Source: Trifolium pratense
Lineage: Eukaryota > Streptophyta > Magnoliopsida > Fabales > Fabaceae
Length of the DNA: 64,000 bases
Assembly (NCBI RefSeq): GCF_020283565.1
Contig: NC_060063.1
Coordinates: forward strand, 24,792,777 to 24,856,776
Direction: 5' to 3'
Below the pieces are notes generated by a model. It made no database searches. It was not told the DNA's origin and saw only the letters and a list, made by a program, of their open reading frames with translations. The position numbers were made by a program, and so were the translations under genes. Positions 1-64,000 of this stretch are shown here, in pieces. Position 1 is the first letter of the stretch, and each line of letters begins with the position of its first letter.

Positions 1-571
1 CAAGAAGGAAATTACTGAGTCTATCATACCAAGCTCTTGGAGCTTGTTTCAGACCATATAGTGATTTCTTTAATCTGAAAACATGTTCTGGTTTTGAGAC
101 ATCTTCAAAACCAGGTGGTTGCTTAACATATACTTCTTCAGAAATAAAACCATTTAAGAAGGCACTTTTAACATCCATCTGATACAAGGTTATTCCATGA
201 TTAACAGCATAAGATAGAAGTAACCTGATTGCTTCAAGTCTAGCAACTGGTGCAAAGGTTTCAGTATAGTCAATCCCCTCTTGCTGACTATAACCTTGTG
301 CAACCAATCTAGCCTTGTTTCTTACCACTTCACCTTGTTCATTCAGCTTGTTTCTGAATACCCATTTTGTTCCAATAATGTTCTTGTGTGAAGGTTTGGG
401 CACTAGAGTCCATACATCATTTCTTTGAAATTGATTCAGCTCTTCTTGCATTGCTACTATCCAAGCATCATCTTTCAGAGCTTCATCAATCTTTGAAGGT
501 TCCATCATAGAGATAAGACCAACTAAGGATTCCTCATTTCTTAGTTGAGATCTTGTCTTTCTTGGACTATC
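1..571 (-). pseudogene. Ty1/Copia pol, reverse transcriptase part (cut by window edge)
   Basis: Read on the minus strand from 571 to 1 the sequence is open and gives the N-terminal half of a Copia reverse transcriptase: [19 protein letters not shown], then [18 protein letters not shown], the first catalytic aspartate in [12 protein letters not shown], and [16 protein letters not shown] just before the window edge. It is the downstream part of the same pol whose integrase lies at 29628-30436. The flanks CTATC at 567-571 and 29628-29632 are the duplicated target of the 29-kb insertion between them. No stop is visible in this part, so pol was still open here when interrupted. Domain identity is seen directly; continuity with the integrase part is inferred from matching frame and TSD. 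Confidence 0.9.
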
Positions 572-1334
572 TGTAACATCCCGAATTTTTATCCAAGATA
601 TTTGTAAAAAAATCTTATTTAGTTAGAAAACGTGCCACTTTTTTTTTTTTATCAGATAAAATAGTATAATAAAATCTGAATTGGAATTCACTTAAAATAT
701 AAACTTAATTAAAATAAGTAATAGTTTAAAATGCCTAGAGGAATGAAATCAACATCCGCATTTCTAAACAAATTTAAAAAGTCGAAATGAACTGAAATTG
801 AAATAGTGTACCATAATGGCTTATTCATTACATAATTATTAAATTTGCAAAAACCCAAGTTTTCCCCCGTACGTAGCACTTCAAGCAAGCATCATTCAAC
901 TTTCTTCGGTACCTAAAATGTTAATTGTAAAGGGTCAATTTCCTTATCCATATTGACTCATACTCACCATAGAAAAATGTTATAAAACAACAACAAAACA
1001 CTTCACCTTATGAAAAAAATATAGTTATTAGTTTAAAAAAAGGTTTGGTGTTCAGAGTACTTATATACAAGCATAGGCAGCATACCATTGTTACACGGCA
1101 GAAGTAAATAAAGTAGCATAATAACACATTGCAAATTGTACAACTAATCAAATGAACCGGGAGAAGCAACAATCACACACTTATTTACACGAAAACAAGA
1201 AAGAAAATAGATTTCCATACATAATCGTACCCACACTGAAACATAGGATAATGACATAACAATACACACAATACTCAGCATGTCACAAGACAAGTATTAG
1301 TAGTGCAATCTTTCACAATATATACTATACTGAC
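572..1334 (-). other. Left arm of outer LTR-type element, non-coding
   Basis: AT-rich sequence between the outer terminus and the inserted Gypsy element. No reading frame, RNA gene or internal repeat could be supported here. It ends in CTGAC (1330-1334), the left copy of the TSD of the next element. Confidence 0.5.
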
Positions 1335-2070
1335 TGTAACGACCCAATTTTCATATTATTAATTTTTGTGTGTTAAAATATTTTATTAACTTAGAATTTT
1401 AATTAAGTTAATAACTTGAGTTATTTATCGAGTACTTTAGTTATTAAGCGAGTAGAGTGAGTTAACGTGTGATTGGGCCAAGCCAATTGGGCTTGAGGCC
1501 CAATGGGCCTTATGGACTAGTGGGGGCGCCCATATAGTCATGGGTAGAGAGAGAAAACACTCATTTTCTTTTGTTCTTAAGAGTTTAGAGAGAAGGAAGA
1601 GCATGGGTGAGCTAGGGCAAGAAGGAAAGTGAAGATCCAAGAGCAAATCTTCGAGTTTTCTTCGAATCCAGGTAAGAGAGTAGATTTCATATTCGTGGGT
1701 GATACGAGAAAGGGGAGAATGTCGATTTCTCCGTACCCGAACTTTCTCCACCCCATTTTCGTTTGGGTTTTTAGGTGATTTTCTTAAAGAAAATGATGGA
1801 GAATGTTCATAACATGTTTAATATACTTTTAACATGTAGTATGAACGAATTTGTGGGTTAAAATTGGGTATTTGTTATGTTTTGTTTTGAGTTGTTGTGT
1901 TCTTGAGCTTTTGAGCTAAAAATGGTAAATCTCTACTTTTTCGTAGTAAAAATGGTAGATCGGTGAAATGAACCGTCCTTTTGAGTCTATACATGTTGGT
2001 TACACGTGAAATCAAACTTATTTGGGATTTAGAACATCAAACTTGGATTTTTTGAGTAGATTTCTTTCCT

Positions 2071-2367
2071 CTGTGTTAGCAGGAGTCATCTGCATGATAG
2101 TAGGGGTTCTATGTGTTAGCAGGAGTCATCTGCATGATAGTAGGGGTCCTATGTGTTAGCAGGAGTCATCTGCATAATAGTAGGGGTTCTATGTGCTAGT
2201 AAGGGTTCTTGCATGATAGTAGGGGTTCTATGTGCTAGCAGGGGTTCTTGCATGATAGTAGGGGTTTTATGTGTTAGTAGGGGTATTACCTGAACTGTTA
2301 TTTGTAGTAGGGGTTCTCTGGTATAGTATGAGTTCTCTGTGTTAGCAGGGGTATTACCTGAACTGTT
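2071..2367 (+). repeat. 40-bp tandem array, three full units plus degenerate units
   Basis: Units read TGTGTTAGCAGGAGTCATCT and continue to ...GTAGGGGTTCTA. Three near-perfect copies are followed by shorter variants. Each can form a small hairpin: GCAG-GAGTCAT-CTGC (2079-2093) in full units, GCA-GGGGTTCT-TGC and CAGG-GGTATTA-CCTG in variants. The matching array in the 3' LTR (17876-18212) has four full units, and this alone explains the LTR length difference (2342 against 2382). Confidence 0.9.
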
Positions 2368-2490
2368 GTTTAATGGTTTTAAATGCTACTGATTGTTTAT
2401 AACCATGATTAATTTGTATTGTGATGAATTGTTGATTATATGTGTGGAATATAATTGTTGTTAATTGTGTTGAGGATGTTTGTTTAAATG

Positions 2491-2825
2491 TCAAAGAAGT
2501 ATATTAAGGTGTTAATTAACTTAATAAAGAAGGATATTAGAGTATGTTATTCTAATAAAGAAGTATATCGAATTATGTTATTCGATAAAGACGGATATTA
2601 AGGTATAGTGTTATCTTAATAAAGACGGAATGTTGGATAGTGTTCCACATTTATAAATGACGAGCTTAATGCTAATTAAAATGATTGTGAGTGAATTCAT
2701 GAAAAACATATACATGCATTCATGAATTGTTGTTGTATATTGGCTTGTCCAATAAAGACGGATATCGAACTATATTTGTTCGATAAAGACGAATATTAGA
2801 GGTGAGATACTCTAATAAAGACGAT
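2491..2825 (+). repeat. Array of about eight hairpins with changing but always paired stems
   Basis: Each unit is TAT-stem, short loop, complementary stem-ATA, then AAGAAGG or AAGACGG. Stem pairs are TATTAAG/CTTAATA (2502-2508, 2520-2526), TATTAGA/TCTAATA (2535-2541, 2551-2557), TATCGAAT/ATTCGATA (2566-2573, 2580-2587), TATTAAG/CTTAATA (2596-2602, 2615-2621), TATTGG/CCAATA (2738-2743, 2749-2754), TATCGAAC/GTTCGATA (2763-2770, 2778-2785) and TATTAGAG/CTCTAATA (2794-2801, 2810-2817). A weaker unit (AATGT/ACATT) lies near 2629-2650. The 3' arm runs into ATAAAG; where the preceding base is A this makes AATAAA. The array lies downstream of the presumed promoter, so it is probably transcribed. Confidence 0.85.
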
Positions 2826-3339
2826 GGTACCACATGCATTAGAGGTGTCTAGAGGATATAGCATGAATGTGAAGCATTAGATTGCATTAGGGATTATGTG
2901 TGCATTTTATGATAAATGATGTTTGACACATACTTGGTAAATGTTGATTGTTAATCCGTATGTGAGGAGCAGAGTCCGTCATGACTATAAAATGAACAAC
3001 GCAGGGTCCGTCATGACCATAATCTGAACAATGTATTTGTGGTGTTAGATTACATTAGGAACTTTATGTATATTCCTATTTGTGACTGAGTTATGTGATA
3101 TTTGTGGATGTTTTGGTATTGTCCGAGACGACGTGAAACTATATGTTTGGTGTACTTTGTGGATGATTGAATATGTAATAAATGAAGTGTATGCATGATA
3201 TATGAATATGCATGAATGATGGTGATGTATATGTATAATGTATGATTATGCATGTTTTTATGAAGAGGTGTTTAAGTACCATTTACTTACACTTGTATAT
3301 TTTGAGTATGTTGTCTAACTCTCTTTTATGTGTTATGTG

Positions 3340-3359
3340 CTGGACCGTTGGGGGTCCAG
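3340..3359 (+). other. 7-bp stem hairpin CTGGACC/GGTCCAG near the LTR end
   Basis: CTGGACC, six-base loop GTTGGG, GGTCCAG. The same 20-base hairpin occurs in the gag-only element LTRs (minus strand of 19061-19080 and its copy), where one pair is replaced by a G-U type pair and the loop changes, while length and position near the LTR end are kept. Confidence 0.7.
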
Positions 3360-3678
3360 ATTTACAGGTTTTGTGGTATTCGATGTCGAGTCGTCGGTGA
3401 AGCTCTGCTCTGATTGTGACACGGGAAAGGGTTGTATTTAGACTATAGGGTCTTTATGACTTTCGATATTTATTTGTAAAACTATACATTTTGATAAATG
3501 ATTATTCTGTATAAACACTGTTTTTACTAATTAATTACATTAGTATTATTTTGATTGAAGAGTGTAATGCTCGAACCATGACTTTTATAATAACAAAACT
3601 TTGATTTTCCGCCGTGTATTTAGAGAAAGATTTTATTAAAGGTAGAAATATAAAACTAATGGGTTTGGGTGTTACAAT

Positions 3679-3694
3679 TGGTATCAGAGCCCCG
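3679..3694 (+). other. Primer binding site, initiator tRNA-Met type
   Basis: TGGTATCAGAGCCCCG starts two bases after the 5' LTR end. TGGTATCAGAGC is the usual plant initiator-methionine tRNA primer complement, and it fixes the plus orientation of the element. Confidence 0.9.
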
Positions 3695-6625
3695 TTGTCT
3701 TCGGACTGTGTGGGTTATGTGTCGATCAGAGCAGGTCTGTGCAGTCAGACCAAGTGAGTGTTGTGCGTCAGTCGTGTTTGTCTAACAATATTGTTGTGTT
3801 TGTTCTGTGAAATCATTCATGTTGTTCGTTTAGGAACTATGAGTGATGTGAATTGGATTAATCGATCCATTGTTTTGTTGAGTAATGGTGTGAGTGCTAT
3901 ACTTCTATGTTTATAATAGTTGTATATGCTTAGAGTTTAACCTTTGTGTAGTTTAAACTTGGTTGATTGATGCTTATTTGCTAATTGTTGACGATCCGGC
4001 ATGATATAAAACTGCATGTGACGATCCGACATGATATAAAACTGCATGTGACGATCCGGCATGATATAAAACTGCATGTGGTAATGATTTGAAATAGTTT
4101 TAAAAGAGAAACTAATGTTATTTCTTGATGATGAAGATTTTGGTGAAAATATAGAGTTATTTTCTTTTGAATAAGTGAAAATTAAATTTTCAAGATAGTG
4201 AGAAGAGTAGGATGTTAATGAATCCTAGTGTGTGTTGTTATATGTTTGTTTATAACATGTGCTAGATGATTACTAGGAACTTGAATTGCTATGCGTTTTA
4301 TGAGTAAAAACATGAAGATCTCATAATCCTATGTTGTAATTGTGATGCATGATTTTAATTGTGCTTGCAAGTCTATAATGATGTTATATGCTTGATGTTT
4401 TGGATTTTGTGGATTAGTGAGTCGAGAAAACGAGAGTTTAGTGAGCGTAAGTTCAAAACCGTAGCAGAGCACCCAGATTTTTGGATGTGCTCGTTAGGCG
4501 AAGAATGAACCTCGCTGAGTCTCGCTAAGTCTTGCTAAGTCCTGTGAATGTTTTTGACTTGCCTTGCCGGGAACTCGCTAGCTTTTGCTAAGCGAGGGAG
4601 CCAGACAAGAAAATTATTTCGTTGACGTCTTGTTCTGAGTTGATTGAATGTGAGTATGAATTATTGCTATGCAATGTTCATTTTTCTTGTGTTGTTTTGA
4701 TTTCCTAACTTTGAGAAGTGAGGGAAGTATAGGTTACTTGAATGCTTGCATGAATTTGTGTTAGTGTTTAGGTATCGTTGGGTAGGCTTTGTCCCTTGTA
4801 TGCGACATGCGTGTAAACGATGTCGATACTAGTTTCTTCTTTTGGGAAGAATATGTTTAGAGACGATAGAACCGTTAGGTGTGAGCACCAGAAGTTATAG
4901 TGGAAGAGTGTAGGTGGGTTTGAGATAAGTGGGGGAGAAGGTTATGTCCCTCCGAGATGTTTCGAACGTGAGAAGATGAGATGAGTAGAGATGTTCTTGA
5001 AGTGGAATATTCAGGAAGTGGTGACGTTGTTCGAAGTGGAATGAATGGGCGCAACAAGTTGTGAGAAACTACTAGAAGGGAAGTTGTCAGACCAAGTGTT
5101 TCGCCGTGGGGCGTTAGTGAGATTGGTTAAGTGAGATGAAGAGTATTCGGAATGATTGGAAATCGTGTGTTGCACTAAAAGTATGGAGGCGTGTTTTGTG
5201 GACCAAGTTGAAGTACCTATTCGATTAGTGTGAGTCGAATATGTAGAAAAGGAAGTGATTAGGATTCTTGAGAGGATGATGATTTTGAAGTAAGTTGTCA
5301 TCCAAGTAGGTCGGATGTTGTAGCGGATGCTTGAGTAAGAAGTTTTAGGTGAGTCGTGCATATGGTAGTAGGTTGAATTGGTTGAACAATTTGGAGTTCT
5401 AAGTCTAGTGTGTGAAGTGATTCTCGGAAGAGATTTGAGGAGCTTAGAGAAAGAGATGTGAAGATTAGTGAACCGTTGGTGTTAATTAATCGAGGAAATT
5501 AAAGGAAGTAGGTTTTAAAATAGATGAGAATGGAATTGAGAAATATCATAATAGGATTGGTATGTTTGTTGAATCGTTGGAAGTAAGGATTGTATGAGTA
5601 GTCGAGTTTATTCGAAGATGGAAGTAGGATAACAATTCGAAAGATTTTGTGAGAGGCTTGCCGAAGAAAGGGTAATTGGATTTGGATAATGACCGGGCAA
5701 TTAGTGTCGCATGTTGAACGAGATCGTAGATTCTTGGAGGTTGAGATGAAGCTAAGTGAGTAGTAACGTTTTAGAATGATTAGAAATAAGAAAGTTAGCC
5801 GTTGAAGAACGTGTTGAGAAGGAGTATATGAGGTCATGTTGGAAGTGACTTGTGTTAAGTGAGAATTTGCGAAAAGGATTATCGCACATGTGAGTAGATG
5901 TCGTGTTTTAGCACTTATAGTAAGGAGTTGAAGGCGATGCCTAAGGTAAGTGTCGGAGAGCATTTTGTGTTGTCCAAAAGATAAGAGTGAGTAAGTATTT
6001 GCTAAGGAATTTGGATTCATGGAATGGAAGAGTCGGTAGAGACTAGTTTTGTTAGATGCATCGTGGATGTTGACGTAGTATGGTCACAATCGGTGACAAT
6101 GAAGTAAAAGATTTTAAATTGTTTCATCATGGATGATGGGACGGTAGTGATTTGGTGAATAAGAAACCGATGAGTGAATAAACGGAGAAGATTATGCTTG
6201 TTGCAATGCAAGATGATGAGGAACATTGATAAATGGATTATGGGCAAATTGAAGATGTCGTTTGGAATCAACGAGATAGAGGTTATGATTGTTTGGAGAA
6301 CCAATTTTAGGCGGTAGCCTAATTTTGAAGTAGCAAATTACTAAAAGATTAAGAAGTGGTATTGGAAATTGTTTGTGTTAAGGAATGCAAAGGTTGGTTA
6401 AGAGATTACTTGGGAGTAGAATAGTCGTAACGAGATTCGACTCAATGATTGGAGATATGTTAGAAAAGGAATTTGACGGTTAGAGACGGTAGTTTTTAGC
6501 ATGTGTCGAGGAAGATTTGAGAATGTGGGTCATCAAGTGATCGTTGGAATTGAATTATCGAGTGATATGTTTGGAATGAGATACGATATGAATAAGTGAT
6601 GTAACACGGTTAAGTGATTCATGAG
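3695..6625 (+). pseudogene. Decayed Gypsy gag-pol interior, left part
   Basis: No plus-strand frame of useful length survives. A reverse transcriptase landmark is recognisable near 5089-5140: RPSVSPWG, then after a frame change LVRLVK, matching the start of Gypsy RT (usual form RPSVSPWGAPVLLVKKKDG). Many stops and indels follow. The longest open frames here are on the minus strand (for example 5499-6020) and look like accidents of a purine-rich plus strand. The sequence resumes at 16736 after the SIRE insertion (TSD ATGAG at 6621-6625). Confidence 0.65.
3989..4078 (+). repeat. Three tandem 30-bp units downstream of the primer site
   Basis: Three head-to-tail copies of a 30-bp unit that begins TGACGATCCGGCATGATATA. 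The middle copy has CCGAC in place of CCGGC. They lie about 300 bp after the primer site, in what would be the untranslated leader. Confidence 0.9.
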
Positions 6626-7639
6626 TGTTGGCGTTGTATGGTTGGCCTCATTTTGCTAAAACATGTGAATCCTCTTGATGTGGAACTACGCGCTTCCACC
6701 ATCCAGTATAAGCAAGATGTTCGGTACAATGCTTCAACATTGGATACCACATCCAGTAGGCCGGGCCTGTGTATGTTGAGATCTCGCGCCTAAGTTCTAT
6801 TTATGGAATCCACAATAAATGGTCGTTTGTGATAAGGAGCGTTGTCACGCATAATTATTAATGGATCTCGTGATCAAGTGTTGCTTGTTAATCAGATCTT
6901 CAAGTTAAGGAAACAAAACATTTGAATTAAAGATTATTTCTTGAAAGGAACCATTAATCATGCTGAGCTATTGAAGCCTAAATTGAAGACCTAGCCTGAG
7001 CTCGTGAAGGTTATTTAAAGAAGGTTGACTCCATTGTTCAAACAACTGAAACCAGAATTGAGTCTTACAAAGCGTGAGTTTAGGTTTTAGTATTGTGTTT
7101 ATTGTGTTCTAAGTCTTGTGTTGATTTCCCACTAGACTAGGAACTGTGTGTTTGTGCATTGTAATATCTCTGGAGCTTCTAAGCAAGGAGATAGTGTGTG
7201 TATACCATTCCAAAGCTTTTAAGCACGGAAGTGGTGTGAGTGTTTTATGAAGTGTGTCTTCACATATTAAATCTAGTATTGTACGATCACAGTGGCTGTG
7301 GTCAAGAGGAGGTGAGCGGAGGTTCTCATACCTAGGTGTGTCTTAGGTAGGATATAACACGGGTGGTGATTAGGTGAGAAGTCATAAACGGGAGGTTTAT
7401 TGAGGGCTTCAAACTAATACTATCATAGTGGATTCACTCCTGGATTGGTATCCCCCAGAGTAGGCTTATGCTGAACTGGGTTAACAAATTACTGTGTTAA
7501 TTTACTTGCAGTATTGTTTAGTTTACTATTCCTTGTGTATGCGCTGTTGGATGTTGGATCATTGATTCACGCATTAAAAGTATACTATAGTGGTGAAGCG
7601 TTGAGTACAACATCTTAATACTAGTGTGCCAGAATTTCA
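6626..7639 (+). repeat. 5' LTR of SIRE-type element
   Basis: The 1014-bp LTR starts TGTTGGCGTTGTATGG and ends GTGTGCCAGAATTTCA. A TTATTTAAAG box near 7010 is a candidate TATA element, followed by the presumed R-U5 region. It reads the same as 15717-16730. Confidence 0.95.
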
Positions 7640-7641
7640 AT

Positions 7642-7653
7642 TGGCATCAGAGC
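7642..7653 (+). other. Primer binding site of SIRE-type element
   Basis: TGGCATCAGAGC begins two bases after the 5' LTR. It differs from the usual TGGTATCAGAGC at one position, a change that still allows G-U pairing with the primer tRNA. Confidence 0.85.
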
Positions 7654-7707
7654 AGGCACCCTGCTCGAAACTCAGGGTGAGCTTCAGGGACGGAAAATTC
7701 TGGTGAG

Positions 7708-10700
7708 ATGGACAAGGAAGGAGGAACGGTTTCTAAACCACCATTACTAACTGGGCCTGAGAACTATGACTACTGGAAAGCTAAGATGATGGTGTTTCTT
7801 AAATCCATTGATAGCAGAACATGGAAAGCTGTAGAAAATGGATGGGAACCCCCTATGGTCATTGATAAGGATGGAAAGGTAACAGGTGAAATCAAGCCTA
7901 ATAAAGACTATTCCAAAGACGAGGATGACCTAGCTCTGGGAAATTCAAAAGCCTTGAATGCCATATTCAATGGGGTGGACATCAACATGTTCAGACTTGT
8001 TAAACGATGCACTGTAGCCAAACAGGCGTGGGAAATACTCAGGAAAGCACATGAAGGAACCAACAAGGTAAAGCTGTCCAAACTTCAGATGCTTCGCACA
8101 AATTTTGAAAATCTGAGTATGAAGGAAGAAGAGACTATTCATGACTTTCACATGAATATTTTAGAATTTGCAAATTCATTTGATGCCCTGGGAGAACCCA
8201 TATCAGATGAAAAACTGGTGAGCAAAATTCTCAGATCTCTACCTAAGAGGTTTGACATGAAAGTAACAGCAATAGAAGAATCTCAGGATCTGGCCAACAT
8301 TCAAGTGGATGAACTAATAGGCTCACTTCAAACCTATGAGATGAGCATAAACCAAAGAAAAGAGAAGAAAAACAAAAGTTTGGCTTTTACTTCTAATACT
8401 ACAGAAGATGATGAGATAGATATGGAGAGTGATGAAAGTTTATCTGAAGCCATGGTGTTACTTGGTAGACAGTTCAATCGTATCATGAAGAGGATGGATA
8501 AAAGAAATAAATTCAATGGTCCAAACACCAAATCTGACTTCAACAATAAGTTCAATGGTCCAAGCACCAAATCTGACTCCAACAAACCTGTATCTACTCA
8601 AAGGAGGACCAGAAGTGATGACAAAGGTACTTCATCTAGAGGAGTTCAGTGTCATGAGTGCGAAGGATTTGGCCATATCAAATCTGAATGTCCTACTTTT
8701 CTGAAGAAGAAGAAGAGTCTTGCTGTTACTTGGTCAGATGAGGATGATTCAGAAGAAGATGAAAGTGAATCTGCTAAACTTGTCAATGCATTGACATGTG
8801 TCTGTGAATCTGATGCTGAATCATGCGATGAAACATCATATGAAGAACTGCTGGCTACCTATAAAGACTTATTCATCAGGAGCAATGAATTTTGCAAAGC
8901 CTTGGAAAAACAAAAGGAGACAAATTGTCAACTTCAGGCCGAGAAGAATGAATGTCTGGATATAATTAAGACTCTCAACAAAGAGATTGAAAAGCTGAAT
9001 GAAGACTTGGAGCATGCTAGAAAACAAGTTAGAGTTTTTGCATCAGGAGAAGAAAAGTTTCAAGCCATGCTGCTAAAACAAAGTGCTGGTAAGAAACCTA
9101 TTGGCTTTGATTACGAGATAGTGGATCAAGAAATGGGTTACAACAAAGCTACAATCACTACCCCCATTGATAAAACTTTTCCTGTTAGTGGTGGGCTACT
9201 ACCTCCTCATCCTCCCACACATCAGGGAACTGACACATGGTTAAAACCCAAGCAGCATGTCCAGACTAACTCGATGCCTCAACACCCGCCTCACCATCAA
9301 TACAACAGGACAAGATCTAGGACTAAAAGAAGGAATTGGAGGTGTCATTATTGTGGTAGGAAAGGGCACATTAGACCTTATTGCTACAAGCTGTACGGCT
9401 ATCCACAGAATTCAAGGCCATTTGAACCCAAATCTGAGAACGTGAATGTCAAGAAAGAATGGAAGAAGAAGGAAGATGGTGTAAGCTTGATAGCTCATAC
9501 ATCACTACGGGCATCATCTAGACAAGATTGGTATTTTGACAGTGGATGCTCTAGACACATGACTGGAGTGGAAGGGTATCTAGCCAACCTAAGGTCCTAT
9601 GCCACAAGCTTTGTAACATTTGGAGATGGAGCTAAGGGAGAAATAAAAGGAATTGGAAACCTAATTGATAATGGGTTACCAAACTTAGACAATGTTCTGT
9701 TAGTAAAAGGACTTACAGCAAATTTGATTAGCATCAGTCAACTATGTGACCAAGGCATGAAGGTGAACTTCACACAATCTGAATGTCTTGTTACAGATGA
9801 AGAAGGAAAACTGATAATGAAGGGAGTAAGGTCCAAAGATAATTGTTACTTGTGGGTGTCTGAAGAAGGAAATTATATGTCTACCTGCCTCATAAGCAAA
9901 AATGAGGAAGTCAAACTCTGGCATCAAAAGTTGGGTCATCTACACCTGAGAGGAATGAAAAAGGCCATAGCTGAAGAAGCAATCAGAGGATTACCCAAGC
10001 TAAAGATAGACGAAGGAACAATATGTGGAGAATGTCAGATAGGCAAACAAACCAAGGTGGCGCACCCAAGGCTTCAACATCATTCTACTACCAGAACACT
10101 TGAATTGTTACACATGGATTTGATGGGACCTATGCAGACTGAAAGTCTTGGAGGAAAAAGGTATGCTTTTGTTATGGTGGATGATTTCTCTAGATTTACA
10201 TGGATAGACTTCCTTAGAGAAAAATCAGATAGTTTTGAAACATTTAGAAACTTATGTGTACAACTTCAAAGAGAAAAGGGGTCTGTCATCATAAGGATCA
10301 GAAGTGATCATGGAAAGGAATTTGAGAATAGCAAATTCTATGATTTCTGTGCAGCAGAAGGTATCCAACATGAATTCTCTGCTCCCATAACACCACAACA
10401 AAATGGTATAGTAGAGAGAAAGAATAGAACCATTCAAGAGTCTGCTAGAGTAATGCTTCATGCCAAGGGTCTTCCATATCAGTTCTGGGCAGAGGCTATG
10501 AGTACAGCCTGCTACATACACAACCGTGTAACACTCAAAAAGGGAACATCTGCAACCTTGTATGAATTATGGAAGGGAAGAAAGCCAACTGTGAAACACT
10601 TTCACATTTTTGGGAGTAAATGCTACATTCTTGCTGACAGAGAACCAAGACGAAAACTTGATCCTAAAAGTGAAGAAGGTATATTTCTGGGATATTCCTT

Positions 10701-12570
10701 GAATAGCAGAGCCTACAGGGTCTATAACACAAAAACCAAAGTCATTATGGAAACGATCAATGTTGTGATTGATGATGCACCATCCACTCAACCATCGGAG
10801 GTGGAAACTGATGTTGAACCATCTCCTGACAACTCTGATGAGATGACACAAAGTGAAAAGTCTGAATTAAAAGGTGATGAATCTGATCAAGACTCTGCAC
10901 CTGCTCCAGCAAAAGCACCATCTATTAGGACACAGAAGAATCACCCTAAAAATCTAATCATAGGTGATCCAGACCAGGGCATTGCTACCAGAAGAAAGAT
11001 TGATGCTATCTCAAACACTTGTTTTGTATCAAAATTTGAGCCTAAAAACATAAAAGAGGCTCTTACTGATGAGTTCTGGATTGAAGCAATGCAAGAGGAA
11101 TTGAATCAATTCAAGAGAAATGAAGTCTGGGACCTTGTTCCAAGACCACATGGAGTAAATGTCATAGGCACTAAATGGATATACAAGAATAAGTCTGATG
11201 AGAAGGGTACAGTAACAAGGAATAAGGCAAGACTGGTAGCTCAAGGCTACACTCAGGTGGAGGGAATTGACTTTGATGAGACCTTTGCTCCCGTGGCAAG
11301 ACTAGAATCCATAAGGCTGCTTCTTGGTGTAGCTTGCATCCTCAAACTCAAACTCTACCAAATGGATGTCAAGAGCGCCTTTCTAAATGGGTATCTTCAT
11401 GAAGAAGTATTTGTTGAACAGCCCAAAGGTTTCATAGATCCAAATCATCCGGATCATGTCTACAAACTGAAAAAGGCTTTGTATGGCTTGAAACAAGCAC
11501 CAAGGGCTTGGTATGAAAGGTTAACTGAATTCCTGATTAACCAAGGATACAAGAAAGGTGGAAATGACAAGACCTTATTTGTCAAAGAAATGAATGGAAA
11601 CTTGCTGATAGCACAGATATATGTTGATGACATAGTCTTTGGAGGGATGGCGGAACCGATGGTCCAACACTTTGTAAGACAGATGCAGTCTGAATTTGAG
11701 ATGAGCTTGGTAGGAGAATTAACCTATTTTCTTGGATTACAGGTGAAACAGATGGAAGACACAATATTTGTGTCTCAAAGCAAGTATGCTAAGAATATCA
11801 TAAAGAAATTTGGCATGGAAAATGCTGCACACAAAAGAACACCTGCTGCCACACATCTAAAATTAACCAAGGATGAGAAAGGTGTAGATGTAGACCAAAG
11901 CCTGTATAGAAGCATGATAGGGAGCCTACTGTACCTCACAACAAGCAGGCCTGACATCACCTTTGCTGTTGGTGTATGTGCTAGGTACCAAGCTGAGCCA
12001 AAGATGAGCCATCTTACACAAGTAAAAAGAATCTTGAAGTATGTCAATGCAACCTCTGATTATGGAATAATGTATTCCCATACCAACAATGCTAGGTTGA
12101 TGGGATATTGTGATGCAGATTGGGCTGGATGTGCAGATGACAGAAAAAGTACCTCTGGAGGATGTTTTTATCTAGGAGAAAATCTTATCTCATGGTTTAG
12201 CAAGAAACAAAACTGTGTTTCTCTATCCACTGCAGAAGCTGAGTACATTGCAGCTGGGAGTAGTTGCTCTCAATTATTGTGGATGAAGCAGATGCTTAAG
12301 GAATACAATGTTGAACAGGATGCTCTAACATTGTACTGTGACAATTTAAGCGCCATAAATATTTCAAAAAATCCTATTCAGCACAGTAGAACAAAGCATA
12401 TTGACATTCGCCATCACTTCATCAGGGATTTGGTGGAAGAAAATATTGTGAAACTGGAGCATGTTGCAACTGAAGAACAGGTAGCTGATATTTTTACCAA
12501 AGCTTTAGATGCAAATCAGTTTGAAAGGCTTAGGGGCAAATTGGGGATTTGCCTATTTGAGGAATTATAG
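7708..12570 (+). CDS. Gag-Pol polyprotein of SIRE-type Copia element
   Basis: A single 1620-residue frame makes the capsid and all enzymes needed for copying and integration. Order: Gag with zinc knuckle CHECEGFGHIKSEC (315-328); a charged coiled-coil stretch (about 395-450); a second knuckle CHYCGRKGHIRPYC (546-559); aspartic protease with DSG at 611-613; GAG-pre-integrase LWHQKLGHLH; integrase with D804, D867 and E903 (D-35-E spacing between the last two); reverse transcriptase with D1220 in QMDVKSAF and YVDD at 1305-1308; and RNase H with D1469 in YCDADW and the ending KHIDIRHHFIRD. The ATG at 7708 lies 54 bases after the primer site. No stop, frameshift or missing catalytic residue was seen. 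It ends LFEEL-TAG in the same frame as the next coding region. Confidence 0.96.
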   Translation: MDKEGGTVSKPPLLTGPENYDYWKAKMMVFLKSIDSRTWKAVENGWEPPMVIDKDGKVTGEIKPNKDYSKDEDDLALGNSKALNAIFNGVDINMFRLVKRCTVAKQAWEILRKAHEGTNKVKLSKLQMLRTNFENLSMKEEETIHDFHMNILEFANSFDALGEPISDEKLVSKILRSLPKRFDMKVTAIEESQDLANIQVDELIGSLQTYEMSINQRKEKKNKSLAFTSNTTEDDEIDMESDESLSEAMVLLGRQFNRIMKRMDKRNKFNGPNTKSDFNNKFNGPSTKSDSNKPVSTQRRTRSDDKGTSSRGVQCHECEGFGHIKSECPTFLKKKKSLAVTWSDEDDSEEDESESAKLVNALTCVCESDAESCDETSYEELLATYKDLFIRSNEFCKALEKQKETNCQLQAEKNECLDIIKTLNKEIEKLNEDLEHARKQVRVFASGEEKFQAMLLKQSAGKKPIGFDYEIVDQEMGYNKATITTPIDKTFPVSGGLLPPHPPTHQGTDTWLKPKQHVQTNSMPQHPPHHQYNRTRSRTKRRNWRCHYCGRKGHIRPYCYKLYGYPQNSRPFEPKSENVNVKKEWKKKEDGVSLIAHTSLRASSRQDWYFDSGCSRHMTGVEGYLANLRSYATSFVTFGDGAKGEIKGIGNLIDNGLPNLDNVLLVKGLTANLISISQLCDQGMKVNFTQSECLVTDEEGKLIMKGVRSKDNCYLWVSEEGNYMSTCLISKNEEVKLWHQKLGHLHLRGMKKAIAEEAIRGLPKLKIDEGTICGECQIGKQTKVAHPRLQHHSTTRTLELLHMDLMGPMQTESLGGKRYAFVMVDDFSRFTWIDFLREKSDSFETFRNLCVQLQREKGSVIIRIRSDHGKEFENSKFYDFCAAEGIQHEFSAPITPQQNGIVERKNRTIQESARVMLHAKGLPYQFWAEAMSTACYIHNRVTLKKGTSATLYELWKGRKPTVKHFHIFGSKCYILADREPRRKLDPKSEEGIFLGYSLNSRAYRVYNTKTKVIMETINVVIDDAPSTQPSEVETDVEPSPDNSDEMTQSEKSELKGDESDQDSAPAPAKAPSIRTQKNHPKNLIIGDPDQGIATRRKIDAISNTCFVSKFEPKNIKEALTDEFWIEAMQEELNQFKRNEVWDLVPRPHGVNVIGTKWIYKNKSDEKGTVTRNKARLVAQGYTQVEGIDFDETFAPVARLESIRLLLGVACILKLKLYQMDVKSAFLNGYLHEEVFVEQPKGFIDPNHPDHVYKLKKALYGLKQAPRAWYERLTEFLINQGYKKGGNDKTLFVKEMNGNLLIAQIYVDDIVFGGMAEPMVQHFVRQMQSEFEMSLVGELTYFLGLQVKQMEDTIFVSQSKYAKNIIKKFGMENAAHKRTPAATHLKLTKDEKGVDVDQSLYRSMIGSLLYLTTSRPDITFAVGVCARYQAEPKMSHLTQVKRILKYVNATSDYGIMYSHTNNARLMGYCDADWAGCADDRKSTSGGCFYLGENLISWFSKKQNCVSLSTAEAEYIAAGSSCSQLLWMKQMLKEYNVEQDALTLYCDNLSAINISKNPIQHSRTKHIDIRHHFIRDLVEENIVKLEHVATEEQVADIFTKALDANQFERLRGKLGICLFEEL

Positions 12571-12576
12571 CAGTTA
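12568..12576 (+). promoter_or_regulatory. Readthrough-type stop codon context TAG-CAG-TTA
   Basis: The gag-pol stop is followed directly by CAG TTA, which fits UAG-CAR-YYA, the leaky-stop context known from tobacco mosaic virus. Stop suppression was reported as the expression route for the env-like frame of soybean SIRE1. The frame stays open for 811 further codons. Confidence 0.85.
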
Positions 12577-15006
12577 AGGCATTATGTGCGCGCAACCGTT
12601 TTGTTCTCCAAATTTCATCTATTGGCGCACGTAAATCAAGGAAAGACAAAAAATACTTTCCATAACTGCTCTAGTACACGCTATCAACTCTCATATCATC
12701 ATTATTTCGTTCCAAAACTTTCAACTTCCTCTGAACTTTCTGCTGCGATCCTCAAACACAAATCTTCATCTCAAATCATCAAAAATCTCAAAAACTTCAA
12801 CAAGTCCTTTGTGAAAATGTCTCAATCTTCCGGTTCCGCTCAGATCAAAAACAAAATTGCTGATACTGTGAAAACAAGATCAAAGTCTAAGAAGGAAGGA
12901 ACAACTGTTGTGGTAGATGCGATGCCTTTATCAAGTATTCCTGCAACTACTTCTAAGAAGAAGAAATCTGCAAAATCCACTAAGAAAGTAAGTGAATCGT
13001 CTCCCTCAATCTCTATTAAGTCTGATTCTGTTAGGTCTAAGAAGAAGAAACCCCAATCTCCCATAAAAAGGGGTTGGAGCATGTCTGATCTATACTTGAA
13101 TAAGGATCTTTCTGAAACTGCGAATGTGGAATCGCATGATGTTGCCTCCGACAAAAATGCGAATGTTGAATCGTCTGTTAAGTCTGTGTCTGAAAAGGTG
13201 AATCAAGAAAACCCTTCTGTAGAGGAAAACCCTAGTTCTGTTGAAACCCTAGGAAAAACCCAAAATATTGCTGAAAATGTTGGTGTGAGCAATAATCCTA
13301 GTATTCCTGAGAGTATGACAGTTCCCACGAATGTCATAACTGATGTTGCTGAAAAATCTCAAGAAAAGGCTGTTGTAACCGATGCCCCAACTGGTGTTGA
13401 ACCATCCTCTATACCAACTGATGCTGAGAAGGATGTTGAAGCATCCAAAGGAGGATCTAGCCCACATGCTAACACTGCCACTGGGTCGTTTGGCAGTGGA
13501 TCTAATACTGAAGCTTCCACTGAAGAGGAAGTAAACAAAGAAAGTACCCCTGAAGATGTGGCTGATTCTGAACCAGAAAATGAAGCTGGTGAAGATTCTG
13601 AGAAAACCACCAATGAAGAGCAGGACATAGTAGATGTTGATGAAGTCCCCTCTGAAGAAGATCTGCAACCTCCACCTACTCAGAAAGGAATTGGGAGAAG
13701 ACTGAGAAGCAGGACCACTACACCTGCACCTGCTGTTACCACTACCCCTGCTGTCACCAAGAAAGCAAAGGACACTACTCTGAAGCCTGTCAAGTATGGG
13801 CCTAAGAAAAGTTGGAGCAAGTCTATACCTCCTCCTGAAAAGAAAAAGGGTGTACTGAAAAGAAAGAGTGCACCATCAAGTGACTCTGAATTTGAAGCTG
13901 AAAAGGATGACTCAAGCATCAAGCCTCCTGCTAAGAAGGCTATGTCTGCTAAGAAGGCCATGCCTCAATCTGTTGCTCCTGACATTGAAGACTTTCCTTG
14001 TGACAATGTTTCATTTCATCTTCCATCCTATGCTCAACGATGGGGAATCATTTGCAAACGAAGATTGGCTCTGGAAAGGGAACTAGGTAAAGATATTCTG
14101 GAATGTGAAGAGATTGTGAGTTTGATCAATGATGCTGGATTGATCAAAACTGTGTGGGGCTTAGGCTCCTGCTATGAGAAGCTGGTTAGGGAGTTTGTTG
14201 TCAACATTCCTATAGGTTGTGACAATCCCTTGGACAAAGAATTTCAGAAGGTATTTGTTCGAGGAAAATGTGTGACATTTTCTCCAAGTGTGATCAACAA
14301 GGTGCTAGGTAATGCTGATGATCCTCACCCTGACATAGATGTATCTGACAATGTGGTCTGCAAAACTATCACAGCTGAAAAGGTGAAAACCTGGCCAAAG
14401 AAGGCGAAGGTACCTGCTGTCAAGCTAACCCAAAAGTATGCCATCTTGAATCGTATTGCATCTGTCAACTGGGTTCCTACAACACATGCATCTGATATTG
14501 CAACAAATCTGGGTAAGCTCATTTATATGATTGGTACTGGTACTAAGTTTAATGCTGGTCTATATATTTTCAATCAAGTTGTGCAGCATGCTAAAACCTC
14601 TGTCACCAAGCAACCCATTGCATTTCCAACCTTGATCTGTGACATCATCTTGTCCCAACATCCGAATATAAGGCATGAGGATGAGTCTGCTAAGAAAAGG
14701 GCAACTCCTTTGTCCATTCATCAGAAGCTGCTCAGTAAACAGCATGCTCCAGATATTGCTGGACCATCAAATACTGCTGCTGACACTCCTATGACAAGGA
14801 AGGAGATGATTGCTATGCTGGAAGCAAACTGTAAAGAGCTAGATGAAAAGAAGTTGCAGTTTGAAAGGATGATACATGCTCTCAGGGTTGAAGAGGCTGC
14901 AGCTCAAGCAGCTGATGCAGATGATGATGATTCTAGTGGTGGAGAAGAAGCTGACTCAGATACTGAAGGAGAAGAAAGTGATTCCTCCCCAAGTGCTTCT
15001 GTGTAA
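12571..15006 (+). CDS. Env-like second frame of SIRE-type element
   Basis: Continues in the pol frame after the TAG for 811 codons. The first in-frame ATG is only at 12817 (MSQSSGSAQIKNK), 82 codons in, which favours readthrough over a separate start. The N-terminal half is rich in Ser, Lys, Glu and Thr with Lys-rich clusters such as TSKKKKSAK. A compact region (from about SFHLPSYAQRWGIICKR to KQPIAFPTLI) resembles the plant transposon/env-like domain of Sireviruses. A heptad-like stretch (EMIAMLEANCKELDEKKL) and a very acidic tail follow. I see no clear signal peptide or membrane segment, so a true envelope role is unproven; a structural or nuclear role is possible. Its openness next to an open pol suggests the product is still in use. 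Confidence 0.85.
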   Translation, partial: QLRHYVRATVLFSKFHLLAHVNQGKTKNTFHNCSSTRYQLSYHHYFVPKLSTSSELSAAILKHKSSSQIIKNLKNFNKSFVKMSQSSGSAQIKNKIADTVKTRSKSKKEGTTVVVDAMPLSSIPATTSKKKKSAKSTKKVSESSPSISIKSDSVRSKKKKPQSPIKRGWSMSDLYLNKDLSETANVESHDVASDKNANVESSVKSVSEKVNQENPSVEENPSSVETLGKTQNIAENVGVSNNPSIPESMTVPTNVITDVAEKSQEKAVVTDAPTGVEPSSIPTDAEKDVEASKGGSSPHANTATGSFGSGSNTEASTEEEVNKESTPEDVADSEPENEAGEDSEKTTNEEQDIVDVDEVPSEEDLQPPPTQKGIGRRLRSRTTTPAPAVTTTPAVTKKAKDTTLKPVKYGPKKSWSKSIPPPEKKKGVLKRKSAPSSDSEFEAEKDDSSIKPPAKKAMSAKKAMPQSVAPDIEDFPCDNVSFHLPSYAQRWGIICKRRLALERELGKDILECEEIVSLINDAGLIKTVWGLGSCYEKLVREFVVNIPIGCDNPLDKEFQKVFVRGKCVTFSPSVINKVLGNADDPHPDIDVSDNVVCKTITAEKVKTWPKKAKVPAVKLTQKYAILNRIASVNWVPTTHASDIATNLGKLIYMIGTGTKFNAGLYIFNQVVQHAKTSVTKQPIAFPTLICDIILSQHPNIRHEDESAKKRATPLSIHQKLLSKQHAPDIAGPSNTAADTPMTRKEMIAMLEANCKELDEKKLQFERMIHALRVEEAAAQAADADDDDSSGGEEADSDTEGEESDSSPSASV

Positions 15007-15704
15007 TTCTGATGTTTTCTCATTTGGATTTTATCTTTTTTTTGTTTTGCATGTCTGTGGGCTGAGCCCTGAATTTAGCACCTAGTGTGCATGGTTTGTA
15101 ATGTTTTGTCTGCACTTTATGTTCTGCTACTATCTGCACTGCGTTTGGATATTTTTTATGCAGTTCCCATTTTGTCTATTTTGTGGCTAAAAAGGGGGAG
15201 TAGTTATTGTATGCCATATTAGGTTGCTGAGGCTTGTATGTGCCACCAGATGCTGGATCATCTGAATAACCCTATGCATGAATTAAGGGGGAGTAACATG
15301 ATCCTGGTACTTGATTCTACCTTTGAGGGGGAGCAATATTTCCTGCTTAGCACACAATGTGCTACTGCATGTTGAAGCATCATCTGTTCCTGAGAATTTA
15401 TTTTTCTCAGCTTTGAGGGAATTTATTTTTCCCAGTGTTTCTTTTATGAGAATCTTATACTCTCTATTGGCAAAATTCCTGTGAGGCTCTTGTGCTTATC
15501 CTTCCGCTGTTGCATGCCTCTGAAGGTCTAAATTGATACATATTAAATATGCTATTTTTATATGAGGAGTTATTAAAACAAGCATGTTAAATTGATCTAC
15601 TTTACTTCATGACTGTGTGCCTACGTTGAGTTGAAGAAAGGTAGCTTGTGTATCTCTCTAGAAAGGTTGAAATAATCTTAGGATGTTTTAGCCAAAAAAT
15701 TGCC
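15007..15704 (+). other. SIRE 3' non-coding region with extra polypurine tracts
   Basis: About 700 bp between the env-like frame and the 3' LTR. It holds three additional polypurine tracts before the proper one: AAAAAGGGGGAG near 15188-15200, TTAAGGGGGAG near 15283-15293 and TTGAGGGGGAGC near 15323-15334. Repeated tracts are a known trait of Sirevirus elements. Confidence 0.75.
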
Positions 15705-15716
15705 AAAGGGGGAGAT
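15705..15716 (+). other. Polypurine tract of SIRE-type element
   Basis: AAAGGGGGAGAT lies directly before the TG of the 3' LTR. This is the position and composition of the plus-strand primer. Confidence 0.9.
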
Positions 15717-16730
15717 TGTTGGCGTTGTATGGTTGGCCTCATTTTGCTAAAACATGTGAATCCTCTTGATGTGGAACTACGCGCTTCCACCATCCAGTAT
15801 AAGCAAGATGTTCGGTACAATGCTTCAACATTGGATACCACATCCAGTAGGCCGGGCCTGTGTATGTTGAGATCTCGCGCCTAAGTTCTATTTATGGAAT
15901 CCACAATAAATGGTCGTTTGTGATAAGGAGCGTTGTCACGCATAATTATTAATGGATCTCGTGATCAAGTGTTGCTTGTTAATCAGATCTTCAAGTTAAG
16001 GAAACAAAACATTTGAATTAAAGATTATTTCTTGAAAGGAACCATTAATCATGCTGAGCTATTGAAGCCTAAATTGAAGACCTAGCCTGAGCTCGTGAAG
16101 GTTATTTAAAGAAGGTTGACTCCATTGTTCAAACAACTGAAACCAGAATTGAGTCTTACAAAGCGTGAGTTTAGGTTTTAGTATTGTGTTTATTGTGTTC
16201 TAAGTCTTGTGTTGATTTCCCACTAGACTAGGAACTGTGTGTTTGTGCATTGTAATATCTCTGGAGCTTCTAAGCAAGGAGATAGTGTGTGTATACCATT
16301 CCAAAGCTTTTAAGCACGGAAGTGGTGTGAGTGTTTTATGAAGTGTGTCTTCACATATTAAATCTAGTATTGTACGATCACAGTGGCTGTGGTCAAGAGG
16401 AGGTGAGCGGAGGTTCTCATACCTAGGTGTGTCTTAGGTAGGATATAACACGGGTGGTGATTAGGTGAGAAGTCATAAACGGGAGGTTTATTGAGGGCTT
16501 CAAACTAATACTATCATAGTGGATTCACTCCTGGATTGGTATCCCCCAGAGTAGGCTTATGCTGAACTGGGTTAACAAATTACTGTGTTAATTTACTTGC
16601 AGTATTGTTTAGTTTACTATTCCTTGTGTATGCGCTGTTGGATGTTGGATCATTGATTCACGCATTAAAAGTATACTATAGTGGTGAAGCGTTGAGTACA
16701 ACATCTTAATACTAGTGTGCCAGAATTTCA
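15717..16730 (+). repeat. 3' LTR of SIRE-type element
   Basis: 1014 bp, reading the same as 6626-7639. It is followed by the right copy of the TSD, ATGAG (16731-16735). Confidence 0.95.
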
Positions 16731-16735
16731 ATGAG

Positions 16736-17139
16736 GGAATCAAAGATTTATGAGAATTATGGAGTTGTGGAAGTATTCCACGGAAGTATCTTTCGGAGAG
16801 TTCGATTGGTTATACCTGTTTTGGGGTAGAGTTGTGAGTACCGTAGAATGTGAGTCTGTAGATGTTTCGTGCGAAGTTGACGTTTTAGCGGTTTGATAAG
16901 AATGGTTTATGCCGATATCATGATTGTTGACTATCTATCGACAAATTGAGGAACTGGCCGTCCTTGATCTCTTGTTGATAAATGGACAAAAATTGTGTTG
17001 GATGGGATAAACTAATTTTGTCAAACTTGGTAATGTGTAGTGTTTGAACGTTTCGTTGGAGGGTCGGATACAGGAGTTATCCGGAGTGGTTTTAGTAGCG
17101 TAATTTTCGAGGGCGAAAATCTTTTAAGTGGGGGAGAGT
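16736..17139 (+). pseudogene. Decayed Gypsy interior, right part, with purine tract
   Basis: The interior of the Gypsy-type element resumes here after the SIRE insertion. No open frame or domain is recognisable. The phrase TTTTCGAGGGCGAAAATC near 17104-17121 is typical of the end of Gypsy internal regions in plants. AAGTGGGGGAGAGT (17126-17139) is the polypurine tract just before the 3' LTR. Confidence 0.65.
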
Positions 17140-18657
17140 TGTAACGACCCAATTTTCATATTATTAATTTTTGTGTGTTAAAATATTTTATTAACGTAGA
17201 ATTTTAATTAAGTTAATAACTTGAGTTATTTATCGAGTACTTTAGTTATTAAGCGAGTAGAGTGAGTTAACGTGTGATTGGGCCAAGCCAATTGGGCTTG
17301 AGGCCCAATGGGCCTTATGGACTAGTGGGGGCGCCCATATAGTCATGGGTAGAGAGAGAAAACACTCATTTTCTTTTGTTCTTAAGAGTTTAGAGAGAAG
17401 GAAGAGCATGGGTGAGCTAGGGCAAGAAGGAAAGTGAAGATCCAAGAGCAAATCTTTGAGTTTTCTTCGAATTCAGGTAAGAGAGTATATTTCATATTCG
17501 TGGGTGATACGAGAAAGGGGAGAATGTCGATTTCTCCGTACCCGAACTTTCTCCACCCCATTTTCGTTTGGGTTTTTAGGTGATTTTCTTAAAGAAAATG
17601 ATGGAGAATGTTCATAACATGTTTAATATACTTTTAACATGTAGTATGAACGAATTTGTGGGTTAAAATTGGGTATTTGTTATGTTTTGTTTTGAGTTGT
17701 TGTGTTCTTGAGCTTTTGAGCTAAAAATGGTAAATCTCTACTTTTTCGTAGTAAAAATGGTAGATCGGTGAAATGAACCGTCCTTTTGAGTCTATACATG
17801 TTGGTTACACGTGAAATCAAACTTATTTGGGATTTAGAACATCAAACTTGGATTTTTTGAGTAGATTTCTTTCCTCTGTGTTAGCAGGAGTCATCTGCAT
17901 GATAGTAGGGGTTCTATGTGTTAGCAGGAGTCATCTGCATGATAGTAGGGGTTCTATGTGTTAGCAGGAGTCATCTGCATGATAGTAGGGGTCCTATGTG
18001 TTAGCAGGAGTCATCTGCATAATAGTAGGGGTTCTATGTGCTAGTAAGGGTTCTTGCATGATAGTAGGGGTTCTATGTGCTAGCAGGGGTTCTTGCATGA
18101 TAGTAGGGGTTTTATGTATTAGTAGGGGTATTACCTGAACTGTTATTTGTAGTAGGGGTTCTCTGGTATAGTATGAGTTCTCTGTGTTAGCAGGGGTATT
18201 ACCTGAACTGTTGTTTAATGGTTTTAAATGCTACTGATTGTTTATAACCATGATTAATTTGTATTGTGATGAATTGTTGATTATATGTGTGGAATATAAT
18301 TGTTGTTGATTGTGTTGAGGATGTTTGTTTAAATGTCAAAGAAGTATATTAAGGTGTTAATCAACTTAATAAAGAAGGATATTAGAGTATGTTATTCTAA
18401 TAAAGAAGTATATCGAATTATGTTATTCGATAAAGACGGATATTAAGGTATAGTGTTATCTTAATAAAGACGGAATGTTGGATAGTGTTCCACATTTATA
18501 AATGACGAGCTTAATGCTAATTAAAATGATTGTGAGTGAATTCATGAAAAACATATACATGCATTCATGAATTGTTGTTGTATATTGGCTTGTCCAATAA
18601 AGACGGATATCGAACTATATTTGTTCGATAAAGACGAATATTAGAGGTGAGATACTC

Positions 18658-20658
18658 TGTTACACCCCGAACTAACTACCCTTAAAAACGTGATCTTAAA
18701 AACTTTTTAAAGATAAGTAGCCGGAGCGCTACGGAAAACATTTTCAAAAACGATCGTGCACATGACACGAAACGTCGCAGCGGAAAACATTAAATAATGG
18801 ATTTTCAAAGCAATGAACAAAATAGTTCAAAAGATAAAGCATCTACATAAAACATAAGTTAAGATGTTCACATCGATATACGACGGAATACAAACGATCC
18901 CCGACTCGATGTTACAAACTACCAGAGCACTAATATACATCTCAACCAAACTAAACTTAACAAAACTATACAAAGGTAGCCTACACTAGCTCCTCACCAA
19001 AAGTGCTCCACACCAAAACGATCTACAGCTAAAGCTCGATCGAAACCACGACCTGAATACCTGAACCCCCAAAGGTCCAGCACATAACAATTAGGTAGAG
19101 AGTTAGTAAACATAATCACATACATACGAATATAGAAACGCACCTATATTCAACCTATCACGTATTACTAACTCACACACATGCCTCCATAAGCAATACA
19201 CCAAATAACACATACTCACAAATACACAACCAGATAGTTTCACGTCGTCTCGGACAACACACAGAACTCACATAACACATAACACATAATTGCACATTTA
19301 CTCAAATGCGACTAATGCCAAACATTCAATGTCATGCCAACCTAGACACGACTAATGCATGTGGTACCATCTTCTTTATCAAGGAACTTACCATTGATAT
19401 CCTTCTTTATTGGACAAGTCCAATATCCTTCTTTATCAGACGAATCTGATATCCCTAAATAATGCATGAGTTTATGAATGCCATGCATTTACCAAACATA
19501 TGATAATCACTTAGCACGAAGCTACCGCTCACTACATGGATAACATAATCCATTAAACTTCTTTATCAGACAAACTGATATTCTTCTTTATCGGACAACC
19601 CGATATACAAACATACATATACTTCTTTGACATTTTATATAAATGCCATTACACAACACAATTATTAAACATATAATAATTCCAAACCAAAACGAAACCA
19701 AATACATGGATACACACACTTTACAAACATCAGCAAAATTGCTGTCACTGAGGCCTTCGCTAAGCGAGGGCTTAGCGAGACTTGGCGAACCACACCAGTA
19801 AGTCACCTGCTCATGGCGAGCTTTGGCGAGCTTCAGCGAACCTGTTCGCTACAGCGAACTCTTGGTCGCTTAGCGAACTACACCAGAAAAATATCTGTTC
19901 TTGAGTTTCAATAAGGCGGTTTAACACTCAAATCCATCCAAAATACATCATAACATGTTATAAATGCATAATAAGTGATCAATCATGTATATACCATACA
20001 TATATACATGTATCAACAATCAAAAACACCAAAACACATCACACATACAAAATCATGTCAATTTCTTGCAAAATAAGCAAAGTTGCATAAACATGCAAAC
20101 TATCATCAAACATATACATATTCCCTCCTAGATGTTCATTAAGCATACTAAGATGAAAAGACATGTTTATGATAAAGAAATTTCACCCAAACCCCAAAGA
20201 AATTGGATGAGAGAGTTTAGGAATGGAGGCTAGACACCTCCCCTCTCTTGGATCACCCAAGCTTATGCTTAACCACTCTCACCTTAGATTGAATGATGAT
20301 TCTTGGCCTCTAAATCTCTTCTCCTTGCTCGTGTTCTTCTCCTTGCTCTCCTAGCCAAAACCCTAGCTTAGCTTTCTCTCTTGCTAACTTCTAACTTCTC
20401 ATGAAAAGTGAATTGTGAGACTATTCATGGTTTTGACTTGCTACTTATACTACTTCCTAATTCTCTTGGTTCAAGCCCAACTTGCCTAAGCCCACTAAGC
20501 TCAAACACACGCCCAAGCCCACTAACACGACAAAGGTTTCGCTCACACACTTATGTTCGCGATAAATAATTATACGTCGCGTAAATAAATATTTAACACT
20601 AACCCAAAATATATGCAAATATATAAAATATCGATTTACTAAAAATCGGGTCGTTACA
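18658..20658 (-). repeat. 3' LTR of gag-only element
   Basis: 2001 bp. It carries five hairpin units at 19377-19605 (stems such as TATTGGAC/GTCCAATA at 19408-19415 and 19418-19425; TATCAGA/TCTGATA; TATCAG/CTGATA; TATCGG/CCGATA). It also has the CTGGACC-type hairpin at 19061-19080 and, on the minus strand, a GTATAAGTAG promoter-like box near 20445. Next to it is an inverted GCGAAGCTCGCC-like cluster (19755-19880) of repeated TTAGCGA/TCGCTAAG words. Confidence 0.9.
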
Positions 20659-20672
20659 ACTCTACCCCCCTT
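20659..20672 (-). other. Polypurine tract of gag-only element
   Basis: On the minus strand AAGGGGGGTAGAGT stands directly before the 3' LTR, fixing the minus orientation. Confidence 0.85.
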
Positions 20673-20724
20673 AAAAGAATTTCGCCCTCGAAATTTCCTA
20701 AGAGATAAAACAGAGAACGAACCC

Positions 20725-21663
20725 TCAACGCAGCATCTTCGGTTTCTTGCATGCCGGACTCTTGTGACCTTCCTCGCCACAATTGAAACAAAACACTTTC
20801 ACCCGACAAGCATCGGCCTTGTGCCCAAACTGTCCACAATTGAAACACTTGTCGCTTTTCCTCGGGCAATCATATGACATATGACCCCGCTCTCCACATT
20901 TGTAACAACTTCCACTTCCTTGCTTCTTCTTTCCACTTCCATTGCCCTTGTTCTCATACGGCTTACCACGATCCAAACCTTTTCCTTTCCTATCATTCAG
21001 AACCTTATAGTAGTTGGTCTTGGCTTTGCTATCTTCATCACAAATCCTTGCCTTGGTCATAAGGGTCGGAAAATCCCTGATTTCAGAAAATCCAATCAAA
21101 AGCTTGATATCCGGACGAAGTCCACTCTCGAACTTGACACACTTATCCTCTTCGGCTCCCACCGTGTTGTAGTGTGGACTGAACACACACAAAGCTTCAA
21201 ACTTAGCCGAATACTCGGCGACCGATAAATTTCCTTGCTTGAGCTCCATGAACTCGATCACTTTCTTATTCTTCACATCAGCCGGAAAGTACTTCCTTAA
21301 AAATTCCCTTTTGAAAGTTTCCCAAACGATGGCAACACCGTCCACTCCTATCCTGAGTCTCACATTCCTCCACCAAACGATTGCCTCCTCTCTAAGAGCA
21401 TAAGTTCCCAAAGTAGTCTTGTTCTCCTCAGAACAACTCATTGCTTCAAAGATGATCTCAACCTCATCTAACCACTTGATAGCTCCCTCCGGGTTATAGC
21501 CCCCGGTAAACAGAGTCGGTTTATGCGACATAAACCTTTCCAATCTTTTCTCACTATCCCTTTCCGGGTCATTATCCCTTACCACCAATGTAGTCAAAGC
21601 AGTCAAAGCTCGTGCAATCTGAGCGTTGGTCCTAGCAGCAGCCATGATTCCTGAACGAATCAC
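20725..21663 (-). CDS. Gag protein with three zinc knuckles (no pol)
   Basis: A 312-residue capsid/nucleocapsid protein. The likely start is MAAARTNAQIARAL, six codons after the first ATG. The Gypsy-type retrotransposon gag domain spans about 60-190 (FTGGYNPEGAIKWLDEVE, WETFKREFLRKYFPADVK, LKQGNLSVAEYSAKFEAL). Three CCHC knuckles lie at 253-266 (CYKCGERGHMSYDC), 273-286 (CFNCGQFGHKADAC) and 292-305 (CFNCGEEGHKSPAC). The frame stops seven residues after the third knuckle, where an autonomous relative would continue into protease. It is fully open although the element has no enzymes, which suggests selection for Gag function in trans or in cis, or simply youth. It probably packages its own RNA for copying by a helper Gypsy element. 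Confidence 0.93.
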   Translation of the reverse strand: MIRSGIMAAARTNAQIARALTALTTLVVRDNDPERDSEKRLERFMSHKPTLFTGGYNPEGAIKWLDEVEIIFEAMSCSEENKTTLGTYALREEAIVWWRNVRLRIGVDGVAIVWETFKREFLRKYFPADVKNKKVIEFMELKQGNLSVAEYSAKFEALCVFSPHYNTVGAEEDKCVKFESGLRPDIKLLIGFSEIRDFPTLMTKARICDEDSKAKTNYYKVLNDRKGKGLDRGKPYENKGNGSGKKKQGSGSCYKCGERGHMSYDCPRKSDKCFNCGQFGHKADACRVKVFCFNCGEEGHKSPACKKPKMLR

Positions 21664-21751
21664 AACTCGACGTTAGAATGTATTAACAGTGTACCCAACA
21701 CATGCTTCATACAAGAGAAAGAAAATCCTAATGGCTCACATGAACCGACCT

Positions 21752-21763
21752 GCTCTGATACCA
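21752..21763 (-). other. Primer binding site of gag-only element
   Basis: TGGTATCAGAGC on the minus strand, five bases inside the 5' LTR boundary at 21769. It is the same primer type as in the Gypsy-type host element. Confidence 0.9.
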
Positions 21764-21768
21764 ACTAT

Positions 21769-23769
21769 TGTTACACCCCGAACTAACTACCCTTAAAAAC
21801 GTGATCTTAAAAACTTTTTAAAGATAAGTAGCCGGAGCGCTACGGAAAACATTTTCAAAAACGATCGTGCACATGACACGAAACGTCGCAGCGGAAAACA
21901 TTAAATAAAGGATTTTCAAAGCAATGAACAAAATAGTTCAAAAGATAAAGCATCTACATAAAACATAAGTTAAGATGTTCACATCGATATACGACGGAAT
22001 ACAAACGATCCCCGACTCGATGTTACAAACTACCAGAGCACTAATATACATCTCAACCAAACTAAACTTAACAAAACTATACAAAGGTAGCCTACACTAG
22101 CTCCTCACCAAAAGTGCTCCACACCAAAACGATCTACAGCTAAAGCTCGATCGAAACCACGACCTGAATACCTGAACCCCCAAAGGTCCAGCACATAACA
22201 ATTAGGTAGAGAGTTAGTAAACATAATCACATACATACGAATATAGAAACGCACCTATATTCAACCTATCACGTATTACTAACTCACACACATGCCTCCA
22301 TAAGCAATACACCAAATAACACATACTCACAAATACACAACCAGATAGTTTCACGTCGTCTCGGACAACACACAGAACTCACATAACACATAACACATAA
22401 TTGCACATTTACTCAAATGCGACTAATGCCAAACATTCAATGTCATGCCAACCTAGACACGACTAATGCATGTGGTACCATCTTCTTTATCAAGGAACTT
22501 ACCATTGATATCCTTCTTTATTGGACAAGTCCAATATCCTTCTTTATCAGACGAATCTGATATCCCTAAATAATGCATGAGTTTATGAATGCCATGCATT
22601 TACCAAACATATGATAATCACTTAGCACGAAGCTACCGCTCACTACATGGATAACATAATCCATTAAACTTCTTTATCAGACAAACTGATATTCTTCTTT
22701 ATCGGACAACCCGATATACAAACATACATATACTTCTTTGACATTTTATATAAATGCCATTACACAACACAATTATTAAACATATAATAATTCCAAACCA
22801 AAACGAAACCAAATACATGGATACACACACTTTACAAACATCAGCAAAATTGCTGTCACTGAGGCCTTCGCTAAGCGAGGGCTTAGCGAGACTTGGCGAA
22901 CCACACCAGTAAGTCACCTGCTCATGGCGAGCTTTGGCGAGCTTCAGCGAACCTGTTCGCTACAGCGAACTCTTGGTCGCTTAGCGAACTACACCAGAAA
23001 AATATCTGTTCTTGAGTTTCAATAAGGCGGTTTAACACTCAAATCCATCCAAAATACATCATAACATGTTATAAATGCATAATAAGTGATCAATCATGTA
23101 TATACCATACATATATACATGTATCAACAATCAAAAACACCAAAACACATCACACATACAAAATCATGTCAATTTCTTGCAAAATAAGCAAAGTTGCATA
23201 AACATGCAAACTATCATCAAACATATACATATTCCCTCCTAGATGTTCATTAAGCATACTAAGATGAAAAGACATGTTTATGATAAAGAAATTTCACCCA
23301 AACCCCAAAGAAATTGGATGAGAGAGTTTAGGAATGGAGGCTAGACACCTCCCCTCTCTTGGATCACCCAAGCTTATGCTTAACCACTCTCACCTTAGAT
23401 TGAATGATGATTCTTGGCCTCTAAATCTCTTCTCCTTGCTCGTGTTCTTCTCCTTGCTCTCCTAGCCAAAACCCTAGCTTAGCTTTCTCTCTTGCTAACT
23501 TCTAACTTCTCATGAAAAGTGAATTGTGAGACTATTCATGGTTTTGACTTGCTACTTATACTACTTCCTAATTCTCTTGGTTCAAGCCCAACTTGCCTAA
23601 GCCCACTAAGCTCAAACACACGCCCAAGCCCACTAACACGACAAAGGTTTCGCTCACACACTTATGTTCGCGATAAATAATTATACGTCGCGTAAATAAA
23701 TATTTAACACTAACCCAAAATATATGCAAATATATAAAATATCGATTTACTAAAAATCGGGTCGTTACA
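21769..23769 (-). repeat. 5' LTR of gag-only element
   Basis: 2001 bp, practically the same as 18658-20658 including the hairpin array (about 22488-22716 in this copy). Open frames read in both copies, such as the duplicated 72-residue frame, are LTR sequence and not genes. Confidence 0.92.
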
Positions 23770-24643
23770 TACTCTAATAAAGACGATGGTACCACATGCA
23801 TTAGAGGTGTCTAGAGGATATAGCATGAATGTGAAGCATTAGATTGCATTAGGGATTATGTGTGCATTTTATGATAAATGATGTTTGACACATACTTGGT
23901 AAATGTTGATTGTTAATCCGTATGTGAGGAGCAGAGTCCGTCATGACTATAAAATGAACAACGCAGGGTCCGTCATGACCATAATCTGAACAATGTATTT
24001 GTGGTGTTAGATTACATTAGGAACTTTATGTATATTCCTATTTGTGACTGAGTTATGTGATATTTGTGGATGTTTTGGTATTGTCCGAGACGACGTGAAA
24101 CTATATGTTTGGTGTACTTTGTGGATGATTGAATATGTAATAAATGAAGTGTATGCATGATATATGAATATGCATGAATGATGGTGATGTATATGTATAA
24201 TGTATGATTATGCATGTTTTTATGAAGAGGTGTTTAAGTACCATTTACTTACACTTGTATATTTTGAGTATGTTGTCTAACTCTCTTTTATGTGTTATGT
24301 GCTGGACCGTTGGGGGTCCAGATTTACAGGTTTTGTGGTATTCGATGTCGAGTCGTCGGTGAAGCTCTGCTCTGATTGTGACACGGGAAAGGGTTGTATT
24401 TAGACTATAGGGTCTTTATGACTTTCGATATTTATTTGTAAAACTATACATTTTGATAAATGATTATTCTGTATAAACACTGTTTTTACTAATTAATTAC
24501 ATTAGTATTATTTTGATTGAAGAGTGTAATGCTCGAACCATGACTTTTATAATAACAAAACTTTGATTTTCCGCCGCGTATTTAGAGAAAGATTTTATTA
24601 AAGGTAGAAATATAAAACTAATGGGTTTGGGTGTTACACTGAC

Positions 24644-26115
24644 AAAGCATACCATATAAAATTAAATATATTAAGTATATAACATTATAGTTCACTAATG
24701 TATCCATAGAACAGTCTAATTCGTTGTCTAGCTTTATTTATTTCTTTTCTTTTTTCTTTTCAATTACGTTAAATAATATATCTATTTAGGTAAGGTTCAT
24801 TCCTTTGGTTCTTTTATTCTCTTCTTTTTACATTGGTCTTCTATAATCAGGATAATCGTCTACTACTGTTAATCTGCTTCCTCTCTATATGAAATGCAAT
24901 GCACTAAGACCATCCTATATGAAACACTAATGATCCGGATAATAAGTCTCATACCAATGAGAAAAACTAGCCACACAGGCTCAAGCCACACAGGCTAAAA
25001 GTAGTAAACTAGCCACACAGGCTCCAGCCACACAGGCTAAAAATATTAATCTAGCCACACAGGCTCCTAAAACTCTCTTATATACATCTATATGATGCAT
25101 GTGTCAACAGGGTGCAAACTTCATTTTCATAATGAAACCAACCCAACGAATCAGTACTCCCAACATTCTTATTTATAGCTTCTTGGTTTATATTAAACGG
25201 TCAGTGGGACAAATCAACAAACAATACTATCCTCAAGTTTTGAATTAGTACGGCACTAGGTGTAAATATAGAAGGGTCCAAATTCTACTTGCTTAAACAC
25301 TAATTAGTAAGGCACCGAATATCAAAATTGACTAAAAGTAAACAAGAGCAATATGTAAACAATAGAAATAAGTAAACAATATACATATTGTAGTCACAAT
25401 AGATTATTTCAAAATATGGACAGACTTGGAAATATAAATATACAAAACTAGAGCAAATTTAAATTAAGAACATGGGTTATTTCATAACACAGGTAGTAAA
25501 ATATCAGGCATAACCGACACAAAATATTATTTACAAGTTTTCTTCTTTTCCTTGTTAGAAATACTATTTATTTACATTTTATAGGGCTGATTCCATTGGT
25601 TCATTTTAAGTGGCAAAAGTTTTACTATTATTTCACAACATAATCCTACGTAGCATGAGTTTATGGGGAAAAAGCTCTTACATCAGACGTTTTCCTTCCT
25701 AGCGCAACTTTTAAGTCTCAAATTCGCATCGCCCATCCAACTCTCACTACGGACTTTGTTTCGATAGCCCAACCGTTGAAAAATATGTTCTACGTTTGGT
25801 GACACTAACGAAGTATTGAAGAAGTAGATGCTAGGAAATGATCGATGGAAGTCAAAATATTTTGTATAGACTGAAGATGATGATGATGAGTTAAATGATA
25901 GCTAGGTTGTATTGTTTCATGTTTGTAAACTAATGCATGGCACTTAGAAAAATAATGATAGAGATTGGCGTTTTTATATGGCTAGTTTGACGAAGGAAAA
26001 TACTTTGGCAATCTCTATGCAAAGATAAAGAAGGAATAATTTGCAATTAAAAGCAATTCAAAGGAAATAATTTCACATGTGAGAAAATAATGAATATTTA
26101 GTGTCTTGCCTCCCT
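24644..26115. other. Outer element, right arm, non-coding
   Basis: AT-rich sequence of the outer LTR-type element. It includes the CCACACAGGCT repeat (24969-25066) and, read on the minus strand, a possible TATA box near 25975 followed by a leader-like stretch. No coding frame is supported. Confidence 0.45.
24969..25066 (+). repeat. Short tandem repeat of AGCCACACAGGCT
   Basis: The word AGCCACACAGGCT occurs five times in 98 bp, separated by 2-17 bases. Two of the pairs are joined as GCTCAAGCC and GCTCCAGCC. Each word has the inverted ends AGCC...GGCT, so it can form a small hairpin. Confidence 0.85.
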
Positions 26116-26345
26116 AATCTATTATTTATTAGTTTGAGAGTTTCTCTCTCCATGCAATTTTCTAACGTGGCAATATCACATTCATCCTATGCATGCGTGC
26201 CATTCTCCAATGCTTCTCTATCTGACGTGTCATTATTATACTTTCTCTTAGCCATTCTTTAATGATTTTCATCTTTTTACTTCAAAATAATTTAGTGATT
26301 TTATTTAATGGAGAGAGAAACTCCCAAACTAATAAATAATAGATT
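26116..26345. mobile_element. MITE-like inverted repeat element, 230 bp
   Basis: Terminal inverted repeats of about 37 bp: AATCTATTATTTATTAGTTT... at the left and its complement ending AATAAATAATAGATT at the right, with one or two mismatches (GAGAG against GGGAG). No convincing TSD was seen and nothing is encoded. A related GAGAGTTTCTCTCTC word recurs near 28627. Confidence 0.75.
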
Positions 26346-28619
26346 TTGTAAAATGATCTATTTTGATTGTACTTTTTAGCCTCAACATTTTTTTAAAAAA
26401 TGATCTATTTTTAAAATTATTTTGATTTTGATTACTATTTTAAAATATTTTAGAATATGAAACGTTTAAATTTCGTAATAAAATTAATATTTACTATTTT
26501 AAAAAATTCGTATTATAATTTAATTTAAAAATATTGTATTATTCCATATATTAAAAAATAAGCAAAATAAAAAATAATGTAAAGAAATTTTTTTATGAAT
26601 TGTTATTGAGGTAATGTTTTATTTTTATAGGAGGTAATATAATAAGCACTTATAATAGTTTTTATGGGAGGTAATGTTTTATTTTTGAATATATAATTAA
26701 TATATAATCAAGTATAACATTTATATTTTCAAAAAAATTAGTAAAAAAAAATTATTTTTTAAATCTTTCACATTTCAAAAATATTAATAAAAAAGTCTAA
26801 TTTGAATGATTTATAAAAATCTAATTAAAGAATTATAAGAAATAAGAAATAGAAGTCATGAAAAGGGTCATGACCAAAAACAAAAAATCATGAAAAAGGG
26901 ATTCTCTCTTTGACTGAATGCAATGCAAAGGGGATTCTTAAAAAAGGAAAATCATGCAAATGATTATAAATAAATAAAAAATAGACTTTATTACATCTCC
27001 ATATATAGACATATTTAAAAATATTGGTCAACAAACTATTAAAATTCTTCATAAATGTATTATAAAAGCATCATTATCATAATAAGAAATAAAATATATT
27101 AGAATAAAAAAAAATCACGTCAAACAAAAAAAGTTACATTATCAAGTCTAAAAGAATTGTAATTAATTCTCATTAGTTAATTTTAGAAATATTTGATAAG
27201 ATTGATGGTATTTTTTGCTATAAATATTACAACTCACAACATTCCTCACATCATTCTGATATTCCTTCTAAGTTTTTTTCTTTTTGCATGTTTTCTCACT
27301 TAATTTGTAATTTCATCCTAAAGCATAATTGACTAATGTTTTGTTTGTTTTTTTGCAGGAATATATACAACTTCGGGACGGTGCACTTCCATAATAGTGT
27401 TATTCCAAAAAAAAAAAAATTATACAACTTCGATACCGTGCATTTCTATAACAGTGTTATTTCGAGTTTTATAGCGCTACAAAAAATGGTTGCATGTCTT
27501 TAACATATTTTTCTAAATATTTTAATGTTTTGTTTTTATTGTGCTAACTATATATTATTTGTTGCAGTAAAAAAAACTATATATTATTTGTAATCATTGT
27601 CCTTTCCTCTAATTTTCCATAACTCTTATGTATACTCCGTATTTTTTTGCGACAATGAGACACTTGGTGGTGGTTTGAAGGACATACTAATTGTGCATTG
27701 ATTTCCTAAAACTAATAGAAGACGTACACGGGAGACAAGACTATCGACAAGAGGATTCAAAATAAAAAAGAGAAATCATTTTTTTCTCTAAAGTCAAACA
27801 TTATTCATCTTTCTTTTTAAACTATTTTTTTAAAGAAGCCAAAATATCATTCATCTATCTTTGTAACATGTATTTACGATTTGATCCTGTATACTCTATT
27901 TGTTATGAGGAAATATGTGTTGATCGTATAATTAGTTTGTTTTAATTTTTGTAATATAAATAATCAAGTGTTATTCTTTTTTTTTTTTTTGCTGGTGTTT
28001 ATCAATTATAAAGTTTACTTATTAAAAAAAAATTGTTATTCATATATGTATTTTTGGTTTAAATCATATTTATAAAAAAAAATTATACTATTATTGATAA
28101 ATATTGTACTCTATTTTTTACTCATTATTTTTAATGTATATCAATTACTTTGTAACCGGCATATGTGTATGTAGCTTATTTTTAGAGAAATATTTTGCAT
28201 GTTCAAACATTTCTTTCAGTAAGTAACGTCTTTATAATATATTGTAATATTGTTTTAATCAATATTATGAAAATTTATTATCCTTTTAATTGTAAAGAAT
28301 GGCTCAATGTTAGAACGATCCGAAGAAATATAAACCATATTCAGTGCATATTATTATGAAATAAATCACACACAAGATCTAACTAAACAAAGAGATAATG
28401 TATGTGACTTTAAAAGCATTCTATATTTATTCAAAATGCATTAAATTTGTACTAAAATTAGACCCAATAATAATTTGTATGTATTGGGCGCTAGCCCCTT
28501 TTGCAATCCAAAAAAAAAATATGTATGTAACTATTTAGTCCGTACTGTAAGAAAAATAATTAATTATTCGACATTTCAAAATTTCCTTTTTAGTCATGTT
28601 TTTTAAATTCATAAATTCT
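26346..28619. other. AT-rich non-coding stretch in the outer element
   Basis: Very AT-rich, with many A and T runs and no supported gene. GGGCGCTAGCCCCTTTTGCA near 28487-28506 followed by an A run looks like the 3' end of a retroposon, but no matching body was found. Confidence 0.4.
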
Positions 28620-29116
28620 ATTTTTGAGAGTTTCTCTCTCATAGTCCAACTCATAAGTGGCAACCTCTCAATGATCCAAGTCTTATATGGTATCATATTA
28701 TTTTTTCAATTCCTATGTGGCTAAAATTTTATACTCATATATTAATACACATGCATAACCTTTTGGTAATTTACATGAGACATATATTTATATATTAATA
28801 CATTACCATAATTTTTTCCGTAATTTATACGGGGATGAGAGAGAAAATACGGGAAGCGAGACTTCACTCTCCACCATGTTCAATTCCATAGTAATATAAT
28901 TTTATACAATAAAATAATAATTTTCAAAATTTCTACGGGAATGAAAGAGAAAACACGGGAAGCGGGAGACACTTCTCCTCCCTGTTCAATTTCATGCTAA
29001 TATAATTTTGCACACTAATAATAATTTATTTTTTTGGTACCAGAATAATAAATTTTTAATAATTTATATTTTTACTTGAATATTAACCCGTGCAATGCAC
29101 GGGTAAGTTATACTAG
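28620..29116 (+). mobile_element. Helitron-like element, 3' terminus recognisable
   Basis: The right end has the palindrome ACCCGTGCAATGCACGGGT (29086-29104), an eight-base spacer and CTAG (29113-29116) followed by T. This is the Helitron pattern of hairpin plus CTRR inserted before T. The 5' end is uncertain; TCTCTCTC near 28633 is only a candidate. Inside are two imperfect copies (about 28830-28910 and 28936-29015) built around CGGGAATGAAAGAGAAAACA. No helicase is present, so it would be non-autonomous. Confidence 0.5.
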
Positions 29117-29627
29117 TAAATCATTTATAAGAAACGTAGGTTGAGATAAATTGGCAAGAATGGTTTTTCATCACATGAATAGAATTTAACACGAGAAGAC
29201 AACAAGAGAAAGTCTCTTTTGGCAAATTAGGATGCTAGCATTTGTAGAAATTAAGAGCTATTAAGAGAGAGATTAACATTGAATCCAATAAATGAGGGAA
29301 TGATCAAATAAATAAGGGAATGATGAGCAATTGAATCAAGAATATTATCTTTTAATAACCTTAATTAACATTGGCTCGTGAGAGAGAAAATTGGAAATAG
29401 AAACAAGTCTTCAAAGTTTGAAATAGAGATAAGTGTGCAAGATTACTTCAATTTTGACTTAACCAATAATTTAGCTCATACTTAAAAATAAAACGAATCA
29501 TTCAATGACTAACGTAAAGTATGAAATTAAAATATATCAAATAGAATATACAATATAAAATAATTAATAACTATATTATCAAATAATAAATCAATAAAAT
29601 GCGTATATAAAATATTGGGTTGTTACA
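29117..29627. other. Outer element, terminal part
   Basis: Non-coding AT-rich sequence ending in TTGGGTTGTTACA, the outer terminus, before the TSD CTATC (29628-29632). No feature beyond the terminus itself is supported. Confidence 0.5.
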
Positions 29628-30436
29628 CTATCCTTGTTGCCTAGAATCAGTTCCTCTGGGTGAGATGATTTGTATTTGAAAGTATTTCTTGGGGGCTCAT
29701 CATATTCAGACTCATCATCAGCAGGTTCATCAGCTGCTTCAGTTCTTTGATGTTCAGAGTCTGTAGGAGTTGTCATGTTCAGAGGTTCTTCAGAGAATGG
29801 ATGTTCCGAGTAGTTTGGAATATCTGAATACTGATCCTCTGATACCTGAAATCTAGACAAACCTTCCACAAGCTCTGACACTTGGTCAGGCTCTTTGTCA
29901 TCAAATTTGACATGCATAGTTTCTTCCACAGTGTGTGTTTCAGAAATATACAGTCTGTATGCTTTTGAGCGTTCAGAATATCCTATAAAGATACATTTAT
30001 AACCTCTAGCATCAAATTTCTTTAGATGGACTTTGTTGTTTAAAATGTAACAAGTACATCCAAACTGATGAAAATAAGAAATATCAGGCTTTCTTCCCTT
30101 GAACAATTCATAAGCAGTTTTGTTCAACTTAGATCTGATATAGATTCTATTTTGAACATAACATGCTGTGTTTACAGCTTCTGCCCATAAAAACTTTGCT
30201 ACATTAGTTTCATGCATCATGGTTCTGGCCATTTCTTGCAGAGTTCTATTCTTCCTTTCTACAACCCCATTTTGTTGAGGAGTTCTAGGAGAAGAGAATT
30301 CATGCAAGATGCCATATTTTTCACAAAAGTTTTCAAAAGGTTCATTTTCAAATTCTCCACCATGATCACTTCTAACTTTTAAAATAGTGTAGCCTTTTTC
30401 ATTTTGAATTTGTTTGCAGAAGACACTAAATGTTGG
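29628..30436 (-). pseudogene. Ty1/Copia pol, integrase part
   Basis: On the minus strand this gives the integrase second aspartate region (VRSDHGGEFENEPFENF), PQQNGVVERKNRTLQEMART with the catalytic glutamate, WAEAVNTACYVQNR, the C-terminal FGCTCYILNNK and IFIGYSERSKAYRLY, then a variable acidic linker toward the reverse transcriptase. It is broken at 29628 by the 29-kb insertion (pol continues at 571-1) and at 30436 by a 400-bp LTR-like sequence that removed the upstream integrase, protease and gag. The surviving part has no stop before the insertion. Confidence 0.9.
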
Positions 30437-30836
30437 TGTAAGCCCTATGGAATAATAAATGTATTGAATAATTTACTTATCAAATAAAAGGCTTTTATTT
30501 ATTAATTTTATATATGTTAAAATGATAAAGTCCCTAGAATAGTCAGTTCACTTATGGAACATTAAGTATGACTTAATCGTGAGATTCCATCAAATATAAG
30601 AACACTATTCTTAAACATATCCATAGTCAAGCTTTATTGTGAAATGGGATAACGTTAAAGCATAAAGACTATTATGTTGGTAGACTGATGATCATATCTC
30701 ACTGATCATGGATAATGAGTTATCAAGTCTTCACATAGATATAAATGTTAAGGGTAACTTTATATCGGATTGACCCACCATGAGAATACTACATAGAGTG
30801 TTATGAAATGTCATAAGTTTTCTCAATCTTCCAACA
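30437..30836 (-). repeat. 400-bp LTR-like sequence (solo or recombined)
   Basis: On the minus strand it starts TGTTGGAAGATTGAGAAAAC and ends CATAGGGCTTACA, giving TG...CA ends typical of Copia LTRs. It lies flush against Copia integrase coding sequence on one side and Gypsy integrase coding sequence on the other, without TSD, PBS or PPT. This points to a recombined rather than cleanly inserted LTR. Boundaries rest on the ends of the neighbouring coding sequences. Confidence 0.6.
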
Positions 30837-32275
30837 CCCGTGGTCGGTGTAACTCTAAGAAATACATGATCACCCGCTTCAAATTCCAAAGGCCTACGAT
30901 GCTTATCCGCATAACTCTTTTGCCTATCTTGTGTAGCTTTCAATCTTGCCCGGATTTGCTTAACTTTATCCGTTGTTTGTTGCACCATTTCAGGCCCTAC
31001 AATTATGCTTTCACCATCTTGATACCAACACAAAGGAGTCTGACATCTTCTCCCGTAAAGTGCCTCAAATGGAGCCATTCCGATGCTCGCATGATAACTG
31101 TTGTTATAAGTAAATTCCACTAAAGGCAACACATCATCCCAACTTCCTCGATCATCTAGCACACATGCTCTTAACAAATCTTCCAATGATTGATTTGTTC
31201 TTTCCGTTTGGCCGTCCGTTTGTGGATGATAAGCCGAACTCATTCTCAATTTAGTTCCCAAAGCATCATGAAGTGTTTTCCAAAAATGTGAAGTAAATTT
31301 TGGATCTCGATCCGAAACAATGCTCGAAGGTATTCCATGTAATTTCACAATCTCCGCAATATAAATGTCGGTTAACTTCTCCGCGGTGTCGGTAACTTTA
31401 ACCGCTAAAAAGTGAGCGGATTTTGTCAATCTATCCACTATTACCCAAATAGAATCTTTTCTCTTTCTTGTCTTGGGCAATCCCGTGATAAAGTCCATGG
31501 ATATACTATCCCACTTCCACTCCGGTACATCCAACGGATGCAACATTCCCGCCGGTTTGTTATGCTCCACCTTCGCTTTTTGACATGTCAAACACGCCGC
31601 CACATATTCCGCCACATTTCTTTTCATACCCAGCCACCAAAAATCTTTTCTCAAGTCTTGATACATTTTAGTGGCTCCGGGGTGGATACTCAATTTACTT
31701 TTGTGAGCTTCCTCAAGGATTGTGTTCCTCAAATTTTTAACATCCGACACACACACCCTTCCATTACATCTCAAAATATTATCCGCCCCCACTTTGAATT
31801 CGGTGGTCGTTCCTCGAATTATCAAGTCTCTCTTTGACATAAGCAATTCATCATCTTGACAATTTGCAATTTCTTCCAACAACCCACTAGAAATAGTAAT
31901 CATTCCCAATTTCAAAGCGCCCGGTGCAAACTTTACCGTGAGGTGCAAATCTCGAAACATCTTCAACAATTCATGTTGACTAGCCATTACCGCTGAACAT
32001 GCTGACACACTTTTTCTACTCAAAGCATCTGCCACCACATTAGCTTTTCCGGGGTGATATTCTAACGTGAAGTCAAAATCCTTAAGCGTCTCCATCCACC
32101 TCCTTTGCCTCATATTTAATTCCTTTTGATTGAAGAGGTACTTTAAACTTTTATGGTCACTGAACACCACAAAAGTGCATCCATACAAATAATGTCTCCA
32201 AATCTTCAAAGCAAAAACTACCGCCGCAAGCTCTAAATCATGTGTGGGATAATTCTTTTCATGGGCCCATAATGC
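30837..32275 (-). pseudogene. Gypsy pol fragment: RNase H end and integrase
   Basis: The minus-strand open stretch begins inside RNase H ([20 protein letters not shown], then [20 protein letters not shown]). It continues with the integrase zinc-binding region ([19 protein letters not shown] ... CLTCQKAK) and the integrase core, with D in [10 protein letters not shown] in [13 protein letters not shown] and E in [16 protein letters not shown]. It ends in [16 protein letters not shown], where Gypsy elements would continue into the C-terminal and possibly chromodomain part. Both ends are abrupt. No stop lies inside, so truncation, not mutation, inactivated it. Confidence 0.9.
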
Positions 32276-32283
32276 TAAGCAGC

Positions 32284-32928
32284 AGCCACCAAGAAATGGT
32301 GCAAGTGGTGTAACATGTTTCACTTGTGGTAGACCTGGTCATTATGCTAAAACTTGTAGGCTCAGAAAAAAACATGTTGCCGCCTCTAATGCACAAGTTA
32401 ACGTGACTGAAGAGCCATATGTGGCTATGATCACCGAAATCAATATGATTGGTGGTACCGATGGCTGGTGGATAGATACTGGCGCTACACGCCATATCTG
32501 TTTTGAACGTGCTATGTTTAAGACATACACGACTGCTGAAAATAAGAAGGTGCGGATGGGTAATTCTCACACTTCTGATGTTGCTGGTATTGGAGATGTT
32601 GAATTGAAGTTCACATCTGGAAAGACTCTGATCTTGAAGGATGTCATGCATGTGCCTGACATGAGAAAGAATTTAGCTTCTGGTTTTCTTCTTAATAAGG
32701 CTGGGTTTAATCAGAATATTGGGGCAAATTTGTACACCATCACTAAGAATGGTATTTTTATTGGAAAAGGGTACGCCACTGATGGCATGTTTAAGCTTAA
32801 TGTTGATTTGAATAAAGTTTCTCCTTCCGTTTACTATGTGTGTGATTTTAATATTTGGCATGCTAGACTTTGTCATGTTGGAAAAAAATCTATGTTTAAT
32901 CTAGGCAACGTAGGATTAATTCCAAAGT

Positions 32929-32974
<46 letters not shown>

Positions 32975-35459
32975 CAACATAGAAAAATGTGAATTTTGTA
33001 GTCAAGCGAAAATAACTAAAACTTCACGTAAATCAGTTATTAGAGAATCTGAACCATTAGATTTAATTCATTCTGATATATGTGAACTTGATGGAACTTT
33101 AACTAGAAATGGTAAACGATATTTTATCACTTTTATCAACGATTGCTCTGATTATACTGTTGTATATCTAATAAAGAATAAAAGTGAAGCGCTTGATATG
33201 ATTAAAAATTTTGTGACTGAAATTGAAAATCAATTTAGTAAGAAAATTAAAAGGCTTCGTAGTGATAGGGGAACTGAGTATGATTCTATTTTGTGCAATG
33301 AATTTTATAAACAACATGGAATTATACACGAAACGACTGCGCCATATTCACCTGAAATGAATGGTAAAGCAGAAAGAAAAAATAGAACTCTTACTGAACT
33401 AGTTGTAGCTAGTATGCTCCACTCTGGTGCTGCCTCACACTGGTGGGGGGAAATTATATTGACTGTTTGCTATGTCCTGAATAGAATCCCCAAGGCTAAT
33501 AATGTGGTCTCACCTTATGAGATATTAAAGAAAAGACAACCTAACTTGTCTTATTTGAGAACTTGGGGATGTCTAGCTTATGTCAGGATACCGGATCCAA
33601 AGCGGGTTAAACTCGCTAGTCGTGCCTACGAGTGTGTCTTCATTGGCTATGCAGCAAACAGTAAGGCTTATAGGTTTTTTGACCTAAATGCTAAAGTTAC
33701 CATAGAATCGGTTGATGCTGATTTCTATGAAGATAAATTTCCTTTTAAATCAAGAAATAGTGGGGGCAATGAATCCACAAATAGTGGGGGCACCGAATCA
33801 AGTCACATTCCTGTGATAAGAAATTTTGAGAGCAACAAAGAAATTGAACTTCGAAGAAGTAAAAGAGTAAGAGTACCTAAAGATTATGGACCGAATTATT
33901 CGGTATATTCTTTAGAAGAAGACCCTACGAGTCTTCAAGATGCCTTGTCATCTTTGGATGCAGATTTATGGCAAGAAGCTATAAATGATGAGATGGAATC
34001 TCTTGAATCTAACGGGACCTAGCACTTAGTAGAGTTGCCTCCTGGTTGCAAACCAATTGGTTGTAAATGGATTTTGAAAAAGAAGCTAAAACCCGATGGC
34101 ACTGTTGATAAATACAAGGCTCGCCTTGTGGCTAAAGGTTTTAGACAAAGAGAAAATATAGATTTCTTCGATACTTTTTCTCCGGTCACAGGAATAACAT
34201 CCATAAGGGTACTATTTTCAATTGCCACTATTTATAATCTAATAGTACACCAAATGGATGTTAAAACTGCTTTTTTAAATGGTGACTTAGAAGAAGAAAT
34301 CTATATGGAACAACCTGAAGAATTTGTAATACATGGACAAGAACATAAGGTCTGTAAGTTAGATAAGTCCTTGTATGGACTTAAACAAGCGCCAAAACAA
34401 TGCCAAGTAAAGTTTGATAATTTGATGATCTCAAACGGATTCAAAGTGAATGAAAGTGACAAATGCATTTATTACAAATATGAAAATGGCATTTGCATTA
34501 TTGTATGTCTCTATGTAGACGATTTACTCATCTTTGGATCAAACATGTCTGTTGTAAACGCAGTGAAATCATTGTTGTGTAACAACTTTGATATGAAAGA
34601 CCTCGGAGAGGCAAGTGTGATTCTTGGGATCAAGATCACTAGGTCAAAGGAGGGAATAACTTTAGATCAATCCCACTATGTGGAAAAGATTCTAAAGAAA
34701 TATAATTACTTTGACTGTAAACCTGCTTGTACGCCGTATGATCCCAGTGTAAAATTGTTTAAGAACACTGGTAAAAGCGTAAGACAAACTGAATATGCGA
34801 GCATCATTGGCAGTCTTAGGTATGCCACTGATTGTACCAGACCCGACATAGCATATGTCGTCGGACTGTTGTGCAGGTTTACTAGTAGGCCCAGTAATGA
34901 GCATTGGCAAGCCATTGAGAGAGTCATGAGGTACCTTAAAAGGACCATGAATCTTGGATTGCATTATCAGAGATTTCCTCCTGTACTTGAAGGGTACAGT
35001 GATGCTGATTGGAACACCTTGTCAGATGATTCCAAAGCGACTAGTGGCTATATATTCAATATAGCTGGAGGAGTTGTGTCATGGAAATCAAAGAAACAGA
35101 CTATATTGGCTCAGTCCACTATGGAGTCTAAAATGATAGTGCTTGCCACTGCTAGTGAAGAAGCAAGTTGGTTGAGATGCTTGCTATCTGAGATTCCCTT
35201 GTGGGAAAAACCTATGCCAGCTGTGTTGATCCACTGCGATAGTACCGCGACTATTGCTAAAATTGAGAATCGATTCTATAATGGCAAGAAACGTCAAATA
35301 AGACGTAAGCACAGCACAGTGAAAGAGATGATCACTAAAGGTGCTGTGAGAGTGGATCATGTATGCACTGACGAAAATTTAGCCGATCCTTTGACGAAAG
35401 GACTAGCTAGAGAGAAAGTCCATAATACATCTAAAAAGATGGGACTAATGCCTACATGA
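32284..35459 (+). pseudogene. Copia gag-pol with a single nonsense codon
   Basis: Domains in order: gag knuckle [14 protein letters not shown]; aspartic protease WIDTGATRHIC; GAG-pre-integrase FNIWHARLCHVG, enlarged by an Asn run; integrase (SDICELDGTLTRNGKRYF, RSDRGTEYDS, PEMNGKAERKNRTLTE); reverse transcriptase (QMDVKTAFLNGDLEEEIYM and CLYVDDLLIFG); RNase H (GYSDADWNTLSDDSKATSG, ending CTDENLADPLTKGLA). The frame is interrupted once, by TAG at 34019-34021, where the family has Trp in the motif NGTW-LV(E/D)LP, so a single G-to-A change would explain it. The two halves share the frame (32403 and 34035 are in phase). Otherwise the enzymes look complete. Confidence 0.92.
32931..32979 (+). repeat. 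In-frame (AAT)n microsatellite inside Copia pol
   Basis: An uninterrupted AAT run ending in AAC AAC AAC encodes 16 or more consecutive Asn between GLIPKF and IEKCEFC in the pre-integrase domain. The length is a multiple of three and the frame continues. Confidence 0.95.
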
Positions 35460-36161
35460 ATTTCTCATGATGGAAACCCAAGAATTAGGTTCAATGGGTA
35501 ATAACAAGTCGTGAGGATTTAATGATGATCATGCAAATAAAAATAAGAAAAGCATGATTCCTAAAAGCGAAAGGATGAGTTGAAACTCTTAATGAGATCT
35601 ATACTCTGTATGAGTGGAGTACTGAGCTTCAGGAGTACTCTTGATAGACTCACCTATATGAATGTGGAACTGAGGCCGGATCCTATGGAATTTAGAGGCG
35701 AATTCCTAGAGCGTTCATGAAACCGGGATTAACGTGCAGGGCCATTAAAAGCACGAGCTATTAAGAAACACCTTGTGGAAAGGTTGTGTGCGGGTTTGAG
35801 AAAAATCTGAGATAGAGTTCAAGACAAGTGTCACTCTTGCTAAATCGGGCTCTTACTCGCTATGCAAAGGTTCAAGTCATAGACACCTTTGCTTATGCGC
35901 AATCTTTTAGAAACCTTTGAAACACTTTTTTAAATTCAAGTGGGGGATTGTTGGAAAATGAACATAGTAGTGTTCATTTAAGTGTGGAAGTTGAAACATT
36001 GTGATTGGAAATGGGATGAACACATTGGTCAGGTAGGACTTGGAACTAAGGAGTGTGAATTAAAAAAAGTGGGAAATGTCCTACATTGATAAGACCAATC
36101 TCTTTAGTAGTGTGTATATATTTATATCCCAAAGTGACTAGGTGAAACATTATTTTTTTAG

Positions 36162-36742
36162 TGATACGAATTAGAGTGCTTTAATTCGTAAGGATAGCGG
36201 AAGCAAACAACCAATAACGAAGGTACTAGGTACCACCCTTATTAGTCGAATTCTATTAAGTGTTTTGTGTATTTGTTTCTTTTGTTTTAGTGAAAACAGC
36301 AAGGGATAGGCAATGTTAAACTACACCAATAGCCTAACAAAGAGATTAGCACTCAACATCAATTGAGTTAATCGGACTATTTTCAAGGCGACACTTGCAA
36401 ATAATCAGGTGAAAATGTAGACACAAATTCTAATTTGACTGAAATTGTTCTTGTTTCTTCAATAATTCAAAATGATCATACATGGCTTATATGGCCGAAA
36501 TGCATAGCCCAATTACAACACAAATAAAATGCAACATAAAATGCAATTAAACTAGTAATAAAAATGACATTTATGAAATCAGCTATTGTAACTCCTTCTC
36601 TATAACTAGCCACACGCCATTTAAGGCTTTGAATGTCCTTTTTATGCTCCTTTTGTAACCACTCTGGATAGGCTTTTAAATGGCTGAATTTTATTTGTCT
36701 TAATTGATGAAAAATGATTAAAATAGCCAAGTAATTAAACTC
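36162..36742 (-). repeat. 3' LTR of the Gypsy element
   Basis: The outer boundary at 36162 is firm, since it is shared with 41115. The inner boundary is inferred: on the minus strand ATCATCAAGGGC is followed by TGAGTTTAATTACTTGGC, giving a purine-rich tract and a TG start at about 36742. The last codons of the pol frame overlap this LTR start. Confidence 0.6.
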
Positions 36743-39700
36743 AGCCCTTGATGATGACTCAAAACAGCCCCCACGCCATTAACTCCCTTTTGAATGTCAC
36801 TTGTGTTGATTTCAAACTCTTCTGTATCAATTTTCGCACCATCCCCTCCCCCTTTGAAAGGAATTGACCTCAATTCTTGAATACCATCATCATCTAAATA
36901 TGGTGAGAGATCTCCAATATTGAAAGTAGCATGTACTCCATATTCTCCGGGCAACTCAATCTTGTATGCATTGTCATTGATCTTTGATATAACTTTGAAA
37001 GGACCATCAGCTCTAGGCATGAGCTTATTCTTTCTCTTGCTTGGGAATCTTTCTTTTCTCAAATGGACCCACACAAGATCACCTTCATTGAACAACTTAG
37101 GCTTCTTATTCTTGGACCTTTGCTTGTAGACTTCATTTACCGCCTTGATTCTTTCTTGCACTTGCTTATGTAGCTTGATCATTGATTTGAGTTTGGCCTC
37201 GGCATCTGGATGAACTAATTCCTCTTTTGGCATAGTTATCAAATCCAATGGCAAGTAAGGATTCACACCATAAACAACATCAAAAGGAGAATGATTAGTA
37301 GCATATGTAGGGGACCGATTGTAGGCAAATTCAGCATGAGCTAGCTTCAAGTCCCAATCCTTTTGAGTCTTACTAACCAAACCACGTAGCAAAGTACCAA
37401 GAGTTCTATTAGTCACCTCGGTTTGTCCATCGGTTTGAGGGTGATGGGAAGTACTAAACAGCAACTTAGTACCCAATTTCCTCCATAATGTGTTCCAAAA
37501 ATAACTCAAAAACTTTGAATCACGATCGGAAACAATAGTTTTAGGAACTTCATGTAAACGTACAATCTCACGAAAGTACAAATCAACAACATTACTAGCA
37601 TCATCTGTTTTGTGACAAGCTACAAAGTGTGCCATCTTTGAAAACCTATCAACAACAACCATAATAGCATCTTACCTCGCTGTGTACGGGGCAAAGCCAC
37701 AATGAAATCCATGCTCACATCCATCCAAGGACCACTAGGTGTTGGTAATGGAGTATATGCCCCGGGTTTGAAAGAACTCTTTGCCATATGACAAGTAACA
37801 CACTTGCTAATGACTTTTTGCACATCTCCTAACATCTTTGGCCAATGAAAGTGTTCTTTTAAAATCTCCAAGGTCTTTGTAATGCCAAAATGACCAGCCA
37901 AACCTCCACCATGAGCTTCACGAACTAGTAACTCACGAATTGAATGCCTTGGGATGCAAAGCCGATTCTCCTTGAACAAAAACCCACCCTGCATTATGTA
38001 CTTTCCAAATGCTCCATTTTCACAATTAGAGTATATTTCACCAAAATCCACATCCTCTTTATAATAATCTTTCAAAGTCTCAAAACCAAGTAAGAGAGTT
38101 TCAAGAATTGAAATTAAAGCATACCTCCTTGAAAGTGCATCAGCCACCACATTACTCTTACCATCCTTGTATTTTGAAGAGAAATTAAAAGATTGAAGAA
38201 ATTCCACCCATTTAGCATGCCTTGGACTCAACTTTTGTTGCCCATTGATATACTTCAAAGACTCATGATCTGAATGCAATATAAAGTGATTAGAACGCAA
38301 ATAATGACTCCAATAATCAAGAGCTCTCACAATGGCATAGAACTCTTTGTCATAGGTGCAATAGTTCAATCTGGCTCCTCCCAGTTTCTCCGAGAAATAA
38401 GCTATAGACCTTTTGTTTTGTATCAAAACAGCCCCAATGCCAACTCCACTAGCATCACATTCAACTTCAAATGGTTGAGTGAAGTCGGGTAAAGCTAAAA
38501 CAGGAGCTTCACAAAGCTTTAACTTAATCAATTCAAAAGCCTTTTGTGCTTGCTCATTCCACACAAACGCACTCTTCTTCAAACATTCGGTCATGGGACT
38601 TGCTATAGTGCTAAAATTCTGGATAAAGCGCCGATAAAATGATGCAAGACCAAGGAAAGATCTCACCTCCGAAACTGTTGTAGGGCTCAGCCAAGTCTTG
38701 ATAGCATCCACCTTTGTTTGATCAACTGATACTCCATCTTTAGACACCACATATCCAAGAAACACCACACTTTCAACCAAGAAATCACACTTTTCCTTCT
38801 TCCCATAGAGTTTTTGTGCTCTTAGGGTCTCAAAGGTTTGTTTCAAATGAGTGAAATGCTCCTCAATAGACTTGCTATACACCAATATGTCATCAAGATA
38901 AACAACAACAAACTTACCCAAAAAAGGCTTGAGTACTTCGTTCATGAGCCTCATAAAGGTACTAGGTGCATTTGTGAGCCCAAATGACATAACTAGCCAT
39001 TCATATAGACCATGATTAGTCTTGAATGCCGTCTTCCATTCATCACCTTCACGCATTCTGATTTGGTGATATCCACTCCTTAGATCGATTTTTGAGAAGA
39101 TAACCGACCCATGTAACTCATCAAGCATATCATCTAGTCTTGGAATGGGAAAACGATATTTGATGGTTATGTTGTTCACCGCCCTACTATCAATACACAT
39201 TCTCCATGAACCATCCTTCTTAGGAACCAACAATGCCAGGACAGCACATGGGCTCATTGATTCACGCACATAACCCATGCTTATCAATTCTTCAATTTGC
39301 CGTTGCAACTCCTTTGTCTCCTCTGGATTACACCTATAGGCAGCCTTGTTTGGTAATGGGGCTCCCGGAATTAGATCAATTTGATGCTCAATCCCATGGA
39401 TAGGTGGCAAACCAATTGATAGTTCAATTGGAAACACATCTTCATACTCACCCAAGACAGCCTCCAATTGTTGTTTAAGAGGAGTCTCTACATTATCTTG
39501 TTTAGCATTCTTTGCAACCAACATGTAGACTAATTCACCATTATCAATAGCATCCTTCACTTCATTTTCAGTAGCAAACATAGTGAGGCTAGGCTATTTA
39601 CCTCTTTTTGTAATCATGGAACAGACTTCATTTGATGCCATTGGTTTCAACACAATTCTCTTGCCATTGAAGTTCAATTCATGCTCATTGGACCTTCCTC

Positions 39701-41077
39701 TATGCGTCACATCCCTATCAAATTGCCAAGGGCGTCCCAAAAGTATGTGACTTGCATCCATAGGCACCACATCACACAAGATCTCATCAACATAAGACCT
39801 CATGGTCAATCCCACACGCGTCTGCCTTGTGACATTTATGCTACTTCCATTATCCAGCCAATGTAGTGCATAAGGCTTAGGATGTTTTGTTGTGAGCAAT
39901 CCTAATTTAGACACTATTTCAGTTGAAGCTGCATTGGTACAACTACCTCCATCCACAATGACACTACACCACTTATCCTTCACTTGACACTTAGTGTAGA
40001 AGATTTGATTCCTTTGATCTCCTTCCACGGGTACAACCTTGGCTTGCAAAGTTCTGAGCATCAAAGTATCATATATGGGAGGTCCATATACTTCTACCTC
40101 ATCATCATCATCTTCAACAATTTCAACTCCATTACTTTCAATATTGCCACCAAATGAACCACCAGATTCTTCCTCTTCCTTAACCAACTCATCAAGCATG
40201 CTAATTGCTTCTCGGAGGGTCACAACTCGTTGATTAGGACAAGCTCTAGAGAAGTGTCCAAAGCCTTGACACTTAAAACACCTAACCTTTGACAGGTTAG
40301 TCTCCTTGGCCGTGGCAATGAGTTGTTTAGGAGTAGGATCACTTTGTTTTGGTTGATTCACCATTGGTTTAGTGCTAGGGGCTGGATTTGCACTACCCGA
40401 CACACCTCCCTTGGACCAACCACTTGAACTCCCAGCATTATATCTACTGTTGTTTTGATTTTCAATCTTCAAGCATAAGGTGCACAAAGTGTTGAAATCC
40501 GTGTAATTACATAGCTCCACAGCAAAGGCTATGTTCTTATTCAGCCCACGAAGGAAACGGCTCATTCTTTGCTCTTCATTTCCTCCACTTCACCCATTAG
40601 GCATAGGTTCTCAAACTCATCAATGTACTCAGTGACACTCATTTTGCCTTGCACCAAATCTTAAATCTTCTTATACAAATTCAGTCGGTGGTTTGATAGT
40701 ACATATCTTTTGCGCAACTTCCTCTTCAAGGACTCCCAAGAGCGGATTTTCTCCTTCCCATCTCGTGTTCTAGCCTTCAATCCCTCATACCACAACGATG
40801 CACTTTTGCCAAGTTTCAGAATAGCATATTTGCAACGCTTCTCATCATCAAGATCCTTGAAGTCAAACATTCTATCAATCTTGCGCTCCCATTCTAAATA
40901 AACCTCCGGGTCTGCACTACCATTGAATTCAGGTAGTTCGGTGATTTTGAACTCATCCACGTTTGGACGTGGTTCACCCCTTCTAGGCCTCCATCGTTCA
41001 TCTCTCAAATCGACGTTCCTTAAGGCTTCACGCAATCTGTCCATGAAATCATCGCTGTCGAAATCCATTGTTGTCAC
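36718..41077 (-). pseudogene. Gypsy gag-pol with two stops and two frameshifts
   Basis: Minus strand, in order. Gag N-terminus 41077-40661 (FNGSADPEVYLEWERKIDRM) ends at a TAA. A frameshift lies near 40570. Gag knuckle CFKCQGFGHFSRAC and protease VIVDGGSCTNAAS follow (40565-39597), then TAG at 39594-39596 in frame. Reverse transcriptase has [15 protein letters not shown] and [13 protein letters not shown]; RNase H has [13 protein letters not shown]; the integrase zinc-binding region is [18 protein letters not shown] ... CVTCHMAK. A frameshift lies near 37640 in the integrase core. The core resumes with [30 protein letters not shown] and [16 protein letters not shown] and runs to 36718. The integrase tail (GDLVWVHLRKERFPSKRKNK) resembles Reina/CRM-type chromoviruses. 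Each lesion is single, so decay is moderate. Confidence 0.9.
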
Positions 41078-41114
41078 GTAACAAGGAATCAGAGCCGTGC
41101 TCTGATACCACTAA

Positions 41115-41463
41115 TGATACGAATTAGAGTGCTTTAATTCGTAAGGATAGCGGAAGCAAACAACCAATAACGAAGGTACTAGGTACCACCCTTATTAGTC
41201 GAATTCTATTAAGTGTTTTGGGTATTTGTTTCTTTTGTTTTAGTGAAAACAGCAAGGGATAGGCAATGTTAAACTACACCAATAGCCTAACAAAGAGATT
41301 AGCACTCAACACCAATTGAGCTAATCGGACTATTTTCAAGGCGACACTTGCAAATAATCAGGTGAAAATGTAGACACAAATTCTAATTTGACTGAAATTG
41401 TTCTTGTTTCTTCAATAATTCAAAATGATCATACATGGCTTATATGGCCGAAATGCATAGCCC
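41115..41463 (-). repeat. 5' LTR of the Gypsy element, truncated
   Basis: Matches 36162-36510 over its whole length, then stops matching at 41464. Either a deletion removed the rest, or the join is an assembly effect near the N gap. Confidence 0.8.
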
Positions 41464-42134
41464 TATCAATATCTCTACGTGCGATTCGTTGAAACAGAAA
41501 AATCTATTCGACGCTATTGCTATGCTCCTCTCTTTATCGTACTATATAGAAATATAGTACCACCCGCAGTGTACAAAATAAACTTTGTAGCTGAATACAA
41601 ACNNNNNNNNNNNNNNNNNNNNNNNNNNNNNNNNNNNNNNNNNNNNNNNNNNCGTTACTATTTGGTTGTCCTCCAATTAATCCTTACATAATGATCATTA
41701 TTTGCTTGAGTGCTAACCATATAATCAAGTCTGCTTCTTCATTTTGAAAATATACACGACAACAAAACAACTTACACATAATTCATATAATTCTCTCTTC
41801 TCCAAATTTTCTTCACCAAAAATATTATTGGTTTCTTGCTGTGTTTCATTGGTTTTGTGAACTGGTATTGTTGTACCAGCACTGCTATTGTTATATCAGT
41901 GAGATTGATATTATTGTATCAATTTTCGAGTGGTTTTGTAGAACCATTCAAGAAGGTGTTCCTTCTCCGATCATTACAGTGCAGTAATTGATCGGTTCTG
42001 TGTTGAACATGGCTGTTTTATCCTGGGGACGACGCGGTTGGATTGTCTGCTTTGCACAATTTGAGCAGTACCGCGAAACGTCTTAAAGAGAGCGACCTAG
42101 TACGCGACTCAGCCAATAAAATCTTCAGTTCTAA
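41464..42134 (+). repeat. Probable rest of the Copia 3' LTR, with assembly gap
   Basis: After the gap the sequence has the look of an R-U5 region: CTCTCTTCTCCAAATTTTC near 41793, then GCAGTACCGCGAAACGTC and TACGCGACTCAGCC, and ends CTTCAGTTCTAA at about 42134, as many Copia LTRs do. Directly after it BAHD coding sequence begins. Assignment to the LTR that starts at 35949 is inference, because no second LTR copy is in the window. The 138 bp before the gap match nothing I recognise. Confidence 0.45.
41603..41652. other. Assembly gap, 50 N
   Basis: Exactly fifty N, a round number typical of a placeholder of unknown true size. Reading frames that span it are meaningless. Confidence 0.99.
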
Positions 42135-42960
42135 TTTTTTAGAAAATTATTTTTTCAATATCAAAAACAACAACCTTTCTTGAAACACTTAAAAACTCTC
42201 TTAGTCAAGCTTTGGTTATTTATTTACTATCCACTAGCTGGAAGGCTGAGTTTAACCAAAGGAGGAAGGTGGGAACTTCATTGCAACGCCAAAGGAGTAC
42301 TTTTTTTAGAAGCCAAATGTGAAACTAACTTGAAAGATTTTGGTGATTTTGTGCCAAATAATTATTTGGTGTCACAACTCATACCAAAAATTAAATACAA
42401 TCTTCATATCGAAGAAATTCCCTTATTGGCAGTGCAACTAACGAGGTTCCATTGCGGTGGTTTTACGTAGTGTTTCTAAATGCGGGGAGAATTTGAGTGA
42501 AAATAAATTGGCACCATGTCATGATCGAACCATGTTGAATTCGCTAAAAGTTGAGCATTCACAGTCCTTGCATTGGCAATGTGAGTTTCACCCGGCTCCT
42601 CAATGGGTGGGTCGTGAATTAGGAGACTCTGGAGAAGTGATTGTTGCTATTGTGAAACTCACGCGAGAACAAGTTTTAAAATTGAAAAAAAATATTAATT
42701 CTCGCGTGAGTTTCCAACCCAACTCCTCCAAATATGTCATAATTAGGACAAAACCTTATTCAACTTTTGAGGTTATTGCAGGATACCTTTGGAGGTGTGT
42801 CACTAAAGCACGTTACATAGGAAATAATGATCAACCCACGAGGTTGTCCACATTGGTTGACATTAGAAATCGGTTAAAACCGCCTCTTCCTAGTGGTTAT
42901 GCTGAGAATGCAACATTTCCAACCGTGACACAAACTCGCTCTTTCAATGATCTTATTTGT

Positions 42961-43327
42961 GATGGCGCGGATGGTTGGAAAACTAATAATCGGAGGCGTG
43001 TAATCACCGAACTAAGGAATTATCCGCAAATATTGCGCAACTCTCCCAGAATACAACCGCTTCTTCTCGACGATAAACATGTCGAGGCTATCAAGACACG
43101 AGAATGTCACGAGGTAGGTAACTCAGACACTTTATTTGCTTATTAGAACTTATGTGTTTGAAGGTTAGATAAGAGAAACAGTGAGGTAAATATATATTAT
43201 AAGTTGCGCAAAACTATATTTTTGTTCTTGCTCATACTCGGTTATATATATCACACACATAGGATTCCTATGTTATAATCCTTCTTTTTAGCTACTATAA
43301 TCCATATTATGTAGCATTCACCACTAC
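42961..43327 (+). repeat. Copy A of a 367-bp direct duplication with exon-like start
   Basis: Matches 51274-51645 with 11 substitutions (10 transitions) and one 5-bp indel. The first 153 bases are open and encode GADGWKTNNRRRVITELRNY ... DKHVEAIKTRECHE, followed by a donor-like GAG-GTAGGT at 43111-43116. Among nine differences inside this open part, six are silent. I do not recognise the protein. The stretch is fused in frame to the end of BAHD piece 1, which is probably accidental. Confidence 0.8.
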
Positions 43328-44490
43328 AAGAGTTAATATGCATAAGCCTCTTCTTATGTATGGTGCATAAGTCATTCACAGCCATCAGATGATTTTACAC
43401 GTGTAATAATAAGAACTTTCTATTTTTGCTTGCTCAATTTCGGTCACATTTTATATGCGATTCAATCACCGATTTCGAAAACTAATACCGGAAACATTCA
43501 TAAAATCGAACGGCGATCAAAATGGTATAAAGAACATCGAGTTTCGTTAATTATTGAGGGAGAACGAACCGGGTCATCGCGACCCGTTTCTACATAAAAT
43601 GAGTGAGGAAGATGATGAATAGTGACGCGCCTCCACGCCCACTCTCACTGGCCGTGCGTGGGGGAGCGTGCGGTGGCAAGGAGACTCCAAATTTTTTTAT
43701 TGTTTTTACAGAAAAATAATAAATAATTTTTTGAGAATTTTGGGACCAGTTAGGTATTTTTCTGAGACCTAGAACTATTTTTAGTTAATTAAATGAGGTA
43801 AATATGATTTTATAAATATCAGGTATTAATAAAATGTTCCCAAAATTTTATTTAGGGTATTTTGAATTATTTGGAACGGCTGGGGATACCTCACTCTCTC
43901 TGGTTTTATATCGTCTTAAAAATTTAAATTTATTTCACAATTAATTAAGTTGATTTAAAATATGTACTTTCGTCGATAAATTAAAATCAAGTTAATTGGG
44001 TTGGGGTACTGATAAGAGGAGTAGTAGGCTTTTGTTTTGAGAGAGTGAATGACTAATTGAGTGTTGGAGTACATCTAAAACTATTAAGTACATCGAATGA
44101 TTTTGGAGAACAACTCTTTGAAACCATTCCACAGCAAAAATGGTTTCATACCGTTATACACTGAAGCCATTAGTCTAGTTAAATGGTTTCATAGCGTTAT
44201 ACACTGAAACCATTATTATAGTTAAATGGTTTTATATGAGCATTAGAAATCTAGAGAAGGAAAAAAAAAATTGGGGGGCTCACAAGAAATCTAGAGGAAA
44301 AGGAAAAAAATTGGGGGGTGCGCTAAGCAAATGGGGGGCGCGCAAGTAATTTGGTAGTATATGGGGGGCGCGAGTAACGGATTGCCTAATTTTGGGCTTG
44401 GGCTGACTTTTGATGTAGGAAGCAAATATATTGGGTGTAAGAAGCAAGTTTATGCATGGTGCATAAGTTTGGGCTTATGCACCATAACCA
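43328..44490. mobile_element. Probable non-autonomous inverted-repeat insertion
   Basis: This stretch interrupts copy A relative to copy B. Its left end (ATATGCATAAGCC, TATGGTGCATAAG) and right end (TTATGCATGGTGCATAAG, GGGCTTATGCACCATAACC) contain the same words in opposite orientation. Inside are a short direct repeat (ATGGTTTCATA-CGTTATACA at about 44148 and 44185) and four G6 runs (44273-44368). No TSD or coding frame could be supported. Confidence 0.4.
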
Positions 44491-45408
44491 CACACATAAA
44501 TTAATTAATTTGAAAGTAACAAAACGTAAAGCATGTAATATATATTTAATGCATTAAATATAAATATAACTGAGTACCCACCCGCCCCATACCCATATAA
44601 TATATATTTATTTATTTTATATATATTATTATATAATAACATATGAATATCAATTTTAAAAAATACAACACTATTAAACTATTACACATTTTTAATAAAG
44701 ATGTTTATTTATAACATAACACAAACACAATATGAATATGTCAACAAAAAAAATGAACTTTAACGTGAGGTTAGTAAATTTTTTGTTTATAATTTTGATG
44801 AGTCAACATTAAAATCTAAAAAAAAAAAATTAATTATATTAAAACGATGTGATATTTTATAATTAATCAATTTATTTTTAGAAAAATGCGGGTAACGGGT
44901 ACGAGTATGACTACTTAGGTACTCATAGGGTACGGGGACGGGTACAAAGTTGTTACCCACGCTGGTATGAGGATGGATACGAGTATTTTTTTTAACTGCG
45001 GGTATGGGGATGAGTACTATAGTACCCTACCCATTGCCATCCCTACTTGACGTATGTTAGCGGTATAACACCCACATCGCACCCCCACAATTCTCGTGTT
45101 ACGCGGTGTTGCGCATTTAGACCGTGTGTGTGTCTGTTTTTCATGAGTGCTCTAGAGACCCGCCACAGTCTCATGCAAGTGGCCCCACTTGACACTCATA
45201 GGTGATTCCATCTAGTGTATGCTACAACCATACACCACCCAAAAGGGTTTATGGTAGTCATTAAAAGCCTTTAAAGCTTACCCCTCAAATTTAATTTTAA
45301 TTTAGCACTTCTCATAGCCATTATCATAACACATAGGAAATAGACAAAATTTTAGTGCTAACATAACTAACAAGTAACTTGTTTTTACCCATATGAACCT
45401 TCTTCATG
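44491..45408. other. Non-coding stretch with hAT-MITE-like words
   Basis: Between the insertion and the CACTA element. GAGTACCCACCCGCCCCATACC near 44573 and, reversed, GGGTATGGGGATGAGTAC ... GCCATCCCTA near 45000-45050 resemble a GGGTACGGGTATGGG-type MITE common in plants. Its termini and TSD could not be fixed. The part 45055-45405 shows no supported feature. Confidence 0.35.
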
Positions 45409-48400
45409 CACTAGTAGAAAAAAGCTTTTTTACATCTGGCGAAAAACACTTTTTACATCTGAAAAATGTCAGATGTAGGCGCACGAGACTTAGTAAGTAT
45501 ATACGTTTTACATCTGGTGGAGTCAGATGTAAAAAAACACTTTTTACCTCTGACCAAGGCGAAAATCAAATATTATTTTTTAAAAATTAAATTGGACCTT
45601 TTACATCTGACCAAGTCCACCAGATGTGAAATCTTAACTTTATTTAATTTTTTTTTTTGAAAAACCTGCGTTTTTTTTAATATATTTTAAATCCTTTTTT
45701 TTATTAAAAAAATCTAACCCACAATGCCAACAATATAACATAACTTGCATCAAGAACATAATACTAAAATTCAACATTCAACATATAGTAATAATGTCGT
45801 TAAAATACAACCATTGAACATCCAAAATACAAATAAAAACATCATCATAATTAATACTAATCCATTGTAACTTCACACAAACCTAGCTAGCTAGCTCCTA
45901 ATCTTTCTCATCGGCATCATCATAATCTATCTCAGGATTATATAGGTCAAGAAAACAAGTTGCCTAGCGGTCTCGCAAATCATACAGCTCCTCCTTTGTT
46001 AATGTCGTGGGATCATTGAACACCTACAATATGTAAATAACTTAATTCAGCAACTTATTACAAGAAGTACTTAGGAAGTTACAAGGGTCAAGGAGCCCAA
46101 ACAAACGAGCACACCAAAAAGTTGCAAACACGCACAACACGCCGAGCTAAAACCAAAACAGAAAAACGCAGCAACAAGCTCTTGATTAATGGACTACCTA
46201 TAATGAACATATAGTTTTACACTACCAGTGAACCTTGCATGTATGTGGTCAAGTTTTTTAATACTAGCTCTTGTTAAGAAGGGAACTAGTCATGTGGTTT
46301 ATAAATTAACATTTCTAGGACCAGGTTAGTGATTTGAGCAAGGGCTCTGTTTTATGCAAAGCCATATGAGGAGAATCCTAAATCATTCAATAATATTGAC
46401 CGTTATCATTGTTTGTTTTTATCAATTTCCCATTTCTCTTGTCTACATTCCTACTCCTACCTAACAATCAATGACAAACTAATGAAGAAAAAAAAGAAAG
46501 ATTGTTCACACCTCATTGGTTGAATTTACAACAGAATCCATCTACAAATAAATCCTCAAATTGATTTCATGATCAACGGGAAATCTAGATACCGACAAGC
46601 TCCCATCTACTCCCGAGGTTGATGCTGAAAAATCAAGAAGGTATGAAACAAGAAATGGACAATTTCCATACACTAAGACTTTATATATAGAAAGTCATCA
46701 ACAAGGGAAACACCATTAACATAATAGAAAAGGGAAACAAAACCAAGAAATAAAGAGAAGATAAAAAGGCACTAAAATATATAATATTGATAAAATTGTA
46801 GAGTTCATCACCAAGGATTAATGCAATGGAAATAAAAACCTGCATCATGAAAATAAAGGAAAGTTAAGGCTTAAAATGGAAAAAAATCAAAACTGAAATC
46901 ATGTTAGTTCTAATAGTGTGTCCTTCAATTTGTGTTCATTCAAAGACCTTATAACCATTAAGACTCTTCATGCTACTCTCCGGTAAACTTTCAGAGAACC
47001 AACTTCCTTTAAGTACTCTGATCAATGGCCACATAATGCCCCATGAAACCACAACACCGAAAAACAATGATAAATTGACAAGATGAGAACAGATCATTCC
47101 TGCTCCAACATAAGTCATGCTGAAATCAAAGTAAAATCCGCAAAAAAATAAAACATTCAAATCAATACAATCGACAAATGTTTCATAGTTCTGATTCATA
47201 AAACTAAAAAGAGAGTTACAGAAGTTGAAGTTAAAGGACCGGTTCAACCCTGACAAAAGAGAAAATACTAACATAACACTAATATACTAACATTTGCCTA
47301 TTAAAAAAAAGAGAGATAGAATCAAAGCACACACGTGTTTTTCCACGCTTTCCACCCAAAAGTAGGAAACTGACCAAATCCACATTGGTCTCCACCAGCA
47401 TAGAACCATTGGAAGAAAGACCAAAGCAAACTGAGTGAGAAGAATTGTGTGAAACCCTTAAGTTACTTCCTGTCAAAGATGCCAAACTAGTTTTATATGT
47501 TTTCATCTTGAAATTACAAATATAGAAGACAAATAACACAAACATAATCGGCCTCGTAATCATACTTGGCCATGACATTTCCTTAAGGAGTATGGAATCC
47601 ATTAATAAGAACACCTGTAGCAGTTCCACTTGGATAAGGTAATTTAGAGTCAATTATCATCATCTGTTAAATAACATAGCAATCAACATTCAAGTTACTC
47701 TTAATCCAATTCATCTTAAAATAAACACTTTCATCACTTTTACATTAATATATTATTACTTAAACTGTTAAACTTCAAGAATAACAAACCTTTGAAATGT
47801 AATCAATTAATCAAGTGAATGAATATCATATAAAGAAACTAATAAAGCAAATTGATTTGACTCCGACAAAATATCATGCGATCACTATATCAGTCACCGG
47901 ATGACGATCATACGATTCATATTCTGAAGTAAAAAATATACGGTTTAACCTGCATCCAATGGCTGAGATAGTAACTGTAGGAAATTTTCATTGTGTTGTG
48001 GTCAATCACATCACATGGCGTTAAAATTAGCAGTTTGGTAAAACTCTGCTAGGCCCCCAAAGACACAAAACACAAACACAAGCATTACAATACCACAAAT
48101 TTCAACACTTAGACAAGGATACCTTGGCAATCTATGTAAAGACAACTCAAATAAATCTAACACACTTAGAAGTGATAAGGTGATTTTGTTGGCAATTAAT
48201 TAAGTTATGCTATATATACTAAATCATCCTTCATACAAACTTCAACACATATGACAAACATAAAAAATCAAAAAGGGACCAACCTCCAATGAATCTACAA
48301 AGTTTCTTTAAGCCTCAAGTATCAGATGTTGTGCTTCAGTACCTAAGCTTTCAATCTCATCCTCAAATGCCTTCTGTTGTCTATCATGTTGCATAATGAG

Positions 48401-49438
48401 TTTACCTACTTATATGTCTATCCTTCTTGATAAGCTTTTGTAATCAAATTCATCATTTAGCTTTATCATATTTTCCACCTTTATAGCCTACAAGATGCAC
48501 AAATATTGAACATCTATGTAATGGTTAGTGGTGACATAATACTATTTTTTTATCTTATTATCTACAACAAATTTAAAAGTTTTGATAGAAGCAAATTTTT
48601 GTTAAATGTCAAATTTATTGTCTTAAGGTATTGAAAGTACTTGAATCTCAGATTTTCCAGTTCACATCAATATCAAATTCTCACAACACTAAAAGCAAAA
48701 GTAGAAGAGATTACAAAAAAATTACACAAGATTAAACCCTTAATCATCAAAATCAAAGATTAAAATGAAAGATAAGCATATGCTAAAACGTAAAAACCCT
48801 TAATCGTCAGAACTCACTAGTTTTAGATCGAGAGCAGAGGCGGTGCAATTATGACTCTGTAACAACCCTTAATCGTTTCACTGATCTTCGATTTGGGTTC
48901 AGTAAGCCTTGATTCTTCAATTAGGGATTGAATTTGTGATTCAGTGAAAGGGATTGGAGGCTAGGAACGAGTGTGATAGGGAGAGAGAGAGAGAATGAGT
49001 TCGATCTAGTGAGAGAGTGAACGATAGATCAAGTGAGGTAGCGAAGAATCACCGATTGCTGAAACGGAGAAGATGAAGGCTAGGTTTGGTTTCGATTTCG
49101 CGTGCGTGGCTGAGAGAAGATGAGGTGTTTTTTGTTATGTCGTGACTTATAATAATTTCCATTAAAAAAAAATACTTTAATACTTTTTACATCTGAGCAT
49201 ATTATGGGCCAGATGTATACATATTTTAGAGAATTTTGGAAATAATTACAGGATTGCCACCGCGTTTAGTTTTGTATCCGGGGATATTAAGCTCAGATGT
49301 AAAAAGTTGTCTCTATGTATTTTTCACTTATGTGGATATTGATACCAGATGTAAACACTACTCCATATTCCTTTTCACATCTGACATAGCTTCCACTGAT
49401 GTAAAACCGTTAAGTAATATGTAATATTTGTACTAGTG
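45409..49438 (-). mobile_element. CACTA-type DNA transposon, non-autonomous, with captured gene DNA
   Basis: Ends are CACTAGTAGAAAAAAGC (45409) and GTACTAGTG (to 49438), with a 3-bp TSD ATG (45406-45408 and 49439-49441), all as in the CACTA superfamily. Subterminal regions carry many copies of TTTTTACATCTG in both orientations (left: 45428, 45448, 45506, 45600; right: 49187, 49300, 49376), the presumed transposase binding sites. No transposase was recognised. The 4030-bp body carries, on the minus strand, a YSL transporter fragment and two further exon-like stretches (45886-46024 ending DDADEKD and 48301-48480) that I cannot identify. Cargo and promoter-like CT-rich sequence near 48960-49090 suggest minus-strand transcription. 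Confidence 0.9.
46936..47662 (-). pseudogene. Captured fragment of a YSL (yellow stripe-like) metal-nicotianamine transporter
   Basis: YSL proteins are membrane transporters of metal chelates in the OPT family. Three exon parts are visible on the minus strand: about 47662-47570 (YPSGTATGVLINGFHTP, where the following Gln codon has become TAA), about 47463-47336 ([20 protein letters not shown], then GWKAWKNT) and about 47140-46936 (MTYVGAGMICSHLVNLSLFF, VVVSWGIMWPLI, LPESSMKSLNGYKVF). Intron-like sequence separates them, so genomic DNA rather than mRNA was captured. Only the middle of a normal protein of roughly 650-700 residues is present. It lies entirely inside the CACTA element, so it is cargo and not a native locus. 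Confidence 0.88.
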
Positions 49439-49441
49439 ATG

Positions 49442-51273
49442 GGATCTCCAATCACAAAGGTTGGGTTCTCATTACTTGTCGTTTTTCAGTGGCCTAGTCC
49501 ATTCCTATCAATTTTCTTCCCAGGGGTTAAGTCAGCGGATCCAATCAATTCACAGATATTGACTAAGACGTCTCAAAGTCAATTTATCTCACAATTTCTC
49601 GAGTCTATAAAGTAAACTCGATTTTCACAATAAGTTTATACAAGTCTACTTAGATGGCTACTAAGCGACAACTTATTCATCAATAAAATAAATATACTTA
49701 TAGATTTATCTCATTGACACATATCCAATCATCATAAATTTATTATACAAGTCTACTTAGAATACTTTCTAAGCGACACCCCCACATTAGATAAATGTGA
49801 CTTCATTTGTGAATTTATCACAGAAGCTTACTTGAATAGTTTTCAAGTGATAACACTCTCACAATACAGAAATAAATCTCAAATATATATTTTACACAAA
49901 CAAATCTCATGATACATCATTATATTGTTCTAATACAATGGCTAATCCACACTATACCTCATAGAATCTGCTTAGATAAATTATAAACGACAACATATTC
50001 ACAAAGAAGAAAATTAGATCCAATTATATATTTATCATCAAACATCATTGTATAACTTTGATACAATAGTTACTTCACAATATATCATATCATCCATCAA
50101 ATATTTGATGATTCTATCACCAATAATTTTCATCAATTTATGAGCAATAGCTCTTTAAATATTTTACGAGATTAAGATCATCAAAAAAATGTTTCTACAA
50201 TAAAATTATTAAATGAATAATACATTAATCCTCCAATAAATTGAGATTTATACTCGTCACTTCAATTTATTTATTCTTTCGATCAGGTAGTACATATTAG
50301 ACTCATAAGGGATACTTAACAATTAATCACACATCCTTATGAACTCAAATCATACAAGGTCATAAACTCCACAAGATTTACGTCGTTATCAAATTACTCA
50401 TATTACTTAAAAATATGGTAGGACAAATTAACATAGCACACCACAAAAACTATTAGAAAATGACTATATTATACCACAAACTATTAACACATATATGCAA
50501 GCACCAATGACACTATCACATGACTAGAAATCCACACGAAAGTCTACAGAGGAAGGATTAAACTTTTCAAACAGATTCTCAAAAACACTCAAGTTTGGCA
50601 AATGACAATTCTCCTAATAGTCATAAGTATTCTCTTTAATATAAAGACCAACATATTGCCAAAAACATTCCATTAATTATCAAATTAAGTTGTCCACTTT
50701 TATGAGAAAATTCTAATTTTATCAATTGAAATGCAAAGGTTTTTATATTACGTTCAATCCTTCTATATCAGCAATCGCTCATATATCCAAGTTCAGTCGA
50801 TCAAACTAAATAATAAAATTTACGAAATAGCTATGGGCACATACTTAAAAAAACAAACACACATTTAATTTTAAAATTACCAATAATAATTTTCCAATAA
50901 CACGGCACATGCAAAACGTTATATATGAAACCTTTTAGGAATTAAGCTAAAGAGTCCTAGTTCCTCAGCACAAATTTTTTATTCACAACAAATATTTTTA
51001 GCTAGACAAATTCAATACAATCACAAACTCAACATAAAATTCAGAACTTGCGGAGATTAAAGGTTAGAATATGCACCTGACCCCATGATGGTCCCTTTAG
51101 TAGACTAAACCCCACATTTTTGCGCCATAAAATAATTGGAGAAAAATACATAACCACACCGGTAGTGTAGATGACCATCAATTGGAGTGGCAATAACTGT
51201 GGGAGAAGCGAAGCCATCAACCTCAACCTTGTTGCCATTGCCATAACAATTTTCAGCCATAATTCCTTAGATT
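49442..51273. other. AT-rich non-coding stretch, degenerate repeats
   Basis: No gene is supported. ATACAAGTCTACTTAGA followed within 20 bases by TAAGCGACAAC recurs near 49638, 49741 and 49826 and more weakly near 49970, a degenerate period of about 100-150 bp. A minus-strand ATG near 51259 opens a short frame (MAENCYGNGNKVEVDGFASP), not recognised. It is probably an old element. Confidence 0.35.
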
Positions 51274-51645
51274 GATGGCGCAGATGGCTGGAAAACTAAT
51301 AACCGGAGGCGTGTAATCACTGAACTAAGGAATTATCCACAAATATTGCGCAACTCCCCCAGAATACAACCGGTTCTTCTCGACGATAAACATGTCGAGG
51401 TTATCAAGACACGAGAATGTCACAAGGTAGGTAACTCAGACACTTTATTTGCTTATTAGAACTTATGTGTTTGAAGGTTAGATAAGAGAAACAATGAGGT
51501 AAATATATATTATAAGTTGCGCAAAACTATATTTTTGTTCTTGCTCATACTCGGTTATATATATCACACACATAGGATTTCTATGTTAACTGATAATCCT
51601 TCTTTTTAGCTACTATAATCCATATTATGTAGCATTCACCACTAC
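51274..51645 (+). repeat. Copy B of the direct duplication
   Basis: Partner of 42961-43327, with the same open stretch (two Val and one Lys replacements) and the same GTAGGT donor-like site at 51427. After 51645 it continues into sequence partly shared with 44490-44560 (AATTTGAAAGTAACAAAACG). The duplicated unit was therefore larger and copy A was later invaded and trimmed. Confidence 0.8.
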
Positions 51646-52144
51646 TATAGTAACTACCAAATTGCAAACGTTCATATTAACCAAGTATCAAAACGTGCAA
51701 CAATTCTTTCATAGTAATTTACATGAAATTAATGCATTAAGTATAAATATAAATATAAATTAATTTGAAAGTAACAAAACGTAAAGCATAACACTTTCTA
51801 AATATTTAATAATAAATTATAAAATAAGTAACTTTTGAAATATACAAAATATCCAACAATTTGCAAATCTTTGGATAATGCGGCCGAGGATGTTAGGAAA
51901 GCAGTTGAAAGGGTCAAGGACTACTTTGTAATGTCAGCACTTGATTACATAGATAGGGAAGAGGACATGGATTTGTTGAGGTATAATATTTTTGTAAATG
52001 CGGCAAAGAGTAATATGCGTGATGGAAAATCTAAGAGGAACCCAAATCTTTTTGCTGTTAGTTGGATGAATTTTTCGCTTAAGAATGCAGATTTTGGGTG
52101 AACATAGATTCTGAAGGGAAGGCCTTTATTATGAATAATGGTTA

Positions 52145-52859
52145 GATTTTTTCTAATTACACCCTTAGAACATCCTGTTACACCCAATATATCATGTTAT
52201 TTTATCGTAATACCTAAATTGCCCTTAGTCTCAAATTAATTACAAATCTTATATTTTCATTTTCCAATTTATTCACTTCTCTCGCTGACATCCATTGAAG
52301 GTTAACAAATTTTTGAGTTTTGATAAATGGTTAAAGTACATAATTTTTCCATTAAAATTAGATTGCCTAGTAAAGTGAAATTTTAAGCAATTTCATGTGT
52401 TTTTTTATTTTCCTCTATGCCTGCAAATCACACGTGAATTTAGTTTTTTTTAAAAAAAAATAAATTAACATACATAAACTTAATTTACGTATGTGTAAGT
52501 GAATTGAATTAACATATAATGTTTTAAGTTGAATTTAGAGCTTTATTACATCTAAGTGAATTAAATTCACGTGAGGAATTTTTAACTTCCTTTGTTCATG
52601 TTTGCTATCTGGGTTGTTTTTTCATATTTTACTTCATTTCATAAATAAAAAGGATAAGATAAATGGATAACCAAACAAAATCTAAAAAACGGGATTAATA
52701 AAAAACATGATTCAATGGAACCTCCCCTTGAGAAAAAGAGGAAAGAGAAGACCTAAAGAAATTAGGAATGGTAATTAGTGAAAATTTAAAAAGAAATTAG
52801 GGTATTTTTGTCATTTTGGGGTGTAACCTGGAATTTATAGGGTGTAATTAGAAAAAATC
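52145..52859. mobile_element. Mutator-type MITE with perfect 9-bp TSD in the BAHD pseudogene
   Basis: 715 bp with perfect 20-bp inverted ends GATTTTTTCTAATTACACCC and weaker similarity inward (GTTACACCC words on both sides). The target TAATGGTTA is repeated on both sides (52136-52144 and 52860-52868); nine bases is the Mutator/MULE hallmark. It cuts BAHD between IMNNG and YGES. It encodes no protein. Confidence 0.92.
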
Positions 52860-52977
52860 TAATGGTTATGGTGAAAGTATTGTGGTAGCGATTTCGTTGG
52901 AGGCATCTTATATGGATAGTTTTAGGAAATTTTTTTATGATGATAGTGAAGAAGTGTTTTGTACTTCCAAATTGTGA

Positions 52978-53578
52978 TTGTTGAAGTTCTAAAAGTTGTT
53001 AATGAAATATTTTGTTAACCCTTCTATCAAATAATAAGGGTATATTGTGAATGGGGGCTGTTTAAATTTCGTTGAGAATGTCGTGTGTTGTATTAGTCTC
53101 CCAATTCACTGCGTGATACTTCCTTCCTCCTAGTCTCAGTATCACCCCATATGAATAGATTATTGATGTCTTCAAACGTCAAGTTATATTCAATCCAAGC
53201 AAAAACGCTGAGACTGAAGAACTTACTTAACTAGTCACATCAGCATATAAACTATAAGCTCAAAATCTGACCTTACCAAACAGAGTCTATGATCTTAATC
53301 CCTCTGAAAGTAAAACCAATCATACATATATATAAAAATTCCCACTTGAATGAAAAGACAAAAGGGCAACAAGTTGCGTTGCTAGCTCTTTTATAATCGT
53401 ATGAAATTTAATAATCGATCAAACCTTTACAATCACTCTCCAAATAGGAGAAGATGTTGAACTATCACTCATAACCGGTGTTCCACTATATTTTGTCTTT
53501 TTTGCTTCTAGGTATCTTTTGCTTGGTATTTTTCATTCTTAATTAAGCTACAAAACCATGATATGGTAGATTGGAATT
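52978..53578. other. Intergenic stretch after the BAHD remnant
   Basis: About 600 bp of AT-rich sequence downstream of the former BAHD stop. I see no gene, RNA or element in it. Confidence 0.4.
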
Positions 53579-53698
53579 GGATCCCCTCCTGCTGTGTTCT
53601 CTCCTGCCCTATCGTCAACTGTCGGATTAATCCAACGGATGATAGAGAGTGAAAGTACAGATTAAAAAAACCTTTCTCGCCAAGAATCTCGCTTTAGG

Positions 53699-54083
53699 AC
53701 TCGATTGGTTCGAAGTAGATGGAGGGAAGGGGGAAAATCTTGACAAAAAAAGATTTCTTTTTATTAAACTTTTTTTTCAAAAAAAAAAAAAATTTATTCT
53801 TGAAAAAAAGAAACAAAATTTAAAAACAAATTTTTTAAAAATGTTCCCTCACAATTTAAAATGTTCTATGAATTTAAAATATTCTTTTTGCCAATTTAAA
53901 ACGTTTTTTTGACCAATCAAATCTCTCTAATAATTGAGATTTTTTGTTTTTGTTTTAAATATTTTTTTTCAAAAATAAAAAACATTTTTTTAAAAAAAAA
54001 AGATTTAATAAAAATAATTTTTTTTGTCAAGATTACCCCCTCACCTCCCCTCCCCTCCATCTACCTCGAACCAATCGGGCCCT
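53699..54083. mobile_element. Foldback MITE
   Basis: The left arm ACTCGATTGGTTCGAAGTAG continues ATGGAGGGAAGGGGG...ATCTTGACAAAAAAA. The right arm is its complement with a few changes (CGAGGTAGATGGAGGGGAGG on the minus strand). The centre is A/T runs. Open frames across it only reflect low-complexity sequence. Confidence 0.7.
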
Positions 54084-54367
54084 CGCACAATCTTTCATCA
54101 TCTTGACCATGCACAACAGTGACGTGATGACCTTTTAATGGAGAACCACGATGTCGAGTTGGCACAGCATTGGTAGCGACGAGCCGACGACGAATTCATA
54201 CAACGACGGCAGTAACGTTGACTTGTACAATGGTGGCGGACTTGTTGTCTTGTTCACACCACAGAAGCAGCGGTAATGGGGCCAGATCTTTCTGATGAAT
54301 ATTTGGTTGCGTTTGGCTCATAACACATACCTTGTTTAATGTATTTTATTTTTTATTTTTTTGTTTT

Positions 54368-54470
54368 CACCACCAGTTTAATCTGGTTCGGGAGTCAGTT
54401 CTGACATCAGGTGGTTTCAGCCCCCTCTCGATCGCAGTTGCGGGGGATCGAACCAACTAACTAACTAACT
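54368..54470 (-). repeat. SINE-like fragment
   Basis: On the minus strand GGTTCGATCCC fits a Pol III B box (GGTTCGANNCC), with GTTAGTTAGTTAGTT before it. No A box at the right distance and no clear tail were seen, so only a fragment of a tRNA-derived retroposon can be suggested. Confidence 0.35.
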
Positions 54471-54714
54471 ACCTTGTTTAATGTATTTTTTTCTTTCAAG
54501 TTAAGCTATAATGGTTATTAAAATTTAATTATATGTTAATCAACTAAGTTGCAGAATGCAAGAACCCTTTTATTAATTATGACAAAAAGCACATGACTCT
54601 GAAATTTTGAAGATGAAATTGGAAAATAAGATTGGAGAGCAGATAGAGAGCATGTAGGTGAAGGAAGATCCGGCCTCATTACCTTAAATGAAAACACGAA
54701 AACACCGTTGTGAA

Positions 54715-55248
54715 CAGGGACGGATCTAGGAATCTATAAAACGGGGTGCCGGAGTAATTAAATAATAAATATTAAATAAATCATAATAATTATAATAGTA
54801 TTTAAATATGCTTAATAAAAAATAAAAAATATTTTACATTGTTTATCGAAATTGTACACGACATTGCTCTATATCATAAAATTCATCAATAATTGAATCG
54901 TATTAGTTAGTTTGAAATTTATTTTCTATCTTATTTCTCAAACTATTTTTCACAATCTTCATAGCAAGAAAATAATATTTTACTTGTAGCAAATAATCAA
55001 AACTAACTTAATTGAATTTGGACTTTAATAATGTATAATATATATTATCAAAATATTTTAAAGTAAATTGCTACAATTACTATGTTATGGGTGCATGTTT
55101 TGCACCAAACGAACGTTATTAATCTTTTAACACATTTCTCAAATATCAATTTATGTAGTATCTATCAAGAGCAAATATATGAAAAGAAAAAAAAAATGAC
55201 AAGAGGGGAGGCCTCAGCCCCTACTTGCCCCCCTTATGTACGTCCCTG
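54715..55248. mobile_element. hAT-type MITE with 8-bp TSD
   Basis: Ends CAGGGACGGAT and TACGTCCCTG form a short inverted repeat. The TSD GTTGTGAA occurs at 54707-54714 and 55249-55256. Eight-base duplications with CAGGGRCG ends are typical of hAT elements. 534 bp, non-coding. Confidence 0.9.
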
Positions 55249-55430
55249 GTTGTGAACAAGACAACACCGCCGTAATGGTGCGGTGAAGAAAACTCGCAGA
55301 AATAGAAAAGAAAACAAAGCTCAATACGTTTCTCTCTATTCAGTTTTGCTTTTCAGTGTTTGTCTCTCTTCCGTTGGATTAATCCAACAGTTGACAATAG
55401 GGCAGGAGAGAACACAGCAGGAGAGGATCC

Positions 55431-56059
55431 TCTTCATTGCCGCTCTCACTAGTCATTTAATCATTAATAAGTTAAGATATGCACGTACAATTGATAAGGA
55501 AGTAATCTCACATCCAACAAAGTCTGGTGTGAAGTTAAGGTAGATGTCAAGAAATGTCTTTATCTATTAGCGTTAGCTAGAATCTTGCACTCCATTTATT
55601 TTGTGAAAATAGCTTAATATTACAAGAAATGAAACAGCACAATAGACAAGCAGCATAATTAGTGTAATAATTTAATTCTAATAATAATCATGTCTACAAT
55701 AGACAATAAAGAGTTTCTGGTCTACCATATATCCCAAGAATGAAAATTTGAAAATCACAAAATCCAATTTCAAGTGGCTAGTGGGAACCTTTCACTCCAC
55801 AACCTGACAGAAATTGAAAAGCTCCGATGGTAAAAATTACTACCATTGGCACTGCTGGCTGCTGGGGCCAATGCCCAGCCTGTATCAGTAAAACTACATT
55901 GGACTACAAAACATTAGTCAAATGGTCATGACAAGTGATAGAGGACTAATTCAAAATTATTCGATCTTGAGGTTTGAAAGAACGGTGACAAGAATCCGTA
56001 AATTGTAGGTATTCTGCCACAAACCCAAAACATAACCATTAACTGCCATGAATAAATTA
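55431..56059. other. 3' flank of the RNase H gene
   Basis: Downstream of the RNase H1 stop (minus strand). It may include the 3' untranslated region. No separate gene or element is supported. Confidence 0.4.
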
Positions 56060-59000
56060 TTAACCTACATACTCTTCCTGAACTTGGCCATCTGTAAAAG
56101 GAGAAAAAGCTTAGAAAGGTCTAACATAAGTACATACAAATGAAAAGAGGTACATGAACATTAAATCTGAACAAATGTTTGAAGATTTTGAAAGGCTCAC
56201 CAGCAAGATGGATGGCCAAATTTGCTTGAGCATCAGCGTCAGAGTTGAAGTTCTTGACAAAGGAAGGAATCAAGAAAGTTATTTTTGAAGCACAAATAAA
56301 AGCATCCGGAGTCTTATTAATGTGCATGTGTAAGTTTTAAATGAGGCCCTTTCCCGACACATTAAATCTCAAAGGAAAGAAGTGATTCATTAAACAGATG
56401 ATTCCTAAAGGGAAAACCATTCATATGCAATGAAGGACTTGACTTTAGTAGGCCTGTCTAGGAAGTAGAATTAGCATCTAGGAAATTATGCACATCATGT
56501 CATCAACAAATAGCGATTTAAAAAACCAATTCAACCAGAAAGGGGATGGTGCTGGTGCATTTATAGAATTCAATGAAAACATATTTGTACCACTAAGAAG
56601 GCAATGCATAGCATTTAGTTGATGTGTACCTAAGGACGAACAAAGCATATAGATTCCATTCTATGTTTGGTTAATTTTAACTTGAATATAATTGGACATG
56701 AGCTAAAAAAGTAATATATTTTGGTTCCACTATAAGATTGGAACTAAGAATAATAAAAAAGTACTCCATTCTATTCTTTATCATTATATATTCTATTCGT
56801 GCGCTAAATACTACCACCTTCATCTCATTGATTTTTAGTATTAAATACTAAATAGGTAATACCCTTAGGTTGAGCGGGTTCCAACAATTTGTGTATCATA
56901 TAAACAAATCTTTTGAAGGGGAAAATTATAACATTAAGAAGTTCCAGAAGGCATTACATGTTCACATTTTTTGACTGAAAACACTTATTTCTCCTACTTT
57001 AGATAATTTGCAAGATTACGATACTTGATAAATAGCTAATATAAACTATAAAGCCAAATGAAATTAATATATACCAAGTGTTCAGTAAACTGGTACCTAC
57101 CCTTAGAACATGACTGATCTTGAATGACACAAATTTTTCCTTGAGTTCTTTGGCCACCTTATACAATGTAGACAAGTTCTCATTCTTGACCTTCCATGAA
57201 CCATCAATCTGTTTCAAGCAGTAGCGTTGGAACATTGAAGAGGAACAAACGGTAAATGATAGTGACCATGTGCTAGAAAATGAAAATGAAATGGATTAGA
57301 ATACTTTAACTTTGTTCTATCATTTGTTAAGGGTTTTAATTTTGTAAGTATATATTTCTTTTAATTTTTCTTAGTGATTTTATTCTATTTTGGATTGTCT
57401 TATTCCAACTTAGAACAGGAAAAGCTTATTATTATGGTGTTTGGATTTATTAGATCTGTATAGAAGCCTTCAATGTAATTACGTAAACAATTGAGATTCT
57501 TTGGTTATTTTATGATATTTAGTAGATATTTGAATCAGAGGAATACACCCTAGAGAAGTACTGCAGGTTTTTCAGGGAGGAATATCCTGCAACGACAAAC
57601 ACTATTGGATTATTTTAAAAAACACCTAGATGAACTCAGATGCTTTTCATGTACTAAGTTGCATTTTCGAGGCTAACATGATTTACGCCAAATTACTTTG
57701 AATCTTTTGTTTGTTCCATTATCATGTTCCCAATGGTACGTACTAGAAAAGAGCAATGCTACGGCCACACTCTTTAACACACTCTTTTAACACACCCCAA
57801 TAGAATTTTGCCATGTCATTCACCTTTTTTATTCTTCAACCTGTTAACCGGTTGTTCAGGTCTTGAGAAAAAGTATCGCAAAATAATGACAAGAAAAAAA
57901 AAAAAAAAACTCCCAACATTTTCCAATTTGTCTTGCACATCCCCATACAACAAAGACACACAGTGGCCGCGATCGATACAACAAAACATTTTCCAATTTG
58001 TCTTTCTCATCAAAACCTTATCGTCTTTTATGTGCCTGATGCTTGAAGCTATTGTTTTGGTTGCGAGTGATATACACCATTTTTGAGATAGGGAAATCAT
58101 TTTTTATGACAGAATGACTTGGTTCCATTTTTGCTCGGCTGGTAGCTGTATGAGCGGTAACGTCCACTTACGGCTCCGTGAGAAGAGCGGTGGACAGAAA
58201 TGGTGTTAGATTCATTTTTGTTGCAGTTTTTTATTTTTCCTTCTTTCAGATCTATATGAACCCATTCTTTTGGTGGATTGATTTAAATTCCAATGGGAAT
58301 TTGGGAAATATGCAAATAATTTTTGTCAATTTGGGTCTTGCTGTTGAACTTGCAGAACTTGAAGAAAATTTGGGTGTTCCCATGGAGACATTGCAGAAGG
58401 AAGAGACATTTTCTTGTTTGAATAAGGAAGATGAATAGTTAAAATAAATAATTAATATAAAATAAATGATAAAGATAAAACAAATTGCTTCCTTTAAAAT
58501 GAAACGGTTGTAGGTTATTTAACAAAATAAGTGAATGACATGTCATATTATTATTGGAGTGGAGTGTGTAAAAGAGTGTGACACTAGCATTGCTCTACTA
58601 GAAAATATGTGTTTAAAGTGTATTCATGTATCAGTACCACCAAGCAACATGCATGCAGCTAGCTGCTGCCAAATGGATGGACAAAGAAAACTTGAGTTAA
58701 GTAATGTGATAATAACACAATGAGTTTTAAGTTTTTTTTATAACTTAATACTGAGATGTATTGTAGAGTGTCTGTTTTAAGTTTTTTTGATAACTTAATG
58801 GAGCAGCAGAAAAATTTGATAATTTAAACCAACTTTGTCCAACATTTAAGCAAAACAATGTCTCAACCAACCTATTGGTTTTCTGAATGTACTTTTCATT
58901 TTAAACTCAGGGTTATCAAAACCAGTGAGAGTATACTAATTTTAAAAGGCCAAGACAAATATGGGTTGACATTAAGGGCTATGTTAATTTGTTCGAGGAG

Positions 59001-62000
59001 CAAATATTTTCCATGTTTTGGTTACAAAGGAAGTGGTAAAACCAGGTAGGGCTGAGCAATGGTCGGATACGGGCGGTTTCGGTTCCAAAATTGCAAAGAT
59101 GAAGCAAACCGAAGTGTTGAAATATGTACCCATTTCCGACCAAACATGGCAGCGGTTTTGTCGGTTGTCGGGTTAAGCGAATGGCAGTTTGCACGGGTGG
59201 GTTAATTCGGTTAACCACCATTGTTAAGATGTTCTTGCCTTCATCTCCATTGTAAAATGAGACACTGTTTGGCCATGAAAATAGAGCAAAAACTATGACA
59301 AGATGAAGAAGAAGATGTTCTTGATACTATATTAAATATTATATAGAGTAGTAGTTTTACTTTTGAGTCAATAGTTTTGTGTCTGAAAAGTAGTACTACT
59401 ACTAGTCTTTTGTTTGGATAAGACATGTCAACATGAATGAAAGGGTATCACGTGGTGTATAGAAAGGCTCACCGAAAAGAGAAGCTTAAATCTGGCTTTG
59501 AGACATGCTCATTCCTTATTTCTCAATATAATATTACAGTAATAAAAACTATATTTGTTCCACAATTTCTCCAGTGCGGTCGGTTTCGGCCATCGATAGC
59601 CAGTAAATTTCAAAACCGCCACCGACCATGGCCAACTGCTTGTAACCACAATTTCTTATCAGGCAACCTGAAGCCCAATATAACCCGCCCGAGTCTCGGT
59701 CGGCCTGTGCAGTTTTAACGGGTCTCGGTCGGTCTGAACATTCTTGCTCAGCCCTAAAACCAGGTGAGCAGATGAAAAAATAATGGCTCAATCCTCAAAG
59801 TGAGTATGAAGACTCATTGCGAGTTTTGCGCACAGAAAGAATTTAATGGGGCGGCAAAGTATTCTATTATGTTTTCCTCAGTTCCACTCTTTTAACAATG
59901 TGTACTAATAACATGTTTCAAAAAGCACTATAACGCGTTTTGTTGGACCTAACTCATCTACTGCCAACGGAAATGAAACCTGGCATCAAGTGCTTCGAAA
60001 GGATGCTAGGTGTCATCGCCAAAGAGGCAATGTCTATGAACTTAAGCTTCGAGTATTCTCCCAAAATTAATCAAGTTTACCACAATAATGTTTTTATTTT
60101 ACACACAGTTTTCTTAAATGTTCAATCAAAAATAAGGAAAAGTTTAAAGCGCTATAAGAAGCAAAAACCAAAGAAACAATGAAAATATACTATAATAAAA
60201 CGTATAAACATTTAATTATGTTAGAATAAACTTAACATAAAGAAGAATATAAATAGCAAACCTGCATGCAGACAAGTTTAGAGTCCCCTTGTATACAGAT
60301 ACTGGTGAATCCTTTTTTAAGAGCATATCTCATTCCCAATATCATTGCACGATATTCAGCAACATTGTTTGTTGCTATACCCACACCTTCACGAACCTTA
60401 TAAATCTTTAAAGTAATAATAGTTAAAGAGATCAATATTTGTATGAAAATTATGTACTCCCTCCATCCCAAAATATAAGGGAAAATTGGTCAAAAATTTG
60501 GACTAAATACATCAACTTTGTTTGACCAATTTTCCCTTATATTTTGGGACGGAGTTGTATATACATTTTTTTTTGGTAGACAAAATTATGTATATTCATA
60601 GAAACGCAAGTTATGTACCAAATTCCCATCTTTAGATCGCAGAATAGCTCCGGCACCAGCTTTTCCAGGATTTCCTTTTGACGCACCATCAAACTCAACA
60701 ATACAAGTCTTCTGCACAAGGACATATGACTATGAATACAAATATAAATCATAAAAAATTAATCAAAAGATTCATTCAAAACTCTATAAGATACAAATCA
60801 ACAAAAGCAACCGGAGAGCCTCCAGTGACCACCCTATGATTCTCGAGTTTGCAATTAAAATAACGACTGCGAAATAATGTAACTATCCCTGATTGCATCC
60901 AATATCTTAGGATGAAATACAGCGAACCCCTTCAACCTTCAACCCTCAACCCCGTGGTGGTTTTCACTTGACAAGTTGCACAAAACCCCTGTGCTCCAAA
61001 ACTTGACAAGTTCAGGGAGACCAGTTGCTATGATTTCAACCCCGTGGTGGTTTTCATTTTTCTAAAAGAGCGTTTACTACACAATACGAATTTCTTGTGT
61101 GCTCCATCACAAATTGTCTTGGTTCAGTAATTGACCAATAACTGAAGGGAGTTAGATGCATTTCAGTCAATACTTTTTGAGGAGCAAAGACACTAAGACA
61201 GGACCCAAGTAGCCACATCCTATACGGGAAGATCTCATAAAAAGTAACTTCAGTCAAAAAGGAAAGCAACACAATTCCATTGGCCCTGACTATCACACGT
61301 TTCAGATTAAAATATCCATGGTTGCACAATAGCACCTCATATGGAAAAAATCATCCAACGAGTGTTGTAGAAATAGGGGAACCCTGAGTTAACATAATTT
61401 TGCATACATGAGCATTAATATGGTTTCTGCTTACATTTGCAAGTGAAGATGCTTCGCCCACAGCAGCACGATCTAACTTGACTTGCTTTCTCAAGGGATC
61501 TTCAGAGATGGATGTCAAACCAGTTGCTTTCTGCTAAGCAGTTAATAAAGTTATATGTTAAAACATTTACAGAAATTTTTTTGGATAGTGCATCCAGTTA
61601 TGAAGAATCAACACATTAAGAAAAGATACCCAAACCGTGACCCTGATCACACGGTAATACCACCAACCATCATGTCAAGGACCTTCGGCATGTCTTATTA
61701 GAGAAAATGATTTATGTTTTCATTAATAATTAGAAAAGTGCCACCTTATTTTCACTTTATTTCCTATTTCCAAATACTGGTAATATGTATAAGATACAAT
61801 GAAAACCAGTTTTTGTTTTCCTTGTGCTATTTCTGGAAACAATGAAGTGCTAATTAGGTGTTAATTTGTAAATTTTAGTAAGAACAAGAAACATTCTCTC
61901 AAACCAAACAAGTCCTTAATAACTTATATCAACAAGATTTTCTCATGTGTTGACTAATTTTAGACTCGATAGAGGTTTCTTGCTGACATGACAAATTGAT

Positions 62001-64000
62001 AATTTATAACTGTCAAACATAAAATCTTAGCATACAGATACATATTCCTGAATCTTTGCCTTCCTGATAAGCATGTAATAAATTCATGTGGTACTAAGCT
62101 TACCACATTATCTTGTTCAAGCATTTCTAGAGCTCTCTTTTTAGATGTATCTGCATTTGATGTGGTTCCTTTGGTAGAAGAAGGATCCTGAGACACATAG
62201 TAAATATTCAGATTTTCTTCATAAACAAACCTAAAACTACATTTAAGGTAGCAAGAAAGCACACATCAAGGGAACAGAAATGTGCGAGCTATAATATAGA
62301 ATACTATCTTGAAAAGTATTTTCAACACAAAATACTATTATCTAGTATCTACTAACTGGTTTTTTATGATGTAACCACAAAATAGGTTTTACAAAAATTG
62401 CAATTAAGATGGAGCTGAATCTAGCAATTGATAATTGAAAATGTATTGGAAATTTTAAAGGATTCTATACATTTAGTCTTGCAAGAATTTCAAAGTGAAA
62501 GAGGAATTATTATAATTACTCCCATCAACCACCAATGCCCTACAAATTTCCATGTGATTTACGTTATCTGAGAGCACATTTTGCTACCAATTCAAAACAT
62601 TTCATTGAATGTCTTCAACTCACAGTTAAGGATACAAATACGGTGAATCAAGGATACAGGCTTATTTTAAACATGAAAAAAAAAACTTTTAGAGGTTGAT
62701 ACAAGTTTTCACTCTTCAACTCAAAAATAACCTTTTCCCTTCCTATTTTTCTAGAGAAGATCATTCATCATTAAAGAAGAGAAAATCAAACACATTGAAA
62801 CTGCTATTTACCTGGAAAGGACAAGGAACGAGTGTGCCAAACAAATCCTCGTTCAAATCAGAGGCTCTAATTGTGTATAAAGCATTCTTTAGCCCATGCG
62901 AGAGAAGATATTCCTCGGTTTCCTTTGACATCGAATACCCCTTGTATACACTAACAGGAGGATCACATACCTAACAGAACAGAAACATCAATAACTCATC
63001 CTTAAAAACCTTTGAAGATTACTTTTCAATTTTGACATAAGGAAATGGAAACAAAACAACAAACACAAAACAACATAATAATGCTCTCAAATCAACAACT
63101 ACTGCGTCCAATCAAGCAGCTAAGTTTCAGCATTAAAGAAAAAGCCAATTTCAAAACTAGCAATAGCAACAGAAAGTCGTGCCCGCAGAGATCATAAGCA
63201 TAACAAAAAAAAAGATATTTTGAAACACAAATTTAACAACAATTTGGATGGTTTACGAATTTTAAATATGTGGTTAATTACATTCAGCAGATGATCAACA
63301 AATATAACAAGGTGTTGAACCTCACTAACCATCCACCGAATGTATTAACCAGGATTTCCACGTGTTCAAATATACAGGATATCCGTTGACCATCCAAATT
63401 GTGTCAAAATATATACATAATTAACAAATCATTGCGTCTTTTTATATTCATTAACATCATTCACCAAACATAATTAAATTAACCATGTATGAGAATTACG
63501 CGTTAAACATCAAAACTATTGTTTCAGTGTGTCAAACGAACACAGTTCTAAGCATACATAATGCTGGCGTAAACCAGGTATCTTCTGCGCGCAACTACAA
63601 AGACTAATGCCACGAGCCTTTTGGGACCCAAATGGGCAGCAAACTCTCCTCGGAGTTTTAACGATGCTGCATGCCCAAGCCAGGCATCGAGCATAATGCA
63701 AGTTACTCACACCACTATCTAGATTTTCAACCAAACATTTTTCTGCTCACCATCAATTTTATTACCAATCATAAAAAATAAAAACTTTACAACAGTAAAA
63801 AATTCAAATAAATTTTAAAAAATAAAAAATAAAAAATAGAAATAAAGTTGATAAGAAAATTACAGAAGATCCAACTTGAGCTTGAGAATCACTGAGACTA
63901 CTATAAATTCCAACAACATCGCCTTTCCTTACAACATAAACCGCATCATCCTTTTCATGATCCATCGTCGTTTCAGGCTCTACTTTTTGCAACTTATAAG
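56060..64000 (-). CDS. RNH1: Plant RNase H1 with viroplasmin-like N-terminal domain
   Basis: It cuts the RNA strand of RNA-DNA hybrids, removing R-loops and primers; plant paralogues act in nucleus, plastid or mitochondrion. Exons (minus): 64000-63864 (open to the edge), 62970-62812, 62187-62104, 61530-61435, 60711-60619, 60396-60262, 57208-57101, 56252-56201, 56091-56060. All introns are GT-AG; the first seven are phase 0 and the last phase 1. From the ATG at 63965 there are 286 residues. Residues 8-87 form the viroplasmin/hybrid-binding domain (AVYVVRKGDVVGIYSSLSDS, VSVYKGYSMSKETEEYLLSH). A charged linker follows. The RNase HI domain starts near 148 with catalytic D155 (EFDGASKGNPG), E192 (NNVAEYRAM), D216 (QGDSKLV) and D266 (SDADAQANLA), and ends EEYVG. 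The frame stays open upstream of that ATG, so an organelle-targeting peptide may lie beyond the window. Confidence 0.93.
57751..58595. mobile_element. Mutator-like non-autonomous element in RNase H1 intron 6
   Basis: Inverted ends GAGCAATGCTACGG...CACACTCTTTAACACAC and, at the right, GTGTAAAAGAGTGTG...TAGCATTGCTC. The TSD TACTAGAAAA (57741-57750 and 58596-58605) is 10 bases, within the 9-10 of Mutator elements. 845 bp. A short frame at 58178-58438 (86 codons, ending SCLNKEDE) is unrecognised and may be cargo or chance. Confidence 0.88.
59047..59756. mobile_element. hAT-type MITE in RNase H1 intron 6
   Basis: 710 bp with ends TAGGGCTGAGCAA and TTGCTCAGCCCTA (perfect 13-base complement, allowing for CTTGCTCAGCCC). 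The 8-bp TSD AAACCAGG lies at 59039-59046 and 59757-59764. GGTCGG/CGGTTTCGG words recur in both halves. Non-coding. Confidence 0.92.
60457..60554. mobile_element. Stowaway MITE in RNase H1 intron 5
   Basis: 98 bp. It starts CTCCCTCCATCCCAAAATAT and ends ATATTTTGGGACGGAG, the classic Stowaway ends, and almost the whole length folds into one hairpin. It stands next to TA on the left (TT on the right, a decayed TSD), between exons 5 and 6. Confidence 0.93.

Follow-up and report, generated by a model that had tools for sequence, protein, structure and literature searches.

A covarying hairpin array in the LTRs of a clover Ty3/gypsy group as a possible cis-acting signal of unspliced genomic RNA

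An array of small hairpins is carried by the LTRs of two elements, E1 and E2, in a stretch of Trifolium pratense DNA of 64,000 nucleotides (the window, to which all coordinates refer). Judged from its genomic copies, pairing and not stem sequence is kept in the lineages that continued transposing, with free decay after insertion. The array may be a cis-acting RNA structure of a clover Ty3/gypsy group, serving as a signal of unspliced genomic RNA in packaging or export. This is our preferred reading, to which we give somewhat less than even confidence.

In E1, seven perfect hairpins with the frame TAT-x-loop-x'-ATAAAGA lie at 2502-2817 on the forward strand, with stems of 6-8 bp, loops of 5-12 nt and AAGA after each. 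Units 1 (2502..2526), 2 (2535..2557) and 4 (2596..2621) have 7-bp stems; some subfamilies inherit a G.U form of unit 2, and unit 4, which reaches 10 bp with one G.U, has an inherited U.G in a diverged group of arrays, the L268 group. The stems of units 3 (2566..2587), 7 (2763..2785) and 8 (2794..2817) are 8 bp long, with two inherited compensatory pairs in unit 7 and one in unit 8. Unit 6 (2738..2754) has a 6-bp stem, which is 7 bp in another subfamily. The weak unit 5 (2630..2650; ATGT(T)GGA / TCCACAT) is a 7-bp hairpin with a bulge. The seven clear units and one weak unit of the original prediction are therefore all present. A hairpin of 10 bp at 2694..2728 (AATTCATGAA / TTCATGAATT), which separates the array halves, had been overlooked. 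The second copy of the array, in the E1 3' LTR (18347..18657, forward strand), extends as far as the E2 insertion, which cuts its unit 8.

The E2 arrays lie on the reverse strand. In the 5' LTR (22488..22716), five units occur at 22716, 22691, 22562, 22536 and 22510, together with homologues of the weak unit (22647-22664), here a perfect 6-bp hairpin, and of the long hairpin (22572-22600), with changed stem letters. The five units are repeated in the 3' LTR at 19605-19399 (array 19377..19605). It had been claimed that this otherwise diverged LTR holds five further units, and this proved correct; one of the stems proposed for them, TATTGGAC/GTCCAATA, was wrong, as it would leave a 2-nt loop, and the actual stem is 7 bp with the loop CTTG. 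The units of both arrays are joined by short purine-rich linkers, and the loops are not conserved. No open frame of at least 150 aa runs across the array, and a coding reason for it was rejected on this ground.

Both elements possess an LTR, a primer site and a polypurine tract, and neither shows pol. The E1 5' LTR (1335..3676) has the ends TGTAACG...GTTACA, with the 5-bp TSD CTGAC on either side of the element. The 3' LTR (17140..24638) is interrupted by E2, and the primer binding site TGGTATCAGAGC (3679..3690, all three on the forward strand) is presumably of the tRNA-Met type. The E1 LTRs differ by 8 mismatches in 2337. E2 (18658..23769, reverse strand) is a gag-only element with LTRs at 18658-20658 and 21769-23769, which differ at 1 of 2001 aligned bases; E2 is therefore young. 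The LTRs of E1 and E2 are homologous, with blocks of 59-77% identity. The sole long open frame between the E2 LTRs is gag (20725..21645, reverse strand; 306 aa, Retrotrans_gag plus zinc knuckles). It is 96-99% identical to Trifolium pratense proteins over 33-45% of its length and 98% identical to a metagenome protein in a full-length match, and no relative was found among viral contigs. A tblastn search with two pieces of a gag-pol relative, gag and RT, found nothing in E1.

Several other features of these elements were observed. The TSD of E2, TACTC, at 18653-18657 and 23770-23774, places the insertion inside hairpin unit 8 of the E1 3' LTR; a weak preference of plant LTR elements for palindromes has been published, as far as the accessible part of that source goes (PMC6911290). 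The E1 LTRs contain a 40-bp tandem repeat, with 5.3 copies in one (2072-2281) and 6.3 in the other (17877-18126). A Copia element is nested in the E1 body at about 6623-16730; its long open gag-pol frame (7681-12570) is followed by a second open frame of 811 aa (12571-15006). In public records, Trifolium repens Gag-like proteins bear the name 'cleavage and polyadenylation specificity factor subunit', apparently a misannotation.

The arrays exceed chance expectation by several measures. All of their ATAAAGA sites (7/7 in E1, 5/5 in E2) have a perfect stem of 6 bp or longer, compared with 28 of 1815 such sites in 260 unrelated stretches. Elsewhere in the window, 2 sites have a stem (44672 and 60217) and 23 have none, one of the latter being the severed half of the last unit. 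In 1000 dinucleotide shuffles, the hairpin count had a mean of 1.28 and a maximum of 6 for E1 (observed 7), and a mean of 0.73 and a maximum of 5 for E2 (observed 6). Of all 340-nt segments, the three densest, with 7 hairpins, coincide with the arrays; density by itself does not single them out, however, as six segments away from the arrays have 6. Three such hairpins within 300 nt were found in none of the 260 loci, and the pattern matches from viral and genome contigs are therefore taken as chance. A known Rfam RNA was rejected as an explanation, with 0 matches at or above the gathering threshold in 1300-24700. Precursors of the miRNA type were also rejected, because stems of 6-8 bp are too short.

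RNA folding gave z = -5.4 for E1 and -2.1 for E2, where 5 of 200 shuffles were as good. When the 341-nt E1 stretch is folded, the best structure contains 4 of 7 units, namely 1, 3, 4 and 7, with pair probabilities of 0.78-0.96; units 2 and 8, which have common stem letters, are joined to one another, and neither unit 6 nor the long hairpin appears. The best E2 fold contains units a, b and e (3 of 5) and the weak one, without c, d and the long hairpin.

The variation between units is itself matched between the arms. In the 12 distinct units every 5' arm reads TAT-Y-R-R, and 7 of the 8 possible combinations are present, each with its own complement. The stems had been said to vary between units, which is correct in general, except that units 1 and 4 share one stem. 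All 36 variable pairs are Watson-Crick, compared with a mean of 18.3 after shuffling, and this was equalled in none of 200,000 arm shuffles; when distinct stem classes are permuted, 1 of 5040 permutations matches the observed pairing. The statement that x' is always the exact complement accordingly applies to the window units, not to every copy, since inherited G.U pairs and single-copy mismatches occur elsewhere. G.U is absent from the perfect stems of both window elements. At stem positions 4-6 the variants differ by transitions only, a pattern that passage through G.U would give, and transitions are the commonest mutations anyway.

Genomic copies were compared by means of a tree. All copies come from one genome, that of the window, and are near neighbours of three query arrays. 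The best 40 were scored out of 1571, 1191, 2293 and 1124 candidates for four array queries, and close relatives are therefore over-represented. The E1-type sample holds 37 of the best 40 plus the window 5' copy (the window 3' copy and C2:47786371 were left out), the L268 sample 20 of the best 40 plus L268, and the E2-type sample 20 of the best 40 plus the window copy and L272. The alignment comprised the window copy, 37 further E1-type arrays and 21 arrays of the L268 group. Collapsing duplicates reduced 38 rows to 35 for the E1-type set, where L268 was dropped, and 59 to 56 for the combined tree; near-duplicates remain as LTR pairs of one element. Units 1-3, which the L268 group lacks, were masked for that group, and the long hairpin was left out of the tree counts because rows were misaligned there. 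The tree was built from non-stem columns only, and changes were placed by parsimony on this one approximate tree, with no handling of branch support. Internal branches represent changes that passed through transposition, and terminal branches represent mostly decay after insertion.

Covariation across genomic copies had been named beforehand as the check that could refute the claim that pairing is kept while sequence changes, and in a home-made covariation test the claim passed. On the internal branches of the 56 distinct arrays, all nine stem-pair changes keep pairing. Three are compensatory double changes, two in unit 7 (positions 6 and 8) and one in unit 8 (position 4), all on two branches, and six lead to or from G.U. 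The nine fall on seven pairs and six branches, three of them at the pair in position 7 of unit 2. Of the 28 changes on terminal branches only 12 keep pairing (11 to G.U, 1 from G.U) and 16 break it (10 to A.C, 6 other); the comparison with the internal branches gives a Fisher value of 0.005. When the changes of each branch were redistributed at random over its stem columns, zero breaks occurred in 1 of 20,000 runs, and three or more doubles likewise in 1 of 20,000. The E1-type copies alone gave a similar result, with pairing kept in 8/8 internal and 11/24 terminal changes; under the null, zero breaks were seen in 0 and the doubles in 4 of 20,000 runs. Two copies, L297 and L310, have common changes although the tree separates them, and a part of the 'terminal' changes may therefore be inherited ones. 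Among the 22 E2-type arrays, the stem changes consist of two wobbles only, in the single copies L272 and L331.

Rates of change show the same division. On internal branches, 12 changes fall in stem columns and 33.5 in the loop and linker columns of the same units (104 columns each), while the terminal branches have 28 and 30.5; the stem/loop contrast between the two kinds of branch gives a Fisher value of 0.026. The value is 0.001 when the comparison is made with all 225 non-stem columns, an indel-rich spacer among them. The contrast between internal and terminal branches points to selection on the element while it transposes, and not on the inserted copy, which we consider the simplest reading.

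Selection is not required if the pairing has a mutational origin, in which one arm serves as template for the other through intramolecular template switching in reverse transcription or replication. Such correction of quasi-palindromes is known to occur, and it would account for window units that are perfectly Watson-Crick. Moreover, the new 5' arm of unit 8 in L288/L289 opens with letters found in unit 7 of a different subfamily, which may reflect exchange between units. Arm copying would, however, erase wobbles, yet four wobble states are inherited. Mismatches are also retained in terminal copies, and it is only on internal branches that stem columns change more slowly than those of loops and linkers. 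An origin by mutation alone is therefore distinctly improbable.

The wobbles also bear on which molecule carries the structure. Among inherited single-sided states, read in the sense orientation, G.U is found at four pairs and A.C at none, compared with 11 changes to G.U and 10 to A.C on terminal branches. Based on these four wobbles, the bias toward sense RNA gives 0.06 in a one-sided sign test and 0.12 in a Fisher comparison with the terminal branches. Sense RNA is thus favoured over double-stranded DNA or the complementary strand, but this is suggestive only. One A.C state, at position 5 of unit 7, is seen in four copies (L296, L315, L316 and L345) which are apart on the tree. This position lies at a CG, and the state may be recurrent decay; if some of the four copies have it by descent, one A.C was inherited.

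The main alternative at the level of DNA is a set of palindromic cis-regulatory elements, bound by dimeric host factors or extruded as cruciforms. Intron-borne enhancers exist, and the whole-array RNA folds that leave some units unformed would suit such elements. A protein dimer reads each half-site, so compensatory change is not predicted, and the inheritance of G.U at four pairs and of A.C at none also speaks against them. The nearest precedent is the RM-box palindromes of Sirevirus LTRs, which the accessible portions of the sources describe as transcriptional elements (PMC2829016; Bousios 2016 via PMC10760457). Both systems are clusters of short palindromes in a plant LTR, at high copy number, kept across a diverse lineage. 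As described there, the palindromes of Sireviruses precede the TATA box and have a common CGG-CCG core that is mostly fixed among near-identical copies. The clover array lies downstream of a TATA-like box, in a putative leader intron, and is AT-rich, with AAGA linkers and TAT-Y-R-R stems that differ and covary. In addition, Sireviruses belong to Ty1/copia and the clover array to a Ty3/gypsy group. Regulatory DNA of this kind is quite unlikely to explain the array.

TATA-like boxes, assigned by sequence and position, are found at LTR position about 200-210, in E1 as CATATAGTC (1531..1543, forward strand) and in E2 as GTAGTATAAGTAG (23552..23564, reverse strand); the 13 bases are identical in E2 and in L277, a locus with a homologous LTR, and different in E1. 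The arrays start about 971 bp (E1) and 836 bp (E2) downstream of these boxes. The original prediction, which put the array downstream of the likely promoter, therefore holds by position, relative to this putative promoter. Putative splice donors follow near LTR position 340-380: CAG|GTAAGA in E1 (1669..1677, forward strand) and AAG|GTGAGA in E2 (23388..23396, reverse strand), with GTATGA in L268 and GTAAGA in L277 at the homologous place. Words of the form GT[AG][AT]G abound in these LTRs, with 22 in the stretch of E1 and 28 in that of E2, and the argument for a donor would lie in the place kept in four diverged groups, not in the word itself. Putative acceptors are TTCGTTTAG|GAACT in E1 (3825..3841, forward strand) and TTCGTTCAG|GAATC with the gag ATG in E2 (21643..21659, reverse strand). 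The acceptor motif TTCGTTYAG stands directly 5' of the gag ATG in E2, L272 and L360, and in the same layout it adjoins an ATG on the 5' side in E1.

It can be seen that the array and the primer binding site fall between the donor and acceptor motifs. This interval contains 84 ATGs in E1 and 62 in E2, compared with one in the putative first exon of each element. Translation of Gag by scanning would therefore need the interval removed, and we infer that the array lies inside a leader intron. This argument does not extend to the 3' LTR, in which the array is also found.

Another reading takes the units for poly(A) hairpins as in retroviruses, in which the AATAAA at the stem base would be a masked polyadenylation signal. 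The resemblance had been noted for the 3' arms and is based on AATAAA at the base of 5 of 7 E1 units. Only 1 of 5 E2 units has it, and GATAAA stands there in 2/7 E1 and 4/5 E2 units, so AATAAA is not kept; the frame itself is absent from L277. AATAAA arises only where stem position 4 is T-A, and this position covaries, which leaves the poly(A) reading unsupported and scarcely probable at all.

Relatives of the array are found beyond the window. Of 22 random 10-kb stretches of C1, two contained arrays with the same frame (L268 and L272), and a third was L277, with its homologous LTR. At the place of the array L277 shows six hairpins with stems of 5 bp or more; their letters differ and the AAAGA linker is missing. 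Mononucleotide shuffles gave a mean of 1.6 for these six, and 1 of 1000 was as high; for its three stems of at least 6 bp the mean was 0.53, and 10 of 1000 were as high. Among its best 40 relatives of 1124, all are 99-100% identical, and many occur in pairs about 6.7 kb apart. A 30-bp repeat 3' of the E1 primer site (3989-4080; GGCATGATATAAAACTG) resembles pieces inside the L277 array (minus strand, about 1910-1820).

Coding pieces of the L277 family were obtained as three separate pieces between one such pair of relatives, and so from one member. They are, in order, L360 with gag and zinc knuckles, L361 with RT and RNaseH, and L362 with SH3_Tf2-1. The Ty3/gypsy order of gag, RT-RNaseH and integrase end is therefore present in this member, although the integrase-core match of L362 was weak and below the cut-off. 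No chromodomain was detected in L362 by Pfam at E 0.01; from the look of the protein end the family may be Tekay/Del-like. The Gag of this family is 73% identical to E2 Gag over 300 aa. Within one genome, hairpin arrays in the same interval are thus carried by a gag-pol family, by the gag-only E2, and by E1 without a gag or RT match. The listed members (best 40 each) of three of the four array families are 98-100% identical; given also the high candidate counts, the families look abundant and recent activity is likely.

These observations suggest a role for the array in marking the genome. Five to eight small hairpins would act in the sense RNA. If the interval from donor to acceptor is a leader intron, the array would be lost from the spliced gag mRNA, and the unspliced RNA alone would keep it, with the primer site, at the 5' end. 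It would then mark the unspliced RNA as the genome, chiefly through Gag binding for packaging, and several zinc-knuckle Gags would sit on the tandem hairpins and linkers. Elements without proteins would keep the array because recognition in trans is needed. Features that have to be recognised in trans are retained by protein-less elements, so the simplest view of the array is a cis signal of genomic RNA. We place packaging by Gag first; it is possible and fits the intron-like placement, although taken alone it is held more tentatively than the signal as such.

Export is the second choice. In this case the hairpins would form a nuclear export element that recruits export factors for intron-retaining genomic RNA, as in mouse IAP and MusD. 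The argument from placement is the same as for packaging, and the array would be in the 3' end of the transcript too. On the other side, no sequence motif beyond purine linkers was seen, and L277 has hairpins but no AAAGA linker. Structured export elements have been described for mouse LTR elements, and plant CAR-like motifs are treated as an open question in the accessible part of PMC12786077. Export taken by itself appears unlikely.

Packaging by Gag has a model in the retroviral Psi leader, where hairpins between the splice donor and gag are absent from spliced RNA and Gag binds the RNA via its zinc knuckles. The likeness would lie in the placement of the clover hairpins between putative splice motifs. 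In contrast to Psi, the clover array consists of tandem similar hairpins, lies 800 nt or more from the putative start and has no loop motif. It is also located inside the LTR, and hence at the 3' end as well. The copia elements BARE and EVADE, with separate gag and genomic RNAs, offer a precedent in that splicing separates the translated RNA from other pools, and parasitic BARE2 is packaged in trans, according to the portions available of PMC3735527 and PMC12786077. In those accounts the intron is in the coding region and the packaged BARE RNA comes from another promoter, unlike the inferred leader intron of clover, which holds an LTR array.

Non-autonomous elements of this group resemble the TR-GAG and LARD classes, E2 having gag only and E1 matching neither the gag nor the RT piece. 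These classes are defined by coding content, and we know of no common structural RNA signal for them. To our knowledge, little is understood of the selection of plant LTR retrotransposon RNA for particles or of the way in which protein-less elements hitch-hike. No covariation-supported RNA signal in a plant LTR was reported in the literature searched, most subscription papers being outside its scope. A wider reading, which we regard as doubtful, is a modular recognition code in which tandem hairpins are read by shape and spacing and not by sequence, the intron placement labels unspliced RNA as the genome, and non-autonomous elements are sorted into particles via the same kind of array. Abundant families, some of them very young, offer a defined 330-nt candidate with predictions for each pair. 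Moreover, the contrast between internal and terminal branches is a cheap way to seek selected RNA structure in high-copy retrotransposons.

A separate hairpin was observed just 5' of the polypurine tract. It is of the AATTTCG-AGGG-CGAAATT type in E2 (20660-20700, minus strand) and in the L277 family (end of L362). Sireviruses have an inverted repeat at the same place, as described in the accessible part of PMC2829016. The E1 variant of this hairpin (17100-17140) has a matching change in both arms.
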